IMG/VR virus record: IMGVR_UViG_3300031963_000016
Location: 62,001-126,000 of that record
Length of the DNA stretch: 64,000 nt
Origin: a virus
Direction: 5' to 3' (one strand)
The number at the start of each line of letters is the position of its first letter. Position 1 is the first letter of the stretch. The position numbers were made by a program, and so were the translations under genes. The notes under the pieces are model-generated. The model did no database searches and had not been told where the DNA came from. It was given only the letters and a program-made list of their open reading frames with translations. This document shows positions 1-64,000 of the stretch, one piece after another.

Positions 1-1
1 G

Positions 2-1279
2 AAGGCTGTTTCTAAATTAAGATTTGCTGGTGATGTCAGCATTGATAAGGTTAAAATAGTAACCTTAAAGGGATTCACACAAGATATCGCTGCTCAGGTT
101 ATTAATATTCAAATATATGAAGATTTATTCTCACCATTTATGAGTGGAAGTTTAATCATTAAAGATGCTTTAGATTTAGTTAATTTATTTCCATTTATTG
201 GTGAAGAATTTGTAGAATTAGATATATCTACGCCAACTCTAAAAAAGACTAAAAATATAAAAGGGACATTTTATATTTACAAATTATCTAATCGTGAAAT
301 AGTTGGAGATCGTTCCGTAGTTTATCAACTACATTTTGTGTCAAAAGAAGCCATTGTAGATTTAAATAAAAAAATTAGTAGAGTTTTTGGTAATAAAGTT
401 TCTGAATTAGTAGAACCATTTCTAAAAGATAAAACAATAGGATTAGAAAGCGATAAACAGGTTTTTATAGAACCAACAATTAATAATACAAAATATATTT
501 CAAATTTTTGGTCTCCTGTTAAAAATATTATGCATTTAGTTGCTTCTGCTTCCAATTTAAATAAAACTCCAAATTATGTATTTTTTGAAAATAGAGATGG
601 ATTTTATTTTATAAGTTTAGACAGTTTATATGGAGCAAATCCTTACCAAGAATTTACATATGACAAATATACTAGAGATAAATTACCACAAGGTGGCGAT
701 GCTAGAAACATACCAGAAGATTATAAAAGAATTAAAGAAATAAGCATTCCTGTAGGATTTGACTATATGGATAGAATTTCTTCAGGTATGTTATCTTCTA
801 AAATTATCTCATACGATGTTACAACTAAAAAATATACAACTAGAAACTATAATATGTTTCAAAGATTTAATGAACAAAAACATTTAAATAAATTTCCTGT
901 AAATTCAGATAGAGCTGTTTTTCGTTCTAATTCTTTTCATATAAGATATCCAAAATATTATGGTAATTTTAATGCATTTGGTGATGTAACAAATCAAAAA
1001 ACTATTCAAGAAAGACTCTCACTAATTAAATTAGCAGAGGCAAATAAATTACAAATAACTGTTCCTGGAAGAACTGATTATACAGTAGGACAAAAGGTAG
1101 CTATAGTTTTAAATAAAATGGAACCAATAACTCCAAGAGATAAAAATACTACAGATAAAATGTTTTCTGGATTTTATTTAATTTCTGCTGTTAATCATTA
1201 CATTGATAGAGAAAAACATGAATGTATTATGGAAGTTATAAAAGAATCTTCGCAGATGGATATGAACAAAGGAAAATAA
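2..1279 (+). CDS. Baseplate hub protein, gp27-like (5' end cut by window edge)
   Basis: The reading frame is open from base 2 with no stop before the ATG at 140, so the gene begins left of the window; the residues encoded upstream of 140 continue smoothly into the rest. At least 425 residues are present. By position, directly before the gp5-like spike, it should be the hub protein that trimerises, holds the spike and joins the tail tube to the baseplate (gp27 role in T4). I see no catalytic motif. The C-terminal region (EPITPRDK, then SGFYLISAVNHYIDREKHECIMEV) resembles the end of hub/late-control D-type proteins. The stop codon overlaps the ATG of the spike gene by one base, which implies translational coupling. 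The assignment rests mostly on position and general resemblance; exact homology to T4 gp27 is not proven here. Confidence 0.7.
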   Translation, partial: KAVSKLRFAGDVSIDKVKIVTLKGFTQDIAAQVINIQIYEDLFSPFMSGSLIIKDALDLVNLFPFIGEEFVELDISTPTLKKTKNIKGTFYIYKLSNREIVGDRSVVYQLHFVSKEAIVDLNKKISRVFGNKVSELVEPFLKDKTIGLESDKQVFIEPTINNTKYISNFWSPVKNIMHLVASASNLNKTPNYVFFENRDGFYFISLDSLYGANPYQEFTYDKYTRDKLPQGGDARNIPEDYKRIKEISIPVGFDYMDRISSGMLSSKIISYDVTTKKYTTRNYNMFQRFNEQKHLNKFPVNSDRAVFRSNSFHIRYPKYYGNFNAFGDVTNQKTIQERLSLIKLAEANKLQITVPGRTDYTVGQKVAIVLNKMEPITPRDKNTTDKMFSGFYLISAVNHYIDREKHECIMEVIKESSQMDMNKGK

Positions 1280-4200
1280 TGAATTTTTATTATGGTATCG
1301 TAGAAAATAGACAAGATCCTTTAAAACTTGGTAGATGTCAAGTAAGGATAGTTGGTCTGCACACGCATGATAAATCTCAACTTCCAACAGAAGAATTACC
1401 ATGGTCTGTTCCTATACAACCAGTAGTTTCTGCAGCAATGAACGGGATTGGATTTTCTCCAGTTGGACCAGTTGAAGGAACTTCTGTTATCATTATATTT
1501 GCAGATGAAGATCAACAACAACCAATTATTCTTGGAACTGTTGGTGGTATTTCTACTACACCTGGATCTATAGATGTTGATGATGATGCAGGAATATTAC
1601 CTTCTGTAAAAACTAGTGATATTAAATTAAGAACTATTCCTGGACCAGTTAATGGAACTGTTATCACGTTTTATGATCCAGATGGCGAGGTAACAAATTT
1701 TACTGGTAATTTAAGACCTAATATGTACGTTTATGGATTTGGTATTCCAGATGGTGCCACTATTGTTTCCATAAATGGAAGAGATAAAATTACAATTAGT
1801 AAGCCAGTAAATGCCTTTGGCGAAAATATACTCACATTTGGAGATCCACCATCTAATTTAAATGCTGTAACACAAAGCAAGTTACAGGGAGTATTGGTTG
1901 ATGGTTCTGGTAATCCTGTGTTATCTGGTAGTGGTCAGCCAGTAACTACGGGAAGCGCATCGCCAACTCCAGTTCAATCTACAGTTGTAAATGATTCTAT
2001 TCCAACTATACCTCCTCCAAAATCTACGTCAAATCCATCAAAAGCATCTGCTGGTATAAAAGCATTAATTGCTGCTTGTGATAAAGTTGGATTAACAACT
2101 AAAGAACAAAAATGTGCATTATTGGGTATTGCAGGTGGAGAAACTGGATGGATCCCACAGTTAGAATCTTATAACTATTCTCCCCAAAGATTAAAACAAA
2201 TATATTCTTTTGCGACAGAAGCAGATATTCAAAAATATTCAAATGCTGCAAAAAAAGGTATGACAAGAGAAGAGTTTTTCTCTTGGGCATATGGACCAAC
2301 TAAACGTGGTAAAAATTTCTTAGGTAACCAAACAGATGCAGATGGTGGAAAATATTTTGGTCGTGGATTTATTCAATTAACAGGTAAGGCTAACTATCAG
2401 CGTTATCAAAATCTTGCTAATGCTACAGGGTTATCTCTTGATATCGTTAATAATCCAGATTCATTAGATAACGATATTAATGTATCTGCATTAGTAGCTG
2501 CTCTTTATATTAAGGACAGAACTCCAGCTGGTGTTAATCCAAAATCAAATCCAGATTACTTTTATGCTGCAAAAAATGCAGTTGGAGTAAACTCTCCAGA
2601 TATAGCAGCTAGAAAGTTATCATATTATGAATATTTTTATGGTTATAAAGCATCTGGTTCAGTAGAAAAAGATGCTGGTGCTCCATTACCAGAACCACCA
2701 CGAGATCCTGCTGCTGCTGCAAAACCTGGTCCATCTGAAAAGAGTAAAACTACTGGATCCAATACAATTGGATTTAGAGATCCAAATAACAAGTATCCTT
2801 TAAATGAATATTTAAATGAGCCAGATACAAATCGTTTAGCACGTGGTATAATTGAAGGCACTATTATTAAAAAGAAAGATGCTAGTCGAAAATTAACTAT
2901 ACCAAAAGCAATTAGAAATGGAAAGTGGGATCAACCGCTTTCTACATATGGTGCAAAATACCCACTTAATCGTGTTTATGAAACAGAGTCTGGTCATATA
3001 CAAGAATTTGATGACACTCCTGGACAAGAGAGAATTCATACATATCATCGCTCTGGAACATTTACAGAAATAGATCCACAAGGAACTCAAGTTAATTATA
3101 TTGTTGGTGATAATTTTGTTATAATGGAAAGAAATGGTTGCATTAGTGTCAACGGAGAATGTAATATAACAGTTGAGGGTAATACTAATATATTTGCTAG
3201 ATCTGATGCTAATATACAAGTTTCTAATAATGCAAGCATTGAGGTGGGCAACAATGTTGAAATGAGAGTGTTTAATGATATTGATGTTGTAGCTGGAAGA
3301 AATATCAACTACAAAGCAGTTGGTGATTTTAATTTACAAGCACAAAATATTAACATCCAAACGCTACAAAACTTTAATCTTTTAGTTGGAGATGCAACTA
3401 AAATTACATCTTCAAATACTATGGATTTGAAGAGTGGCGGAGTTTTACAGGTTGATTATTCTGCTGGTTATTTTGGTAGTGGCGCAACATCTGCCTCTGT
3501 AGAAGACATACAACTAACTGCTCCTGAAAAGGGGCAACCAATTAACCCTGTAGTTCCATTTTTGATTCCTCCTGAAAGATCTGTTGAAGATAAAGCAGTC
3601 GCTGAAACACCAGAAGACTCTGACACACCAGAAGGAAGACTACATAAAAATGAACAAATTAAAAAAGATGGTGATACTGCAGTTGTTCCAACTCCACCTG
3701 TAGTAGTAGAATCTGCTCCAACTACTGGCGGAAAAGATATTAAAGTTCCTGTAAACTGTCAAGAAATATATGCAACTAAATCATATAGCGATGACTATAG
3801 AATGTCTAAAAACTTTACACTTGGAATGTTAATATCAGGTGGTGTTAACGGAAAACATAGACTTGTTGACCAGATGTTAAGTGTTTCTAAAAACTCAGCA
3901 CCAAGATTGTATACTGTTCAAGAAATATTATGTAATCTAGCAACTACCACGCAGAATATACTTGAACCACTTTTAGAAGTATTCCCAGGTGGCATAGGTG
4001 GATATAAGAGATTATGGACTATTACTTCTGGATATAGATTGAAAGGAATAACCCCTAATGAATCTCCTGTCTCTAGTCACTGTAAAGGTCTAGCATTTGA
4101 TTTAGCAATTATTGGACAAAATAAACCACAAGATCATTATGATTTTATACGTAAAGCAGAACCTGTAATACCGTATGATCAACTTATTTTAGAATATCAA

Positions 4201-4338
4201 TATGCTAATGTGGTGTGGGTACATGTTGGATATGATTTAAAAACTAGAAGAAAACAAGCATTTACTATGGTAAATCACAAGTTTGAGGGTATTAATGGAT
4301 TTAAATTGTTAAATGAGATTCCAAGACCGAGCAAATAA
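1279..4338 (+). CDS. 5: Baseplate central spike with GH19 and M15 peptidoglycan-hydrolase domains (gp5-like)
   Basis: I chose the ATG at 1279, which overlaps the previous stop and follows an AAAGGAAA ribosome site; an in-frame upstream ATG at 1222 lies inside the hub gene. The product is about 1019 residues against 575 for T4 gp5. In order it has an OB-fold-like N-terminus (about 1-90, gp5/VgrG type), a GH19 chitinase/endolysin-like domain (about 255-455, GGETGW with Glu288 as candidate acid, and a GRGFIQLTGKANY signature), a Ser/Val/Asn-rich beta-helix segment (about 595-735, many N-I-x-V repeats), and a C-terminal M15-type zinc D,D-peptidase-like domain with His934, Asp941 (pattern SxHxxGxAxD) and His982 (WVHVGY). 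It would form the trimeric needle that pierces the envelope and locally cuts cell wall. T4 gp5 instead carries a T4-type lysozyme. Confidence 0.88.
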   Translation: MNFYYGIVENRQDPLKLGRCQVRIVGLHTHDKSQLPTEELPWSVPIQPVVSAAMNGIGFSPVGPVEGTSVIIIFADEDQQQPIILGTVGGISTTPGSIDVDDDAGILPSVKTSDIKLRTIPGPVNGTVITFYDPDGEVTNFTGNLRPNMYVYGFGIPDGATIVSINGRDKITISKPVNAFGENILTFGDPPSNLNAVTQSKLQGVLVDGSGNPVLSGSGQPVTTGSASPTPVQSTVVNDSIPTIPPPKSTSNPSKASAGIKALIAACDKVGLTTKEQKCALLGIAGGETGWIPQLESYNYSPQRLKQIYSFATEADIQKYSNAAKKGMTREEFFSWAYGPTKRGKNFLGNQTDADGGKYFGRGFIQLTGKANYQRYQNLANATGLSLDIVNNPDSLDNDINVSALVAALYIKDRTPAGVNPKSNPDYFYAAKNAVGVNSPDIAARKLSYYEYFYGYKASGSVEKDAGAPLPEPPRDPAAAAKPGPSEKSKTTGSNTIGFRDPNNKYPLNEYLNEPDTNRLARGIIEGTIIKKKDASRKLTIPKAIRNGKWDQPLSTYGAKYPLNRVYETESGHIQEFDDTPGQERIHTYHRSGTFTEIDPQGTQVNYIVGDNFVIMERNGCISVNGECNITVEGNTNIFARSDANIQVSNNASIEVGNNVEMRVFNDIDVVAGRNINYKAVGDFNLQAQNINIQTLQNFNLLVGDATKITSSNTMDLKSGGVLQVDYSAGYFGSGATSASVEDIQLTAPEKGQPINPVVPFLIPPERSVEDKAVAETPEDSDTPEGRLHKNEQIKKDGDTAVVPTPPVVVESAPTTGGKDIKVPVNCQEIYATKSYSDDYRMSKNFTLGMLISGGVNGKHRLVDQMLSVSKNSAPRLYTVQEILCNLATTTQNILEPLLEVFPGGIGGYKRLWTITSGYRLKGITPNESPVSSHCKGLAFDLAIIGQNKPQDHYDFIRKAEPVIPYDQLILEYQYANVVWVHVGYDLKTRRKQAFTMVNHKFEGINGFKLLNEIPRPSK

Positions 4339-4340
4339 AT

Positions 4341-4778
4341 ATGTGGACTCCAGAATTAGAAGAACTTGGTTCTATACAAGAAAATATAAATTTTTCTCAT
4401 GAGATTACTTACGTAGATGAATTAACACTAAATCCATTATCAGTAACTATTACGCCAAATGATGTTAATTCATCAGTAGTTGTTTCTTCTAATATTATAT
4501 CTGGTAAATATACAGATTCTTTTAGTGGGACAGTTTCATTTAGAACAACAGATAATAATTTTAAAACAGTTTCTAAATTTTCGCAAATTAATAAAGCTGA
4601 ACTTTCTCAGATTATTTCTTTTCGACCAAGTGTTCAAGAATATAAAATATATTCATATACTGCTGTAGCAAAAAATGGAAATATAGTTGTATCTACTAAA
4701 AATTATATAAAAACTGTAGTAAATGATTGGGATACAGGAAGACTAACTTTAATAGAATATGTAGGATATACAAGATAA
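4341..4778 (+). CDS. Hypothetical protein between spike and PAAR tip
   Basis: A 145-residue protein of mostly beta-strand-like sequence (alternating hydrophobic, Ser and Thr residues), without signal peptide, membrane segment or cysteines. It lies 2 bp after the gp5-like gene, and its stop overlaps the ATG of the PAAR gene by one base, so it is surely co-translated with the baseplate set. A small baseplate or spike-associated virion protein is the natural guess, but I recognise no family and give no function. The start ATG at 4341 directly follows the previous stop. Confidence 0.7.
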   Translation: MWTPELEELGSIQENINFSHEITYVDELTLNPLSVTITPNDVNSSVVVSSNIISGKYTDSFSGTVSFRTTDNNFKTVSKFSQINKAELSQIISFRPSVQEYKIYSYTAVAKNGNIVVSTKNYIKTVVNDWDTGRLTLIEYVGYTR

Positions 4779-5083
4779 TGCCTGCAGTAATTAGACTTGG
4801 AGATATGTCAACTGGACATGGATGTTTTCCTCCTACAAACTTAGTAGAGACTCATGTTCAAAAGACTTTTGTTAATAAAATAAAACCAGGCTGTATAACT
4901 GGCGGAGGATCAAAATATGTAACACATTGTTGTGGTCCAACCTGCCATCCTACCTCTAATAGATTTCCTAGTAGCGGAGCTGCTAAAACATATATTGAGG
5001 GAATATTAGCTGCCAGAATAGGGGATCCGATCGCTTGTGGGGATGCTTGTGCAGAAGGTTCTTACAATACGTTTATAGAATAA
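4778..5083 (+). CDS. PAAR-domain spike tip protein (gp5.4-like)
   Basis: Starting at the ATG at 4778, which overlaps the previous stop, the protein has 101 residues. An in-frame TTG further upstream lies inside the preceding gene and is rejected. Sequence features are those of PAAR proteins: an N-terminal RLGDMSTGHGCFPP, a middle GGSKYVTHCCGPTCHP and a C-terminal AARIGDPIACGDACAEGS, with several Cys and His residues placed to bind a metal at the cone tip. In T4 the corresponding gp5.4 sharpens the end of the gp5 needle. Position right after the spike gene supports the same role. The fold and location are secure; the exact metal ligands are inferred. Confidence 0.88.
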   Translation: MPAVIRLGDMSTGHGCFPPTNLVETHVQKTFVNKIKPGCITGGGSKYVTHCCGPTCHPTSNRFPSSGAAKTYIEGILAARIGDPIACGDACAEGSYNTFIE

Positions 5084-5098
5084 ACCTAAATAATCAAT

Positions 5099-5491
5099 AT
5101 GGCCAGAAATACTAGAATTTTTTCAGATTTAGACTTTAATTTCACTGCTCACCCAGTGACTAAAGATGTCTCACGTAAATATGATGAAAATGCGATAAAA
5201 CAGTCTCTTAAAAATTTATTATTAACTCGAAATTTTGAAAGACCTTTCCACAGTGAGATAGGTTCTCCTATTAGAACTCTATTATTTGAATCTGTTGGAC
5301 CAATGTTTTCTGTAATGATGAAACGATCTATTATTGATGTTATTAATAATTTTGAACCTAGAGTAGAAGTTATAGATGTTTTAGTCAATGATTACTCTGA
5401 TGCGAATGCAGTTTATGTGACAATAGAATTTAAAATTATTAATACAGAAAGACCAATATCAGTAGAATTTGCACTAGAGAGAACCAGATAA
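5099..5491 (+). CDS. 25: Baseplate wedge protein gp25
   Basis: This 130-residue protein is close in length to T4 gp25 (132 aa). It shows the gp25/W-like family layout: an N-terminal FSDLDFNF followed by an AIKQSLKNLLLT helix, the RPFHSEIGSPIRTLLFE segment and the FEPRVEV motif that contains the family's conserved E-P-R. gp25 is a sheath-initiator-like wedge component, structurally related to type VI secretion TssE, and sits where the wedge meets the sheath. It ends exactly where the gp6 gene begins (stop then ATG with no gap), the usual gp25-gp6 order in T4-like phages. Confidence 0.93.
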   Translation: MARNTRIFSDLDFNFTAHPVTKDVSRKYDENAIKQSLKNLLLTRNFERPFHSEIGSPIRTLLFESVGPMFSVMMKRSIIDVINNFEPRVEVIDVLVNDYSDANAVYVTIEFKIINTERPISVEFALERTR

Positions 5492-7324
5492 ATGGCAAAT
5501 AATAAAAGAATATCAGTATCAGAGTTAGATTTTGATGCGATTAAAAGTAATTTAAAAACATTTTTAGCTGGACAATCTGAATTTCAAGATTACGATTTTG
5601 AAGGTTCAGCTATGTCAATACTCTTAGATCTACTTGCATATAATACGCACTATAATAATATCTATACAAACTTAGCAGTTAACGAGATATTTTTAGATTC
5701 AGCAAGTAAAAGAGTTAACGTAGTATCACTAGCTAAGTCTTTGGGATATACCCCTAATTCTGCTGTTTCAGCAAGAGCAATAGTTGATTTAACTATTATT
5801 TCTCCAACTACACAACCTGCAGTTGTTACTCTTCCTGCTAATCAACCATTTACTACTACTGTTGATGGTAAAACATATACATTTTATAATCGTTCTGCTC
5901 AAACTGTTTCATTAAATACACAAGGTAATTATACATTTACAGATATTGAACTCGTTGAAGGTAGTCCATTAACTTACAGATATACGGTATCTGAGGGACA
6001 AAGATTTATTATTCCAAATTCTAATGCAGATTTGAGTACTTTAGTTGTTAAAGTTCAAGAAAATTCAACTGCTGACAAATTTGATATTTACACAAGAATT
6101 GAAGATTTAGTTATTGCAACAGAAACCACTAAAATATTTTTTATTAAAGAGATTGAAGATAATCAATATGAAATTTATTTTGGTAATAATATAATTGGGA
6201 ATAGATTAGATGTTGGAAATGTAGTAACTTTAGAATATTTTGTTTCTAGTTTAAATGCACCAAATGGAGCATTTGCTTTTAATTATGGTGGTGTTTCTTT
6301 ATTAGGTAGTAACTTGTCTGTAACTACTAAAGAAATAGCTGGCGGTGGTACTGAACCAGAAGACATATCATCTATAAAATTTAATGCTCCAAGAATGTAT
6401 GCTGCTCAAAATAGAGCAGTTACTGCAGAAGATTATAGAGTATTAGTTAAAAATATTTTTCCAGACGCAGAAACTATTATGGTTTGGGGTGGCGAAGATA
6501 ATACACCAAAAATTTATGGTAAAATTTTTATTTGTATTAAACCTTCATCTACATTACAATTAACTAATACTCAAAAAGAATTTGTTGTTTCTGCACTACA
6601 AAAGAAAAATGTAGTATCGATAACACCAGAGATTGTAGACCCAGAGTATTTAAATATTAATCTAGAAACTACAGTATATTATAATGATAGATTAACTTCT
6701 AAGTCGCTGTCGCAAATACAAACATTAGTTAAAGATGCAATATTTGACTATGATGAAACAGAATTACAAAGATTTGACGGAATATTAAGATTTTCTAAAC
6801 TATCATCAATTATAGATTCTGCAGATCCTTCTATTAGTAATAATATTAGTAAACTAACTATAACTAAAACAGTTGAACCTAAATTCAATATAAATGCTCA
6901 ATACGATATAAACATTATCAATCCAATTAGTCAAGCAGGTAATAAATTGGGAGATGTGTTTAAGACAACTGGATTTTACCTCCCAACTAGCACAAATATT
7001 CATTACTTAGATGACGACGCTGCAGGAAATATAAGACTTTATTATTTGGACAATAATTTCGAAAAAGTTATAGTTAATCCAACTATTGGAACTATTAATT
7101 ATTCCGCTGGGACTCTTAATATTAAAAATTTAAATATTGCTGCATTAGCAGATTCTTTATTAGAATTTACTTTTACACCAGATTCTTACGACGTAGTTTC
7201 CGCTCTAAACCAAATTGCTCTAATAGCAAGAGAAAATTTAATTGTTAATGTTGTTGCTGATAAAACAGCTAGTGGCGATTTAGAGGCAGGATTTAATTAC
7301 AAGTTTACTTCAATTAGATCATAA
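5492..7324 (+). CDS. 6: Baseplate wedge protein gp6 (baseplate J-like)
   Basis: A 610-residue protein, near the 660 of T4 gp6. The N-terminus (FLAGQSEFQDYDFEGSAMSI, then LLDLLAYNTHYNNIYTNLAVNE) is the classic gp6/baseplate-J start, followed by the SLGYTPNSAVSARA segment, a central beta domain, and the APRMYAAQNRAVTAEDYRVL stretch also typical of J-like proteins. gp6 dimers form the continuous inner ring that ties the six wedges together. Its last base is shared with the next gene's ATG. No anomalies seen. Confidence 0.93.
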   Translation: MANNKRISVSELDFDAIKSNLKTFLAGQSEFQDYDFEGSAMSILLDLLAYNTHYNNIYTNLAVNEIFLDSASKRVNVVSLAKSLGYTPNSAVSARAIVDLTIISPTTQPAVVTLPANQPFTTTVDGKTYTFYNRSAQTVSLNTQGNYTFTDIELVEGSPLTYRYTVSEGQRFIIPNSNADLSTLVVKVQENSTADKFDIYTRIEDLVIATETTKIFFIKEIEDNQYEIYFGNNIIGNRLDVGNVVTLEYFVSSLNAPNGAFAFNYGGVSLLGSNLSVTTKEIAGGGTEPEDISSIKFNAPRMYAAQNRAVTAEDYRVLVKNIFPDAETIMVWGGEDNTPKIYGKIFICIKPSSTLQLTNTQKEFVVSALQKKNVVSITPEIVDPEYLNINLETTVYYNDRLTSKSLSQIQTLVKDAIFDYDETELQRFDGILRFSKLSSIIDSADPSISNNISKLTITKTVEPKFNINAQYDINIINPISQAGNKLGDVFKTTGFYLPTSTNIHYLDDDAAGNIRLYYLDNNFEKVIVNPTIGTINYSAGTLNIKNLNIAALADSLLEFTFTPDSYDVVSALNQIALIARENLIVNVVADKTASGDLEAGFNYKFTSIRS

Positions 7325-9204
7325 TGTCTAGAACTAAATTATTTTCTGTAGTATCAAGACAAATACCTGAATTTGTAAGAGAAGATCATTCAAAATTTGT
7401 AGCATTTATTGAGGCATATTATGAATTTTTACAAAGTCAAGGTGTTACATATAATGAGATTAAAGATGTTGATCTAACTTTAGATAAATTTATTGATGAA
7501 ATTAAAAAAGAATTAGCATATAATATACCTTATATTGTTGAAGATGAAAGATTTTTTCTATCAAAAATAAAAGATCAATATCTAGCAAAAGGTAGTGAAG
7601 CATCATTTAAACTTTTATTTAAACTTTTATTCAATAAAGAGGTAGAATTAACATATCCAGGTAAACAGATGCTTCGTGCATCTGACGGAAGATGGAATCA
7701 AGAAACTTCAATTTTTGCAAAAGTTATTTTTGGTAATCCAGAAGATGTTGTTGGTAAGATAGTTGAAATTCAATCTTTTAATAAAATACTTCGAGTTCAA
7801 GTAGATAAAAAACAAGAAATAACAGGTGAAGTAGAACGTATAGTTAATGTTGGAAATAATGTATATGAATTTTTTATTGATAGAAAATTTTATGGTAGAA
7901 TATTTCCAGGAAATACATTAAAATTAGGAAATACTTTTCAAGCAACAATATTGCCAATAACATCTGTAGTAAAAGTTTCTAAACCAGGAGCAGGATTTAG
8001 AGTAGGACAAGTATTTGAAATAAGAAACACTACAGGAACTGGAACTTTAATTAAAGTTATTCGTGTAGATGAAAATGGTGGCTTAAAACATATTCAGGTT
8101 ATTAAATTTGGAGTAGGTTACTTAGCAAATTTTACTACCTCGTTGCTACCAACTAGTGCAATAACGGCTATTAGCACTACAGCTAGCACCTCATCTACGT
8201 ATAATGTTTCTGTTACTGATTTGGGTGGTGGGAATGAAAATTATTTCTCAAATATTATAGATCCAAAGGTTGTTTTAGATGAACATGGATTTATTTCTAC
8301 TGCAGATTATGTTGTAGCAGAATGGGTGGATCCTTCTTGGGCTGGCACTATTTTAAGAGAGTTTTCTACACAAGCAAAAGATGCTGCTACATCCACACAA
8401 AGTCCAGCAATTATAGAAATTTCTTTAGATGCTATAGCAAGATATCCAGGTTATTATGAGACAAATGATGGATTTTTATCAGATTCTATTTTTATTCAGG
8501 ACAGCAGATATTATCAAGCATTTTCTTATGTAACTAAAATTAGTGAAAGATTAGATAAATATAAGTCTGCAGTTAAAACAATGTTGCATCCTGCTGGAAT
8601 GGAACTTTTTGGTGAATATGAGATAACAGATTATTTCGATTTAACACTTGAAATTGAATCATTAGTTAAATCATTAGCTCTTTCATTTGAAGAATTACCA
8701 ATAGAATTTTCAGATTATAGTTATTGGCATTTTTTCAAAAATGTTACTTATAACAGTCCAGATACTGTTACAATGACAGAGCCAATCACTAATAATCATA
8801 ATAACATACAAATACCAGTTAGTAGAATAACAAGTGTTATAGGAAAGTCTTTAACAGAACCTGTAAGTATAGCAGATGACCCTGCCAAAAATATATTTAA
8901 AACATTTACTGAGACTGTTGAAATATTAGATGCTTTACTTGCAGCACAAGGGGTTATAGTTAACCCAGATGCAGCTTCTCTAACAGAGGTTGTTTCTAGA
9001 AATATTGGTAAATCATTTACTGATTCACAGTTAGTTTATGACGGATATATTATGCTTGACGCAGGCAATGCTAAATATCCAATGATTACTGATATACCAA
9101 TCTTTCAAAATGAAGAAGGTTATGTTGTACTAAATGGATACGAAGAAGGTGGATACTTTTCAGAAGTATATGCCAATGCAAGAGATGCTACTTTTAGTAG
9201 TTAA
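7324..9204 (+). CDS. Baseplate wedge protein in the gp7 position
   Basis: A 626-residue protein beginning at the ATG that overlaps gp6's stop. The N-terminal 110 residues are strongly helical and conserved-looking (PEFVREDHSKFVAFIEAYYE, then FFLSKIKDQYLAKGSEASFKLLFKLLFNK), a signature I associate with wedge proteins of cyanophage-type T4-likes; the middle is beta-rich and the C-terminus carries aspartate-rich loops. By order (gp25-gp6-this-gp8) it occupies the slot of T4 gp7, though T4 gp7 is far larger (1032 aa) and clear similarity is not visible by eye. I therefore call it a wedge protein and leave the T4 number open. Confidence 0.7.
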   Translation: MSRTKLFSVVSRQIPEFVREDHSKFVAFIEAYYEFLQSQGVTYNEIKDVDLTLDKFIDEIKKELAYNIPYIVEDERFFLSKIKDQYLAKGSEASFKLLFKLLFNKEVELTYPGKQMLRASDGRWNQETSIFAKVIFGNPEDVVGKIVEIQSFNKILRVQVDKKQEITGEVERIVNVGNNVYEFFIDRKFYGRIFPGNTLKLGNTFQATILPITSVVKVSKPGAGFRVGQVFEIRNTTGTGTLIKVIRVDENGGLKHIQVIKFGVGYLANFTTSLLPTSAITAISTTASTSSTYNVSVTDLGGGNENYFSNIIDPKVVLDEHGFISTADYVVAEWVDPSWAGTILREFSTQAKDAATSTQSPAIIEISLDAIARYPGYYETNDGFLSDSIFIQDSRYYQAFSYVTKISERLDKYKSAVKTMLHPAGMELFGEYEITDYFDLTLEIESLVKSLALSFEELPIEFSDYSYWHFFKNVTYNSPDTVTMTEPITNNHNNIQIPVSRITSVIGKSLTEPVSIADDPAKNIFKTFTETVEILDALLAAQGVIVNPDAASLTEVVSRNIGKSFTDSQLVYDGYIMLDAGNAKYPMITDIPIFQNEEGYVVLNGYEEGGYFSEVYANARDATFSS

Positions 9205-9222
9205 ATAAAAAAGGAGAATTAT

Positions 9223-9681
9223 ATGGATTTACAATCTATTTCTGAAGGAATCAAAGCCACAGGCATGGTTCATATAGTAAAAACTAATGAACATGGTGTG
9301 ATTACTGATGAGCGTAATGTTAAAAACTTAGTAGTTACCACAGGAAAAAACTATATTGCTTCTAAAATGGTAGCAACAACTAACAGCCCAGTTTCTATGA
9401 CTCACATGGGTATTGGTACTGGAAATGCAACACCAGCTATTGGAGATACTGCTTTAGGTGCTCAAACTACTAGACAGGCTCTAACTGGCTCTGCTGTTGC
9501 TAGTAATTCTATCACATATACCGCTACATTCGCAGCTGGCCAAGGTGATGGTGCTATCCAGGAAGCAGGTATTTTTAATGCATCGACTGCTGGAACTATG
9601 CTTTGCCGCACAACATTTCCAGTTGTAAATAAAGGATCTGGTGATACTATTACTATCACTTGGGTTGTTACAGTAAGTTAA
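9223..9681 (+). CDS. Small tail/baseplate-associated structural protein
   Basis: A 152-residue protein preceded by a strong ribosome site (AAGGAG). It contains a motif common in phage tail and fibre accessory proteins: a THMGIGTGNATPAIGDTALG segment followed by a beta-rich half ending in GDTITITWVVTVS. Sitting between two wedge genes, it is most likely a virion component attached to the baseplate or fibre base. No enzyme motifs, membrane segments or cysteine pairs beyond a single Cys. Family recognised only loosely. Confidence 0.65.
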   Translation: MDLQSISEGIKATGMVHIVKTNEHGVITDERNVKNLVVTTGKNYIASKMVATTNSPVSMTHMGIGTGNATPAIGDTALGAQTTRQALTGSAVASNSITYTATFAAGQGDGAIQEAGIFNASTAGTMLCRTTFPVVNKGSGDTITITWVVTVS

Positions 9682-9700
9682 TATTTAAAGAGGGCATAGA

Positions 9701-12700
9701 ATGCCTCATACAACAGAGCACTCTTATTTAATTAAATCTAAACTCCATAAAGCATTAGCTGAAGGGGTTTATAAAGATATAGTTAATGGGAACTCATCAT
9801 ATTACTATTTTTTAGGTAAAACTTTAAAATGGAATGTTGATGACAATCCACCATATCCAATAGACAGTTATGCATATGAACGTCTAGTTCGTTCTGACAT
9901 TATTACAATGAAAGAAATTAAATCTTCTGACGTTTCATTAGTTGTTAGAAGAATTGATTGGACTAGCGGACAAGTATATGATATGTATGATGATGAATAT
10001 TCGAATGAAATACTTGGTCTTGATTTAGTCAATGGTGGTAGTGGTTATACTTCTATACCAACTATTACTGTTACTGGTGGTGGTGGATCTGGTGCACAAT
10101 TTACAGCCATTATAGACATTGAACAAGGTAAAATAATTGGAACTGATTTAGTTTCAAAAGGAAGTGGTTATACAAGTGTTCCAACAGTAACTATTACTGG
10201 TGGGGGTGGATCTGGTGGAATATTAACTGCAGTGTTAAATACTGCTCCATCTGGATTTAATAGATTAGAAGATTGTAATTTTTATGTAATGACAGATGAC
10301 TTCAATGTTTACAAATGTCTTGATAATAATAACAATTCTCCTTCCACAAGTAAACCAACAGGAACACAAGTTGAACCATTAAAACTTATAGATGGATATA
10401 TTTGGAAATACATGTATAATGTTCCTATTGGTTTAAGAAATAAATTTTTAACTGGGGATCAAATACCAGTTATTTCTGCTCTAACCAATCAGTTTTATAA
10501 TAGTGGTGCTTTAGAAAATATTACTATTATTAGCAAGGGTTCTGGATATAAATCAGCAAACATTGTAGTTTCTGGTGATGGATTCCGAGAGTCAGATCCT
10601 TCTTTTATTCAAAGCGTTGTAGTTAGTCAGGGTGGTAGCAATTATAATGCTCCAACTGTTACGTTTTCAGATCCATTTTCTACATCGTCTCCATTCTTAT
10701 CTGGTGGACAAGTTTATCTTGGACAAAGAATTAGAAATACAAATAGAGATTTTTATGAAGTAGTCGTTCCTGGAACATTGGGTGGTGTTGAACCAACGCA
10801 TAAATTTGGAGTTGTACAAAACAATAGTATTAATGTTGGAGTCTCTTGGGAAGCAAATTTAGTCGTATCATTAAATCAAAAGATTTATGTCTCTGAAAGA
10901 CTTTATAATGTAACTGTGGCAGGAACATTAGGTGCAAGCCCACCAGTTCATACAACAGGAACAGCTGCAAATGGAACAGCGACTCTTGCATATGTTTCTG
11001 CAGTAACAAGAGGAACAGCATCATTAAAATATATTGGAACCACCGCAACAGGAACTGTTAGTAAAAATCTTTCAAATGAAATAACATCTATTAATCTTAT
11101 AGGTGCAGTTAGAGAAATAACGATCACAAATCCTGGTTCTGGATATATTTCACCACCAAATATTATTATATCTGGTGGTGGTGGCACAGGAGCCGAAGCT
11201 GTTGTTAAAATGAATAACGATTCAGTTCTTTATGCTACCGTAACAAATTCTGGCAGTGGATATACATCTGATCCATCTGTAACATTTGGAACAGCATGGA
11301 CTTCTTCTGGTAATGTTAAATTAAATGATCAAATTTATTCATCTAGTAGACTTTATACTGTAACTAGTGTTTCTCAACCTCTTCGTGTTGAAAGTGCTTA
11401 TTATACAAATAAATCTCTTGATATTAGCGCAAGAGATACTGCACCTAATGGATTATTCTTTTCACCAGATGGAACAAAACTATTTGTAGCTGGAGATACT
11501 GGAAATAATATTATTGCTTATGCATTGTCTATTGCATGGGATATTAGCACTGCTACTTTTGTTAATGAGTCTGGAACTTCTGCAGAAACAAATACTAGAG
11601 GTCTTTTCTTTAGTTCAGATGGAACAAAACTCTATGTTACTGGAACATTAAATGACAGTGTTTATCAATATAATTTAACTACTGCTTGGACTCTGCCAGC
11701 AACATTACCAACACCAACTACATTTTCTTTATCAGGACAAGATAGTGCTCCAAATGGTATTGCTTTTAATGACAATGGTACAAAAATGTATATTGTTGGA
11801 GATACTAATAATAGTGTTTATGAATACAATCTAAGTAGCGCATGGGATATCACTAGTGCTGTTTATGGGACATCGTTTAGCGTAGCTACACAAACTACTG
11901 TACCAACAGATATTAGTTTTAGTAGTGATGGAAAGCATATGTTAATTATTGATTCTGGTAGTGATGCAGTATTTCAATATAATTTAAGTACAGCTTATTC
12001 TATTGCAACAGCTAGCTACTCTAACACATTTGAATTAACTGTAGCAGAATCTCTTCCATCTGGTGTTTATTTACAACCAGGTAATAACTATCTCTATACA
12101 GTTGGTACTGGTCAAGATACTGTTTATCAATATCAAATTCCTCAAAAATCTGTATTAGGAACTACTGCGCCATCGCACCAGAGTGGTTCTGCTACCAATG
12201 GAGATGTAACATTAACATATGCTGGTGCTCCTGCTACTGGTGAAGTTATAAGAAGATATGGTGCTGGATACTCTGCTGCTCCAACAATAACAATTACAGA
12301 TACTACTGGTAGTGGTGCTGAATTCTCAGTATTAACTAACCCATCAGAAGCAATCGTATTACCAATTATAGAAAATGAACAGATCATTGGACTAGCAATA
12401 CCAGACCCAGGCATTGGGTATACTACTGCCTCTACACAAGTTATATCGAGTACTGGAAATGGAGCTCAGTTATTACCTAATTTAACTTTAGGCAATATAC
12501 AATCTCTTCAAGCCAATAATGAAATTTTGACTGTACCAGGAACTATTGATGCAATTAAAATAGTGAGTGGGGGCTATAGTTATGGTTCGGCAACTGTTTC
12601 TATTGTTGGAGATGGAACAGGAGCAACTGCAGAAGCAGTAATTGATTTAGCTACAGGCAAAGTTTCTAAGATAAATATAACAAATAGAGGACAAAATTAT

Positions 12701-13432
12701 ACATTTGCTTATGTTGTCATTTATGGTAATGGAACAGGAGCAACTGCAAGAGCGATTATTTCTCCATATGGTGGACACGGAAAAAATGCTCCAGATGAAT
12801 TATTTGCTAGAACTTTAATGTTTTATACTAATCTTTCTTCAGATTTAAATCAAGGATTATCAGTAAATAATGATTATAGACAGTTTGGTATAATTAAAAA
12901 TCCAAGATCATTTAATAGCACTAGGTTATTTGAAGGAACTATTGGTTCTGGTTGTTATATTGTTGAGGCAGATATAGATTTAAATCAATTTGAAAAAGAT
13001 ATGGATATCTATATCACTAGAGGAATTGTTTGGGCACCAAATACTGCATATACATTAGGGCAACAAATTTACACCTCTTCTAGATTATATTCAGTCACTT
13101 TAGCAGGAACCACTGGATCTACACCACCAAGTCATACACTAGGAAATGCAACAAACGGAACAGCTGTTTTACAATATATCGGATCTTCAATTAGAAGATA
13201 TAGAATTGTTACACTAACATCTACTTCTGCATTAATTCAATCATTAGATAATGACATTCCAACTATTAATGATACTTTCTTAAATTCTGATAATGAAAAT
13301 TTTAAACCTAAAACTATAGGTCTACCAACAGTGGATAAATATTCTGGACAATTAATGTACATTGATAATAAACAAGGGTTTACACCATCAGAAGACGAAA
13401 CTGTTATTCTTAGAACAGTTATTAAATTTTAA
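9701..13432 (+). CDS. 8: Enlarged baseplate wedge protein gp8 with inserted repeat and propeller-like domains
   Basis: The first about 100 residues (LHKALAEGVYKDIVNGNSSYYY, FLGKTLKW, DIITMKEI) and the last about 200 (GHGKNAPDELFARTLMFYTN, NDYRQFGIIKNP, then SGQLMYIDNKQGFTPSEDET and a VILRTVIKF end) match the two ends of gp8, the wedge protein that connects to gp7 and gp10 in T4. T4 gp8 has 334 residues; this one has 1243. The extra 900 residues are modular: at least six GSGY...GGGGSGA beta repeats, three modules of the form QxIYxSxRLYxVTxAGTxG, and about five blades of a propeller-like repeat (about residues 563-820, each with PNGLFFSPDGTKLFVAGD-type cores). The insertions probably protrude from the baseplate rim and may bind host surface glycans; that part is inference. 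Confidence 0.82.
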   Translation: MPHTTEHSYLIKSKLHKALAEGVYKDIVNGNSSYYYFLGKTLKWNVDDNPPYPIDSYAYERLVRSDIITMKEIKSSDVSLVVRRIDWTSGQVYDMYDDEYSNEILGLDLVNGGSGYTSIPTITVTGGGGSGAQFTAIIDIEQGKIIGTDLVSKGSGYTSVPTVTITGGGGSGGILTAVLNTAPSGFNRLEDCNFYVMTDDFNVYKCLDNNNNSPSTSKPTGTQVEPLKLIDGYIWKYMYNVPIGLRNKFLTGDQIPVISALTNQFYNSGALENITIISKGSGYKSANIVVSGDGFRESDPSFIQSVVVSQGGSNYNAPTVTFSDPFSTSSPFLSGGQVYLGQRIRNTNRDFYEVVVPGTLGGVEPTHKFGVVQNNSINVGVSWEANLVVSLNQKIYVSERLYNVTVAGTLGASPPVHTTGTAANGTATLAYVSAVTRGTASLKYIGTTATGTVSKNLSNEITSINLIGAVREITITNPGSGYISPPNIIISGGGGTGAEAVVKMNNDSVLYATVTNSGSGYTSDPSVTFGTAWTSSGNVKLNDQIYSSSRLYTVTSVSQPLRVESAYYTNKSLDISARDTAPNGLFFSPDGTKLFVAGDTGNNIIAYALSIAWDISTATFVNESGTSAETNTRGLFFSSDGTKLYVTGTLNDSVYQYNLTTAWTLPATLPTPTTFSLSGQDSAPNGIAFNDNGTKMYIVGDTNNSVYEYNLSSAWDITSAVYGTSFSVATQTTVPTDISFSSDGKHMLIIDSGSDAVFQYNLSTAYSIATASYSNTFELTVAESLPSGVYLQPGNNYLYTVGTGQDTVYQYQIPQKSVLGTTAPSHQSGSATNGDVTLTYAGAPATGEVIRRYGAGYSAAPTITITDTTGSGAEFSVLTNPSEAIVLPIIENEQIIGLAIPDPGIGYTTASTQVISSTGNGAQLLPNLTLGNIQSLQANNEILTVPGTIDAIKIVSGGYSYGSATVSIVGDGTGATAEAVIDLATGKVSKINITNRGQNYTFAYVVIYGNGTGATARAIISPYGGHGKNAPDELFARTLMFYTNLSSDLNQGLSVNNDYRQFGIIKNPRSFNSTRLFEGTIGSGCYIVEADIDLNQFEKDMDIYITRGIVWAPNTAYTLGQQIYTSSRLYSVTLAGTTGSTPPSHTLGNATNGTAVLQYIGSSIRRYRIVTLTSTSALIQSLDNDIPTINDTFLNSDNENFKPKTIGLPTVDKYSGQLMYIDNKQGFTPSEDETVILRTVIKF

Positions 13433-13446
13433 GGGTAAAATAGAAA

Positions 13447-16400
13447 ATGGCAATTAACTTTAACACTGAACCATATAATGACGATTATTCTGCGGATAAT
13501 GATTTTTATAGAGTTCTTTTCCGTCCAGGATATGCAGTTCAGGCGAGAGAATTAACACAACTTCAAACTATTCTACAACAACAAGTTACTAGATTTGGAG
13601 ATCATGTATTTAAAAATGGTTCAGTAGTTGTTCCAGGAGCGGTAAATTACGATCATCGTGTTCATTTTATCAAATTAGAATCTACATATAATGATTTAAG
13701 CGTTCAATCATATCTAACTCAGTTTAGAAATAAAATTATTACTGGAGTTACCAGCGGAGTTAAATATCGTGTTATTGATACATCGCAGTGCGGATGCGTA
13801 GCAGAACAAATTGAAATACAAACTTTATATTGCAAATTTGAAAAAACTGCTGCAGATGGTTCAACAGCCAGATTTATTCCTGGAGAAAATATTGTAGCGT
13901 ATGAGGCAGATAATCAAACAAGTACAAATCCTCTTCTTTCTGTAAATCAGCAAGGTGATATTTACGCTACAATTAAAAGTTTAGGTGACGCTGGACAATC
14001 TCCGACAAGATATACAGAAAACGCATCATCAGACGTTATGGGATATGCTTTCCAAGTTGATGTTAAGGAAGGTATATATTACATTGATGGCTTTTTTGTT
14101 AGAAATCCAGAGCTGCACCTGTATGTAGGCAGATTTCAGAGTTATCCTTCGGCAAGAGTTGGATTTAAAGTAACTGAAAGTATTGTTACATCAGACGATG
14201 ATGAAACTTTATTAGACAATGCTCAGGGTTCTTTAAACTATGCTGCTCCTGGAGCAGATCGCTATAAAATTTCTTTAGAATTAGTAAAATTACCATTACA
14301 ATCTACAGATTCAATTCGATTTGTTGAACTGTTGCGTGTAATTGATGGTGTTGTTCAATTTAAAATTAATAAATCATCATATGCTGAATTAGAAAAAACA
14401 TTAGCACGTAGAACTCTTGATGAATCTGGTAACTACGAAGTTAACAAGTTTAGACTTTCTGTAAGAGAACATTTAAACAATGGTAGTAACTTTGGTGTAT
14501 ATCCACCAGTTCCAATTACTGGTCCAGTTACTAGCGCAAATACCATTTATGGTGATGAAGATAAATTTGCATTAGTAATCGATCCAGGTAGAGCATATAT
14601 TAGTGGATATGAAGTAGATTCAACAGCTACACAATATCTTGGGATTAACAAAGCCAGAGAAATTATAGTTAACAATGTTACAGATGAGGGTGGACATATT
14701 GTTCGCCTTGAAGACCAACCGATTGGTCTTCAAATGGGAAATTATGCATTAGTAACAAATGTTTATAATGTTCCAGGAGTAACTACATTTGACCAAGTAT
14801 ATCTTGTTAATAGATTAACAGTTACTGCAGGAAATGCTCCTGCATCAAATACTATTGTTGGTACAGCAAGAATAAAATATATTGAGTTGCATTCTTCCGA
14901 TTATAGTGGAGGAACTAGCACTGTGTATAAACTTGGATTATTTGACATTAATATGTCTCCAGGTTATTCTTTCACACATGATGTGAAACAAATAGTAGGC
15001 ACAGGAGCAACTAATAATTTCTCTTGTGATATTAGACCTAGTCTATATCAGTTACAAGGGACTGCTACTTCATCTACTGGTTCTACTACTATTACTGGTG
15101 TTGGTACAAACTTTTCTGAGGTATTAAAAGCAGGTGATGTTATCTATATTAATGGCGTATTTATTGGAAGAGTGAATACAACTCCAACTAATAATCTTTC
15201 ATTAACATTAGCTGCTAATGCTGCAGCAACAGTTGCTGGTGGAAGTATCTCGCAATTTCATGCACAAGTTTATGAACCAGAATTTGATTCACTAGTATTT
15301 CCAGTTGGTGCGCAATTTGTTAAAACTTTAAGAGGATATGACTCTGGAACAGCAACAGATAGTATTAAAAGTAGCCAAGTTACTGTTAAACGTATATTTA
15401 CAGCAGCAGCAGATGGCGCAGGACTTCTTTCTGTACAATTAACTAATCTAAAAGAATTTTTCTTACCAAATGATTTAGATAATTATACTGTATTTGACAA
15501 TGTCACAAAATTGCCAGTAAACATTAGTGCTAGCAATATTACATTTAACATAGTTGGAGATCTAACAGATGATACTCCAAGAAAAACAGTTAATATTAGT
15601 GGTTTAGTTGCAAGTAGATCATATACACTAATTGCTTCTGTTTTACAAATAGAAACTGCAGCATCTGAAAAAACTAAGACTCTCGTTACAAATTATGTTG
15701 GTGATATTATCACTACTAAAAAATCTGTGACAGCAAATATCATTGAGTTAACTAAAGCAGATGCATTGAGAATTAAGAATGTCTATATGACTCCAGGTGA
15801 TTACACTGCATTTAATGCAGGAAATCAAGTTGATATTACAGAGCGTTATACATTAGACGATGGTCAAAGATCAACACATTATACAAATGCTAAGATAATC
15901 TTGAAGCCAGGATTTCAAGTTCCTTCTGGTGCTATTAAAGTTGTTTATGACTATTTTCAAGTTTCTGGATCGGGAAATTATTTCTCCGTTGATTCATATT
16001 CAACTATTCCATATGAAGATATTCCAAGTTATTTTGTAACAGATCCAGTTACAAAAAATAAAACTGAAATATCTCTTACTAATGTATTAGATTTCCGTCC
16101 AATTATTGCTGGAACAAATACTTGGTATCCAGAGATGCCATCACGTGGTAATGATGCAAATGCTCCAATGGCATATTATGTAGGAAGACGAGATAAAATA
16201 GTTTTAGACTCTGTAGGTCGTTTTAATGTAATTGGTGGGGTTCCAGCTAGAGTTCCACAGGAACCAGAAGATCCAAAAGAAGGATTAGTTATTGCTACTC
16301 TCTTTATTCCACCATATACAAAAAATGTTAAAGATATAAAAGTATATCAACGTGACAATCGTAGATATACAATGAAAGATATTGGTAAATTAGATAGAAG

Positions 16401-19400
16401 AATTTCTAACTTAGAATACTACACATCTCTAAACTTACTTGAAAAAGATACAGAAACATTACAAATTAAAGATAGTGTAACTGGGCTTGATAAGTTTAAA
16501 AATGGTTTCGTAGTAGATCAATTTACTGGACATGGTGTTGGCGATGTAAAAAATCCAGATTATAAATGCGCAACTGATAGTGAACAGAGAATTTTACGTC
16601 CAATGCATTTTACAACATCTGTCGATATTGTAGAAGATTTAGCATCTGGCGTAGCACGTTCTTCTGCAAACTATCAAAAAACTGGTGATGTGCTGACATT
16701 ACCATACACAGAAGACATTTTAGTATTTAACCCAAATGCATCTAGAATGATAGATGTAAATCCATATAAAATTGGTGCATTTAGAGGACAAGTTTATCTT
16801 CTTCCAGAAAATGATAGTTGGAAAGATGTTGAGCGTCGTCCAGATTTAAATGTTATTGACGATGACAATTATGATGCTATTGCATTTATGGCGGAAGAAT
16901 TAGGAGTTACTGGAACTAAATGGAACGAATGGCAAACCAACTGGACTGGCTCTTCTTCTACAAGCGTTAATTTTGAGACTACATCTGGATTTGTCACACA
17001 AGGATTCCAAACAACTACTACAGTAACTACTGGAACTTCCTCACAGTCAGGAACTCAAACTACATTACAATCTAGTGTCAATAGTCAAGATTATGGTGAT
17101 AGAGTTGTTGATGTTGCCTATGCTCCATATATGAGAGAGAGAGCAATAACATTTATTGCTAAAAATCTAAAACCAAATACAATTTTTTATCCTTTCTTTG
17201 ACACTACTGATGTTGCTGAATATGTAATGCCAGCACAAGTTTTACAGGTAACTGCCTCTTCACCAAATACATTTTTAGAGTTTGAAACAGGTGATCTACA
17301 AGATAAAGTTCTTTTTGATGATCCATTTAGAACTACATGGAATGGAGTTGCAGAAGCAGCATTTCAAATTGGGGATGTTGTTCAAAATGCTGCACATGCT
17401 GGACCAGTAAATATTACAGCTATTAGTCATTTAACTGCACCAGGATATTCGTTTAACTTAACTGTTGCTAACTCTACTGGAATTGAACCTGGTCACCATG
17501 TTATCATTTACAACTTAGCAAATTTTAGAACACATACTCACTTTGAAGATCGTGTAGATTATCAGATTCCAATGCCACAAGGTAATATTACTCCTGGTGG
17601 AAATACTTCACAAAGTTTAAATATGGAAGTGTTTGAAGTTTCTGCTAAATCTGGCAATGTTTTAACACTAAAACGCAGAGATGATTCTATTATTCCTGCT
17701 TTTGAAGCATATGATACAACTCGTTATATTGCAGAGACACCAACACGTCTTGGACGACTATATCGTTTAAGAGCGTCAGGTGTGGTTGTTTATGCAGGAA
17801 CAGAGTATGGTAATCGTGAAACAACATCAAATAAACCAGTAACGCAAGATATTCATATTGTTAATATGAAACATGCATTTGCTTTAAATGATGTTATTGT
17901 TGGCAGAACACAAATTTCTACAGGCAGTTATAATCGTGCTACTGTAAATGCTATCAATGGCGTTACAACTGCAGCTAATGTGGCAGCTGCAAGAAAGAAA
18001 ATGGGCGGCACTATTAGAACAGATGATACTGGAACTGCTGTTGGAGTATTTTATCTTCCTAATAATGATACTCTTCGCTTTAGAACTGGTGAGCGTGAAT
18101 TTAAGTTAATTGATAATATATCAAATACTGATGCCGCATTTGATTCTATTGGAAAAACAAACTTTAATTCTCAAGGTATTTCTCTAACAATGGAAAAAAC
18201 TATTGTTAGTAGTCGTGAAGCAGAATTTGCTCAGGATCGTTTATTCCAAGAAATTCCTGTTCGTAGAGAGTCTGTTTCTACTCGTCTTCTTTATACTATC
18301 GATAATACTCCAGTTTGGTCTGGAGGAGGTGGTGATGGTGGTGGCGATGGAGGTGGTGGGCATGATCCATTAGCACAAACATTTACAGTTGTATCTAAAG
18401 GTGGATGTTTTGTTACTTCAGTAGATTTATTTTTCTCAGAACAAGGAACTCGTCCAGTTATTGTAGAAGTGAGAAATACTAGCAATGGCGTTCCTTCTTC
18501 GAAGATATTACCATTCTCAACTGTGATTAAAAATCCAGTTGATATTAAAACATCAACAAATGGTTCTATTGCAACAACATTTACATTTGATTCTCCACTT
18601 TATTTACAAGATGGTGAAACATATGCTCTAGTTGTAAAAACAGATGAACCAGGATGTCAGGTATTCTGCTCAGAACTAGGACAAACAGATATATTAACTA
18701 ATAATATTATCGCTACACAACCATTAACAGGTTCTTTATATCTCTCACAGAATAGTCAAGAGTTTCAAATTAATCCTCTTCTTGATATAAAATTTACTTT
18801 AAGAAAAGCTGTATTTGATACTAGTGTAACTTCTCAAGTTAACTTGAGAACTACTCCGCCAGTAAGATTTAAATTACCAAATGATCCAATTGAAATTACA
18901 CCAAATACTACAAAAGTTCGTGTATATGCTCCAAATCATGGCCATGTAGCTGGCGACATAGTAGTATTAGATGGATTTATTATGGGGTATCGTTATGGTG
19001 GAGCTACGCAGTCTTATGGATTTGATGCTATGATGTTAAATGGAGAGCATACTATATTAACAGATGGATTAGATAAAGATTCTTTTGTTATTGATATTGA
19101 TATTACTGATGATTCTAACAATAGTATTCTTTCTGGCACTACTGCTGATTTTGTTAAGGGTGAATATGGAGGTTCTGGAATCACTTGTACTCGTGGAGCA
19201 TTTGCAGATGCTGTATATTTAAAAACTAGTGATTTATCTTTCCAAGATACATCATTAAATTACTATGTTGATTCTCAGGATTTAACAGGTACATTTAGTG
19301 GTTTTATGCCAATGGTTTCAAATGCTAACTATTTCTTTCCAACAAGAAAACAAGTTAAAGCATATGAAAATCAAACAGAAATTAGTGGTGTGAAAAAATC

Positions 19401-20481
19401 TTCATTAAGATTCCAGGCAAGAATGAGAAGTGATAATCCTAATGTATCACCTGCGATCGATCTACAACAACTAGCGTCATATGTGATCGCAAATTTAGTA
19501 GACGATTATACTCAAAATGAAATTAATGTTACAGAAATTGATTCTAGAGAATTACTAGGTGGTGGAGATATCATTTCTGGAGATGTAACTATTTCAGGCA
19601 CAGGACAGATTACATGTTCTACTGCTTCTGCAGTAGTTAATGGAACTAGCACTCTATTCCAAACTCAAGGAAAAGTTAAAGTTGGTAATATATTAAAAAG
19701 ATTATCTGATGGTGCAACTATTGGTACAGTATTAACTATTGATAGTGATACTCAGATTACTCTTACCGCAAATGCTGCAATAACTATTGCATCTAATGCT
19801 AGTTATACCATTTCCGCTGCACCAACACTATCATTCTCTAATTCAGGAGGATTGGGCTTAATAGCAACAAATATTGATACTGCTGATAATGCTCTTACCA
19901 ATGCTACTATCGGTAAATATATTACTATTAGTAATGCTCACTCAAATGTAAATGGAACATATGTTGTTAGAGATGTAAAAGTAATCAGTGATACAGTAAC
20001 CTTTGCAGGTAATGCAGAATCTGACGCTGTTAACATTTATGTTTATCCACAATTTACTGGATCCGCAAGTATTGATATGATTACTGATCCAGATTTCTCT
20101 ATTGTACAACATGATAAATATGTTGAAGATTTTGCTCCTGTAGGAAGCACTAATGCTGCAAACTACATGACAAGAACTTTATCTTTAGTGGATCCAGCAG
20201 ATAATATTAAATTAATATTTGATGCATCTATCGTATCTTTAACTGATGTTAAAGTATATTATAGAGTATGGGAAGGTGAAGTAGATCTTAAGAAATTGCC
20301 TTGGAATGATTCTGAATATGTAAATCCTCTTTACAATAGTGAGGGAGTTTATACAGAAAGAACAATAGATATTAGTAGTTCTTCTCCATTTAAAAATGTT
20401 CAAGTTAAACTTGTTATGAGATCTTCTGATCCATCTAAAGTTCCTTTAATTAAGAATCTTAGACTTATTGCTTATTCATGA
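13447..20481 (+). CDS. Giant DUF4815-type baseplate/fibre-base virion protein
   Basis: At 2344 residues this is the largest gene in the window. The N-terminus (NFNTEPYNDDYSADNDFYRV, then LFRPGYAVQARELTQLQTIL) is the hallmark of the DUF4815 family, large virion proteins found beside the wedge genes of cyanophage-like myoviruses. Later parts contain two copies of a beta module ending in LTLTANAA (about residues 537-608 and 2048-2124), a glycine-rich linker near residue 1620 (GGGGDGGGDGGGGHDPLAQTF), and a C-terminal DPADNIKLIFDASIVS segment. The HDPLAQTF motif after a glycine hinge is typical of phage proteins that connect a baseplate to fibres. It may replace gp9/gp10 functions of T4, since those are absent here. 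Its stop overlaps the next ATG (ATGA). Confidence 0.8.
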   Translation: MAINFNTEPYNDDYSADNDFYRVLFRPGYAVQARELTQLQTILQQQVTRFGDHVFKNGSVVVPGAVNYDHRVHFIKLESTYNDLSVQSYLTQFRNKIITGVTSGVKYRVIDTSQCGCVAEQIEIQTLYCKFEKTAADGSTARFIPGENIVAYEADNQTSTNPLLSVNQQGDIYATIKSLGDAGQSPTRYTENASSDVMGYAFQVDVKEGIYYIDGFFVRNPELHLYVGRFQSYPSARVGFKVTESIVTSDDDETLLDNAQGSLNYAAPGADRYKISLELVKLPLQSTDSIRFVELLRVIDGVVQFKINKSSYAELEKTLARRTLDESGNYEVNKFRLSVREHLNNGSNFGVYPPVPITGPVTSANTIYGDEDKFALVIDPGRAYISGYEVDSTATQYLGINKAREIIVNNVTDEGGHIVRLEDQPIGLQMGNYALVTNVYNVPGVTTFDQVYLVNRLTVTAGNAPASNTIVGTARIKYIELHSSDYSGGTSTVYKLGLFDINMSPGYSFTHDVKQIVGTGATNNFSCDIRPSLYQLQGTATSSTGSTTITGVGTNFSEVLKAGDVIYINGVFIGRVNTTPTNNLSLTLAANAAATVAGGSISQFHAQVYEPEFDSLVFPVGAQFVKTLRGYDSGTATDSIKSSQVTVKRIFTAAADGAGLLSVQLTNLKEFFLPNDLDNYTVFDNVTKLPVNISASNITFNIVGDLTDDTPRKTVNISGLVASRSYTLIASVLQIETAASEKTKTLVTNYVGDIITTKKSVTANIIELTKADALRIKNVYMTPGDYTAFNAGNQVDITERYTLDDGQRSTHYTNAKIILKPGFQVPSGAIKVVYDYFQVSGSGNYFSVDSYSTIPYEDIPSYFVTDPVTKNKTEISLTNVLDFRPIIAGTNTWYPEMPSRGNDANAPMAYYVGRRDKIVLDSVGRFNVIGGVPARVPQEPEDPKEGLVIATLFIPPYTKNVKDIKVYQRDNRRYTMKDIGKLDRRISNLEYYTSLNLLEKDTETLQIKDSVTGLDKFKNGFVVDQFTGHGVGDVKNPDYKCATDSEQRILRPMHFTTSVDIVEDLASGVARSSANYQKTGDVLTLPYTEDILVFNPNASRMIDVNPYKIGAFRGQVYLLPENDSWKDVERRPDLNVIDDDNYDAIAFMAEELGVTGTKWNEWQTNWTGSSSTSVNFETTSGFVTQGFQTTTTVTTGTSSQSGTQTTLQSSVNSQDYGDRVVDVAYAPYMRERAITFIAKNLKPNTIFYPFFDTTDVAEYVMPAQVLQVTASSPNTFLEFETGDLQDKVLFDDPFRTTWNGVAEAAFQIGDVVQNAAHAGPVNITAISHLTAPGYSFNLTVANSTGIEPGHHVIIYNLANFRTHTHFEDRVDYQIPMPQGNITPGGNTSQSLNMEVFEVSAKSGNVLTLKRRDDSIIPAFEAYDTTRYIAETPTRLGRLYRLRASGVVVYAGTEYGNRETTSNKPVTQDIHIVNMKHAFALNDVIVGRTQISTGSYNRATVNAINGVTTAANVAAARKKMGGTIRTDDTGTAVGVFYLPNNDTLRFRTGEREFKLIDNISNTDAAFDSIGKTNFNSQGISLTMEKTIVSSREAEFAQDRLFQEIPVRRESVSTRLLYTIDNTPVWSGGGGDGGGDGGGGHDPLAQTFTVVSKGGCFVTSVDLFFSEQGTRPVIVEVRNTSNGVPSSKILPFSTVIKNPVDIKTSTNGSIATTFTFDSPLYLQDGETYALVVKTDEPGCQVFCSELGQTDILTNNIIATQPLTGSLYLSQNSQEFQINPLLDIKFTLRKAVFDTSVTSQVNLRTTPPVRFKLPNDPIEITPNTTKVRVYAPNHGHVAGDIVVLDGFIMGYRYGGATQSYGFDAMMLNGEHTILTDGLDKDSFVIDIDITDDSNNSILSGTTADFVKGEYGGSGITCTRGAFADAVYLKTSDLSFQDTSLNYYVDSQDLTGTFSGFMPMVSNANYFFPTRKQVKAYENQTEISGVKKSSLRFQARMRSDNPNVSPAIDLQQLASYVIANLVDDYTQNEINVTEIDSRELLGGGDIISGDVTISGTGQITCSTASAVVNGTSTLFQTQGKVKVGNILKRLSDGATIGTVLTIDSDTQITLTANAAITIASNASYTISAAPTLSFSNSGGLGLIATNIDTADNALTNATIGKYITISNAHSNVNGTYVVRDVKVISDTVTFAGNAESDAVNIYVYPQFTGSASIDMITDPDFSIVQHDKYVEDFAPVGSTNAANYMTRTLSLVDPADNIKLIFDASIVSLTDVKVYYRVWEGEVDLKKLPWNDSEYVNPLYNSEGVYTERTIDISSSSPFKNVQVKLVMRSSDPSKVPLIKNLRLIAYS

Positions 20482-20729
20482 ACAATTTAATTAAAATACA
20501 AGGTTATAGCAACCTAAGAAAAGATAAAACAAATAAAGGCATCATTAATGTAGATCATAACGCATATCAAAATTATTTGATGTCAAAAAATCTAGTTAAA
20601 AGAAATATGTTAGAAAAAGAACAAGCGCAGCAGACTATTTCTTCTATGCAAGAAGAAATAAATAATATTAAAGATGACATTGGTGATATAAAAACAATGC
20701 TGCAACATTTAATAAACAAGGATAAATAA
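20478..20729 (+). CDS. Small coiled-coil protein, function unknown
   Basis: 83 residues, starting in an ATGA overlap with the giant virion gene and ending in a one-base overlap with the next fibre gene, so it is translationally coupled on both sides. The C-terminal half (EKEQAQQTISSMQEEINNIK and the following 15 residues) has a heptad pattern predicting a coiled coil; the N-terminal half is Lys/Asn-rich and polar. This layout suits a small oligomerising connector or assembly factor for the fibre that follows, but no family function is known to me. Confidence 0.65.
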   Translation: MNNLIKIQGYSNLRKDKTNKGIINVDHNAYQNYLMSKNLVKRNMLEKEQAQQTISSMQEEINNIKDDIGDIKTMLQHLINKDK

Positions 20730-21949
20730 TGCCTATCGTATACAGAGTTGTTCAGGGGAGACCTCTAACAATAGCCGAGGCAGACGGTAACTTCCAATAC
20801 GTAGAAGAACAGTTAGCCCTTAAATTAGATAGCAGCGATTATACAGCTGCTGAGATATTAACAAGGTTGTTAACTGTAGATGGTTCTACTTCTGGTTTAG
20901 ATTCACAGTATCTACATGGATTATCACCACATTCTACAGTATTACCTGTAGGAGCAAATAAAAGTTCAGTTGTAACTAGAAATTCTGATGGTAATTTTAT
21001 AGCAAATACTATTACATCAAATCTAGTTGGAAATGTTACTGGAAACTTAACAGGAAATGTTACTGGAAATGTTACTGGAAATGCAACAGGTTTAAGCACT
21101 ATTCTTGGTTTATCAAATGGTGGCACAGGAACTACTACTGTTGAAGGTATACGAACACTCATCGGTTTAAATACGATGGGATTACAACCATCTACAAATG
21201 TTAGTATTACAGGTGGAACAATAACAGGAATTACACCACTCTCTATTTCTAATGGAGGGACTGGAGCGAATTCTGATAATTTAGCAAGAGTTAATCTTGG
21301 TCTAGTTATAGGACAAGACGTACAAGGATTTGCTCCAATATTAACTTCTTTATCTGCTTTATCTACAACTGGTATCGTAGTTAAGAGTGATGGCACTACA
21401 TTAATATCTAGATCTTTAACCGCTGGTTCAAATATTAGTATTTCTAATGGTAATGCTATTTCTGGAAATCCTACTATTTCATTGGTTTCTAGTCCAGCAT
21501 TATCTGGGACTCCTACTGCTCCTACTGCAACTTTTGGAACAAACACCACACAGATTGCAACTACGGCATTTGTTAAAACTGCTACAGATAACTTAGATAC
21601 TTCTCTTCGTTCATATGTTGATACTGAAATAGCTGATGCAGTTAGTGCCTTTACTGATAGTGCAAAAGCGTGGATTGTTTTTGATGGTTCGGACTTAACA
21701 ATTAAAGCGCAGAAAAATATCCAGAGTGTTGTGTTACAGTCAGAAGGTAGATATTCGATTAACATAACTCCAGGAGTTTTTGCGAATGGCAACTTTGTTG
21801 CAGCAGGAATGGCTTCTGATGATGACCATAATGTAGTTTATGTATCATCTACTTCTACTAATTTAGTTATTAATACTGTTGATAACGGAAGCAGCAATAA
21901 TGTATCACAAACTACACAAGGTGACGTAAGAGTCATTATGTTCGCATAA
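20729..21949 (+). CDS. Tail fibre protein
   Basis: 406 residues. The N-terminal PLTIAEADGNFQYVEEQL motif is a common attachment motif of phage fibres (the same type recurs in the gene at 22394 as LSNTEIDNNFLQLDST). A repetitive shaft follows with consecutive GNVTGN repeats (about residues 107-123) and SLSNGGTG-type repeats, then a PALSGTPTAPTA stretch usual in fibre shafts, and a short globular end. It is followed 8 bp later by a small gene that resembles fibre-assembly partners. Function as a host-recognition fibre is secure in kind; receptor unknown. Confidence 0.82.
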   Translation: MPIVYRVVQGRPLTIAEADGNFQYVEEQLALKLDSSDYTAAEILTRLLTVDGSTSGLDSQYLHGLSPHSTVLPVGANKSSVVTRNSDGNFIANTITSNLVGNVTGNLTGNVTGNVTGNATGLSTILGLSNGGTGTTTVEGIRTLIGLNTMGLQPSTNVSITGGTITGITPLSISNGGTGANSDNLARVNLGLVIGQDVQGFAPILTSLSALSTTGIVVKSDGTTLISRSLTAGSNISISNGNAISGNPTISLVSSPALSGTPTAPTATFGTNTTQIATTAFVKTATDNLDTSLRSYVDTEIADAVSAFTDSAKAWIVFDGSDLTIKAQKNIQSVVLQSEGRYSINITPGVFANGNFVAAGMASDDDHNVVYVSSTSTNLVINTVDNGSSNNVSQTTQGDVRVIMFA

Positions 21950-21957
21950 GGATACGT

Positions 21958-22380
21958 ATGAAAAAAGTTTTGTATTTAAAACATGACGGTAATGTTGCTT
22001 TAATTTCAGCTGTAACAGAAGAAGCTGCAATTTCTGCAGTTCCAGTTGGTTTATCTCATTTAGTTATCAATCCAGAAGATCTTCCTGCAAAAGAAATTTT
22101 AGCAGATTTTTTTGGAGCACTTACTGCAGATTTTGGTAACATTGAAAAACCAAATGTTAGAATTGATATAAACAAAGCAAAAGACCTAACTAAAGAAAGA
22201 TTGAGAAGAGAAAGAATTGCTTTATTTGAAAAAAATGATATAGAATTAAGAGACGCTATGCTTTCTAATGATAAAGTTAAAATTGAAAATGCGGTAAAAG
22301 AAAGAGATAGATTAAGAAATATAACTTCTCTTGTTGATAAAATTAATACTTTAGATAGTTTGAAAAAATTACACCCATAA
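21958..22380 (+). CDS. Possible tail-fibre assembly or accessory protein
   Basis: 140 residues, alpha-helical and highly charged in the C-terminal half. The stretch INKAKDLTKERLRRERIALF and the following 15 residues resemble the helical segment seen in many small proteins encoded right behind phage fibre genes, some of which chaperone fibre folding. The N-terminal half looks like a small alpha/beta fold. Position between two fibre genes supports an accessory role. I cannot tell whether it is a chaperone or a minor virion protein. Confidence 0.6.
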   Translation: MKKVLYLKHDGNVALISAVTEEAAISAVPVGLSHLVINPEDLPAKEILADFFGALTADFGNIEKPNVRIDINKAKDLTKERLRRERIALFEKNDIELRDAMLSNDKVKIENAVKERDRLRNITSLVDKINTLDSLKKLHP

Positions 22381-22393
22381 GATAGGATAATAA

Positions 22394-23311
22394 ATGGCTG
22401 CTATTACTACGAGAGCTATAGAAGCGATAACAGGCACTGGCACTATAACCGCAACTACATCTAGTGCGACTGTTACTGGCTCTGGCACTCAGTTTACAAC
22501 TCAAACATCTCCTGGGTTTATTTTAAAAACTACTGCAGGAGTAACGATAGGAATTGTTTCTAGCATAACAAGTGCGACATCTTTAACATTAACTGCTAAT
22601 GCTGCAGTTAATGTTACTAGTGAAACATATGGAATTGTTACTCCAGGTGTAACTTTAAAAAATTCTCCACTTTCTAACACTGAAATAGACAACAATTTTT
22701 TACAATTAGATTCTACCAAACTAGAACGAACTGCAAATTTAAGTGATCTTTCCAATGCTTCTACTGCTAGAACAAATCTTGGATTAGCTATAGGAACTAA
22801 CGTACAAGCATACGATGCTGACTTGGGTGCTTTGGCAGGATTAACTACAACAGGATATATTGTTAGAACTGGTGCAGGAACTGCATCTACTAGAACATTT
22901 ACTGGTTCCGTTAATGAAATTCTTATTAGTAATGCTGATGGCGTATCTGGTAATACTAGTATAACCATTGGTTCTAATATCCCAAGATTAAATGCTGCTA
23001 CAAATGTGTTTTCTGGAGACATAACTGCAGCAAACTTTAATTCATCATCTGATCAGAATTTAAAAAGAAATATTAAACCAATTGAAAATGCTACAGATAC
23101 TCTAAAACAATTAGAGGGTGTATACTTTGAATGGATTAAAACTGAAAAACCATCTTATGGTGTTATAGCGCAGAAATTAGAAGAAGTTCTTCCTGAATTA
23201 GTTGTAACACAGGATGGTGTAAAATCTGTAAACTATCTCGGCTTAGTTGCCTTTTTAATTAATGCAGTTAAGGAATTAGACTCCAGAGTGCAAGAATTAG
23301 AATCTAAATAA
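22394..23311 (+). CDS. Tail fibre with C-terminal S74 self-cleaving chaperone domain
   Basis: 305 residues. Residues 1-90 form the LTLTANAA beta module also present twice in the 2344-aa protein; a SNTEIDNNFLQL attachment-type motif and a short shaft follow. The last about 90 residues are the intramolecular chaperone of peptidase family S74: Ser219-Asp-Gln-Asn-Leu-Lys224 supplies the Ser/Lys pair, then GVYFEWIKTEKPSYGVIAQK, VLPELV and a closing coiled coil (INAVKELDSRVQELE). Such domains trimerise the fibre, help it fold and then cut themselves off just before the Ser. Cleavage is expected at Ser218/Ser219 by analogy with endosialidase and T5 fibres. Confidence 0.88.
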   Translation: MAAITTRAIEAITGTGTITATTSSATVTGSGTQFTTQTSPGFILKTTAGVTIGIVSSITSATSLTLTANAAVNVTSETYGIVTPGVTLKNSPLSNTEIDNNFLQLDSTKLERTANLSDLSNASTARTNLGLAIGTNVQAYDADLGALAGLTTTGYIVRTGAGTASTRTFTGSVNEILISNADGVSGNTSITIGSNIPRLNAATNVFSGDITAANFNSSSDQNLKRNIKPIENATDTLKQLEGVYFEWIKTEKPSYGVIAQKLEEVLPELVVTQDGVKSVNYLGLVAFLINAVKELDSRVQELESK

Positions 23312-23313
23312 AT

Positions 23314-23321
23314 TATAAATA
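23314..23321 (+). promoter_or_regulatory. T4-type late promoter (TATAAATA)
   Basis: A perfect TATAAATA box begins 3 bp after the S74 fibre stop and 35 bp before the next start codon, the usual geometry for a T4 late promoter read by polymerase carrying gp55. It would add a late transcript start inside the fibre cluster. Confidence 0.75.
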
Positions 23322-23355
23322 AAGAAGTAAACGCCGAGTTCTAAAGGGAGCGAAG

Positions 23356-23616
23356 ATGGCAATCAAAATTCAAAATACAACTGTCATAGACGACAGTAGA
23401 AATGGCACTTTAGTTAGTCTAGAGCTAACTGGCACAGGTGCTTTAAAACTCCCAGTAGGCACAACAGCACAAAGACCATCCCCAGATCAGCAGGGGCATA
23501 TTCGTTTCAATACAGATACAGGAACTATTGAAGGATATGGTCTAGCTGGAAATGGTACTGGTTGGGGCGCAGTTGGTGGCGACGATGCCTTGGCTTTAGC
23601 AATTATAGGTTTATAA
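23356..23616 (+). CDS. Short fibre-related protein
   Basis: 86 residues preceded by an AGGGAGCG ribosome site. The central LPVGTTAQRPSPDQQGHIRF and following NTDTGTIEGY motif is a well-known phage fibre module, repeated in the 922-aa fibre (IPVGTTAQRG...FEGYSGTQWG). It ends in a hydrophobic DDALALAIIGL, and the 1349-aa fibre ends in a related DPLAAALAIGDEL. It may be a minor fibre component or a detached head module of a fibre. Led by its own late promoter. Confidence 0.68.
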   Translation: MAIKIQNTTVIDDSRNGTLVSLELTGTGALKLPVGTTAQRPSPDQQGHIRFNTDTGTIEGYGLAGNGTGWGAVGGDDALALAIIGL

Positions 23617-23632
23617 ACGGAGAACAATAAAA

Positions 23633-24595
23633 ATGACTGTTAATATCTCAGCATTGGAAACAATTATCCAATCAAAAATGAACGCTTTAACAGCGGGGAG
23701 TGATAGTAAAGAAGTTATCTATCTCGCTAAAGCATTAGAAGCACTTGACAGCGGTGTTTTAACTACTTATGCTTTATACTCTAGTTTACCTGCTGCAGCC
23801 GATTCTACAGGACGTGTTGTATATGTCGCAGATACTTCTAAAGTGTATTATTCTAATGGTTCTACATGGGTTGTTTTATCTACTGCTCAAGATCCAAATT
23901 TCCAAATTAATACTCTTGGTGTAGAAGTATTAGAGACTGAAGATTATCTATTAATTACTAATGCTGTTACTAGCTCTGAAGATTGGGATTTAATTACTAC
24001 AACTCCAACTTCCACTGCAGATAATTTTCAACTTTCTTTAGTAAATAAAGGAACACAGGGTGATATTTATATCGATCCAACTTGGTTTACTTTTACAGTT
24101 TATGATGGTGTTACACGTGCTGGTGTTAAACATTTAGCTGCACATAAAAATAACATTGATTTTGATAATATGACTGCAACCCAGCAAGGTGTAGTTCATC
24201 TTATTAAAAATGATAATACAACTATACCGCTAGGTACTCCAACTCCTATACCATTTACTTCTGCAAGAATTCTTGATACTAGATTAGGTTCTTTTAGTGC
24301 AGGTTATTACACTACTAATTATGAAGGTTGGTATAAAGTAGCATTTTCTGCTTGGACCGATGGCGATGTTTACTTTATGCTTGGTGGTTCTTTATCTGCT
24401 CTAGATAATAATACAGTTACTGCTCCAGAAAACTGGGTTTCTGTTACTCGTGTTGTTTATTTGCAAAAATACGAAGCACTAAGATTGTATGCTATGTCAG
24501 ATGGTATCGGTACGTTAAGCACTAGAATTGTTTATGGTAATGATTACAACCATCCAAATATGACTCAAATGACTTTAGAGTATCTTGGAAAATAA
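23633..24595 (+). CDS. Fibre/adhesin protein with beta-sandwich-like C-terminus
   Basis: 320 residues, 16 bp downstream of the previous gene. The N-terminus is helical with a heptad tendency (ALETIIQSKMNALTAGSD), followed by a YSSLPAAADSTGRVVYVADT, SKVYYSNGSTWV module that is widespread in phage fibres. The C-terminal about 120 residues (GWYKVAFSAWTDGDVYFMLG, then YLQKYEALRLYAMSDG) look like a jelly-roll or C1q/TNF-type sandwich, a fold used as receptor-binding tips. That fold assignment is by eye only. Likely a host-binding subunit encoded together with the three adhesin paralogs that follow. Confidence 0.7.
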   Translation: MTVNISALETIIQSKMNALTAGSDSKEVIYLAKALEALDSGVLTTYALYSSLPAAADSTGRVVYVADTSKVYYSNGSTWVVLSTAQDPNFQINTLGVEVLETEDYLLITNAVTSSEDWDLITTTPTSTADNFQLSLVNKGTQGDIYIDPTWFTFTVYDGVTRAGVKHLAAHKNNIDFDNMTATQQGVVHLIKNDNTTIPLGTPTPIPFTSARILDTRLGSFSAGYYTTNYEGWYKVAFSAWTDGDVYFMLGGSLSALDNNTVTAPENWVSVTRVVYLQKYEALRLYAMSDGIGTLSTRIVYGNDYNHPNMTQMTLEYLGK

Positions 24596-24618
24596 TTATT
24601 TGGAAATAAGGAAATAAT

Positions 24619-25299
24619 ATGTCAAAACAAGTAAGATTTAGAAGAGGTACTACTGCACAGCATTCTACTTTTACTGGTCCAGCTGGAGAAATTACAGTAG
24701 ATACAGATAAAGATGTTTTAGTAGTTCATAATGGTGTAACTGCTGGTGGTATACCAATTGCTCGTGCAGATCGTCCACGTGGATGGACTAGAACTGAAAT
24801 TTTTACAGCCAATGGTACTTGGACACAAACTGGTAAAACAGATATAAAAAGAATAATTGTTACCGCTCACGGAGGTGGTGCTGGTGGTTCTACAAACGGA
24901 TTAACTGGTGGTTCACAAGGTGGAGTTGGCACTGTGGTTTTAGAAACTTCAGCTATCACTACAACTGTAGCTGTAACAATTGGTTCAGGTGGTGCAGCTG
25001 GTGCAGCTGGTGGTACAACTTCTTTTGGAACTTATATTAGTGCAACTGGTGCTGCAGCATCTTCATCTGGCACTCCTGGCGCACCTGGAACACCAAGCGG
25101 TACAGGCGTTATAAATCTTGGGTCTCAGGGTGCTATATCATCTGGTTCATCTAACAATGGTGGTCAAGGTGGTGGACTAGGTGGTGGCGGTGGTAGCACT
25201 GCAATTGCTGGAAAGGGAATTTTTGGTAGTGGTGCTTCTGGAAATGCCGCTGGGTCAACAGGTTCCATTATTGTGCAAGAAATATATGGATTTGTATAA
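24619..25299 (+). CDS. Glycine-rich adhesin paralog 1 (Mtd-like N-terminus)
   Basis: 226 residues and first of three tandem paralogs. Residues 1-50 (VRFRRGTTAQHSTFTGPAGE, ITVDTDKDVLVVHNG) match the small N-terminal domain found on Mtd-type tropism determinants and many phage fibres. Next comes a shared WTQTGKTDIKRIIVTAHGGGAGG core, and then about 120 residues of glycine-rich sequence ending in a hydrophobic IIVQEIYGFV. Gly-rich loops on a rigid core are how T-even gp38-type adhesins present variable receptor contacts. The three copies differ mostly in the glycine-rich part. A distal fibre or receptor-binding role is inferred. Confidence 0.76.
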   Translation: MSKQVRFRRGTTAQHSTFTGPAGEITVDTDKDVLVVHNGVTAGGIPIARADRPRGWTRTEIFTANGTWTQTGKTDIKRIIVTAHGGGAGGSTNGLTGGSQGGVGTVVLETSAITTTVAVTIGSGGAAGAAGGTTSFGTYISATGAAASSSGTPGAPGTPSGTGVINLGSQGAISSGSSNNGGQGGGLGGGGGSTAIAGKGIFGSGASGNAAGSTGSIIVQEIYGFV

Positions 25300-25316
25300 T
25301 ATAAAGGATAGCTAAT

Positions 25317-26018
25317 ATGTCAAAACAAGTAAGATTTAGACGAGGTACTACAGCGGAACACGCTACTTTTACAGGAATTGCAGGTGAAGTTACTGTAGAT
25401 ACTACTAAAGTTGTTCCTGTAGTGCATAATGGAAGTACAGCAGGTGGCATTCCTTTACAAAGAGAAGATCGTCCACGTGGTTTTACAAGAAGAGAAATTT
25501 TCACGGCTAGCGGTACTTGGACACAAACTGGTAAAACAGACTTAAAACGTGTTAGAGTAACTGCCTATGGAGGTGGTGCTGGTGGTGCTAGTGGTAATAG
25601 CGGTGGTGGTGGAGCAGGTGGTATTGGAATGGTTATGCTTGAAACATCTTCATTAACTACTAACGTATCCGTAACAATTGGTTCAGGTGGTGGAGTAGGT
25701 GTCGCAGGTGGTACAACTTCTTTTGGAACTTATATTAGTGCAACTGGTGGTGCAACAGGTTCTGGTCGATCTGGTGGAGCTGGCGGAACTGCCTCTGGAA
25801 CTAATGTGCTTATTTTAGGTGGTCAAGGTGGTGGTAATGCTATGAATGGATCTGGATGGGCTGGTGGCCATGGAAATAACTATACAGCTGCTGGTGGTGG
25901 TCCAGGTGGTGGAAGATACGGACAAGCAGCCAATGGAATTTTTGGTGGCGGTGGTGGCGGAACTGCAGCAGGAGTTGCTGGGTGTGTTATAGTTGAAGAA
26001 ATTTATGGCATGGTTTAA
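25317..26018 (+). CDS. Glycine-rich adhesin paralog 2
   Basis: 233 residues, 17 bp after paralog 1, with the same plan: VRFRRGTTAEHATFTGIAGE head, WTQTGKTDLKRVRVTAYGGG core, glycine-rich variable part and a CVIVEEIYGMV end. A 41-bp stretch (25707-25747) is identical in all three paralogs, and the first 35 bases equal those of paralog 3. The glycine-rich part differs in length and composition from its neighbours, as expected if these loops diversify by recombination between copies. Its own ribosome site (AAGGATAG) precedes the ATG. Confidence 0.76.
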   Translation: MSKQVRFRRGTTAEHATFTGIAGEVTVDTTKVVPVVHNGSTAGGIPLQREDRPRGFTRREIFTASGTWTQTGKTDLKRVRVTAYGGGAGGASGNSGGGGAGGIGMVMLETSSLTTNVSVTIGSGGGVGVAGGTTSFGTYISATGGATGSGRSGGAGGTASGTNVLILGGQGGGNAMNGSGWAGGHGNNYTAAGGGPGGGRYGQAANGIFGGGGGGTAAGVAGCVIVEEIYGMV

Positions 26019-26032
26019 TAGGAGTGATATAA

Positions 26033-26767
26033 ATGTCAAAACAAGTAAGATTTAGACGAGGTACTACTGCTCAACACGCAACTTTTACTGGTGCATTAGG
26101 AGAGGTTACAGTAGATACAGACAAAAATGTAACTGTTGTTCATGATGGTACACTAGCTGGTGGTTATCCTTCTGGCAGAGAAGATCGTCCACGTGGATGG
26201 ACTAGAATGGAAGTTTTTACTACTGTTGGTGCTAATACTTGGACACAAACTGGTAAAACAGATTTAAGACGTGTTAGAGTAACTGCTTACGGTGGAGGTG
26301 GTGGTGGTTCTACTAGCGGATCTGGTGGTGGTGGAGGAGCAGGTGGAGTTGGTAGTGTAGTTTTAGAAGTTTCTTCATTAACTACTAACGTAACAGCAAC
26401 AGTTGGAGCAGGTGGTGCAGCTGGCGCAGCTGGTGGTACAACTTCTTTTGGAACTTATATTAGTGCAACTGGCGGTGCAGCAGGTTCTGGAAATGCACCT
26501 GGTCAGGGTGGAACTGCTTCTGGAACTGGTGTAATTATTTTGGGTGGTCAAGGTGGTGCTCCAGGAGATTCAATGTCTCAGGGAACAATTTATTATGGAT
26601 ATGGAGGTGGAGAGGGTTATAGTGATTCCCAATCTAATCGTGGTGGAGGACTAGGTGGTGGTAATACAGGAACCAATGCTAAAGGAATTCTAGGATCAGG
26701 TGGTGGTCGAAATGCTGCAGGATCTGCAGGTTGTGTTATCGTAGAAGAAATCTATGGATTAAGTTAA
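26033..26767 (+). CDS. Glycine-rich adhesin paralog 3
   Basis: 244 residues, the longest of the triplet, with a WTQTGKTDLRRVRVTAYGGG core and an aromatic-containing insert (TIYYGYGGGEGYSDSQSNRG) not found in the other two, which would change the exposed tip. The end, CVIVEEIYGLS, is nearly identical to paralog 2. Three intact copies suggest either simultaneous display of alternative adhesins or a reservoir for recombination; the sequence does not tell which. Confidence 0.76.
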   Translation: MSKQVRFRRGTTAQHATFTGALGEVTVDTDKNVTVVHDGTLAGGYPSGREDRPRGWTRMEVFTTVGANTWTQTGKTDLRRVRVTAYGGGGGGSTSGSGGGGGAGGVGSVVLEVSSLTTNVTATVGAGGAAGAAGGTTSFGTYISATGGAAGSGNAPGQGGTASGTGVIILGGQGGAPGDSMSQGTIYYGYGGGEGYSDSQSNRGGGLGGGNTGTNAKGILGSGGGRNAAGSAGCVIVEEIYGLS

Positions 26768-26783
26768 TAGTAAGGAGAATAAA

Positions 26784-26999
26784 GTGTATAATATTGCTCA
26801 TATTAAAAATGGTGTTGTAGAAAATACTTGTGCTTGGGATACAGTTCCATCTTCTCAAGATTATGTTGGTGGATATGAATTAGTAAATATTACTGATAGT
26901 CCAGTTGGTATTGGTTGGGAATATGCAGAAGGTGTATTTACTGATCCAAATGATCTAACACGAGTGTGGACAGTTCCTGCTGAAACGCCAGCAGAGTAA
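26784..26999 (+). CDS. Small fibre-accessory-like protein, GTG start
   Basis: 71 residues, using a GTG start codon 6 bp after an AAGGAGAA ribosome site; no in-frame ATG lies nearby. The NIAHIKNGVVENTCAWD start and the PVGIGWEYAEGVFTDPND motif are typical of small proteins encoded behind phage fibres, often annotated as fibre assembly or hypothetical. It closes the adhesin cluster, since a strong terminator follows 18 bp later. Confidence 0.68.
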   Translation: MYNIAHIKNGVVENTCAWDTVPSSQDYVGGYELVNITDSPVGIGWEYAEGVFTDPNDLTRVWTVPAETPAE

Positions 27000-27017
27000 G
27001 TTTTGGTGAAATAAAAG

Positions 27018-27046
27018 AAAATCCCTCTTCGGAGGGATTTTTTATT
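27018..27046 (+). terminator. Rho-independent terminator after the adhesin cluster
   Basis: A 10-bp stem (27018-27027 with 27032-27041) closed by a TTCG tetraloop, with a T-rich tail. The UUCG loop and G/C-rich centre make it a strong intrinsic terminator. It separates the adhesin triplet from the next fibre operon, whose late promoter lies 16 bp beyond the tail. Confidence 0.9.
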
Positions 27047-27061
27047 TGCATTCTCGTATAT

Positions 27062-27069
27062 TATAAATA
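27062..27069 (+). promoter_or_regulatory. T4-type late promoter (TATAAATA)
   Basis: Perfect late box directly after the terminator and 26 bp before the ATG at 27095. Together they mark a clean transcription-unit boundary inside the fibre region. Confidence 0.8.
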
Positions 27070-27094
27070 AGAAATGTAAATTAGGAATTCCATA

Positions 27095-27430
27095 ATGGCA
27101 ACCATCAGTAATCTTTATGTAGACGCTGGGGCTACTTACAGCAATATAATAACTGTAAGTGCAACTAATGGTCAAGCACTTAACTTGACTGGTTATACTG
27201 TTGCTTCTCAAATAAGAAAATCTTACAGTTCTAGCCAAGCGTTTAATTTTAATGCTTCAGTTTATGATGCTGCACTAGGAAAAATTCGCCTTCAACTTTC
27301 TCCAGGTCAATCAGAATCAATTCCTTCTGGAAGATGGCTTTATGATGTTGAAATTACATCTCCATCTGGCTCAAAAACTAGAGTTGTTGAGGGTATAGTA
27401 ACAGTAAACCCACAAATTACGCAGATATAA
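27095..27430 (+). CDS. Small structural protein, BppU-N-like
   Basis: 111 residues, beta-rich: DAGATYSNIITVSATNGQAL, NLTGYTVASQIRKSY, then SIPSGRWLYDVEITSPSG and RVVEGIVTVNP. This layout recalls the N-terminal domain of BppU-type baseplate/fibre proteins and the small virion proteins commonly encoded before cyanophage fibres. It leads the operon of two giant fibres and probably contributes to their attachment or assembly. First gene after the late promoter. Confidence 0.65.
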   Translation: MATISNLYVDAGATYSNIITVSATNGQALNLTGYTVASQIRKSYSSSQAFNFNASVYDAALGKIRLQLSPGQSESIPSGRWLYDVEITSPSGSKTRVVEGIVTVNPQITQI

Positions 27431-27431
27431 A

Positions 27432-27683
27432 ATGACAGATACAGTAGTAGTCGTTCAGCCAGATGAGTCGTTAAATGTGGCAGTATCAGAAGGTGTCATA
27501 ACATTAGCATCAACAAATCTATCTACACCAGCAGTAGTAGAATCTTTAGATTCTGTTGCAGATGTTGATACAATAACTAATGGAAAAATAAATGGTTCTG
27601 TTCTGGTCTATAGAACAACAACAAATAAATGGACTTCAACGACCATCTTGGATGCGCAAGATGTAACTGGTGGTCAATATTAA
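27432..27683 (+). CDS. Small protein of the fibre operon, function unknown
   Basis: 83 residues, one base after the previous stop. The sequence is polar and beta-like (TNGKINGSVLVYRTTTNKWT, LDAQDVTGGQY). The LVYRTTTNKWTST phrase resembles fibre-shaft modules of the form VLVYDSxTxKWVxT seen in many marine phage fibres. I infer a minor fibre part; nothing more can be said. Confidence 0.6.
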   Translation: MTDTVVVVQPDESLNVAVSEGVITLASTNLSTPAVVESLDSVADVDTITNGKINGSVLVYRTTTNKWTSTTILDAQDVTGGQY

Positions 27684-27697
27684 TCGGAGAATAAAAG

Positions 27698-30466
27698 ATG
27701 GCATCAATAATTAGAATTAAACGCTCTGGTACAGCTGGTAATCCATCAGTATTAGGTGCTGGTGAATTAGCATATTCTGCACAAACAGGTACACAAGCGA
27801 ATGGTGGTGATCGTTTATATATTGGTTTTGGTACAGAAACCGCAGGTGATGCAGCCAATCACTTTGTAATCGGTGGTAAATATTTCACCGATATGATGGA
27901 CCATGTACATGGTACATTGACAGCATCTTCTGTTCTAATCGCAGATGCTAATAGTAAATTAGATAATCTTAAAGTTGATAATCTTGATTTAAATGGTAAT
28001 ACAATTTCTTCTACTGATACTAATGGTAACATTGTATTAGATCCAAATGGTACTGGTTACGTTTCAATTGTTGGTACAAATGGTGTTGTTATCCCAGTTG
28101 GTACTACTGCACAACGTGGACCAACAGTACAAGGCACAATTCGTTATAATACGGATACTTCTGCATTTGAAGGATATTCTGGAACTCAATGGGGTTCATT
28201 AGGTGGTGTTAAATCTGTTGATGGTTTAACATACATTTCTGCAGAATTAAATCCAGGTGACTCTGATGACACAATTCGTGCATATACCAATGGAACATTA
28301 GCATTACAATTAGATACTGATTCTGCTCAATTTGAATCAAAATTAACAAATGTTAATATTGCTGCAACAACTACATCAACTAGCACTACCACAGGCGCAT
28401 TAACTGTTGCGGGTGGCGTTGGAATTGGTGGTGCTTTATTTGTTGGTGGAAATGTTACTGCAGCAAATATTACTGGTACAGGATTTAATCTTGGTAATAT
28501 TGGAATTACTGGTAATACTATTTCTTCTACAAATACCAATGGTGATATCAATATCACACCAAATGGTACTGGTAAGGTTGTTTTAACAAATCCATATGTT
28601 GGCGCAGATACTCTTGCTGAGTATATCTACGATACAGTCGGTGGCGCAGTTACTGGTGGTACTGGTATTACTGTTACAAATAGTGATGTTGGTAACACAT
28701 CTACAATTGCTATTGATAGCACAGTTGTTACACTAACTGGCACACAAACTCTTACAAATAAGACTTTAACTTCTCCAGTTATTGCTACAATTGTAAATAC
28801 TGGAACTTTAACACTACCAACATCTACAGATACTCTAGTTGGTCGTGCAACTACAGATACTCTTACAAATAAAACATTTGACACAGCTGGTACTGGTAAT
28901 GTCTTTAGAATTAATGCTAATCAGATTACCTCTTATGTTGGTTCTGGCGCAAATGTTGTTTTATCATCTTCTCCAACTATTACAAACCTATACACTACTG
29001 GTACAGGTATGTATTTTGGAGGTTCTACTTCTGGAACTACTCAGGTAATAGCACAGGCAACTGCTTCTGGTGTATTAACTTTACCTTCTGCAACAGATCA
29101 ACTGGTTGGTCGTGCAACTACTGATACTCTTACAAATAAATCTATCAGTGGTTCTACTAATACATTAACAAATATTCCAAATAATGCACTAACTAACAGT
29201 TCTGTAACTTTTGGTTCTACAACTGTTGCTCTTGGTGCTACTTCTACATCAATCGCTGGTGTTACTGAACTTACTGTTGATAATTTAAATTTCAATGGTA
29301 ATACGATTTCCTCTACGAATGCTAATGGTGATATTGTTATTAGTCCAAATGGGACTGGTAAAGTTGATGTTTCTGGTTCTATTATAACAGGATTAAATGA
29401 ACCTGTAAATGCAACTGATGCAGCGACTAAAAACTATGTTGATACTGTTGCTGAAGGATTGCATGTTCACGAGGCTGCAAGAGTAGCAACTACTGATACA
29501 CTTGCTACACTTTCTGGTGGTACAGTAACATATAATAACGGAACATCAGGTGTTGGTGCAACACTTACTCTTTCTGCTGGATTGACTGCGATTGATGGTG
29601 TAACATTAGCAAACGGCGATCGTATTCTTGTTAAGAATGAAAGTAATCAAGCACATAATGGTATGTATGTTCGTACCAGTTCTACTGTTCTTACTCGTGC
29701 TTCTGATTTTGATACTGCTGTTGAGATTGGTGGTGGTGACTTTACTTTCGTTGAACAAGGTACTACATATGCATCAACTGGTTGGGTTCAAACCTTTGAA
29801 GTATTGACTGTTGGTACAGATACTGTTATCTGGCAACAGTTTTCTGGTTCTGGTACATTTACAGCTGGCGATGGTTTAACTCTTTCTGGAACAACATTTA
29901 ATGTTGGTGGTACTGCAAATAGAATTACAGTAAATCCAGATAGCGTTGATATTGCATCAACATATGTTGGTCAAACTTCTATCACAACTCTTGGTACGAT
30001 CGCTACTGGTACTTGGCAGGGTACTGTAATTGGACCAACTTATGGTGGTACTGGTGTTAATAATGGTTCTAAGACTATCACTCTAGGTGGTAATTTTACA
30101 CATAGTGGTGCACATACTTTAACGCTAACTACTACTGCAAATACTAGCGTTACACTACCAACTACTGGAACTCTTGCAACTTTAGCTGGTACTGAAACAT
30201 TTACCAACAAAACTCTAACATCACCAACTATTTCTGGTGGTACAATTGATAATGCTTCAATTGGTGCTACAACTAGATCAAGTGGTGCGTTTACAACTCT
30301 AGCTGCAAATGGTGCTGTAACATTCACTGCAACAACTGCTTCTAGCAGTTCTACTACTGGAGCATTAGTTGTGTCTGGCGGTATTGGAGTTGGTGGTAAC
30401 ATTTATGGTGCTGGCGCAGCAACGTCTACATTAGATGGATTTACTATTGATGGTGGAACGTACTAA
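27698..30466 (+). CDS. Long tail fibre protein
   Basis: 922 residues. The head (RIKRSGTAGNPSVLGAGELA, YSAQTG...LYIGFG) is the typical start of long cyanophage-type fibres. The shaft consists of recurring modules: GNTISSTNTNGDI(N/V)I.PNGTGKV at least three times, TGTQTLTNKTLTSP, GRATTDTLTNK, and TGALTVAGGVGIGG twice. One longer domain (about residues 580-730; GLHVHEAARVATTDTLATLS, ILVKNESNQAHNGMYVRT) recurs almost intact in the next gene. The protein ends in DGFTIDGGTY without an S74 domain. A homotrimeric host-recognition fibre is the expected role. Confidence 0.85.
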   Translation: MASIIRIKRSGTAGNPSVLGAGELAYSAQTGTQANGGDRLYIGFGTETAGDAANHFVIGGKYFTDMMDHVHGTLTASSVLIADANSKLDNLKVDNLDLNGNTISSTDTNGNIVLDPNGTGYVSIVGTNGVVIPVGTTAQRGPTVQGTIRYNTDTSAFEGYSGTQWGSLGGVKSVDGLTYISAELNPGDSDDTIRAYTNGTLALQLDTDSAQFESKLTNVNIAATTTSTSTTTGALTVAGGVGIGGALFVGGNVTAANITGTGFNLGNIGITGNTISSTNTNGDINITPNGTGKVVLTNPYVGADTLAEYIYDTVGGAVTGGTGITVTNSDVGNTSTIAIDSTVVTLTGTQTLTNKTLTSPVIATIVNTGTLTLPTSTDTLVGRATTDTLTNKTFDTAGTGNVFRINANQITSYVGSGANVVLSSSPTITNLYTTGTGMYFGGSTSGTTQVIAQATASGVLTLPSATDQLVGRATTDTLTNKSISGSTNTLTNIPNNALTNSSVTFGSTTVALGATSTSIAGVTELTVDNLNFNGNTISSTNANGDIVISPNGTGKVDVSGSIITGLNEPVNATDAATKNYVDTVAEGLHVHEAARVATTDTLATLSGGTVTYNNGTSGVGATLTLSAGLTAIDGVTLANGDRILVKNESNQAHNGMYVRTSSTVLTRASDFDTAVEIGGGDFTFVEQGTTYASTGWVQTFEVLTVGTDTVIWQQFSGSGTFTAGDGLTLSGTTFNVGGTANRITVNPDSVDIASTYVGQTSITTLGTIATGTWQGTVIGPTYGGTGVNNGSKTITLGGNFTHSGAHTLTLTTTANTSVTLPTTGTLATLAGTETFTNKTLTSPTISGGTIDNASIGATTRSSGAFTTLAANGAVTFTATTASSSSTTGALVVSGGIGVGGNIYGAGAATSTLDGFTIDGGTY

Positions 30467-30515
30467 ATAACTTAGAGGAGATTTTTATCTCCTCTTCTTG
30501 GGGCTGTTTTTACAG
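30463..30515 (+). promoter_or_regulatory. CTAAATA box followed by hairpins between the two giant fibre genes
   Basis: The 80-bp gap holds a CTAAATA box (30463-30469, overlapping the stop codon), a perfect 9-bp inverted repeat (30474-30482 with 30487-30495, TTTT loop) and a second small hairpin (GCTGT/ACAGC, about 30503-30516) with a T run in its loop. Either a weak terminator or a late start whose mRNA begins with a hairpin is possible. Confidence 0.4.
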
Positions 30516-30546
30516 CGCATCACCCTTCCTTTATTAAGGTATAGTA

Positions 30547-33500
30547 ATGGCAAATAAAGTTTTATTAAAACGATCAGCGACATCAGGAGCGGGAGGAATT
30601 CCCTCAACATCTGCGCTAGATTATGGTGAACTTGCTTTAAACTATGCCGATGGTAAACTTTATTATAAAACATCATCAAATACCATTAAAAGTTTTACAG
30701 AAGACAGTTCTGTAGTAACTTTAACTGGCACACAAACTCTTTCCAATAAAACCTTAACATCTCCTACTATTAATAGTGCTACAGCGAATAATCTAACGCT
30801 GACTGGTACTTTAACTGCTGGTGGTGGAACAGGCACAAACGGACAAGTTCTTTCTTCTACTGGAACAGGAGTTCAATGGATTTCTGTTTCTGGTACAGGA
30901 ACTGTAACTTCTATTACTGCTGGTACAGGACTTACTGGTGGAACAATTACTAGTTCTGGTACTATTGCTATTGATTCTACAGTTGCTACTTTAACTGGTA
31001 CACAAACATTAACTAATAAAACCATTAATCTAACTAGTAACACTCTGGTAGCAACTTCTGCGCAAATCGCTGCAGCAGTTACAGACGAAACTGGTTCAGG
31101 TTCTTTAGTATTTGCAACTAGTCCAACTCTTGTAACACCAAATATTGGTGCGGCAACTGGTACATCGTTAACAACAATTGGTGCATCTGGTGTCTTAGCA
31201 AGAACAGCAGCAACCCAAGACGGTATTGAAATTCGTGGTCGTGCTGGTGGAACAGGAAATTGGGAAGTTATTTTAACTCCAGGAACTTTAACTGCAGATA
31301 GAACATTCACATTCCCAGATGTTAGCACAACAGTAGTTGGTACAGATTCTACTCAAACCTTAACAAATAAAACTCTTTCCTCACCAACATTATCTGGCGT
31401 AACTACACTAGATGAAATACGTTATTCAAATTCTTTTACGCAAAGAATTAATAGACATTACTCGTTTGCTGCAAATACACAATATTTAAATACAAATGAG
31501 TATCAAAAAATATTCCAAGTAATCCCAGCTAGTAGTTCAAATAATTATTCCATTTATGGAAAAATTTATATTCAAACTGGTGATCTTACGCAGATTATTG
31601 ACATTCAATGTAATTTAAGATCTAATACTTTACCAAGTTTAGCTTGGGAAGTTTATTATGATGAAGATTTAAATGGTATGTCAACCCCATTTGTAAATCC
31701 AGTTTTATGGACTAAACAAACTACTACAGCTGGATTTATATTTGCCATTAAAGGATTAACTACTGGAATCCAAATGGCAACTGTAGATTTAATTGTAGTT
31801 AACAGAGCATCATCTTACTATAATACAGTTACACTATTTGGTTCTGAAGGTGAAGTTACAACTATTGATTCTGGTTATACTGAAAATAGTTTTACTTTAA
31901 GAAATAGAAGAATACAAAATACTTCTACAGATATAGCAGCAGGTTCTTTAACTGTTGGTGGTGTTGCTGTTCCAACTATTAGTAGTACTAGTACTTTAAC
32001 AAACAAAACATTTACTGACAGTACTACACTATTCCAAGACGAAACAGATAACTCTAAAAAATTACAGTTTCAATTATCTGGTATTGCTACTGCCACAACC
32101 AGAACATTAACTATTCCTAATGCATCTGGAACAATTGCATTAACTAGTGATATACCTGCAGACACAAATACTACATATAGTATTTCTGCAGAAACAACTA
32201 CTGGTGGTGCTGATTTAAGACTTACAGGATCAGATTCTACAACAGATAATGTTAAAATTGCTGGTGGAACAAATGTAACAGTTACTAGAACAGACGCTAA
32301 TACTATTACAATTTCTGCCGATGATACTTCTGTTGACTGGTCTGAGATACAAAATAAACCTGATCCAGTTATTACTTTAGCTGGTGATTTGACTGGTTCT
32401 GTAACTCTAACAGATTTAACTAGTGGTACATTAACTGCTACAATTGCTGCAAATTCTGTAGCTCTTGGTACAGATACTACTGGAAATTATGTAGGATCTA
32501 TTGCAGATGGTTCACCAGGAGCACAAACTGGTACATCTGGTCTTACAATAAGTGCTGTAGCAGGAGAGAACACCTCTGCTACGATTGCTCATGCTGACAC
32601 ATCTTCTGTTAGCAATTTAAGTTCAGATAATTCAAATGGTATTGTACTACAAGACATATCATTTACATTTGATGGATTTGGCCACGTAACTGCTGCTTCT
32701 GTAATAACTACAGATCTTGATAGTCGTTATGTAAATACTTCTGGTGATACCATGACAGGGTTCTTAACTCTTCATGCTGATCCAAGCAGTTCACTTCATG
32801 CAGCAACTAAACAGTATGTTGATAATGTTGCACAAGGTTTACATACACATGCTCCTTGTGCTGCTGCAACAACAGCAACTCTAACATCAATTACTGGTGG
32901 CACGATAACTTATTCTAATGGTACTGCTGGTGTCGGAGCGACATTAACAGTTTCAGGTGGAACCTTTGGAACTATTGATGGTGTTAATATTGCAACTGTT
33001 GGAACTCGTATTCTTGTTAAAAACGAAGCAGCCGCAGCAAACAATGGTATCTATACCTATACAAATTCAACAACATTAACACGTGCAACAGATTTTGACA
33101 CACCAACAGAGATGGCTGGTGGTGATTTTACTTTTGTACAGCAAGGTACATTATATAACGATACTGGCTGGGTGATGTCTGATCCTGTTACAACTGTTGG
33201 TACAACAGCTGTAAATTTTGTACAGTTTTCTGGTGCTGGCACTTATACCGCTGGGAGTGGTTTAACATTAAATGGAACAGAGTTTAGTCATACGGATACA
33301 TCTTCTGTTGCATCTTTAACTGCAAGTTCAAGAACTTATGTTTCTGGTTTAACATTTGATACATTTGGTCACGTAACAGGAATCACAACTAATACAGAAA
33401 CAGTAACAGATACTAACACAACTTATACATTAGATGGTTCTGGAACAACAAATTCTGTTAACATTGAATTAGTAGCTGGTGGTTCTGGTTCAGGAACGGA

Positions 33501-34596
33501 CACTATAAACGTAATAGGATCTGGTGCTACTACTGTTTCTTGGGATGAGGGTAATCAAAGAATTACGATCTCATCTACAGATACGAATACAACTTATTCT
33601 GCAGCAACATCAACTACACTAGGTTTAATAGAATTATTCTCTGACACGCAACAATCTGTAGCTGCTAATGCAGTAAGTGCTACTGCTTCAAGAACATATG
33701 GTCTTCAGATTAATGCTAGTGGTCAAGGTGTTATTAACGTACCTTGGACAGATACAACTTATTCTGCTGCAACTAGCACTACATTAGGACTTATCGAATT
33801 ATTCTCTGACACGCAACAATCTGTAGCTGCTAACTCTGTTACATCTACAGCAAGTCGAACTTATGGATTACAAGTAAATGCTGCTGGTCAAGGTGTTATT
33901 AACGTACCTTGGACAGATACAACTTATTCTCTTGCAACTAGCACTGTTCCAGGTTTAGTAGAACTTGGTTCTGATACTGTACAAACTGTGGCAGCAAATG
34001 CAGTAACCTCAACAGCATCTAGATCATATGCAGTTCAGTTAAATGCATTTGGTCAAATGCTTGTTAATATACCTTGGACTGATACTGATACAAATACTAC
34101 ATATAGTATTTCTGCTGAAACTGTTGCTGGTGGTGCTAATTTAAGACTTACTGGTTCAGATGCTTCTACAGACAACGTAACTCTAGCAGCTGGAAGTAAT
34201 ATAACTATTACTAGAACAGACGCTAATACTATTACAATTGCTTCTACTGGTGGTGGTGGCGGATCATGGAGTGTTAAAACATCTAACTATACTGCTGCTA
34301 GCGGAGATCAGTTATTAGCAAATACATCTGGTGGTTCATTCACAATCACTCTACCAGCAACTCCATCAGCTGGTAATTCTGTTGTTATTGCAGATGGTAA
34401 TAATTGGCAAACTAATAACTTAACAGTTGCACGAAATGGTTCAACAATTAAGGGATTATCAGAAGATTTAATTTTAAATATTGCAGGAGTTAAGGTAGAT
34501 TTTGTTTATAGCGGTAGCACATGGTGTGTATTCGCTTTTGCTAGTGGTGGTGAAGATCCTCTTGCTGCTGCTCTTGCTATAGGAGATGAACTATAA
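30547..34596 (+). CDS. Giant tail fibre protein
   Basis: 1349 residues. The head (KVLLKRSATSGAGGIPSTSA, LDYGELALNYADGKLYYKTS) is another common fibre-attachment module. The shaft repeats TGTQTLTNKT units, three near-identical blocks of the form TTLGLIELFSDTQQSVAANA..YGLQxNAxGQGVINVPWTDT (about residues 1010-1180), and SISAETTTGGADLRLTGSDS twice. A domain at about 760-905 is shared with the 922-aa fibre. The C-terminus ends in ASGGEDPLAAALAIGDEL. The stop overlaps the next ATG by one base. Probably the longest fibre of this virion. Confidence 0.85.
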   Translation: MANKVLLKRSATSGAGGIPSTSALDYGELALNYADGKLYYKTSSNTIKSFTEDSSVVTLTGTQTLSNKTLTSPTINSATANNLTLTGTLTAGGGTGTNGQVLSSTGTGVQWISVSGTGTVTSITAGTGLTGGTITSSGTIAIDSTVATLTGTQTLTNKTINLTSNTLVATSAQIAAAVTDETGSGSLVFATSPTLVTPNIGAATGTSLTTIGASGVLARTAATQDGIEIRGRAGGTGNWEVILTPGTLTADRTFTFPDVSTTVVGTDSTQTLTNKTLSSPTLSGVTTLDEIRYSNSFTQRINRHYSFAANTQYLNTNEYQKIFQVIPASSSNNYSIYGKIYIQTGDLTQIIDIQCNLRSNTLPSLAWEVYYDEDLNGMSTPFVNPVLWTKQTTTAGFIFAIKGLTTGIQMATVDLIVVNRASSYYNTVTLFGSEGEVTTIDSGYTENSFTLRNRRIQNTSTDIAAGSLTVGGVAVPTISSTSTLTNKTFTDSTTLFQDETDNSKKLQFQLSGIATATTRTLTIPNASGTIALTSDIPADTNTTYSISAETTTGGADLRLTGSDSTTDNVKIAGGTNVTVTRTDANTITISADDTSVDWSEIQNKPDPVITLAGDLTGSVTLTDLTSGTLTATIAANSVALGTDTTGNYVGSIADGSPGAQTGTSGLTISAVAGENTSATIAHADTSSVSNLSSDNSNGIVLQDISFTFDGFGHVTAASVITTDLDSRYVNTSGDTMTGFLTLHADPSSSLHAATKQYVDNVAQGLHTHAPCAAATTATLTSITGGTITYSNGTAGVGATLTVSGGTFGTIDGVNIATVGTRILVKNEAAAANNGIYTYTNSTTLTRATDFDTPTEMAGGDFTFVQQGTLYNDTGWVMSDPVTTVGTTAVNFVQFSGAGTYTAGSGLTLNGTEFSHTDTSSVASLTASSRTYVSGLTFDTFGHVTGITTNTETVTDTNTTYTLDGSGTTNSVNIELVAGGSGSGTDTINVIGSGATTVSWDEGNQRITISSTDTNTTYSAATSTTLGLIELFSDTQQSVAANAVSATASRTYGLQINASGQGVINVPWTDTTYSAATSTTLGLIELFSDTQQSVAANSVTSTASRTYGLQVNAAGQGVINVPWTDTTYSLATSTVPGLVELGSDTVQTVAANAVTSTASRSYAVQLNAFGQMLVNIPWTDTDTNTTYSISAETVAGGANLRLTGSDASTDNVTLAAGSNITITRTDANTITIASTGGGGGSWSVKTSNYTAASGDQLLANTSGGSFTITLPATPSAGNSVVIADGNNWQTNNLTVARNGSTIKGLSEDLILNIAGVKVDFVYSGSTWCVFAFASGGEDPLAAALAIGDEL

Positions 34597-35102
34597 TGGC
34601 ATTATTAAGTGATATTTTAGCAGCCTCTACTGTTAGAGGTGAAAGAGGACCAACTGCTACTGTTTCTGTAGGTACAGTTACAACAGGAGCAGCTGGAAGT
34701 AATGCGGCAGTAGTTAATGCTGGTACAACTGGAGAAGCAATTCTTAATTTCACTATACCAACAGGAGCAGCTGGACCGACTGGACCAACTGGACCAACTG
34801 GTCCAGCGCAAACTAATATACCAGTTAGTACAAATACTACTGTAGTTTCAGGAGATAAAGGAAAGTTCTTAGATGTATCTGCGGGTGTTACTATTAATGC
34901 TTCAACCAATTTTGTTGCTGGAGATGTTGTTACAATATACAATGATTCTGCGGCTAATATTACAATAACTGCCACTGCTGTTACACTAAGATTAGCAGGA
35001 ACTGCAACTACTGGGAATAGAACACTTGCACAAAGAGGAATAGCTACTCTTCTTTGTGTAGCATCTAACGAATATGTTATAGCAGGAGCTGGATTAACTT
35101 AA
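34596..35102 (+). CDS. Collagen-like fibre-associated protein
   Basis: 168 residues with a short collagen-type run of Gly-X-Y triplets (GAAGPTGPTGPTGPA, about residues 57-71) joining a beta-rich N-terminal part (PTATVSVGTVTTGAAGSNAA) to a C-terminal module (FLDVSAGVTINASTNFVAGD, VVTIYND) seen at the ends of other phage fibres. Collagen triplets usually form a trimeric stalk in phage fibres. It is coupled to the giant fibre and followed one base later by the glycine-rich gene, so the three probably assemble together. Confidence 0.75.
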   Translation: MALLSDILAASTVRGERGPTATVSVGTVTTGAAGSNAAVVNAGTTGEAILNFTIPTGAAGPTGPTGPTGPAQTNIPVSTNTTVVSGDKGKFLDVSAGVTINASTNFVAGDVVTIYNDSAANITITATAVTLRLAGTATTGNRTLAQRGIATLLCVASNEYVIAGAGLT

Positions 35103-35103
35103 C

Positions 35104-35928
35104 ATGGCATTACATCAATTATTTTATATGCTTAGTTTTCCAGCAGGTCAACAGTTATATGATACTGTTGGCACAACAACTTTTGTTGTACCAGATCAAG
35201 TTTCATTTATCTCAGTTGTATGTGTTGGCGGTGGCGGTTCTGGAAAAAGTGGAAGAAACTCTCCTGGCGGTGGCGGTGGAGCACTTTCTTATGTAAATAA
35301 TATTCCAGTTACAGCTGGAGAATCATTAACTGTTGTAGTCGGTGCTGGCGGATCAGCTAACGGAGCTGGAGGATTATCAAGTTTATCTAGAGGTGGCACA
35401 GTATTATGCTCTGCTAATGGTGGTCAATCAGGTAATGGTAACCGAGCTGGTGGAACTGTTGGTGTTGGCACTGGGTTTGCTGGTGGTCAAGGTGGCAATG
35501 AAAACGCTGGCGGATCTTCTGGTGGTGGCGGTGGCGCAGGTGGATATAGTGCAGCTGGTGGTGCTGGTGGAACTGCTGCAGCTGTAGGTATAGCAAGCAC
35601 TGGTGGCGGTGGCGGTGGCGGTGGCGGTGGTATTAATAACTCTGGTGGTGGCGGTGGCGGTGTTGGATTGCTGGGAGCAGGTTCAAACGGAACTGGAGGT
35701 ACTGCTGACTCTACAACAACTTCTGGTGGTGGCGGTGGTTCTGGAGGTACTGCAGGTTCTCCAGGAATTTTTGCTGCTGGTGCTGGTGGTGCAGGTGGTG
35801 TATATGGTGGCGGTGGTGGTGGGGCTGGCGATACTGGCGGTGCAAGTGGAGTTGGTGGAAAAGGTGGAGTACGTATTATTTGGGGTACTAATAGAGCATT
35901 CCCATCAACAAACACTGGCAATGTATAA
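35104..35928 (+). CDS. Extremely glycine-rich adhesin-like protein
   Basis: 274 residues. After a short head (QQLYDTVGTTTFVVPDQVSF) almost the whole protein is glycine-rich, with runs of up to about ten consecutive glycines, and it ends in GGKGGVRIIWGTNRAFPSTN. The FVVPDxVxFISVVCVGGGGSG opening and GVRIIWG close are a recurrent phage/marine virus fibre-tip family whose glycine sandwiches expose variable loops. The GGTGG-type DNA repeats make both + alternative frames and the reverse strand open; those are shadows. Last gene of the fibre region. Confidence 0.78.
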   Translation: MALHQLFYMLSFPAGQQLYDTVGTTTFVVPDQVSFISVVCVGGGGSGKSGRNSPGGGGGALSYVNNIPVTAGESLTVVVGAGGSANGAGGLSSLSRGGTVLCSANGGQSGNGNRAGGTVGVGTGFAGGQGGNENAGGSSGGGGGAGGYSAAGGAGGTAAAVGIASTGGGGGGGGGGINNSGGGGGGVGLLGAGSNGTGGTADSTTTSGGGGGSGGTAGSPGIFAAGAGGAGGVYGGGGGGAGDTGGASGVGGKGGVRIIWGTNRAFPSTNTGNV

Positions 35929-35934
35929 TAAATA
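35927..35934 (+). promoter_or_regulatory. Late promoter (AATAAATA) for the neck operon
   Basis: The NATAAATA form of the late box overlaps the glycine-rich gene's stop codon and lies 21 bp before gp13, with an AAAGGA ribosome site between. Confidence 0.65.
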
Positions 35935-35955
35935 ATAAAATAAAAGGATTTTTAA

Positions 35956-36915
35956 ATGGCTGTTGCAACTAGAGAACAATTAAAACAATATTGCCTACGT
36001 GCTTTAGGTGCACCTGTAGTTGAAATTAACGTAGATGATGATCAGCTAGAAGATCGTATCGATGAAGCATTAGAACATTGGAGAAAATACCATTACGATG
36101 GTATCGAGCAGATTTATATGAAAGCAGCAATTCGTGCTTCAGAAATCGTTCTAACAACTTCAGTTGCAGCTAATTATCAACTTTCTGAAACTATTACTGG
36201 TGCAACATCTGGCGCAAAAGCAACAGTAGTACGAGAAACTAATCGTTCTTCTGCTGGAACTTTATTGCTCGTAAAAAATATTGTAGGAACATTTACAGTT
36301 GGTGAAGTGGTTACTGGTTCTATTTCTGGACAAGTCGCTACAACATCATCTATTACTAAAAGAGAATATGACAACAAATATATTGAAGTTAGTGATTTAG
36401 TTTATGGTGTTACAAAAGTACTAAGTATTGGACAAGCATCTTCTTCAAAAAATATTTTTGATCTTCAATATCAATTACGTCTAAACGACTTATATGATCT
36501 AACATCTACATCATTAATTTACTACAAAACAGTAATGAGTCATTTAGCTCTGTTAGATCTAGAGTTAAATGGACACACATCTTTCCGTTTTAATCGTAGA
36601 ACAAATCGTGTTTATCTAGATATTAACTGGGAAACAGATATTCCTCTTGGAGATTATGTTATCGTTCAAGGATATCGTGCTCTTGATCCAAACGAATTTA
36701 CAAAAGTCTGGAATGAAGCATGGTTAAAACATTACGTTACTGCATTGTTTAAAAAACAATGGGCTACAAATATTAAAAAGTTTTCTGGTATCCAACTTCC
36801 AGGTGGCGTTACTCTTGATGGAGATAAACTATATGATGAAGCAACTACTGAACTTAAAGAGTTAGAAGATTCTCTTCAAAATAAATCTGCTCCATTAGAT
36901 TTTTTTATAGGTTAA
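35956..36915 (+). CDS. 13: Neck protein gp13
   Basis: 319 residues, near T4 gp13 (309). The N-terminal EQLKQYCLRALGAPVVEINV, DDDQLEDRIDEALEHWRKYH and the C-terminal FTKVWNEAWLKHYVTALFKK, QWATNIKKF, LELNGHTSFRFNR segments are characteristic of gp13 in cyanophage-type T4-likes. gp13 with gp14 closes the filled head and receives the tail. Residues about 58-138 form an inserted beta module (SETITGATSGAKATVVRETN, then FTVGEVVTGSISG) absent from the helical core. Followed one base later by gp14. Confidence 0.9.
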   Translation: MAVATREQLKQYCLRALGAPVVEINVDDDQLEDRIDEALEHWRKYHYDGIEQIYMKAAIRASEIVLTTSVAANYQLSETITGATSGAKATVVRETNRSSAGTLLLVKNIVGTFTVGEVVTGSISGQVATTSSITKREYDNKYIEVSDLVYGVTKVLSIGQASSSKNIFDLQYQLRLNDLYDLTSTSLIYYKTVMSHLALLDLELNGHTSFRFNRRTNRVYLDINWETDIPLGDYVIVQGYRALDPNEFTKVWNEAWLKHYVTALFKKQWATNIKKFSGIQLPGGVTLDGDKLYDEATTELKELEDSLQNKSAPLDFFIG

Positions 36916-36916
36916 T

Positions 36917-37831
36917 ATGCCAACTAATGTTTATTTTTCACATGGTACTAGAAATGAACAGTACCTTGTCGAAGACCTAATCATAGAATCTCTTAAGATC
37001 TATGGTCAGGAATTTTTCTACATTCCAAGAACATTAGTTTCTAAAGATAATATTCTGGGTGAAGATCGTTTATCAGAGTTTAAGTCCTCATTTCCAATCG
37101 AAATGTATTTTGAAAATGTAGATTCATTTGCAGGACAAGGTGCGTTTATTCAAAAGTTTGGTTTAATGGTGGAACAATCTGCAACTTTAGTTGTTGCAAG
37201 ACGTAGATGGGAACAGTTAGTCGGTAGATATGGACAAACAACAATTCCTACACGTCCAAATGAAGGCGATTTGATTTATTTTCCATTGTCTAAAGGATTG
37301 TTTGAAATTAAATTTGTAACACATCAAGATCCATTTTATCAACTTGGTAAATTGTATGTTTATAAACTTCAAGTTGAACTATTCCAGTATGCTTCTGAGA
37401 GAATTGATACAGGAATTAAAGAAGTTGATGCGTTTGAATCTCTTAAAACATTTAGTACTAACTCAACAAGAAATCCAACATCACGTGTTTTAAAGGTTAC
37501 AGTTACAAATCAGGGATCAGGTTATACTTCACCACCATCTGTAACATTTGTAAGTTCTACAGGATTTGGTGCTGCTGCAACAGCAGTTCTTGGTACTGGA
37601 ATTAGTGCAGGGAAGGTTGTTGCTATCAATGTAACTGAAGATGGACAACAATATCAAGCACCTCCTGTAGTGCAATTTAATGGTGGAGGTGGAAATGGGG
37701 CTACAGCTGTAGCTACATTAGAAATCGATATAGATAAAGTTGATTCATACGGAGATAATAATTCTTTTAAATCTGAAGCTACTGATATTCTTTTTAGTGA
37801 AAGTAATCCGTTTGGAGAGGTTGGTGAATAA
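36917..37831 (+). CDS. 14: Neck protein gp14 with inserted GSGY repeats
   Basis: 304 residues (T4 gp14: 256). The core (NVYFSHGTRNEQYLVEDLII, ESLKIYGQEFFYIPRTLVSK, LFEIKFVTHQDPFYQLGKLY) is the gp14 signature. Residues about 191-270 carry two repeats of the GSGYTSPPSVTF..GFGAAATAVL type that also occur in gp8 and gp18, apparently inserted before the conserved C-terminal ESNPFGEVGE. gp14 joins the collar to the head. The stop overlaps gp15's ATG by one base. Confidence 0.9.
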   Translation: MPTNVYFSHGTRNEQYLVEDLIIESLKIYGQEFFYIPRTLVSKDNILGEDRLSEFKSSFPIEMYFENVDSFAGQGAFIQKFGLMVEQSATLVVARRRWEQLVGRYGQTTIPTRPNEGDLIYFPLSKGLFEIKFVTHQDPFYQLGKLYVYKLQVELFQYASERIDTGIKEVDAFESLKTFSTNSTRNPTSRVLKVTVTNQGSGYTSPPSVTFVSSTGFGAAATAVLGTGISAGKVVAINVTEDGQQYQAPPVVQFNGGGGNGATAVATLEIDIDKVDSYGDNNSFKSEATDILFSESNPFGEVGE

Positions 37832-38577
37832 TGCTTAATAATAATATTTTTTATCACGGCATTATTCGTAAAAGTATTGTTGCTTTTGGAAGATTATTCA
37901 GTGATATCTATATTGATCGTAAACAGGGTGATTCTGTAACAGGCACAACTGTACAAAGATTACAAATACCATTGGCTTATGCACCAAAAGAAAAATGGTT
38001 AGTTCGAATTGAACAAGATCCAGATTTAGCAAACAATACCTATGTTTCTTTACCAAGAATGTCGTTTGAGATTGTTGGATATAATTATGATTCCTCACGC
38101 AAACTAAATCGTATGCAACAAATTAAATGTGGTGAGGGTGAAAATACAATGGGGACAATGTATACTCCAGTTCCATATAATATCGACATAGCATTATATG
38201 TTTTAACCAAAACACAAGAAGATGCATTACAAATAATTGAACAAATACTACCAACATTTACTCCAGATTATACTTTAACTATTAATGCAATACCAGATAT
38301 GAATGTTAAATTAGATGTTCCTATCATATTAAATAGTGTTGCTGCTTCTGATGAATATGATGGAGATTTTCAAACTCGTAGATTTGTAACACATACATTA
38401 AATTTTACAATGAAAACAAATCTATTTGGTGCTATATCTAATAAGAAAGTTATTCAAGAAGTTTATGCTAATGTTGGACAAAATGAAGATTTTACTAATC
38501 CAAACAGAATTTATACTGCTGAGGGAGATTTAACTACTTCTACAGTTAGTTCTGAAAGTTGGGAAGACAATTTTTAA
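37831..38577 (+). CDS. 15: Tail terminator/sheath stabilizer gp15
   Basis: 248 residues (T4 gp15: 272), with the expected NNIFYHGIIRKSIVAFGRLF start, an RIEQDPDLANN, YVSLPRMSFEIVGYNYDSSR middle and TPVPYNIDIALYVLTKTQED. gp15 caps the tail end, locking tube and sheath before head joining. The large terminase gene follows after 2 bp, so gene 16, present between 15 and 17 in T4, is missing here. Confidence 0.92.
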   Translation: MLNNNIFYHGIIRKSIVAFGRLFSDIYIDRKQGDSVTGTTVQRLQIPLAYAPKEKWLVRIEQDPDLANNTYVSLPRMSFEIVGYNYDSSRKLNRMQQIKCGEGENTMGTMYTPVPYNIDIALYVLTKTQEDALQIIEQILPTFTPDYTLTINAIPDMNVKLDVPIILNSVAASDEYDGDFQTRRFVTHTLNFTMKTNLFGAISNKKVIQEVYANVGQNEDFTNPNRIYTAEGDLTTSTVSSESWEDNF

Positions 38578-38579
38578 AT

Positions 38580-40157
38580 ATGGCAGAAATTTATAATGCT
38601 AATGCGAATTTAAAAGCAGCTGGCGTCACAGTAGAGTTTACTCCTGATAACATCCAGGAATATATTAAATGCTCGCAAGATCCAATTTATTTCATTGAAA
38701 ACTATTGCCATATTGTAACTCTAGACAATGGTTTACAGTTGTTTAAATTGTATGATTGTCAAAAGAAAAAGATTGATGTGATCCATAGTAATCGTCGTGT
38801 GATTCTTATGGAAGGTCGTCAGCAAGGTAAGACTACTACATCTGCTGCATATATTCTTTGGTATACTTTATTTCAGCCAAATAAAACTGTAGCGATTTTA
38901 GCTAATAAAGCAACTTCTGCTCGTGAGGTTCTAGATCGTTTACAAACAATGTATGAGTTATTGCCTAAATGGATGCAACAAGGTGTTATAGGTTGGAATA
39001 AGGGTGACATCGAACTAGAAAATGGTTCAAAAGTATTTACTGCAGCAACAGGAAAATCTGGTATTCGTGGACGATCTGTAAACTTATTATATGTTGATGA
39101 GGCAGCAATTATTCCAAATAATATTGCTGAAGAGTTTTTTACTTCTGTCTATCCAACTATTTCTGCTGGTCAAACAACTAAGATTCTACTTTCATCTACA
39201 CCATTAGGTTATAATCATTTCTGGAAGTTTTGGAATGATGCTGAAAATGGTCGTAATGGATTTGTTCCGTTATTCATACCGTACTGGGAAATTCCTGGTC
39301 GTGATGAAGCATGGGCACTTGAACAAAAGGCTATGCTCGGTGAGTTAAAATATAATCAAGAGGTTCTTTGTAACTTCTTAGGTTCTAGTTTAACTCTAAT
39401 TAACTCTGATGTGATAGCAAAAATGTCTGTTGCAAATAGAGTTTTCACAAAAGATGGTCTAGACGTTTATGTTGAACCACAAGTGGGTCATACATATTGT
39501 TTAGTAGCCGATGTAGCAAAAGGAGTTGGTGGAGATTACTCCGCATTCCAAGTAATTGATATCACAGAAACTCCTTACAAACTTGTAGCAAAATATAGAA
39601 ATAATGAGATCAGTCCCCTATTATATCCAAATATTATTTACAAAGTAGGTAAAGACTATAATAATGCTTGGGTTTTATTAGAAATTAACATTTCTGAACA
39701 AGTAGCCCATATCCTTTATTCGGAAATGGAATATGAAAATATACTATTTGTAACTCGTCATACACTAGGGCAGACTGTTTCGGGTGGTTTTGGAGGTGGT
39801 AAAACTCAACTTGGAGTCAATACCGATAAAAAAATTAAACGAATAGGATGTCATAATTTTAAAGCACTCGTTGAAGAAAATAAACTTCTTATAAACGATG
39901 CGGATACAATTTCTGAGATCTCTACTTTTATTGAAAAGAAGGGGTCTTATGAAGCAGACGAAGGCTATCACGACGACTTAGTCATGCCTTTGGTTTTGTT
40001 CGGTTGGCTAACTACCAACTCTTATTTTAAAGACCTAAATAATGTAAATCTAAGAGAAGTTATGTATAAAAAACAAATGCAGGCGATTGAGGAAGAATTA
40101 ACTCCGTTTGGTTTTTATGACGATGGTGGTCCAGAAAAACCTCCGCTAAACTTCTAG
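38580..40157 (+). CDS. 17: Terminase large subunit gp17
   Basis: The ATG at 38580 gives 525 residues (T4 gp17: 610); an upstream in-frame TTG at 38559 lies inside gp15. The ATPase half has a Walker A-like EGRQQGKTTTS (about 78-88; Arg-Gln-Gln as in gp17's SRQLGKTT), Walker B LLYVDEAA (about 169-176) and the LSSTP coupling motif. The RNase H-type nuclease half shows VADVAKGVGGDYSAFQVIDI, with metal-binding Asp residues, and YHDDLVMPLVLFGW near the C-terminus. It packages DNA through the portal and makes headful cuts. No strong Shine-Dalgarno is seen, so translation is probably coupled to gp15. Confidence 0.95.
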   Translation: MAEIYNANANLKAAGVTVEFTPDNIQEYIKCSQDPIYFIENYCHIVTLDNGLQLFKLYDCQKKKIDVIHSNRRVILMEGRQQGKTTTSAAYILWYTLFQPNKTVAILANKATSAREVLDRLQTMYELLPKWMQQGVIGWNKGDIELENGSKVFTAATGKSGIRGRSVNLLYVDEAAIIPNNIAEEFFTSVYPTISAGQTTKILLSSTPLGYNHFWKFWNDAENGRNGFVPLFIPYWEIPGRDEAWALEQKAMLGELKYNQEVLCNFLGSSLTLINSDVIAKMSVANRVFTKDGLDVYVEPQVGHTYCLVADVAKGVGGDYSAFQVIDITETPYKLVAKYRNNEISPLLYPNIIYKVGKDYNNAWVLLEINISEQVAHILYSEMEYENILFVTRHTLGQTVSGGFGGGKTQLGVNTDKKIKRIGCHNFKALVEENKLLINDADTISEISTFIEKKGSYEADEGYHDDLVMPLVLFGWLTTNSYFKDLNNVNLREVMYKKQMQAIEEELTPFGFYDDGGPEKPPLNF

Positions 40158-40170
40158 AAATCGTGCAAAA

Positions 40171-40178
40171 ACTAAATA
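40171..40178 (+). promoter_or_regulatory. Late promoter-like box (ACTAAATA) for the tail sheath gene
   Basis: Located in the 74-bp gap between gp17 and gp18, 53 bp before the ATG, with an AAGGAG ribosome site in between. A separate late start is expected for the very abundant sheath protein. It deviates from TATAAATA at two positions. Confidence 0.5.
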
Positions 40179-40231
40179 AAATGTAGACATAAAGTTGTCT
40201 AAAGGTAAACTTATTAACAAGGAGAATTACA

Positions 40232-42448
40232 ATGCCGTTTCAATTATCTCCAGGCGTTGCAGTCGTAGAAAAAGATTTCACTTCTATCGTTCCAGCAGTT
40301 TCTAGCTCTATTGGTGCTTTTGCTGGTGCGTTTGCATGGGGTCCAGTTATGGAACCTGTCACAGTTACCTCAGAAAACGAGTTAGTTCGTCGTTTTGGTA
40401 AACCTAATGATAGTAATGCAAATTCTTTCTTCACAGCAGCTAACTTTTTATCATACACTAACAATTTATTATTAAATCGTGCAGATGCAGGACACTTAAA
40501 TGCTGTTGCTATTTTAACAGGTAGTTTAACTGGTATTGCAGTAAACAGTGCTGGAAGCGGCTATGTTTCTACTGCTTCTCCTCCAACTGTAACTATTGGT
40601 GCCCCAGATGCTGTCGGTGGTACTCAAGCTACTGCTACTGCTACTCTTTCTGGTGGTGGTGTTTCTGCAATTACTGTTAGTGGTGAGGGTAACACTGGTT
40701 ACACAACTGCTACTGTTACTATTACTCCTGCTACGGGTGATACTGGAACAGGTGCTACTGCCACTGCCAATATCTCAGGTGGTGTTATCACTAGTATTAC
40801 TATTACAAATCCAGGCGAAGGCTACAAACTGTTGCCAGTAGTTAATGTTACTGGAGATGGTGGTGGTGTAACAACAACTGTAACACTTTCTACTTCTTCA
40901 ATAACAGGAATTACAATTACGAATGCTGGTTCTGGATATGACAATCCTCCTTCAGTAACTATCGGTGCACCACCAACTGGTACAGTTGCAACAGCTACTG
41001 CTACTATTAGTCAAAACTTAGGTGTAAAGATTATGAATGGAGAGCATTATCTTCAGTCATATTCTACTGGTGCTGCTATTGTTGGTGAATTTGCTGCAAA
41101 ATATCCAGGTACATTAGGTAACTCTCTTCATGTAACAATGGCTGATGCAAATACATACTCTGGTTGGACTACTGTATTAAATGGTGTAACTATTAACTGC
41201 GCTGCAGAATTTGAAGGTGCACCAGGAACATCTGACTATGCCGCATCAGTTAATGGAACTAATGATGAGCTACATATTTTAGTATTTGATGAAGATGGTT
41301 TAATTACTGGAACAAAAGGAACTGTTTTAGAAAAATTTGCTTTCGTTTCAAAAGCCTCTGATGCTAAAAAATCAGATGGTACTAATAATTATTATAAAGA
41401 TGTATTAAATTCTCGTTCAGAATACGTTTGGTGGATGGATCCACCAGCTGCAATCACTGGATTAGGAACTAACTGGGGTCAACCAGCACAAGGTGCATCA
41501 TTTAAAAACTTATCAGCTGCTGTTAAGCGTTCTCTTTCTGGTGGCACTGATGATTATGCATTAACAGATGGCGAACAACAATCTGCATATACTTTATTTG
41601 CTAATGCAGAAGTATATGATATTAGTTTAGTTCTTCTTGGCAAAGCAAAAGCATCTGTCGCACAATCTGTTATTAACAATGTCTGTGAAACAAGACTAGA
41701 CTGCGTAGCATTTATCTCTCCACAAAATGTATCAACACATGATATTATTATTGGATCTACTGATAATGAAGTTACGCAGATTAATGCATATAGAAATGCA
41801 TTGTCAAGCACATCATACGCTGTTCTTGATTCTGGCTACAAATATCAGTATGATCGTTACAATGATAAGTATCGTTATATTCCATTAAATGGTGATGTAG
41901 CTGGTCTTTGCGCACGCACTGACTATACAAACGATCCATGGTTCTCTCCAGGTGGTCTAAATCGTGGACAGATCAAAAATGTTGTACGTCTTGCTGTACA
42001 ACCTAATAAAACAATGCGTGATAATCTTTACAAAAATGGTGTTAACCCTGTGGTTACATTCCCAGGTGAAGGTACTGTTCTGTTTGGAGATAAAACTCTA
42101 CTTGCAAAACCAAGTGCATTCGATCGTATTAACGTGCGTCGTCTGTTTATCGTTCTTGAAAAAGCAATTGCAACTGCTGCTAAATTCCAGTTGTTTGAAT
42201 TTAATGATAGTTTCACACGTGCTCAGTTTAAGAATCTAGTAGAGCCATTCCTCCGTGATGTTCAGGGTCGTCGTGGTATTACAGATTTCGTAGTTAAGTG
42301 CGATGAATCTAACAATACTGGTGAAGTTATCGATCGTAACGAATTCGTTGCTGATATCTTTATTAAGCCAAATCGTTCAATCAACTTTATTACTCTGACA
42401 TTTGTTGCTGCTCGTTCTGCGATTAACTTCTCAGAAATTGGTGCTTAA
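40232..42448 (+). CDS. 18: Contractile tail sheath gp18 with inserted repeat domain
   Basis: 738 residues (T4 gp18: 659). The N-terminus (LSPGVAVVEKDFTSIVPAVS, SSIGAFAGAFAWGP) and C-terminal half (DYTNDPWFSPGGLNRGQIKN, FVVKCDESNNTGEVIDRNEF, IKPNRSINFITLTFVA) are textbook gp18. Residues about 90-260 are an insertion of four beta repeats (GSGYVSTASPPTVTIGAP, GNTGYTTATVTITPATGDTG, GEGYKLLPVVNVTG, GSGYDNPPSVTIGAP) of the same type as in gp8 and gp14. Since the conserved core continues normally, the insertion most likely stands out as a surface domain on every sheath subunit. Confidence 0.95.
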   Translation: MPFQLSPGVAVVEKDFTSIVPAVSSSIGAFAGAFAWGPVMEPVTVTSENELVRRFGKPNDSNANSFFTAANFLSYTNNLLLNRADAGHLNAVAILTGSLTGIAVNSAGSGYVSTASPPTVTIGAPDAVGGTQATATATLSGGGVSAITVSGEGNTGYTTATVTITPATGDTGTGATATANISGGVITSITITNPGEGYKLLPVVNVTGDGGGVTTTVTLSTSSITGITITNAGSGYDNPPSVTIGAPPTGTVATATATISQNLGVKIMNGEHYLQSYSTGAAIVGEFAAKYPGTLGNSLHVTMADANTYSGWTTVLNGVTINCAAEFEGAPGTSDYAASVNGTNDELHILVFDEDGLITGTKGTVLEKFAFVSKASDAKKSDGTNNYYKDVLNSRSEYVWWMDPPAAITGLGTNWGQPAQGASFKNLSAAVKRSLSGGTDDYALTDGEQQSAYTLFANAEVYDISLVLLGKAKASVAQSVINNVCETRLDCVAFISPQNVSTHDIIIGSTDNEVTQINAYRNALSSTSYAVLDSGYKYQYDRYNDKYRYIPLNGDVAGLCARTDYTNDPWFSPGGLNRGQIKNVVRLAVQPNKTMRDNLYKNGVNPVVTFPGEGTVLFGDKTLLAKPSAFDRINVRRLFIVLEKAIATAAKFQLFEFNDSFTRAQFKNLVEPFLRDVQGRRGITDFVVKCDESNNTGEVIDRNEFVADIFIKPNRSINFITLTFVAARSAINFSEIGA

Positions 42449-42453
42449 TCAGG

Positions 42454-42461
42454 GATAAATA
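42454..42461 (+). promoter_or_regulatory. Late promoter (GATAAATA) for tail tube
   Basis: NATAAATA box 5 bp after gp18's stop and 23 bp before gp19's ATG, with an AAAGGAGA ribosome site in the leader. Confidence 0.65.
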
Positions 42462-42484
42462 AGAAAGAACAAAAGGAGATTTAA

Positions 42485-43072
42485 ATGGCAAATATTGCTG
42501 ATTTTAAAGCACAAATGATTGGTGGCGGTGCTCGCCCTAATCAGTTTCGTGTCGAGTTAACATTCCCGTCTTATGTAACATTGGGTGTGGTAGCAGGACA
42601 GCGTGCTCAATTCTTATGTAAAGCAGCACAACTACCTGCTTCTACTATTGAGACAATTCCTGTTTTATATCGTGGGCGTCCTGTGCAGTTTGCAGGAGAA
42701 AGAACTTTTGCTCCATGGACTGTTACGATTTACAATGATACAACATTTGGTATTCGTAATGCTTTAGAGCAGTGGCAATCTGGTATTCAAAACTATAACA
42801 CAACTCTTGGAAGAACTAATCCTACTGATTATCAAGTTGACATGAGTGTTCATCAATTAGATCGTAATGGTGCAATTATTAAAAGTTACAAGTTTGTTGA
42901 TGCTTTCCCAACTAATGTTTCTGCTGTAGGACTAGATTACGAACAACAAAATGCTATTGAACAATTTGATGTAGAGTTTACATATAACTTCTTCACATCA
43001 AATACTGGGGCTGCTGCTGGATTTGGTGTCAATGTTTCTATTGATACACCAGTTGGTTCGTTCCCTCTATAA
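42485..43072 (+). CDS. 19: Tail tube protein gp19
   Basis: 195 residues (T4 gp19: 163). Typical segments are ARPNQFRVELTFPSYV, AQFLCKAAQLPASTIETIPV, YRGRPVQFAGERTFAPWTVT and EQWQSGIQNYNT. It stacks as hexamer rings to form the inner tube through which DNA passes. A glycine/alanine-rich C-terminal tail after the TYNFFTSN strand explains the extra length. Located between sheath and portal genes as in T4. Confidence 0.93.
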   Translation: MANIADFKAQMIGGGARPNQFRVELTFPSYVTLGVVAGQRAQFLCKAAQLPASTIETIPVLYRGRPVQFAGERTFAPWTVTIYNDTTFGIRNALEQWQSGIQNYNTTLGRTNPTDYQVDMSVHQLDRNGAIIKSYKFVDAFPTNVSAVGLDYEQQNAIEQFDVEFTYNFFTSNTGAAAGFGVNVSIDTPVGSFPL

Positions 43073-43095
43073 TATAACTAAAGGATTTTTACATT

Positions 43096-44745
43096 ATGCA
43101 AATTTTTGGCTTTGAGATAAAGCGTAAAAAAGAACAGGAGTTGCAATCTGTTGTAACTCCTAGTGCAGTTGATACAGGCGCAACCGTAATAAACACTGGT
43201 GTTAATGCTGGTGGTTATTACGGTATGGTCATGGATTTAGAAGGTGTTGTTAAAAATGAAAACGACCTTCTACGTAGATATCGTGAGGTTTCTCAATATT
43301 CAGATTGTGATAATGCGATTGAAGATATTATAAATGAAGCAATTATCGCTGATGAACAAAAGAGACCAGTTGAATTAAACTTAGATGAGTTAAAACTATC
43401 TTCTTCTATTAAAACAAAAATAAAAGAAGAATTTGATAATGTACAAAGACTCTTAAAATTTGATGAAAGAGCACATGAAATCTTCCGCACTTGGTATATT
43501 GATGGAAGATTATATTATCAAATTCTTATAGATGAAGAACGAATTAAAGAAGGTATTGTAGAACTTCGTTATATTGATCCTCGTAAAATTCGTCGCATTA
43601 AAAATATTAAAAAAGAAAGAACACCACAAGGTGTTGATGTAGTAAAACAAATTGAAGAATATTATCTTTATAACGATAAAGGTATTACAGAGCAGACTAC
43701 ACAAGGTGTTAAATTAGCAATAGATTCTGTTGTGTATTGTCCATCAGGATATGTAGACCAAAACACTGGGATGGCATTATCTTATTTACATAAAGCCATT
43801 AAGCCAGTTAATCAATTAAAGATGATTGAAGATTCTTTGGTCATCTATCGTATTAGTCGAGCACCTGAGCGCAGAATATTTTACATTGATGTTGGTAATT
43901 TACCAAAGTTAAAAGCAGAGCAATATGTCTCTGACATTATGAACAAGTTTAGAAACAAAATTGTTTATGATGCAACTACTGGTGAAACTCGTGACGATCG
44001 TCGCCACTTGTCAATGATGGAAGATTTCTGGATGCCTCGTCGTGAAGGTGGTAAGGGAACTGAGATTACTACGCTTCCAGGTGGTCAAAACCTTGGCGAG
44101 ATTCAAGATATCGAGTATTTCCAGAACAAACTTTATCATGCATTGAATGTTCCAATCTCTCGTTTACAACCACAACAGGGATTTAGCATTGGACGTTCAC
44201 AAGAAATTTCTCGTGACGAAGTTAAGTTTAATAAATTTATTGTTAGACTTCGTAAAAAGTTTTCAGTGTTGTTCTCTGAGGCACTTAGAGTTCAACTAAT
44301 TGCAAAAGGTATTATTCGTGCTGATGAGTGGGAAGATATTCGTCCATTCTTCAAATACGATTACATTGAAGACAATCACTTCTCTGAGTTAAAAGATGCA
44401 GAAATATTGACTCAGAGATTACAAGCCTTGCAAACTATTGATCCATATGTTGGTAAATATTATAGCCAAACATGGGTCAAGAAAAACATTCTTCGACTTG
44501 ATGAAGATCAAGTCGAACAGATTGAAAAAGAAATCGAGCAAGAAGCAGAATTGCAAATGGCTCAGGCTGAAAAAGAAGGAATGTTAACAGGTGTACAGAA
44601 TACTGCTATGAATAATTACGTTGCACAAAATTCTATGCAACAAGAACAACCAGCAGAAGATCAATCAGAAGTAAATGCTGAACAGACAAATGAAGAACAG
44701 CCAGCAAAAGTTACCAAACTAAAAACTGGTACTTGGCCAAATTAA
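43096..44745 (+). CDS. 20: Portal protein gp20
   Basis: 549 residues (T4 gp20: 524). Conserved blocks: REVSQYSDCDNAIEDIINEA, VELRYIDPRKIRRIKNIKKE, LHKAIKPVNQLKMIEDSLVI, YRISRAPERRIFYIDVGNLP, SMMEDFWMPRREGGKGTEIT, TLPGGQNLGEIQDIEYFQNK and SRLQPQQGFSIGRSQEISRD. It forms the dodecameric ring at the head vertex, nucleates prohead assembly, and is the channel for the terminase. The C-terminus is Gln/Glu-rich. Highly conserved and intact. Confidence 0.96.
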   Translation: MQIFGFEIKRKKEQELQSVVTPSAVDTGATVINTGVNAGGYYGMVMDLEGVVKNENDLLRRYREVSQYSDCDNAIEDIINEAIIADEQKRPVELNLDELKLSSSIKTKIKEEFDNVQRLLKFDERAHEIFRTWYIDGRLYYQILIDEERIKEGIVELRYIDPRKIRRIKNIKKERTPQGVDVVKQIEEYYLYNDKGITEQTTQGVKLAIDSVVYCPSGYVDQNTGMALSYLHKAIKPVNQLKMIEDSLVIYRISRAPERRIFYIDVGNLPKLKAEQYVSDIMNKFRNKIVYDATTGETRDDRRHLSMMEDFWMPRREGGKGTEITTLPGGQNLGEIQDIEYFQNKLYHALNVPISRLQPQQGFSIGRSQEISRDEVKFNKFIVRLRKKFSVLFSEALRVQLIAKGIIRADEWEDIRPFFKYDYIEDNHFSELKDAEILTQRLQALQTIDPYVGKYYSQTWVKKNILRLDEDQVEQIEKEIEQEAELQMAQAEKEGMLTGVQNTAMNNYVAQNSMQQEQPAEDQSEVNAEQTNEEQPAKVTKLKTGTWPN

Positions 44746-44757
44746 TAGGAGACACAC

Positions 44758-44988
44758 ATGAAAGAATCAGTAGAAAATTTAATCCAAGCAATCGTTCAAG
44801 GTAATGCATTAGAAACAGAAAAAGCATTTGCAACTGCAATGGCAGAAAAACTAGCACCAATGTTAGATACACGTCGTCAAGAAGTTGCACAAAGTATGTT
44901 TGCTGTTCAACAAGAAGAAGAAACTGTTTCTGCAGAAACAACTACTGACATTTCTAACAATGAAAGTTCAACTGAAACTGTTGAATAA
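44758..44988 (+). CDS. 67: Prohead core protein gp67-like
   Basis: 76 residues. Residues 8-50 (IQAIVQGNALETEKAFATAM, AEKLAPMLDTRRQEVAQSMF) line up well with T4 gp67, which has AIKSNDLVAARKLFAEAMA and IAIARNFL, and both end in an acidic low-complexity tail. gp67 is a minor prohead core component between portal and protease genes, which is also the position here. The stop overlaps the next ATG by one base. Confidence 0.78.
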   Translation: MKESVENLIQAIVQGNALETEKAFATAMAEKLAPMLDTRRQEVAQSMFAVQQEEETVSAETTTDISNNESSTETVE

Positions 44989-45533
44989 TGTATTATTCTA
45001 GTTTTATTAAATCTTTTAAAAGACCTAATGTAGTAGAAAGCATTAGATCTTATACTCATTTAATTGAAAAAACAGAAAATAATAAAATTTTAATAAATGG
45101 TATTGAAACAGAACATACAAGTATTGAGGAAGCGAGACAATACGTCAAACAAGAATATATTGCTAAAAAATTAGAAGAACAAATTTCTACTGAATTATAC
45201 GAAGATATTTCTGAGAATAAAGTGGCTAGTATTATTAAAGAACATCACGATGTTAAAGTTACAGATACTCTTATAGAAAATTATATACAGCTCGCTTCCT
45301 CTCGTATTTTTAGTGTTGATCCAGTTGTACAAGAAATTCGTAAATTAAATAAGCTGGATAATATCGTAGAAGGTAAAATACATTATGTTCTTGAAGATGA
45401 ATCAATTGTAGCAATTGATGAAGAGACTCAAGAGCAACTAAATAATTTGTTACAGAATCAATCAGATATTATTAAATACATGCGTGAAAATAAAGATCAG
45501 TTTATGTATGTAGTAGAAAAATTAGAGGAATAA
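44988..45533 (+). CDS. Prohead core protein, gp68-position
   Basis: 181 residues, helical and charged, coupled to the gp67-like gene by an ATG/stop overlap. T4 places gp68, another minor core protein of 141 residues, at this spot, so a core or scaffold role is likely, although similarity to gp68 is not obvious by eye. Notable stretches are TEHTSIEEARQYVKQEYIAK and EDISENKVASIIKEHHDVKV. No cleavage consensus of the gp21 protease was recognised. Confidence 0.62.
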   Translation: MYYSSFIKSFKRPNVVESIRSYTHLIEKTENNKILINGIETEHTSIEEARQYVKQEYIAKKLEEQISTELYEDISENKVASIIKEHHDVKVTDTLIENYIQLASSRIFSVDPVVQEIRKLNKLDNIVEGKIHYVLEDESIVAIDEETQEQLNNLLQNQSDIIKYMRENKDQFMYVVEKLEE

Positions 45534-45534
45534 A

Positions 45535-45996
45535 ATGCCAGTCACTAAGACTATTCTTAAGAATACAAATAACGAAACAATCGTTAAGATTGCTGGTACT
45601 GCAGCATCTTCAACTATTGATCTACAGACTGACTGTTTAGCATCTACTCAAGCATTAGATGGTGCAACACAAACAGTTAATATCGTAGGTTTTCAATTTA
45701 CAGGTATGCCATCTTCAACTATTACTATTGCAAGAAACTCTGTTAACATTACTACAGTTTCATCTGAAGGACATGATGATGTTGAGTTTGCTGCAGGTAT
45801 GGGATTTTCTGATACAATTGAAAACACGAGTGACATCGTTGTTACTATTGCTGGCGCAGAAGCACAATTATATCTAACATTACGCAAAATTGGTGGTTAT
45901 GCTACTAAAGTTGAAGAAGCTGTATATGGCGCATATGACGATCGTACTCGTGTTGGTGCTTCTACAACACTAAGTGGTTCACCAGATAAGGTATAA
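45535..45996 (+). CDS. Small virion structural protein between core and protease genes
   Basis: 153 residues, beta-rich: TIDLQTDCLASTQALDGATQ, TVNIVGFQFTGMPSSTITIA, DIVVTIAGAEAQLYLTLRKI. One base follows the previous stop. It has no counterpart at this place in T4, but genes of this sort are seen in the capsid cluster of cyanophage-like T4-likes and are often found in virions. A head decoration or minor head protein is possible; function unproven. Confidence 0.6.
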   Translation: MPVTKTILKNTNNETIVKIAGTAASSTIDLQTDCLASTQALDGATQTVNIVGFQFTGMPSSTITIARNSVNITTVSSEGHDDVEFAAGMGFSDTIENTSDIVVTIAGAEAQLYLTLRKIGGYATKVEEAVYGAYDDRTRVGASTTLSGSPDKV

Positions 45997-45998
45997 AA

Positions 45999-46652
45999 AT
46001 GAAACTTATTAAAGAAGTCACAGAGTCAGTCAAGTTAGTAACAGAATCTAAACTTGGCAAAGGTAAAGAATATTTCATTGAAGGAATCTTTCTTCAATCT
46101 GCTATTCAAAATCGTAACAAGCGTATGTATCCAGAAGAAGTTATGGATAAAGAGGTTGCTCGTTACATGAAAGAACAGGTTGAAAATAATCGTGCATATG
46201 GTGAATTGGGTCATCCAGATAATCCACAGATTAATCTTGATCGTGTATCACACCTTATCGTCTCTCTACGTAAAGAGGGAACTAATTATATTGGTAAAGC
46301 AAAAATTTTAGAAACACCAATGGGACAAATTGCAAAAGGTCTTTTAGACGGAGGTGCAAATCTCGGAGTTTCTAGTAGAGCACTTGGTTCACTCGTTACA
46401 AATAACGAAGGTGTATCGATTGTTCAAGACGATTTTATGCTGTCTACAGCAGCAGACATCGTTGCTGACCCATCTGCTCCAGACGCTTATGTGCGTGGTA
46501 TTATGGAGAATAAAGAGTGGGTTTTTGTTGATGGAAAGTTTGTGGAAAAACATATCGAGGAAGTCAAACACACAATTCGTAAAACTTCCTCACGAAATCT
46601 AGGGGAAGCACAGATTCGCGCTTTCCAAGATTTTCTGAGTAAAATCAGATAA
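45999..46652 (+). CDS. 21: Prohead maturation protease gp21
   Basis: 217 residues (T4 gp21: 212). It has the S77-family layout: FIEGIFLQSAIQNRNKRMYP, catalytic His in NRAYGELGHPDNPQINLDRV, and nucleophile Ser in LGVSSRALGSLVTNN. The protease resides in the prohead core, cuts scaffold and gp23 at (L/I)-x-Glu sites, then degrades itself. Directly followed by late promoters and the scaffold gene whose product it destroys. Confidence 0.94.
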   Translation: MKLIKEVTESVKLVTESKLGKGKEYFIEGIFLQSAIQNRNKRMYPEEVMDKEVARYMKEQVENNRAYGELGHPDNPQINLDRVSHLIVSLRKEGTNYIGKAKILETPMGQIAKGLLDGGANLGVSSRALGSLVTNNEGVSIVQDDFMLSTAADIVADPSAPDAYVRGIMENKEWVFVDGKFVEKHIEEVKHTIRKTSSRNLGEAQIRAFQDFLSKIR

Positions 46653-46662
46653 ATAATAAATA
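46648..46662 (+). promoter_or_regulatory. Tandem late boxes (GATAAATA, AATAAATA) for scaffold and major capsid
   Basis: Two overlapping NATAAATA boxes (46648-46655 and 46655-46662) at the end of gp21, 35 bp before gp22. The doubling fits the high demand for gp22 and gp23. Confidence 0.7.
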
Positions 46663-46696
46663 ATTTAATAGAACTATCCAGTTACAGGAGAAAACG

Positions 46697-47680
46697 ATGT
46701 CAATCGAACAAAAAATCGCTGAAATCTTAGCAGAATCTAAAGCAGCTAAACTTGAAGATCAGGTTGCTGATACTGCTGAAGAGATCAAAGAAGAACAAGT
46801 TGAAGAGGAAGCTGTTAAACCTGCTGCTGAAACTCCAAATCCAGACAATGCTAAAAACAATGTTCAGGATGAAAAAGAAGCAGAAGGTGGCACTTCTAAG
46901 AAAGAAAACGCAGCTACTAAAGGTGCAGTTGCAGCAGAACCAAGTCATCTAAAAGGTGTCAAGGAAGATGTTGATGCACTTCTAAATGGCGAAGATCTTT
47001 CAGAAGAATTTAAACAAAAGGCAACTACTATTTTTGAAGCAGCTGTTATGACTCGTGTCAAAGCTGAAGTTGCTCGTTTGGAAGAAGAATTCGAAAGCAA
47101 ACTTGCTGAGCAAGTTGCAAAGAATATAGAGGGACTTGTTGAGCAGGTTGATGGATACCTCGGCTACGTAGCCGAGCAGTGGATGACACAGAATGAAATT
47201 GCCCTTGAGCGTGGTATGAAGTCTGAAATTCTTGAGAGTTTCGTAGCTGGTATGAAAGATCTATTTGAAGAGCATTATATTGACGTTCCAGAAGAGCGTT
47301 ATGATGTGCTTGGAGAAATGGAATCTAAAATCGAAGAATTAGAAGCAAAACTCAATGAGCAAGTTGCTAATAATATCGAGATGTCTAAAACAATCGCTGA
47401 GCAAAAGCGTTCAGAAATTGTTAAAACAGTTAGCGAAGGTTTGACTGATACAGAAACTGAAAAGTTTAATGCATTAGTTGAAGAGTTAACATACGAAGAC
47501 GCAGAATCTTTTGAGACTAAAGTGAAGACTATCCGTGAAAATTATTTCACAAATAAATCAACCGCAGAAGTTAAATCTGTTGTTACTGACACTCCAGTTG
47601 AGCAATTAACTGAAGAGAAGAAAGAGCAAATCGATCCTCAGATGTCAGCATATTTAACAGCACTTAACAAACTTAAATAA
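46697..47680 (+). CDS. 22: Prohead scaffold (core) protein gp22
   Basis: 327 residues, highly acidic and helical (T4 gp22: 269). After an acidic, probably disordered N-terminus come long coiled coils (ARLEEEFESKLAEQVAKNIE, EMESKIEELEAKLNEQVANN) and a conserved YLGYVAEQWMTQNEIALERG, MKSEILESFVAGMKDLFEEH core. TTIFEAAV matches the gp21 cleavage pattern (I-F-E before Ala). It is the main internal scaffold, later reduced to peptides. Confidence 0.93.
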   Translation: MSIEQKIAEILAESKAAKLEDQVADTAEEIKEEQVEEEAVKPAAETPNPDNAKNNVQDEKEAEGGTSKKENAATKGAVAAEPSHLKGVKEDVDALLNGEDLSEEFKQKATTIFEAAVMTRVKAEVARLEEEFESKLAEQVAKNIEGLVEQVDGYLGYVAEQWMTQNEIALERGMKSEILESFVAGMKDLFEEHYIDVPEERYDVLGEMESKIEELEAKLNEQVANNIEMSKTIAEQKRSEIVKTVSEGLTDTETEKFNALVEELTYEDAESFETKVKTIRENYFTNKSTAEVKSVVTDTPVEQLTEEKKEQIDPQMSAYLTALNKLK

Positions 47681-47693
47681 AAGGAAAAAGAAA

Positions 47694-48992
47694 ATGACAA
47701 CTCGTCAAGATCTAGTTAAAAAATGGGCACCAATCCTCGAGCATGAGGGTGCTGCTCCAATCAAGGACACTTATCGTAAAGAAGTGACTGCAGTTCTCTT
47801 GGAAAACCAAGAGCGTGAAATGCAAAAACAGCGTGAAGCACTTTTCGAAGCTGCTCCAGCAAACGCTGTTGGTTCTTATGCTGACACTGGTGGTTTCGCT
47901 AAGTTCGATCCAGTTCTTATCAGCTTAGTCCGTCGTGCAATGCCACAACTCATTGCTTATGATGTTGCTGGTGTTCAGCCAATGACACAGCCAACTGGTT
48001 TAATCTTCGCAATGAAGTCTCGTTACACTTCACAAGGTGGTACTGAGGCTCTCTTTAACGAAGCTGATACTGACTTCTCTGGTACTGGCACTCACAGTGG
48101 CGTTTATGACTTCGGTGGTTCTGAGACTACTGGTGCTGGTCTAGCAACTTCCGCAGCTGAGCGTCTTGGTCAAGGTGGTTCTGGTGATGGTTCTTTCAAT
48201 CAGATGGCATTTAGCATCGAAAAGACTTCCGTTACTGCTAAGACTCGTGCTCTAAAAGCTGAGTACTCAATCGAATTAGCACAAGATATGAAATCTGTTC
48301 ATGGTCTTGATGCTGAAGGCGAACTAAGCAATATTCTCTCAACTGAGATTCTTGCTGAGATCAATCGTGAAGTTATCCGCACAATCTACAAGACTGCTAA
48401 GCCAGGTGCTGCAGTTGGTACTACTGCTGCTGGTACTTTCGACTTAGATACTGATTCTAATGGTCGTTGGTCTGTTGAGAAGTTTAAGGGTCTAATGTTC
48501 CAAATCGAGCGTGAAGCAAATGCGATTGGTCAGCAGACTCGTCGTGGTCGTGGTAACTTCATCATCACTTCTGCAGACGTTGCTTCTGCATTAGCGATGG
48601 CTGGCGTTCTTGACTACACTCCTGCTCTCCAGGGTAACAGCAGCTTGAACATTGATGACACAAGCACTACTTTTGCTGGTGTTCTAAATGGCAAGTACAA
48701 AGTTTATGTTGATCCATATACTGCAAACGTATCTGCAACACAATTCTTCGTAGTTGGTTACAAAGGTAGTTCTGCATTTGATGCTGGCTTGTTCTACTGC
48801 CCATACGTTCCTCTACAAATGGTTCGTGCAGTTGATCCAAACAGCTTCCAGCCAAAGATTGGCTTCAAGACTCGTTACGGTCTAGTTGCTAACCCATTCG
48901 TCAATCTTGACGATGGCACAGCTGGTCAGGACAACCTAACTGCTGATGTAAACTACTACTATCGTCGTGTTAAAGTTACTAACCTAATGTAA
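47694..48992 (+). CDS. 23: Major capsid protein gp23
   Basis: 432 residues, with conserved gp23 blocks: KFDPVLISLVRRAMPQLIAY, DVAGVQPMTQPTGLIFAMKS, EYSIELAQDMKSVHGLDAEG, EREANAIGQQTRRGRGNFII, KVYVDPYTANVSATQFFVVG, KTRYGLVANPF. The N-terminal propeptide should be removed by gp21 after Glu52 (L-F-E before AAPANAVG), leaving about 380 residues. HK97 fold expected. Codon use is biased towards C-ending codons compared with the fibre genes, as expected for the most abundant protein. A strong terminator follows. Confidence 0.97.
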   Translation: MTTRQDLVKKWAPILEHEGAAPIKDTYRKEVTAVLLENQEREMQKQREALFEAAPANAVGSYADTGGFAKFDPVLISLVRRAMPQLIAYDVAGVQPMTQPTGLIFAMKSRYTSQGGTEALFNEADTDFSGTGTHSGVYDFGGSETTGAGLATSAAERLGQGGSGDGSFNQMAFSIEKTSVTAKTRALKAEYSIELAQDMKSVHGLDAEGELSNILSTEILAEINREVIRTIYKTAKPGAAVGTTAAGTFDLDTDSNGRWSVEKFKGLMFQIEREANAIGQQTRRGRGNFIITSADVASALAMAGVLDYTPALQGNSSLNIDDTSTTFAGVLNGKYKVYVDPYTANVSATQFFVVGYKGSSAFDAGLFYCPYVPLQMVRAVDPNSFQPKIGFKTRYGLVANPFVNLDDGTAGQDNLTADVNYYYRRVKVTNLM

Positions 48993-49040
48993 TTATTAGG
49001 TTGGTTTCAATAAGAAACTGACGATAAGAAGCAGTGTTTT

Positions 49041-49072
49041 GGGGGAGATGAAAATCTCCCCCATTTTATTTT
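49041..49072 (+). terminator. Strong terminator after gp23
   Basis: A perfect 9-bp stem (49041-49049 with 49054-49062, including five G-C pairs in a row) closed by a GAAA tetraloop, then a T-rich tail. It ends the gp22-gp23 transcript. Confidence 0.93.
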
Positions 49073-49073
49073 G

Positions 49074-49081
49074 AATAAATA
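49074..49081 (+). promoter_or_regulatory. Late-box sequence (AATAAATA) immediately before the next ATG
   Basis: Matches NATAAATA, right after the gp23 terminator, but only 5 bp remain before the ATG at 49087, so a transcript from it would be nearly leaderless. Either a leaderless late mRNA or chance in AT-rich sequence. Confidence 0.35.
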
Positions 49082-49086
49082 ATCTT

Positions 49087-49617
49087 ATGGCTAATATACT
49101 TTCATGTCCCATTCCATCTAACATTAATCCATTATCACCTAATGGATTCCTGTTTAACATTTTAAAATTACCTAATCTGTCATTCTTTTGTCAGAGCGTT
49201 AATCTTCCAGGTATTACACTTGGTGCACCAGAGTTTGGTAATCCATTTAATGTTGCTCCAATTCCAGGTGAGACATTAACATATGATCAACTATCTGTTC
49301 AATTTTTAGTTGATGAACAAATGGCTAATTATCAATCCATATATAACTGGATCGTTGCTCTTGGTTTTCCAGAATCATATCAACAGTATGTAACATTTGT
49401 ATCAAACGATACAAATAATTATAGTGAACTAGCAAAAAATTATTCTGATGGAACATTACAAATACTAGGTGCTGATAATCTAACAGTTAAAATTGTGCAA
49501 TTTTATGATATGTTTCCTGTGTCTTTAGATTCATTACAATTCGCAGGAACTAATAATGATGTTCAATATCTAATTGGAAACGCAACTTTTCGTTACGGTT
49601 ACTACAAGTTCTTGTAA
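49087..49617 (+). CDS. Tail-tube-like tail completion protein (gp3-like)
   Basis: 176 residues, the length of T4 gp3. The SPNGFLFNILKLPNLSFFCQ, SVNLPGITLGAPEFGNPFNV and LTYDQLSVQFLVDEQMANYQ, SIYNWIVALGFP segments belong to a family related to tail tube proteins (compare LPASTIETIPVLYRG and the EQWQSG helix in gp19 here). In cyanophage-type genomes the gene between gp23 and uvsY is usually named gp3, the protein that ends the tube beneath gp15. An alternative is a tube-initiator (gp48/gp54-like). No Shine-Dalgarno is evident: the start follows a late-box sequence by 5 bp. Confidence 0.65.
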   Translation: MANILSCPIPSNINPLSPNGFLFNILKLPNLSFFCQSVNLPGITLGAPEFGNPFNVAPIPGETLTYDQLSVQFLVDEQMANYQSIYNWIVALGFPESYQQYVTFVSNDTNNYSELAKNYSDGTLQILGADNLTVKIVQFYDMFPVSLDSLQFAGTNNDVQYLIGNATFRYGYYKFL

Positions 49618-49624
49618 GACAAAT

Positions 49625-49661
49625 TTGATTTTTTGTAATAGATGGGGTATACTTACCCCAT
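49625..49661 (+). promoter_or_regulatory. Sigma70-like promoter with inverted repeat over the -10, upstream of uvsY
   Basis: TTGATT (49625-49630), a 17-bp spacer and TATACT (49648-49653) fit a host-type promoter 27 bp before uvsY. A perfect 8-bp inverted repeat (49642-49649 with 49654-49661, 4-base gap) straddles the -10 and could be an operator or mRNA-start hairpin. This marks the switch from late to earlier genes. Confidence 0.7.
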
Positions 49662-49679
49662 AACATTTTTGAGGTTATT

Positions 49680-50117
49680 ATGAATATAGAACAATTGCAA
49701 GAAATGTGGGACAAAGACTGTGAAATTGATGATAATTATCTCGGTGAAAATTCCACAACAACACCTAAGCTACATGCCAAGTATGTAAAAATACTTGTTC
49801 AAATTAAACTCAAGCATACAAAACTCCAATCTGATTATTTGCTTCTTCGTAAAAATAAATTTCGTTTATATCGTGGTGAACTATCTCGTGATGAATTAAA
49901 AGATCTTGGATGGGAACAGTGGCAAGGAATTAAACCACTGAAAAATGAAATGGACGAATTTTTAAGTGGTGATATAGATTTAGTGAATATTAAAATGAAG
50001 ATTGATTATCTTGAAACAATGATTTATTTTCTTGAATCAGTTCTGCAACAGATTAAAGCAAGAGACTGGCAAATTAAAACCGCAGTTGAATGGAAGAAAT
50101 TTTTAGCAGGAATGTAA
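49680..50117 (+). CDS. uvsY: Recombination mediator UvsY
   Basis: 145 residues (T4 UvsY: 137). Conserved pattern: LQEMWDKDCEIDDNYLGENS, TPKLHAKYVKILVQIKLKHT, LLLRKNKFRLYRGELSRDEL and C-terminal YLETMIYFLESVLQQIKARD, WQIKTAVEWKKFLAG. UvsY forms heptamers that load the UvsX recombinase onto gp32-covered DNA. uvsX is not in this window. The stop overlaps uvsW's ATG by one base. Confidence 0.93.
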   Translation: MNIEQLQEMWDKDCEIDDNYLGENSTTTPKLHAKYVKILVQIKLKHTKLQSDYLLLRKNKFRLYRGELSRDELKDLGWEQWQGIKPLKNEMDEFLSGDIDLVNIKMKIDYLETMIYFLESVLQQIKARDWQIKTAVEWKKFLAGM

Positions 50118-51589
50118 TGGTTACAATTGAAAAGTTAGATGATGTTTATATTCGTATCTTTAGTGATCCTAGCATTGAGCAAGAGCTAGCTGATTTTTTT
50201 ACATATGAATATCCAGGAGCAAGATTTACACCACAATATCGTGCAAGATTGTGGGATGGTAAAGTTCGTTTATATGATCAAGTAAGAAAAACATTATACA
50301 TTGGTCTAATTCAATATGTTGAACAATTCTGTGAACGTAATGATTACTTACTTACATGGAAAACGGATTTTCAACCAAACAATAATATCACACACGAACA
50401 AATTGAAAAATATGTTCTTGATCTAGATCTTCCAAGTAAAATCGAAACTCGTGATTATCAGATTGATGCTATACAAAAAGCAATTAATGACGAACGAACA
50501 TTACTACTTTCTCCAACTGGTTCTGGTAAATCTTTTATTATTTACTCTGTAATGCGTTGGCATGTACAACAGGGTCGGAAATGTGTTCTTATCGTACCAA
50601 CAACTTCTCTAGTTGAGCAGATGTATTCTGATTTTGAAGATTATTCTTCTGTTAATACTTGGTCGGTTAAAAATCACTGTCAAAAATTATATGCTGGATT
50701 CCCAAAAGAATTCACTAAAGATGTTTTAATTACTACATGGCAATCTATCTACTTACAACCACGTGCTTGGTTTAAACAGTTTCAAGTTATTTTTGGAGAT
50801 GAAGCACATCAGTTTAAGGCTAAATCTTTAACTACTGTTATGGAAAAGATGGATAGCATTCGTTATCGAATTGGAACTACAGGCACACTTGATAATAAAA
50901 AAGTACATCGTTTAGTTTTAGAGGGTATTTTTGGTCCAGTGCACAAAGTGACAACAACGAAAACCCTGATGGACTCTGGAAGATTGTCTAACCTAAATAT
51001 AATGTGTATCATTCTCAAGTACACGGAAGAGATACGCAAGGAACGTAAGAACAATACATATCAAGAGGAAATCGACTGGATCGTTAGTTGCGAAAAACGT
51101 AATAAATTTATCCGCAACCTTGCAGTCAAATCATCAGGCAATACACTTGTTCTGTTCCAGTTTGTAGAGAAACACGGTAAAATTCTCTACGATATGATTA
51201 AAGAAAAGGCACATGATACCAGAAAAATTTTCTTTGTGTACGGAGGAACAGAAACTTCTGATCGTGAGTCAATTAGACATATCACAGAGGGAGAAGAAGA
51301 TGCTATCATCATTGCTTCTTTCGGGACATTCTCAACGGGTATCAATATACCTTCGATACAGAATGTTATTTTCGCAAGCCCTTCAAAAAGTAAAATCCGT
51401 AATTTACAAAGTATTGGGCGTGGATTAAGATTAAAAGATGGCAAAACACATTGCAATCTTTTTGATATTGCCGATGATTTACATTGGAAATCTTGGAAAA
51501 ATCATACATTAAATCATGCTGCCGAGCGTTACAAAATTTATGCAGAAGAAGAATTTAAAACAAAAATCGTAGAGGTGGATTTATGTTAG
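50117..51589 (+). CDS. uvsW: Helicase UvsW
   Basis: The ATG at 50117, overlapping the uvsY stop, gives 490 residues (T4 UvsW: 503). N-terminal DNA-binding domain (YTYEYPGARF-like start: FFTYEYPGARFTPQYRARLW), then superfamily 2 motifs: Q-like ETRDYQIDAI, Walker A SPTGSGKS, DEAH-type GDEAHQF, TGTLDN, and C-terminal FGTFSTGINIPSIQNVIFAS and QSIGRGLRLKDGK. It unwinds branched recombination intermediates and R-loops, shutting down origin-dependent initiation late in infection. Confidence 0.95.
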   Translation: MVTIEKLDDVYIRIFSDPSIEQELADFFTYEYPGARFTPQYRARLWDGKVRLYDQVRKTLYIGLIQYVEQFCERNDYLLTWKTDFQPNNNITHEQIEKYVLDLDLPSKIETRDYQIDAIQKAINDERTLLLSPTGSGKSFIIYSVMRWHVQQGRKCVLIVPTTSLVEQMYSDFEDYSSVNTWSVKNHCQKLYAGFPKEFTKDVLITTWQSIYLQPRAWFKQFQVIFGDEAHQFKAKSLTTVMEKMDSIRYRIGTTGTLDNKKVHRLVLEGIFGPVHKVTTTKTLMDSGRLSNLNIMCIILKYTEEIRKERKNNTYQEEIDWIVSCEKRNKFIRNLAVKSSGNTLVLFQFVEKHGKILYDMIKEKAHDTRKIFFVYGGTETSDRESIRHITEGEEDAIIIASFGTFSTGINIPSIQNVIFASPSKSKIRNLQSIGRGLRLKDGKTHCNLFDIADDLHWKSWKNHTLNHAAERYKIYAEEEFKTKIVEVDLC

Positions 51590-52056
51590 ATGGCTCAGAA
51601 TTTTTTGTAGTACTAAAACTCTGTTCAGGTGAACAACTAATGGCTGTCTTAAGACAAGAAGATGAAGATAGGATCTTGTTAGAAACACCTATGGTTATGC
51701 GAACAATACCAGTGTTACATACTGGTAAGGAGCATATTACTGCACATCCATTCTGTCAATTTTCTGATGATAAGATGTTTGTTATTCTTAAAAAAGATGT
51801 CATGTTTTGTAAAAAATTGCATCATCTTTTTATTCCCCATTATATGAGAATTGTAAAAGAACATGAGGAACAGACATCATTTTCTCCAAAACAAAATACA
51901 GAAGAACTTCTTTGGGACGATGAAGAAAACATTACACCAGAAGAAGCAAAAAAGAGAATAGAAATGCTTGCCTCTCTCGTTAACAGCGATGCAGAAGATG
52001 AGAAAAAAGAAGAGAGAAGACAAAACCTTGTGAAAGGTAATGACACAGTACATTAA
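51583..52056 (+). CDS. LSm-fold-like conserved phage protein
   Basis: 157 residues, starting 7 bp inside the end of uvsW. The first about 90 residues (VVLKLCSGEQLMAVLRQEDE, DRILLETPMVMRTIPV, KMFVILKKDVMFCKKLHHLF, IPHYMRIVKEHEE) have the strand order and K-L-x-S-G-E-x-hydrophobic start of a small Sm/LSm-like barrel that I associate with a conserved but uncharacterised cyanophage family next to uvsW. The C-terminal 60 residues are highly charged and probably disordered. RNA binding is possible, given the fold, but unproven. It lies between recombination and late-transcription genes. Confidence 0.62.
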   Translation: MLDGSEFFVVLKLCSGEQLMAVLRQEDEDRILLETPMVMRTIPVLHTGKEHITAHPFCQFSDDKMFVILKKDVMFCKKLHHLFIPHYMRIVKEHEEQTSFSPKQNTEELLWDDEENITPEEAKKRIEMLASLVNSDAEDEKKEERRQNLVKGNDTVH

Positions 52057-52099
52057 TCTCTTCAAACCCCAACACCCTGGATTATGCCCCAAGACAAAT

Positions 52100-52143
52100 A
52101 AAAAGACAAATGTATTTTGTAATAAATTAATATTTGTCTTTTT
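52100..52143 (+). terminator. Inverted repeat before gp55 (possible terminator overlapping a promoter)
   Basis: A perfect 12-bp AT-rich stem (52100-52111 with 52132-52143) with a 20-base loop and a T-run in the 3' arm. The same 3' arm contains the TTGTCT -35 box, so transcription from upstream and initiation for gp55 may interfere. The arm core AAGACAAAT occurs twice in direct orientation (52091 and 52103). Confidence 0.5.
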
Positions 52144-52162
52144 TATTATAATGATGTAGAAT
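52134..52162 (+). promoter_or_regulatory. Promoter of gp55 (TTGTCT, 17 bp, TAGAAT)
   Basis: TTGTCT at 52134-52139 and TAGAAT at 52157-52162, exact 17-bp spacing, 36 bp before the gp55 ATG. Same -35 box and following T run as the promoters at 58539, 61013 and 62267. Confidence 0.68.
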
Positions 52163-52197
52163 TATAACATGTTCAATTGTATGAGGAATTTTTATGT

Positions 52198-52746
52198 ATG
52201 GCTCATTATGTTAATAACGCTGACTTTCTGCAGGCACTAATAGAATATAGAAAAAAGTGTAAAGATGCAGAATCAGAAGGTAATTCAAAACCCATTGTCA
52301 GCAACTATATCGGTGAATGTATTCTTAAGATTGCAACTCATCTTTCTTACAAACCAAATTTTATAAACTATTCTTATCGAGATGATATGATTCTCGATGG
52401 AGTGGAAAATTGCATTCAATACATAGATAATTTCGATCCAAGTAAGTCTAATAATCCTTTTTCTTATTTCACACAGATTATCTACTATGCATTCTTAAGA
52501 AGAATTGCTAAAGAAAAGAAACAATCTTATATCAAAGGCAAGTTAATACAAGATATGCCATTTGATTCTTTTGAATTACAAGATAGCGATGACGACAATG
52601 AGTTTCGTAACGCATACTTAGATTTTATGCAACAGAATCATACATTTGATGATACATTTATGGAACGTAAAAAAGCCAAACGTAAAAAGAAACAAGTTGA
52701 TTTAGATGATTTTTTAGGTGATAATAATGGCGAACTCGATAACTGA
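52198..52746 (+). CDS. 55: Late transcription sigma factor gp55
   Basis: I prefer the ATG at 52198 (GAGGA ribosome site 10 bp upstream) over the in-frame TTG at 52177, giving 182 residues (T4 gp55: 185). The YVNNADFLQALIEYRK start, ILKIATHLSYKPNFINYSYR, DDMILDGVENCIQYIDNFDP and NPFSYFTQIIYYAFLRRIAK, EKKQ segments are the region 2-like gp55 core that recognises the TATAAATA late box. With gp45 as mobile activator it drives the structural genes in this window. gp33, the co-activator, is not seen. Its 3' end overlaps the next gene by 20 bp. Confidence 0.93.
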   Translation: MAHYVNNADFLQALIEYRKKCKDAESEGNSKPIVSNYIGECILKIATHLSYKPNFINYSYRDDMILDGVENCIQYIDNFDPSKSNNPFSYFTQIIYYAFLRRIAKEKKQSYIKGKLIQDMPFDSFELQDSDDDNEFRNAYLDFMQQNHTFDDTFMERKKAKRKKKQVDLDDFLGDNNGELDN

Positions 52747-53917
52747 TCTTATTAATAGATTGGGCATTTCTGAAGATGATGTTTCATATAAAAAAGCAAG
52801 ACGCAAAGCAAGAGCATTAAGGATAAGAAGAGATAAAAGATTTATTAAACGCTGGACTTGGCAAATTGAAGATGGATTTCCAGCAGAACAATTGTTAAAA
52901 GGTAATGAGATGAGTGATAAGATATTTCTTGGTGTGAGTGATTTTGATGATTTAATTTCATCAGAGGTGCTTCGCCGTAGAACTGAAAATGGATTGACAA
53001 CTGTACAACGTGAGACTACTGTTCTTTGTAATCGTGAGACATGGAAGCACTGGGCTGAAGATTATTTCCAGGATTACCTTTACACACAAACATCTTCTTC
53101 TGCTGGATTCGTTATCCAAGAAGAATCTATGCAACTAATTAAATTTGATGTTAATAGCAACTCAACAACTGTTCGTTGTTTTGGTGATGTTGAATGGGCT
53201 GAATCTGTTATTGATTCTATTGAAAGTAAATTTTCAGTGGTGACATCTTATATCGAATGGATTTATGGTGGTGATGGTAATTCCGTCAATGTTCCATTAA
53301 ATCGTGATCGTCTTCCTGTTGAAGAAATGTATCCATTCCTTAAAGGCGAATCTCTTAACGATTATTACGATCGTTACATGGAATCTTCTGCCAACATTCT
53401 CCTTCTAATTGGACCTCCAGGAACTGGTAAGACTACATTTATTCGTGGTTTGTTGGCACATCGTTCATGTTCTGCAATCGTAACATACGATGCAGGTATT
53501 CTTGAGAAAGATGGTTTCTTCGCTCGCTTTATTGAAGACGATGCAGAAGTTATGGTACTTGAAGATAGCGATGCATTTTTGAAATCTCGTACTGATGGCA
53601 ATACAATGATGCATCGTTTCCTTAATGTGGGTGATGGTCTTGTGACAACTAAAGGTAAGAAGATGATTTTCTCTACTAATCTTCCAAGTATTCGTGACAT
53701 TGACTCTGCTCTTATTCGTCCAGGAAGATGCTTTGATATTGTTGAATTTAAACCATTGTCTATTAACGACGCTAATAAATTAGCAAACAAACTTAACACT
53801 ACTATTCCTGAGAAGAAGGCAGGTGAGGTTGTTGAATATTCTATTGCTGAGATCTTCAATCAGCAAAGTGAACACGCACATACTGCCAAAACAAATAGAA
53901 AGGTAGGATTTATTTGA
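52727..53917 (+). CDS. AAA+ ATPase, function unknown
   Basis: Start chosen at the ATG 52727 (AGGTG 6 bp upstream) rather than the GTG at 52718; 396 residues. The N-terminal half is a family-specific domain with a basic patch (SYKKARRKARALRIRRDKRF). The C-terminal half is AAA+: Walker A LLLIGPPGTGKTTF, Walker B AEVMVLEDSDAFL (Glu-Asp in place of the usual Asp-Glu), sensor-1 MIFSTNLPSI and arginine-finger-like DSALIRPGRCFD. It resembles BCS1/Vps4-type remodelers. Between gp55 and gp47 it may serve DNA metabolism, but no role is known to me. The last codon's GA overlaps gp47's TTG. Confidence 0.8.
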   Translation: MANSITDLINRLGISEDDVSYKKARRKARALRIRRDKRFIKRWTWQIEDGFPAEQLLKGNEMSDKIFLGVSDFDDLISSEVLRRRTENGLTTVQRETTVLCNRETWKHWAEDYFQDYLYTQTSSSAGFVIQEESMQLIKFDVNSNSTTVRCFGDVEWAESVIDSIESKFSVVTSYIEWIYGGDGNSVNVPLNRDRLPVEEMYPFLKGESLNDYYDRYMESSANILLLIGPPGTGKTTFIRGLLAHRSCSAIVTYDAGILEKDGFFARFIEDDAEVMVLEDSDAFLKSRTDGNTMMHRFLNVGDGLVTTKGKKMIFSTNLPSIRDIDSALIRPGRCFDIVEFKPLSINDANKLANKLNTTIPEKKAGEVVEYSIAEIFNQQSEHAHTAKTNRKVGFI

Positions 53918-54969
53918 AAATAGCAATCATAACTGATCAACACTTTGGTGCACGAAATGATAGTATTGCATTTCTAGATTTCTTTCAAAAATTCTATGAT
54001 AATACTTTCTTTCCTACACTTGATCATCACAGTATTGACACTGTTCTTATTCTTGGCGATACTTTTGATCGTAGGAAATATGTTAATTTCTATGCGCTCC
54101 AACGATCAAAAGAAATGTTCTTCAACAAACTTTCTGATCGAGGCATTTCTGTTTATATGCTTGCTGGTAATCATGACACTTACTATAAGAATACTAATGA
54201 TGTAAATTCACCAGACCTTCTGTTAAGAGAATATAAAAACATTAAGGTTATAGACAAACCCACAACCATTGATGTTGGTGGGTTTAACATTTGTATGATG
54301 CCTTGGATCTGTCCAGAAAATTATCAAGCATCATTGGATGAATTAGAAACTACAACTGCCGAAATTTGCATGGGACATTTCGAGATCGCAGGATTTGCCA
54401 TGTATAGAGGAATGCAATCTAATGAAGGACTTTCTAAAGAAATATTTGATAAGTTTGATTTGGTTTTTTCTGGTCATTATCATCATAAGTCAGACGATAG
54501 TCATATTTACTATCTCGGCAATCCCTATGAACTTACTTGGCAAGATTACAAAGACCCTCGAGGATTCCACTTGTTTGATCTCAACAGTCGAGAACTCGGA
54601 TTCATTAGAAATCCGTATACTATGTTTGAAAGAGTCGAATACAACGACAAAGAGCAAGAACCCATCGACCTCGACACAATCGATTTAAATCAAAAATTTG
54701 TAAAACTTGTAGTCGTCAATAAAACTGATTTTTATAAGTTTGATAAATTTATACAAAAGTTGTATAATAAAGGCTCATATGAAATCAAAATTATTGAAGA
54801 TCTATCAGAGTTTGAAGATGGTGAGGTCGGTGAAGAGATTAACCTTGAAGATACGTTATCTGTGCTTGCTCATTACATTGACTCGATTGAAACGGATATT
54901 GATAAAGAACAAGTTAAAACATTCATGCGAACACTCTACACAGAAGCAGTAAATGTTGAGGTTGTTTAA
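53914..54969 (+). CDS. 47: Recombination endonuclease subunit gp47 (SbcD/Mre11-like), TTG start
   Basis: 351 residues (T4 gp47: 339). The start must be the TTG at 53914, because the first phosphoesterase motif DQHFG lies only eight residues in and no ATG precedes it; an AAGGTAGGA ribosome site supports it. Metal-binding motifs: Asp8-Gln-His10, GDTFDRR (about 48), GNHD (about 86) and GHYHHK (about 188). It is the nuclease half of the gp46/gp47 complex that resects double-strand ends and thereby feeds recombination-dependent replication. In this genome it is separated from gp46 by three genes. Confidence 0.95.
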   Translation: MKIAIITDQHFGARNDSIAFLDFFQKFYDNTFFPTLDHHSIDTVLILGDTFDRRKYVNFYALQRSKEMFFNKLSDRGISVYMLAGNHDTYYKNTNDVNSPDLLLREYKNIKVIDKPTTIDVGGFNICMMPWICPENYQASLDELETTTAEICMGHFEIAGFAMYRGMQSNEGLSKEIFDKFDLVFSGHYHHKSDDSHIYYLGNPYELTWQDYKDPRGFHLFDLNSRELGFIRNPYTMFERVEYNDKEQEPIDLDTIDLNQKFVKLVVVNKTDFYKFDKFIQKLYNKGSYEIKIIEDLSEFEDGEVGEEINLEDTLSVLAHYIDSIETDIDKEQVKTFMRTLYTEAVNVEVV

Positions 54970-55583
54970 TGATAGATCAAACTACATACACTGTTTACGA
55001 AAGTGCAGTTAGAGATTATATTGATAAACATTGTATAGTTAGAAAAAATATGCCAGGAAAATATCCTGGACAAAAATACACTTGGATGTTTTATCTAAGA
55101 AATGGATTGTTTAATCCAGTGTTTCTACATTATGTTAGTGAAATGATGTTATATAAATTGCATCAAGAATTAAAAACTTTCCACTTTCAGATTTGTGGAG
55201 CTGAGACAGCAGGAACACCACTTGCTGCCTCAATACCTTTAATAGCATATTCTCATAAAATAGAAATGTCTGGATTTGTTGTCAGAAAAGATCAGAAAAC
55301 TTATGGTCTAAAAAATTGGCATGAAGGTATGGCATTTAAAGATGTTCCGTATGTATTAGTAGATGATCTCTGTAATTCTTCAAAATCTTTAAAACATTCT
55401 GATACTGTTTGCAAAGCACTTGGTTTGACACCAACAAACATTGCTATTGTTGTAGTTAATAAAGTAAATAAAAATGTTCATGAAGAAAAACGTGCTAAAA
55501 CAGATATGTATCTACCAAAGGAATATAAGGTTATTTCTTTATTCGACTTAGATTCTTTTAATCTATCTAACCCATCGCATTAA
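54969..55583 (+). CDS. Phosphoribosyltransferase-fold protein (PyrE-like)
   Basis: 204 residues, starting one base before gp47's end. It contains the PRPP-binding signature of type I phosphoribosyltransferases, a hydrophobic strand followed by two Asp and a small-residue loop (VPYVLVDDLCNSSKSLKH, about residues 127-144), and an upstream EMSGFVVRKDQKTYGLKNWH resembling the flexible-loop and lysine region of orotate phosphoribosyltransferase (PyrE). The loop has Asn-Ser-Ser-Lys-Ser rather than the usual Thr-Thr-Gly-Thr-Ser, so substrate and activity are uncertain. It may help nucleotide supply, or the fold may have another use. Its presence between gp47 and gp46 is notable. Confidence 0.75.
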   Translation: MIDQTTYTVYESAVRDYIDKHCIVRKNMPGKYPGQKYTWMFYLRNGLFNPVFLHYVSEMMLYKLHQELKTFHFQICGAETAGTPLAASIPLIAYSHKIEMSGFVVRKDQKTYGLKNWHEGMAFKDVPYVLVDDLCNSSKSLKHSDTVCKALGLTPTNIAIVVVNKVNKNVHEEKRAKTDMYLPKEYKVISLFDLDSFNLSNPSH

Positions 55584-55601
55584 TGTGAAATGGAAGGCTA
55601 A

Positions 55602-56114
55602 ATGAATAATTATGAAAAACACGCTCGTGAAGAATTCCGAGCAGCAGGTTGGGTAAACGAAAACGGAGAATTCACTGATGAGATGCAGGGGATGATTTGT
55701 GAACATGTTCTGAAATTGTTGGAAGTTTTTGAAGGTGAGGGGCACTCTGGCTCTTCTGCACCATATGCTATTAATCTATTCTCAAGACTAGCGAAGTTTG
55801 AACCGATCGCTCCATTAACTGGTGAAGACTGGGAGTGGAGCGATACTGGGCATGATGTTTATCAGAACAAGCGAGCATCCCATGTATTCAAGGATAAAGC
55901 CACTGGTGAATGCTACGACATCGATGGTAAAGTGTTTTGGGAGTGGGCTAAGTCCTATGATACAGGTGAACCATTCAAGTCATACTATACCTGTAGAGAA
56001 TCACGAGTACCAGTGACTTTCCCATACACTGTACCGAAAGAACCAGAGTATGTATATCGCTACTCTGATGCCGAGCCACCAGCACCTCCACAAACTGAAG
56101 CTGGGTTTATTTAA
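55602..56114 (+). CDS. Conserved phage protein of unknown function
   Basis: 170 residues. The NYEKHAREEFRAAGWVNENG, MICEHVLKLLEVFEGEGHSG, SSAPYAINLFSRLAKFEPIA, PLTGEDWEW and VYQNKRASHVFKD, CYDIDGKVFWEW blocks identify a family widespread in tailed phages of many types, always small and cytosolic, with no assigned activity. The C-terminus is proline-rich. An AAGGC site precedes the ATG weakly. Placed between the phosphoribosyltransferase and the HNH gene. Confidence 0.75.
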   Translation: MNNYEKHAREEFRAAGWVNENGEFTDEMQGMICEHVLKLLEVFEGEGHSGSSAPYAINLFSRLAKFEPIAPLTGEDWEWSDTGHDVYQNKRASHVFKDKATGECYDIDGKVFWEWAKSYDTGEPFKSYYTCRESRVPVTFPYTVPKEPEYVYRYSDAEPPAPPQTEAGFI

Positions 56115-56151
56115 TGATTGTATTTAATAACCCACAATAGAAAAATGAAAA

Positions 56152-56173
56152 CTCCTAAATAAAATTAGGAGGA
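56152..56173 (+). promoter_or_regulatory. Hairpin covering the HNH ribosome site, with an embedded late-promoter-like box
   Basis: CTCCTAA (56152-56158) can pair with TTAGGAG (56165-56171), closing a 6-base loop and burying the AGGAGGA ribosome site of the HNH gene. CTAAATA (56155-56161) lies across the 5' arm and loop. A late transcript starting about 6 bases beyond it, near 56167, would lack the 5' arm and leave the ribosome site free. Confidence 0.68.
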
Positions 56174-56176
56174 TTT

Positions 56177-56761
56177 ATGAAATTCCATAAACTAACAGAA
56201 GAACAACTTTTGATTTTAACTAATCCATCTAAGACTTTAGTAGAAATATCTAAAGTTCTTGGTATAGGAACTGCTACTGCCCAACGATGGAGATCCAAAC
56301 TTGGGGTCACTGTTCCAAAAGGCAGCAAGAAAGGGAAAGAAAGACCATGGCAGGTTAAACAAGAAGAACGAAGTTGCTTGTATTGTGGAGCATCTTTTAT
56401 GGTCACTCCATCTGACACTAAAAGATATTGTTCTCAGAGTTGCGGTAGTAAGAACATTGATAAATCTTATATGCAAACTGAAGAATATAGAAATACCTTG
56501 AAAAAGGAAAGCACTCCAGAATATCGTAGATACTCAAATAGAGTGCATGTTTTAACTAGAAAAATATACGAAGAGCATCACACAGAGATTAACCCAAACA
56601 ATTATCCAAGAGGGTTAGCTGGTCAAGCTGGAATCTACCACTTAGATCATATTGTCTCTATTCGATATGGATTTGATAATAACATTCCACCAGAAGAAAT
56701 TGCTGTTAAAGAAAATCTTCAGATGTTACCGTGGAAAGAAAACATTAGTAAAGGTAAGTGA
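56177..56761 (+). CDS. HNH homing-type endonuclease
   Basis: 194 residues. The N-terminus is a helix-turn-helix-like segment (TLVEISKVLGIGTATAQRWR), then a zinc-finger-like pair CLYCGASF...RYCSQSC, and an HNH domain in the C-terminal third: IYHLDHIVSIRYGFDNNIPP, then ENLQMLPWKENISKGK, with the His-Asp-His and Asn residues usual for phage HNH nucleases. It ends directly before gp46's ATG and separates gp46 from its partner gene region, as expected for a free-standing homing endonuclease that moves between related phages. Its translation seems restricted by the upstream hairpin. Confidence 0.88.
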   Translation: MKFHKLTEEQLLILTNPSKTLVEISKVLGIGTATAQRWRSKLGVTVPKGSKKGKERPWQVKQEERSCLYCGASFMVTPSDTKRYCSQSCGSKNIDKSYMQTEEYRNTLKKESTPEYRRYSNRVHVLTRKIYEEHHTEINPNNYPRGLAGQAGIYHLDHIVSIRYGFDNNIPPEEIAVKENLQMLPWKENISKGK

Positions 56762-58480
56762 ATGATAACCTTCCGCTCAATCGCTTGGCAGAATTTCCTA
56801 TCAACTGGCAACTCACCGAATAAAGTTCTATTAAACAAATCACCCACAACTCTTATTATTGGTAAGAATGGTGAAGGTAAAAGCACAATTTTAGATGCAT
56901 TGTGCTTCTCATTGTTTGGAAAACCATTTCGTAACATTAATAAAAATCAGCTGATTAATAGTATCAATGGTAAGAAATGTATTGTTGAGATTGAATTTTC
57001 TATTGGTGCAAAAGATTATAAAATTGTTCGTGGCATCAAACCAAATATCTTTGAGATTTGGCAAAATGGCGAACTATTAAATCAAGATGCAGCATCAAGA
57101 GATTATCAAAAGATTTTAGAACAGCAGATCCTTAAACTTAACTATAAGACATTCACACAGGTAGTAATTCTTGGTAGTGCATCGTTTGTTCCATTTATGC
57201 AATTACCTCCAAGCCAACGCAGAGAAGTGATCGAAGATATTCTTGATATTCGCATATTTTCTACAATGAACCAGTTATTAAAGGAAAAGGCACAAGAAAC
57301 TAAGGATGAAATTATTAGAGTTGAGTCTGACATCAAAAGTGCAAAGGATAAAGTCGAAGCGCAACAAGTTCTCATTAAAACTCTCTCCAATGCAAAGGAT
57401 GAGAGCATTAAAGCAGTCCAAGCGAAGATTGATGCTAACAATGCTCAAATTTCTACTACGGAGAGCGAGATCATCACCATCGTGGAAGAGATCAATACTC
57501 TTAAAGCAAGCATCACAGGTAAGGAAAGATTATCTGAAGATATTGAGAAAGCCAAACAGTTAAAAACCAAACTCAATGAAAAGGTAGAAACCTGTGAACA
57601 TGATGCAGAGTTTTTCAACGAACACGATGTATGCCCATCATGTGCACAAGACATTCCTGAAGATCATAAGCAAAAGATTATTCATGACTTGCATAATAAG
57701 ATGCAAGAGAATAATAAAAAGATCACTGATTTGGAAGATGCCCTTACTAATCTGACAAACAAATTAACAGACATCAATAAGATCATTGATGAGATTACTA
57801 CAAAGAATATCGAACTCTCTACAAAGAACTCAACTATCACTTTATTAAATAAACAAATTAAAGAGTTTGAAACTGAGATTGAAACAAATAAAGCAGACAC
57901 TACGAATCTTGATGAAGAAAAGGCAAAGTTAAAACAACTAGCCAAGGATGCTCTCGACAAGATTACTCTGAAGAATTCTCTACAAGAAACTCGAAATCTT
58001 GAAGAGGTTGCATCCATTCTTCTGAAAGATACTGGTATTAAAACTGCGATCATTCGTGAGTATCTACCTGTGATGAACAAACTTATCAATAAGTATCTAA
58101 ATGCGATGGATGCTTATATCCATTTTGAACTTGATGAAGCATTCAATGAAATTGTAAAATCTCGTCATCGTGATGATTTTACATACGCCAGTTTCTCTGA
58201 AGGCGAGAAGATGCGTATTGACCTTGCAATCCTTTTCACTTGGAGACAGATTGCAAAGATGAAGAACTCAGTCAATACAAACCTACTCATTCTTGACGAG
58301 ATCTTTGATTCTTCTCTGGATACTGCAGGAACAGATTACTTCCTCACATTGATGAACTCATTCGGTGAAAACTCCAACATCTTCGTTATTTCTCACAAAG
58401 GTGACCAGCTATTCGATAAGTTTAGGTCAGTGATTAAATTTGAAAAACGCAACGATTTTAGTGTAATTGTAAAAACGTAA
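56762..58480 (+). CDS. 46: Recombination endonuclease subunit gp46 (SbcC/Rad50-like)
   Basis: 572 residues (T4 gp46: 560). Walker A IIGKNGEGKST (about 34-44), long coiled-coil arms with the zinc hook Cys291-Pro-Ser-Cys294, ABC signature YASFSEGEKMRIDLAI, Walker B LLILDEIFDSSLD and the closing ISHKGD. The ATPase controls DNA access to the gp47 nuclease at ends and forks. The gene starts immediately after the HNH stop. Confidence 0.96.
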   Translation: MITFRSIAWQNFLSTGNSPNKVLLNKSPTTLIIGKNGEGKSTILDALCFSLFGKPFRNINKNQLINSINGKKCIVEIEFSIGAKDYKIVRGIKPNIFEIWQNGELLNQDAASRDYQKILEQQILKLNYKTFTQVVILGSASFVPFMQLPPSQRREVIEDILDIRIFSTMNQLLKEKAQETKDEIIRVESDIKSAKDKVEAQQVLIKTLSNAKDESIKAVQAKIDANNAQISTTESEIITIVEEINTLKASITGKERLSEDIEKAKQLKTKLNEKVETCEHDAEFFNEHDVCPSCAQDIPEDHKQKIIHDLHNKMQENNKKITDLEDALTNLTNKLTDINKIIDEITTKNIELSTKNSTITLLNKQIKEFETEIETNKADTTNLDEEKAKLKQLAKDALDKITLKNSLQETRNLEEVASILLKDTGIKTAIIREYLPVMNKLINKYLNAMDAYIHFELDEAFNEIVKSRHRDDFTYASFSEGEKMRIDLAILFTWRQIAKMKNSVNTNLLILDEIFDSSLDTAGTDYFLTLMNSFGENSNIFVISHKGDQLFDKFRSVIKFEKRNDFSVIVKT

Positions 58481-58538
58481 GTATCTACTTACCTGCAAAC
58501 CCTTATCTACACAGGGTTTTAGTCCTCCAAAAAAGTGC

Positions 58539-58567
58539 TTGTCTTTTATTCATTTTTAGGGAATAAT
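58539..58567 (+). promoter_or_regulatory. Promoter (TTGTCT, 17 bp, AATAAT) for the small ORF and VWA gene
   Basis: -35 at 58539-58544 and -10 at 58562-58567. A small hairpin (AAACCCT/AGGGTTT, 58497-58503 with 58513-58519) just upstream could end gp46 transcripts. The segment from AGGGTTT through the -10 and the leader (ATGGAGAAATGTGATGG) closely resembles that at 60994-61077. Confidence 0.72.
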
Positions 58568-58593
58568 TACGGTATAACTCATGGAGAAATGTG

Positions 58594-58758
58594 ATGGAAA
58601 GTATGTGGTCTGATTTTAGTGATTACTCCCTTGTGATGCTTGCACTAAGATATGGCATTGCAGATGAACTTGAATTTGATGGTCTTGGACTATTGAATCG
58701 TGAACACGTTGAGCGTGTTCTTACTGATGTTGAGCATGATATGGCATTTGGAGAATAA
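58594..58758 (+). CDS. 54-residue hypothetical protein
   Basis: A short ORF with GGAGA 6 bp before its ATG, first behind the promoter at 58539. The protein (begins MESMWSDFSDYSLVMLALRY, ends VLTDVEHDMAFGE) is acidic and helical, without membrane segment. The stop lies 3 bp before the VWA gene's ATG, and the codon pattern is like that of its neighbours, so I consider it real and coupled to the VWA gene. It might be a small partner or regulator of that protein. Confidence 0.6.
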   Translation: MESMWSDFSDYSLVMLALRYGIADELEFDGLGLLNREHVERVLTDVEHDMAFGE

Positions 58759-58761
58759 ATA

Positions 58762-60966
58762 ATGGAAATGAAATCGACTGATCTCTCCGCACGACTTCTT
58801 GCAACTGAAAACCTATCGGTGATTCGTGCACGCACTCGTACTGCATCTTTTGACATTAAGTCACGTGTGTTGACTCTTCCGATGTGGAAAGACATGACTC
58901 CTGAAATTGAAGATATGCTTATCGGACACGAAGTCGGTCATGCTTTGTATACTGGCGAACCATATATGGAACCCATCAAGGAAAATCCTAAGATGATGGG
59001 CTATCTGAACATTATCGAAGATGTTCGAATCGAAAAACTTATCAAACGCAAGTATCCTGGTCTGCGCAAACGCATGAACGAAGGATACAAGCAACTCAAC
59101 GATCGTGACTTTTTTGGCATCAAGCAAGTGCCGAGTCTCGACAATCTTCTTCTTATCGACAAAATCAATTTGTATTTCAAAGCTGGATTCCAATGCGGTG
59201 TCAAGTTTGATGCAGACGAAAAAGAATTTGTCAATCGTGCTGAACGTACCGAAACTATCGAAGATGTGATTGCTCTTGCAAAAGACATTTATGCTTTTTC
59301 AAAACAGAAAGCAGAAGAACGCAAGGAGCGTATGAAACAAGAGAATCCTCTAGACCTAGAAGACGATGAGGAAGATGATCCAGTCTATGGAGACTTTGAT
59401 GTTGATATGGATGGTGACTGGAGTGAAGAAGACGATGAAGATTCTGATCTTGACCCACTTGGTAACACACCTAAACATCAGAACGATGAGCGTGCAGAAA
59501 AAGAAGAGGATCTAGAGTCTCAAACTGAACGCATTTTTCGCAACAAACTTGAAGATCTGGCTGACGAAAATACAGAGTACAAGTATTGGAAATTTGATAC
59601 CGAGTATGAATATGATCCGATCATTCCGTACAAAAGAATTCTAAACGAAACTAAAAGTCCAGAACAGTGGACTATGGAACAGAACGAACAGTATGACTGG
59701 ACTCTGCGTCACATGAGTGATGAGCAAAAGGCTAAATTTTATGAAAGTCTTGGGAAAGATTTCTTGCAGTTTAAGAATGAGTCTAGTCGTACGGTAAACT
59801 ATCTTGTAAAAGAATTCGAGATGAGGAAGTCCGCTACACTTTACAAACGTGCATCTGTTTCTAAGATTGGCTCTCTTGATATGCGTAAAATTTATGCATA
59901 CAAGTTGAAGGACGATCTTTTCAAGCGTGTGACTACTTTTCCTAATGGTAAGAATCACGGCATGATTATGCTTGTGGATTGGTCTGGTTCGATGAATGAT
60001 GTGATTCGTGATACGTTGAAACAGGTTATCAATCTTGCCATGTTCTGTAATAGAATTCAAGTACCGTATCGTGTTCTTGCTTTTACATCTGCATATGAGG
60101 AAACTAGTAGGCAAGAGCGTAATTCTAATATGACTCCAGAAGAATATAGAAAGTATGTAGATATTCAACGTGAAAAACATAGGATCAAATCAGAACAAAA
60201 TGAACTGATAAATTGCGTTGATGGTTTTCATCTAATGGAGTTGTTCAGCAACAAGATGACTACTAGCGAATTTAATATTATGGCTAAACGTGTGCTAGAT
60301 CATCGTTTCTTTTGGAACAAAGGGTATGCCACTGGTGGCACTCCCCTTAATGAAGGACTGGTATGGATGTATCATAAACTCGGAGAATACATTAAGAACA
60401 ATTCCATCGAGAAAATGACATTCATCACTCTAACTGATGGTGAAGGTGGTTCTTTGACAACTTATAATCGTAGTATTGAAGACTCACGTACTGAGATTAA
60501 TGGTCATGAATATAAACGCATCAAAATTAAAAATCTAATTCGTGATGAGATCACACAAAAAACTTATGAGATTGATCGTTACTCTAACAGTCAAACAAAC
60601 ACCATTTTGCGTATGATTAAGGATCGTTACAATGTCTCACTTGTTGGATTTCATATCTGTGAGAATCGTAAAGGTGATCTTAGAAACTTCTTGCAAGCGT
60701 CGTTGCCGAGTTTCCGTGGCGATTTTCACTCAGTGATTGAAGACTGGCGTAAAGATTTTCGCACTAAGGGATTTGCTTCTATTGCAAATAGTGGTCGTGA
60801 TGAACTGTTTTTGATCCCCCAATCATCAACTGTGATTCAAGAGGGTGAGTTGGATGTCAATGCAGATGCTAATGCTAAATCGATTGCAAAGAACTTCGGT
60901 AAATTCCTCAATGTGAAAAAGACTAGTCGAATCTTATTGAATCGCTTCGTAACCCTTGTAGCATAA
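58762..60966 (+). CDS. VWA-domain protein with HEXXH motif, CobT-like
   Basis: 734 residues. Near the N-terminus sits a zinc-metalloprotease-type helix, His56-Glu-Val-Gly-His60 (IGHEVGHALYTGEPYM), with IIEDVRIEKL following as a possible third-ligand helix. A very acidic linker spans about 197-246. The C-terminal half is a von Willebrand A domain with a complete MIDAS: Asp406-Trp-Ser-Gly-Ser (VDWSGSMND), Thr in ATGGTPLNEG and LTDGEG. The arrangement resembles the CobT subunit of cobaltochelatase, and the next gene is its expected ATPase partner. CobN is not seen. Possible roles are metal insertion, or a MoxR/VWA chaperone acting on a protein; the HEXXH suggests proteolysis as a third option. 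Confidence 0.82.
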   Translation: MEMKSTDLSARLLATENLSVIRARTRTASFDIKSRVLTLPMWKDMTPEIEDMLIGHEVGHALYTGEPYMEPIKENPKMMGYLNIIEDVRIEKLIKRKYPGLRKRMNEGYKQLNDRDFFGIKQVPSLDNLLLIDKINLYFKAGFQCGVKFDADEKEFVNRAERTETIEDVIALAKDIYAFSKQKAEERKERMKQENPLDLEDDEEDDPVYGDFDVDMDGDWSEEDDEDSDLDPLGNTPKHQNDERAEKEEDLESQTERIFRNKLEDLADENTEYKYWKFDTEYEYDPIIPYKRILNETKSPEQWTMEQNEQYDWTLRHMSDEQKAKFYESLGKDFLQFKNESSRTVNYLVKEFEMRKSATLYKRASVSKIGSLDMRKIYAYKLKDDLFKRVTTFPNGKNHGMIMLVDWSGSMNDVIRDTLKQVINLAMFCNRIQVPYRVLAFTSAYEETSRQERNSNMTPEEYRKYVDIQREKHRIKSEQNELINCVDGFHLMELFSNKMTTSEFNIMAKRVLDHRFFWNKGYATGGTPLNEGLVWMYHKLGEYIKNNSIEKMTFITLTDGEGGSLTTYNRSIEDSRTEINGHEYKRIKIKNLIRDEITQKTYEIDRYSNSQTNTILRMIKDRYNVSLVGFHICENRKGDLRNFLQASLPSFRGDFHSVIEDWRKDFRTKGFASIANSGRDELFLIPQSSTVIQEGELDVNADANAKSIAKNFGKFLNVKKTSRILLNRFVTLVA

Positions 60967-61002
60967 GGGGTTGCAATAACCCCACTAAGTGTAGGGTTAT
61001 TG
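60967..61002 (+). terminator. Alternative hairpins between VWA and ATPase genes
   Basis: GGGGTT (60967-60972) can pair with AACCCC (60978-60983), or CAATAACCC (60974-60982) with GGGTTATTG (60994-61002). The two structures exclude each other. No long T run follows, so termination is uncertain and attenuation is possible. Confidence 0.4.
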
Positions 61003-61012
61003 TAGAAAAGAC

Positions 61013-61041
61013 TTGTCTTTTATTAGATTTTGAGTAATAAT
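61013..61041 (+). promoter_or_regulatory. Promoter (TTGTCT, 17 bp, AATAAT) for the MoxR/CobS-like gene
   Basis: -35 at 61013-61018, -10 at 61036-61041, 32 bp before the ATG. Same module as at 58539 and 62267. Confidence 0.72.
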
Positions 61042-61072
61042 TATACCTGTAACTTTATTATGGAGATTTGTG

Positions 61073-62242
61073 ATGGCAAAAGTTGATGAAATTTTTAGGC
61101 GTGAGTTTGAGATTAAACTCTTTGAGATGTATCCTGATGTGCAATCTAAGGGAACAGTGAGTCGTCCCCAGTTGCTTGATGTTATGTCTAAACTCAAGAC
61201 TGAGAAATATCCCCTGTGGCTTATGAAAGATAAAGTTGGTCGTGGTTTGTATGCCATTAATGGTGGTACCAATCGTGCTGCTGTTGTTGGTAATACTGCT
61301 TTGAAAGATAATCCTGTGAAACAAGAATCCTTTGTTGTCGACTATACCAACACTTCAGCATTGATTCCCCGAAAAGATCCTAATTTTGTGCCATTTGGCA
61401 ACTATGGTGATTTGGAAAACATCATTAAGTCTGGAATCTTTTATCCTGCATATATCAGTGGACCAACTGGTAATGGTAAGTCCACGATGGTTGAGCAGAT
61501 TTGCGCTAAACACAAGAAACCTCTCATTCGTGTTAACCTCAACATGATGACTGATGAGGAACAACTCATCGGATCGAAGACTCTCGAGGATGGTAACGTG
61601 CAAATTGTAGAAGGTCCAGTGCTTATTGCAATGCGCAATGGTACAACTCTGCTTCTTGACGAGATCGATGCTGGATCTGCAAATACTCTGTTGTGTTTGC
61701 AACCGATTCTTGAGGGTAAACCTTATTACTTTAAACTCAAGAATGAGATGATTGTTCCAGCTGCTGGATTCAATGTCATTGCGACTGCGAATACTAAGGG
61801 TAAGGGTTCAGACGATGGTCGTTACATCGGTACGAATATTTTGAACGAAGCATTCTTGGAGCGATTTGCCGTAACATTCGAGCAGGATTATCCCAATGCA
61901 AAAGTAGAAGTTAAGATTGTAAAGAATCTCATGGAAACTTATTCATGTGTCGATGAAGAGTTTGCAGAGACACTCGTAAAGTGGGCTGATGCAATTCGCC
62001 GAACTTTCGAGGATGGTGGTGTGGATGAAACGATTACAACTCGTCGTATGATTCACATTGTTCGTGCCTTTGCGATTTTTAAAGATCGTGCTAAGGCAGT
62101 GCAACTCTGTTGCAATCGTTTTGACTCTGCAACAAAGACTGCATTTATCGATTTGTTCGATAAAGTTGCAAATCCACAGCCTGAACCTGAAGTAGTTGCA
62201 GAGGAACCCAAGAAACCTGAGTCAGATGAAATCCCCTTCTGA
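61073..62242 (+). CDS. cobS: MoxR/CobS-like AAA+ ATPase
   Basis: The ATG at 61073, 7 bp after GGAG, gives 389 residues; the GTG immediately before it is less likely. AAA+ motifs: Walker A GPTGNGKST (130-138), Walker B TLLLDEIDAG, sensor-1 NVIATANTKGKG, arginine-finger region NEAFLERFAVTFE. The pattern matches CobS/MoxR ATPases, and cobS is the name usually given to this gene in cyanophage-like T4-likes. It would power its VWA partner encoded upstream. The C-terminal tail is Pro/Glu-rich. A role in cobalamin synthesis is not supported by other genes in the window. Confidence 0.87.
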   Translation: MAKVDEIFRREFEIKLFEMYPDVQSKGTVSRPQLLDVMSKLKTEKYPLWLMKDKVGRGLYAINGGTNRAAVVGNTALKDNPVKQESFVVDYTNTSALIPRKDPNFVPFGNYGDLENIIKSGIFYPAYISGPTGNGKSTMVEQICAKHKKPLIRVNLNMMTDEEQLIGSKTLEDGNVQIVEGPVLIAMRNGTTLLLDEIDAGSANTLLCLQPILEGKPYYFKLKNEMIVPAAGFNVIATANTKGKGSDDGRYIGTNILNEAFLERFAVTFEQDYPNAKVEVKIVKNLMETYSCVDEEFAETLVKWADAIRRTFEDGGVDETITTRRMIHIVRAFAIFKDRAKAVQLCCNRFDSATKTAFIDLFDKVANPQPEPEVVAEEPKKPESDEIPF

Positions 62243-62266
62243 TAGTAGGGTTATTACAAAAAGAAC

Positions 62267-62295
62267 TTGTCTTTTAATTGCACTTGTAGTATAAT
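62267..62295 (+). promoter_or_regulatory. Promoter (TTGTCT, 17 bp, TATAAT) for the lysine-rich gene
   Basis: -35 at 62267-62272, consensus TATAAT at 62290-62295, 31 bp before the ATG. Best match of the promoter family; preceded by AGGGTTATT as at 60993. Confidence 0.78.
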
Positions 62296-62326
62296 TATTT
62301 CTCAAAACTTGAAAAGGAACTTTATT

Positions 62327-62812
62327 ATGTTGAAATTTGCAAACCTGTCACTTTCCCAAAAGCGTTTTGTTGTTGCTGTTCTTGAGCAGAACAAGCAATA
62401 CAAAAAGGATGGTCGCATTACTCTGAAAGAGTGTGCTGCAATCTATTATTCATTGCGTGACCAACGCACTGGTGCTAAGGGTGAGAAGATCGGTTATCCT
62501 AACTGGTTGTTCAATAAGAACAAGATCGAGCGTGGTGTGTATCAGCTACCACTACCCACTGATGCAGAAATGACTGCATATCAGAAAGAACTTGCTGAAA
62601 AGCAGACTCCCAAAGTCGCTAAGGCTAAGGCTAAAGTTGCGAAACTTCAGAAAGCCAAGACTGTTAAAGTCAAGAAGCAAGATGTAGTTGCAGAAAAGAA
62701 AGAAGCGATTGAGACTTCTCGTCTGCAGAAAATTATTGATGATTCTGTTGAAGTCGATCAAGATGTAGAAGACTTCAATCAGATTCTGAAAGAAAATGGT
62801 ATCGAAGTCTAA
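62327..62812 (+). CDS. Lysine-rich hypothetical protein, possibly nucleic-acid binding
   Basis: The ATG at 62327 after AAAAGGAAC gives 161 residues; the open frame further upstream is the promoter and is not coding. Residues 1-80 form a compact domain (SLSQKRFVVAVLEQNKQYKK, DGRITLKECAAIYYSLRDQR, IGYPNWLFNKNKIERGVYQL). It is followed by a Lys/Ala/Val tail (KVAKAKAKVAKLQKAKTVKV) like those of histone H1-type proteins, and an acidic end. The tail suggests DNA or RNA contact; the N-terminal domain is not one I can name. Confidence 0.68.
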   Translation: MLKFANLSLSQKRFVVAVLEQNKQYKKDGRITLKECAAIYYSLRDQRTGAKGEKIGYPNWLFNKNKIERGVYQLPLPTDAEMTAYQKELAEKQTPKVAKAKAKVAKLQKAKTVKVKKQDVVAEKKEAIETSRLQKIIDDSVEVDQDVEDFNQILKENGIEV

Positions 62813-62829
62813 TACTTAGACTTTACTTG

Positions 62830-62868
62830 TCGCAGGGAGATACGCCATCGTCTCCCTGCGATTCTTTT
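62830..62868 (+). terminator. Terminator after the lysine-rich gene
   Basis: An 11-bp perfect stem (62830-62840 with 62851-62861) with a 10-base loop, G/C-rich, and a TTCTTTT tail. Strong intrinsic terminator. Confidence 0.88.
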
Positions 62869-62896
62869 CGTTTGATGGTTATATAATGGAGATAAT

Positions 62897-63151
62897 ATGT
62901 CTAAACAAGATCTACTTTTGAAACACTTGAGGAATGGTAAGGTATTTACTGCCAAACAGATTTCTGCTTCTTTTGGTATCGCTCATCCTGCCAGCACTAT
63001 CCGTAATCTTCGTGAGCAAGGTTATTGCGTTTATGCAAACGACGCAGTTGTGAACGGAACTAAGGTTGTTAAGTATCGTCTTGGCCAACCTACTCGTTCT
63101 ATGGTTGCAATTGCCAATCGTGTTGCAGGTGCTTCTGTGTTTACTCGTTAA
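62897..63151 (+). CDS. Small winged-helix-like protein
   Basis: 84 residues after a GGAGATAAT leader. LLKHLRNGKVFTAKQISASF, GIAHPASTIRNLREQGYCVY, and a beta hairpin (AVVNGTKVVKYRLG) give the helix-helix-wing order of a small winged helix-turn-helix domain. Such proteins occur widely in phages, often annotated as helix-turn-helix. It could be a transcription regulator, but binding site and target are unknown. Flanked by terminator-like hairpins on both sides, so it may be its own short unit; TATAAT at 62882 lies too close to the ATG to be a normal -10. Confidence 0.72.
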   Translation: MSKQDLLLKHLRNGKVFTAKQISASFGIAHPASTIRNLREQGYCVYANDAVVNGTKVVKYRLGQPTRSMVAIANRVAGASVFTR

Positions 63152-63163
63152 ACAGTGAACTGC

Positions 63164-63191
63164 ATATGGACACTTGAAAGAGTGTCCATAT
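63164..63191 (+). terminator. Hairpin before the DUF5664-like gene
   Basis: A perfect 11-bp stem (63164-63174 with 63181-63191) with a 6-base loop. The T tail is weak (TTGGTTTC), so it may act as a processing or stability element rather than a terminator. Confidence 0.55.
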
Positions 63192-63212
63192 TTGGTTTCA
63201 TTGGAGATGAAT

Positions 63213-63554
63213 ATGGCAAGCAAAGAAGAAGTTAAAAAATCTCAAAACGCAACGACAGGTGGTCGTAAATTTGATGGCGGTAAACTGCAATACGGTTTAC
63301 TGCCACCACTTGCATTAAAAGCAACTGTAGAAATTCTAACATTTGGTGCAGAGAAATACGAACCAGATAATTGGAAACATGTTCCAGATTCTAAGCGCAG
63401 ATACTTTGATGCAATGCAACGACATCTATGGGCATGGAAAGAGGGAGAGCAAAACGATCCTGAGTCTGGTAAGAATCACTTGGCGCATGCAATGTGTTGC
63501 TTGATGTTTCTTTATGAGCATGATGTGAAATACTCTAAAGATTCCACAAAGTGA
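63213..63554 (+). CDS. DUF5664/dATP-dGTP pyrophosphohydrolase-like protein
   Basis: The ATG at 63213 lies 6 bp after TTGGAG; 113 residues. The in-frame start at 63207 would overlap the spacing region. Conserved phrases GGRKFDGGKLQYGLLPPLAL, VEILTFGAEKYEPDNWKHVP, YFDAMQRHLWAWKEGEQNDP, ESGKNHLAHAMCCLMFLYEH identify the phage family DUF5664, related to all-alpha nucleotide pyrophosphohydrolases (MazG-like), in which the E, D and H residues bind metal. It may adjust nucleotide pools, but activity is not proven. Confidence 0.78.
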   Translation: MASKEEVKKSQNATTGGRKFDGGKLQYGLLPPLALKATVEILTFGAEKYEPDNWKHVPDSKRRYFDAMQRHLWAWKEGEQNDPESGKNHLAHAMCCLMFLYEHDVKYSKDSTK

Positions 63555-63569
63555 AAACGGCAAATATAT

Positions 63570-63599
63570 TTGTCGGATTATCGGTTTTTGAGGTATAAT
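63570..63599 (+). promoter_or_regulatory. Promoter of gp45 (TTGTCG, 18 bp, TATAAT)
   Basis: -35 at 63570-63575 and consensus -10 at 63594-63599, 41 bp before gp45. Related to the TTGTCT family but with an 18-bp spacer. Confidence 0.68.
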
Positions 63600-63640
63600 G
63601 TTTATACATAGTAATGTAGTTTTATTTGACAGGAGAAAGT

Positions 63641-64000
63641 ATGAAACTTAGTAAAGAAACAGTTGCTCTTTTTAAGAACTTTGCGGGAATTAACAGCAAT
63701 CTTCTTTTAAAGAATGGCAACAAACTCGCAACAATCTCTGGTCAGAAGAATGTGATGGCAGATGCAACTGTAACAGAAACATTCCCTGACTTTGGAATTT
63801 ATGATCTAAACGAATTCCTAGGTGCGATGTCTTTGTTCGATGACCCCGAACTCACCTTCCAAGACAAGTATGTATCAATCAGTCAAGGCAACATGAAGAT
63901 TAAATTCTTCGCTGCAGAACCATCTGTTTTGACTGCACCTCAGAAAGCAATCACATTCCCTGAAGCAGAAATTTCTTTTAATATGTCAGCATCGATGCTG
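63641..64000 (+). CDS. 45: Sliding clamp gp45 (3' end beyond window)
   Basis: The first 120 residues are present; T4 gp45 has 228. The start (MKLSKETVALFKNFAGINSN) is nearly that of T4 (MKLSKDTTALLKNFATINSG), and FGIYDLNEFLGAMSLFDD and the P-x-K-x-I-x-F-P segment also fit. The clamp tethers DNA polymerase gp43 and, together with gp55 and gp33, activates late promoters. Ribosome site AGGAGA. In T4 the loader genes 44 and 62 follow, expected just outside the window. Confidence 0.95.
   Translation, partial: MKLSKETVALFKNFAGINSNLLLKNGNKLATISGQKNVMADATVTETFPDFGIYDLNEFLGAMSLFDDPELTFQDKYVSISQGNMKIKFFAAEPSVLTAPQKAITFPEAEISFNMSASML

Follow-up and report, generated by a model that had tools for sequence, protein, structure and literature searches.

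Local exchange of scaffold tracts within genomes among three tandem putative adhesin genes with position-specific tips in uncultured T4-like phages

Phage adhesin loci are usually treated as hotspots of swapping and diversification, and in the case of gp38 recombination between conserved motifs reportedly swaps adhesin specificity, as Tetart et al. are said to have found in 1998. The polyglycine-sandwich gp38 adhesins of T-even phages and S16 (S16 gp38, 6F45; T2; PP01), where the literature invokes recombination between conserved motifs (PMC12529663, PMC12892980, PMC6851490), resemble the proteins analyzed here: both belong to T4-like phages and intersperse hypervariable segments among glycine-rich motifs. 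Tail fibre gp24 of cyanophage Pam3 (7ypx, 7yfw), which combines a TNF-like and a glycine-rich domain, is the closest match in fold to a model of the third of them, and PMC9608196 describes for it a conserved glycine-rich stem and a hypervariable distal tip. The DGR-diversified tropism determinant Mtd of Bordetella phage (1yu0-1yu4) shares with all three proteins its N-terminal domain. Finally, tandem multigene families under concerted evolution offer a parallel at the level of DNA, since paralogues within one genome are closer at synonymous sites in local blocks.

The locus described here lies in a window of 64,000 nucleotides, corresponding to bases 62,001-126,000 of an IMG/VR record of 161,711 bp. 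The virus is an uncultured T4-like phage of bacteria. Its record has genes of T4-like type for baseplate wedge, sheath, portal, terminase and major capsid protein, the last of which is closest to those of Methylophilales phage Melnitz and of Synechococcus and Pelagibacter myoviruses (63-65% identity). The three genes under study and their immediate neighbours are the following:

23633..24595, + strand: single-copy 320-aa neighbour gene, directly upstream of the triplet in every case
24619..25299, + strand: putative adhesin gene 1, 226 aa; Mtd_N and glycine-rich domain; position-1 orthologue in nine relatives
25317..26018, + strand: putative adhesin gene 2, 233 aa; Mtd_N and glycine-rich domain; position-2 orthologue in nine relatives
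26033..26767, + strand: putative adhesin gene 3, 244 aa; Mtd_N and Gly_rich_2 (PF21722 over the cut-off)
26784..26999, + strand: small 71-aa ORF immediately downstream of the triplet; relatives have syntenic ORFs of 73-87 aa

The three putative adhesin ORFs are complete and arranged head to tail, with gaps of 17 and 14 nt, and their pairwise nucleotide identity is 68-73%, with identical stretches.

All three proteins begin with Mtd_N (PF18454, E 1e-14 to 2e-13). Their first 54 residues match crystal structures of Mtd (1yu0-1yu4; 1yu0, E 1e-15). In tblastn against phage records, the N-terminus returned Mtd_N matches only, and the full-length protein returned no hit, probably owing to low-complexity filtering. 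Beyond this module lies a glycine-rich region of tail-fibre type (PHROG tail families), with a glycine content of 24-28% overall and 28-33% past residue 53, in which glycine-rich motifs with invariant Gly columns are separated by hypervariable segments, among them the variable HV2. Gly_rich_2 (PF21722; cut-off 24.3 bits) scores 25.5 bits in copy 3 and 16.2 in copy 1, and is not listed for copy 2. The full-length AlphaFold2 model of copy 3 has a pLDDT of 80.7, its Mtd_N part being of low confidence, and a model of residues 54-244 built with 32 family sequences reaches 92.8; the best solved fold match of the latter is the glycine-rich Pam3 fibre (E 1.2e-7, TMq 0.56). Judging by synteny in the tail region and by the PHROG tail families, the three proteins are probably host- or receptor-binding tail or baseplate fibre proteins, in which the Mtd_N module would serve for attachment to the virion and the glycine-rich stretches with their hypervariable segments would form a putative receptor-binding tip. 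A DGR-diversified tropism determinant is not supported as far as the record reaches. No match to the C-type-lectin variable region was detected in the three proteins, and none to reverse transcriptase (RVT_1) in the 161.7-kb record, which may be a fragment; the lack of a retroelement suggested in the preliminary description is therefore borne out as far as tested.

Relatives were gathered by a related-locus search and by ORF searches, and all of them are environmental IMG/VR contigs. Nine other distinct phages present three complete copies (L001, L002, L003, L004, L086, L089, L090, L093 and L095), and across the ten phages, including the window genome (W), the same three genes are found in the same order and neighbourhood, with a DNA identity between genomes that averages 64-83% at the same position. 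Every complete locus has three copies, and a search through the single-copy 320-aa neighbour, which recovered the same phage group, revealed no copy-number change by unequal crossover among the contigs that are long enough. Both the Mtd_N module and the tip cluster by position across the ten genomes, and hence the duplications that generated the triplet predate the divergence of these phages. A recent duplication followed by uneven divergence, in which the identical blocks would simply be sequence that has not yet mutated, is extremely improbable on this evidence. The level of identity within the window and its identical stretches would fit such a scenario, but Mtd_N and the tips are closer to same-position genes of other phages than to the remaining copies of the same phage, which implies older duplications, divergence at synonymous sites is high outside the core (pS 0.39-0.58), and the conservation of the triplet in ten genomes refutes it.

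Assembly of metagenomes can in principle blur paralogues. The locus of L003 is base-identical to that of a second IMG/VR contig (L088), and L004 is matched by L005 and L092 with single-base differences only; this agreement between independent contigs makes assembly error unlikely for those loci, and the blocks of the window genome rest on one assembly. The chimeric junctions that the preliminary description had proposed to look for in strain variants did not appear in the near-identical contigs L004, L005 and L092, which differ by single bases only, so that no ongoing conversion was caught there.

The upstream neighbours are syntenic in all relatives as far as the contigs reach, and so are the downstream ones, with the exception of L093 past the first small ORF. 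After position 6376 of L093, genes of 108, 193 and 219 aa replace the 111-aa, 83-aa and MASIIRIKRS genes that relatives carry beside the triplet. A more distant contig (L094) encodes near its end only two related Mtd_N-type glycine-rich proteins (104-832 and 1098-1814), and the genes around them differ. Upstream of the triplet, a gene ending in an S74 chaperone (window 22394-23311) begins, in W, L086, L090 and L093, with an additional domain of about 65 aa (GTGTITSTTSSxTVTGxGTSFT...), and is found without it (237-238 aa) in L001, L003, L004, L089 and L095, so that even the close relatives L089 and L090 differ. Similar stretches occur in a 2344-aa protein (window 13447-20481), and the extra domain looks as if it had been gained and lost repeatedly. 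A 1243-aa protein (window 9701-13432) matches the baseplate wedge (phrog_438) in its C-terminal part and the SGL and lactonase beta-propeller families at about residues 540-820. This protein, a second baseplate protein (window 7324-9204) and the tail sheath (window 40232-42448) have PHROG matches in common (phrog_701, 19630 and 4406, partly 460 and 708), which suggests that several virion proteins contain an insertion of one recurrent domain.

Within the window genome, the 41-bp identity among three complete paralogs that had been described previously is exact, and two further stretches (26 bp and 24 bp) are identical in all copies:

24619..24642, 25317-25340 and 26033-26056, + strand: 24-bp identical start block (first 24 bp of each gene), homogenised within genomes
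24817..24842, + strand: 26-bp identical block (TWTQTGKTD), copy 1; near-identical in relatives too
25515..25540, + strand: 26-bp identical block, copy 2; triple-identical
26237..26262, + strand: 26-bp identical block, copy 3; triple-identical
25009..25049, + strand: 41-bp identical block (GGTTSFGTYISATG), copy 1; same in all three copies
25707..25747, + strand: 41-bp identical block, copy 2; same in all three copies
26432..26472, + strand: 41-bp identical block, copy 3; same in all three copies

When the three proteins were kept fixed and their synonymous codons redrawn according to window or three-gene usage (5,000 draws each, runs past codon 9), the longest triple-identical run had a median of 9 (window usage) or 11 (gene usage) and a maximum of 24 or 29, and a triple run of 41 nt was reached in 0 of 5,000 redraws under either codon usage. 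The comparison of synonymous divergence inside and outside the blocks, as put forward in the preliminary description, points in the same direction, with a pS of 0.06 and a pN of 0 among the W copies in the 41-bp block and a pS of 0.39-0.58 in segments outside the core. The 41-bp block is specific to the window genome: its identity to the best same-position orthologue is 0.74-0.91, and an exact 41-mer scan of IMG/VR gave no match beyond this genome. The 26-bp TWTQ block, on the other hand, is near-identical to same-position copies elsewhere, most comparisons giving 0.96-1.00. The same holds for L086 and L093, and the block may be partly ancestral in the group formed by W, L086 and L093. The start block could partly reflect a constraint on translation start.

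Exchange between copies was assessed at codon columns with the same amino acid, by comparing the codon identity of paralogues within a genome with that of different-position paralogues between genomes. Genome labels were permuted within each position; the ten genomes, some of them related, are here treated as exchangeable, and kinship is handled only through a subset of one genome per clade. The within-genome synonymous excess is local: it affects the first 16 codons, TWTQTGKTDLKR and the GGTTSFGTYISATGG core, and is weaker in the last 19 codons. Codon identity within and between genomes is, respectively, 0.81 and 0.74 at the start (P=0.001), 0.66 and 0.57 at TWTQ (P=0.002), 0.66 and 0.55 in the SFG core (P=0.001), 0.71 and 0.57 in the exact 41-bp block (P=0.001) and 0.62 and 0.56 in the end block (P=0.016). 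There is no such excess in codons 16-56 of Mtd_N (0.59 vs 0.59, P=0.66), in codons 56-64, along the glycine stretch at codons 84-112 (0.55 vs 0.54) or in the tip (152-240; 0.52 vs 0.52, P=0.48). Codon usage predicts nearly equal values within and between genomes and thus provides no explanation for the excess in the blocks. Leaving out the window genome, where the block had first been spotted, the 41-bp block still yields 0.67 against 0.57 (P=0.001), and the pattern persists with one genome per clade, the end block falling to P=0.083.

The length of identical runs tells a similar story, the longest averaging 27.8 nt within genomes and 17.2 nt between them; runs of at least 35 nt occur in 10 of 30 within-genome pairs and in 0 of 270 between-genome pairs. 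The pair of copies that has the block in common also varies by genome (for instance, 1=2=3 in W, 2=3 in L003 and L001, and 1=2 in L004). Shared tracts span 23-47 nt; most of them are confined to the conserved scaffold, and the tips are not part of them. In L001, L086 and L093, a small number of shared runs (26-30 nt) fall inside Mtd_N, where an overall excess is absent. The uniform divergence without exchange that the preliminary description had named as its counter-prediction was not found in the ten genomes, and short-tract gene conversion, that is, concerted evolution among the copies of the triplet, is well supported.

The same data bear on the idea that the blocks stay identical not through exchange but through purifying selection at the level of DNA or RNA, be it on an overlapping signal, on RNA structure or on codon choice. 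The GGTTSFGTYISATG protein motif is strongly conserved and codons close to gene starts are often constrained, as this explanation would have it, but other genomes encode the block with other codons (identity 0.56-0.57 between genomes vs 0.71 within), the IMG/VR scan found the exact 41-mer nowhere else, and pS in the block is 0.46 among orthologues of close relatives, higher than the 0.38 found among paralogues of one genome. We regard this explanation as highly improbable; synonymous divergence between genomes refutes it for the 41-bp block, a refutation that does not cover the first 16 codons.

The preliminary description had also proposed that such exchange yields host-range variation, and this is where the data depart from it. 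The hypervariable tips, and Mtd_N beyond its first 16 codons, stay position-specific: in HV2, copies of one genome have an amino acid identity of 0.171, copies from different genomes one of 0.176 if their positions differ and one of 0.311 if they occupy the same position, and the tip tree requires only 4 position changes. The tip evolves faster, as pN/pS among close orthologues is 0.10-0.16 in the N-terminal part and 0.39 in the tip; the latter value is no proof of positive selection. A diversity generator driven by recombination, in which the blocks are maintained to shuffle tips among copies or with other phages and thereby alter host range, would agree with the gp38-like architecture, in which conserved glycine-rich or scaffold motifs flank variable segments, and with the fact that scaffold exchange does occur. 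However, position-faithful tips with no codon-sharing excess, the scarcity of position changes in the tip tree, the constancy of copy number among complete loci and the lack of excess in the glycine stretch 84-112 all argue against it, and none of the ten genomes presents copy-2 tips on copy 3 or between-phage mosaics that break in the blocks, making such a generator very unlikely. With HV2 tips unexchanged between copies, always three in number, and tracts of 23-47 nt that lack tips, conversion is probably a by-product of phage recombination, and not a host-switching machine.

Taken jointly, the evidence makes it likely that this is an old triplet of non-redundant adhesins whose scaffold has been repeatedly converted within genomes and whose tips are independent. 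Each protein consists of an Mtd_N module, a beta-stranded scaffold and glycine-rich stretches with hypervariable segments. The copies split before the ten phages did, and scaffold tracts of about 20-50 nt would later have been copied repeatedly between the tandem genes inside a genome. T4-like phages recombine intensively during replication, and the route could be homologous recombination in phage replication leading to non-crossover gene conversion; a RecA-family protein encoded at G000:138295-139083 of the source record is, by analogy, a candidate UvsX. Short non-crossover conversion between adjacent genes would account for both the fixed copy number and the short tracts. Conversion would be opportunistic, with tracts landing where the conserved protein sequence holds the copies similar; since this is where they sit, the selection for recombination offered in the preliminary description as an alternative to gene conversion is unneeded, and repeated within-genome synonymous homogenisation in ten phages upholds the conversion part of that proposal. 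The tips and Mtd_N would be mostly spared, either because divergence and indels stop pairing or because selection removes converted variants. Indels and divergence in the tips may explain the lack of conversion there, whereas Mtd_N is as conserved as the core and yet has no overall excess, which suggests selection for position-specific attachment. As an outcome, the scaffold would evolve in concert and the tips independently. A stronger version, in which conversion actively keeps the scaffold compatible (for example, for co-assembly or a shared assembly partner) and the tips and attachment modules are protected, in aquatic T4-like phages, seems rather unlikely; if true, it would provide a retroelement-free means of carrying three separate receptor specificities on a single evolving scaffold.

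In the scaffold, the exchange measured here among the tandem adhesins has the opposite effect to that usually assumed for such loci, and it leaves the tips untouched. Ten genomes with three positions and short tracts constitute a clean natural dataset on the minimal homology for conversion in T4-like phages, and on which conversions selection tolerates. Trees or host-range inferences derived from such proteins will blend segments of different histories.

A survey of the open-access literature turned up no account of conversion within a genome between paralogous phage tail genes, though this does not prove that none exists, and the locus differs from each of the systems it resembles. Compared with Mtd and DGRs, it has the N-terminal domain without the C-type-lectin match or a reverse transcriptase in the record. 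In Pam3 gp24, with a sequence identity of about 25% to the adhesins analyzed here, the shaft is alpha-helical and there is a trimeric chaperone, and the accessible text of its description (PMC9608196) mentions no tandem array. Relative to tandem multigene families under concerted evolution in general, the process is here confined to short scaffold tracts, in three stable copies of a phage structural locus. In contrast to gp38, lastly, there are three tandem paralogues, the N-terminus is Mtd_N instead of a gp37-capping helical bundle, the confident model has the Pam3 fibre as its best PDB match, S16 gp38 being absent from the fold matches, and exchange within the genome makes the scaffold more uniform and does not reshuffle the tips.
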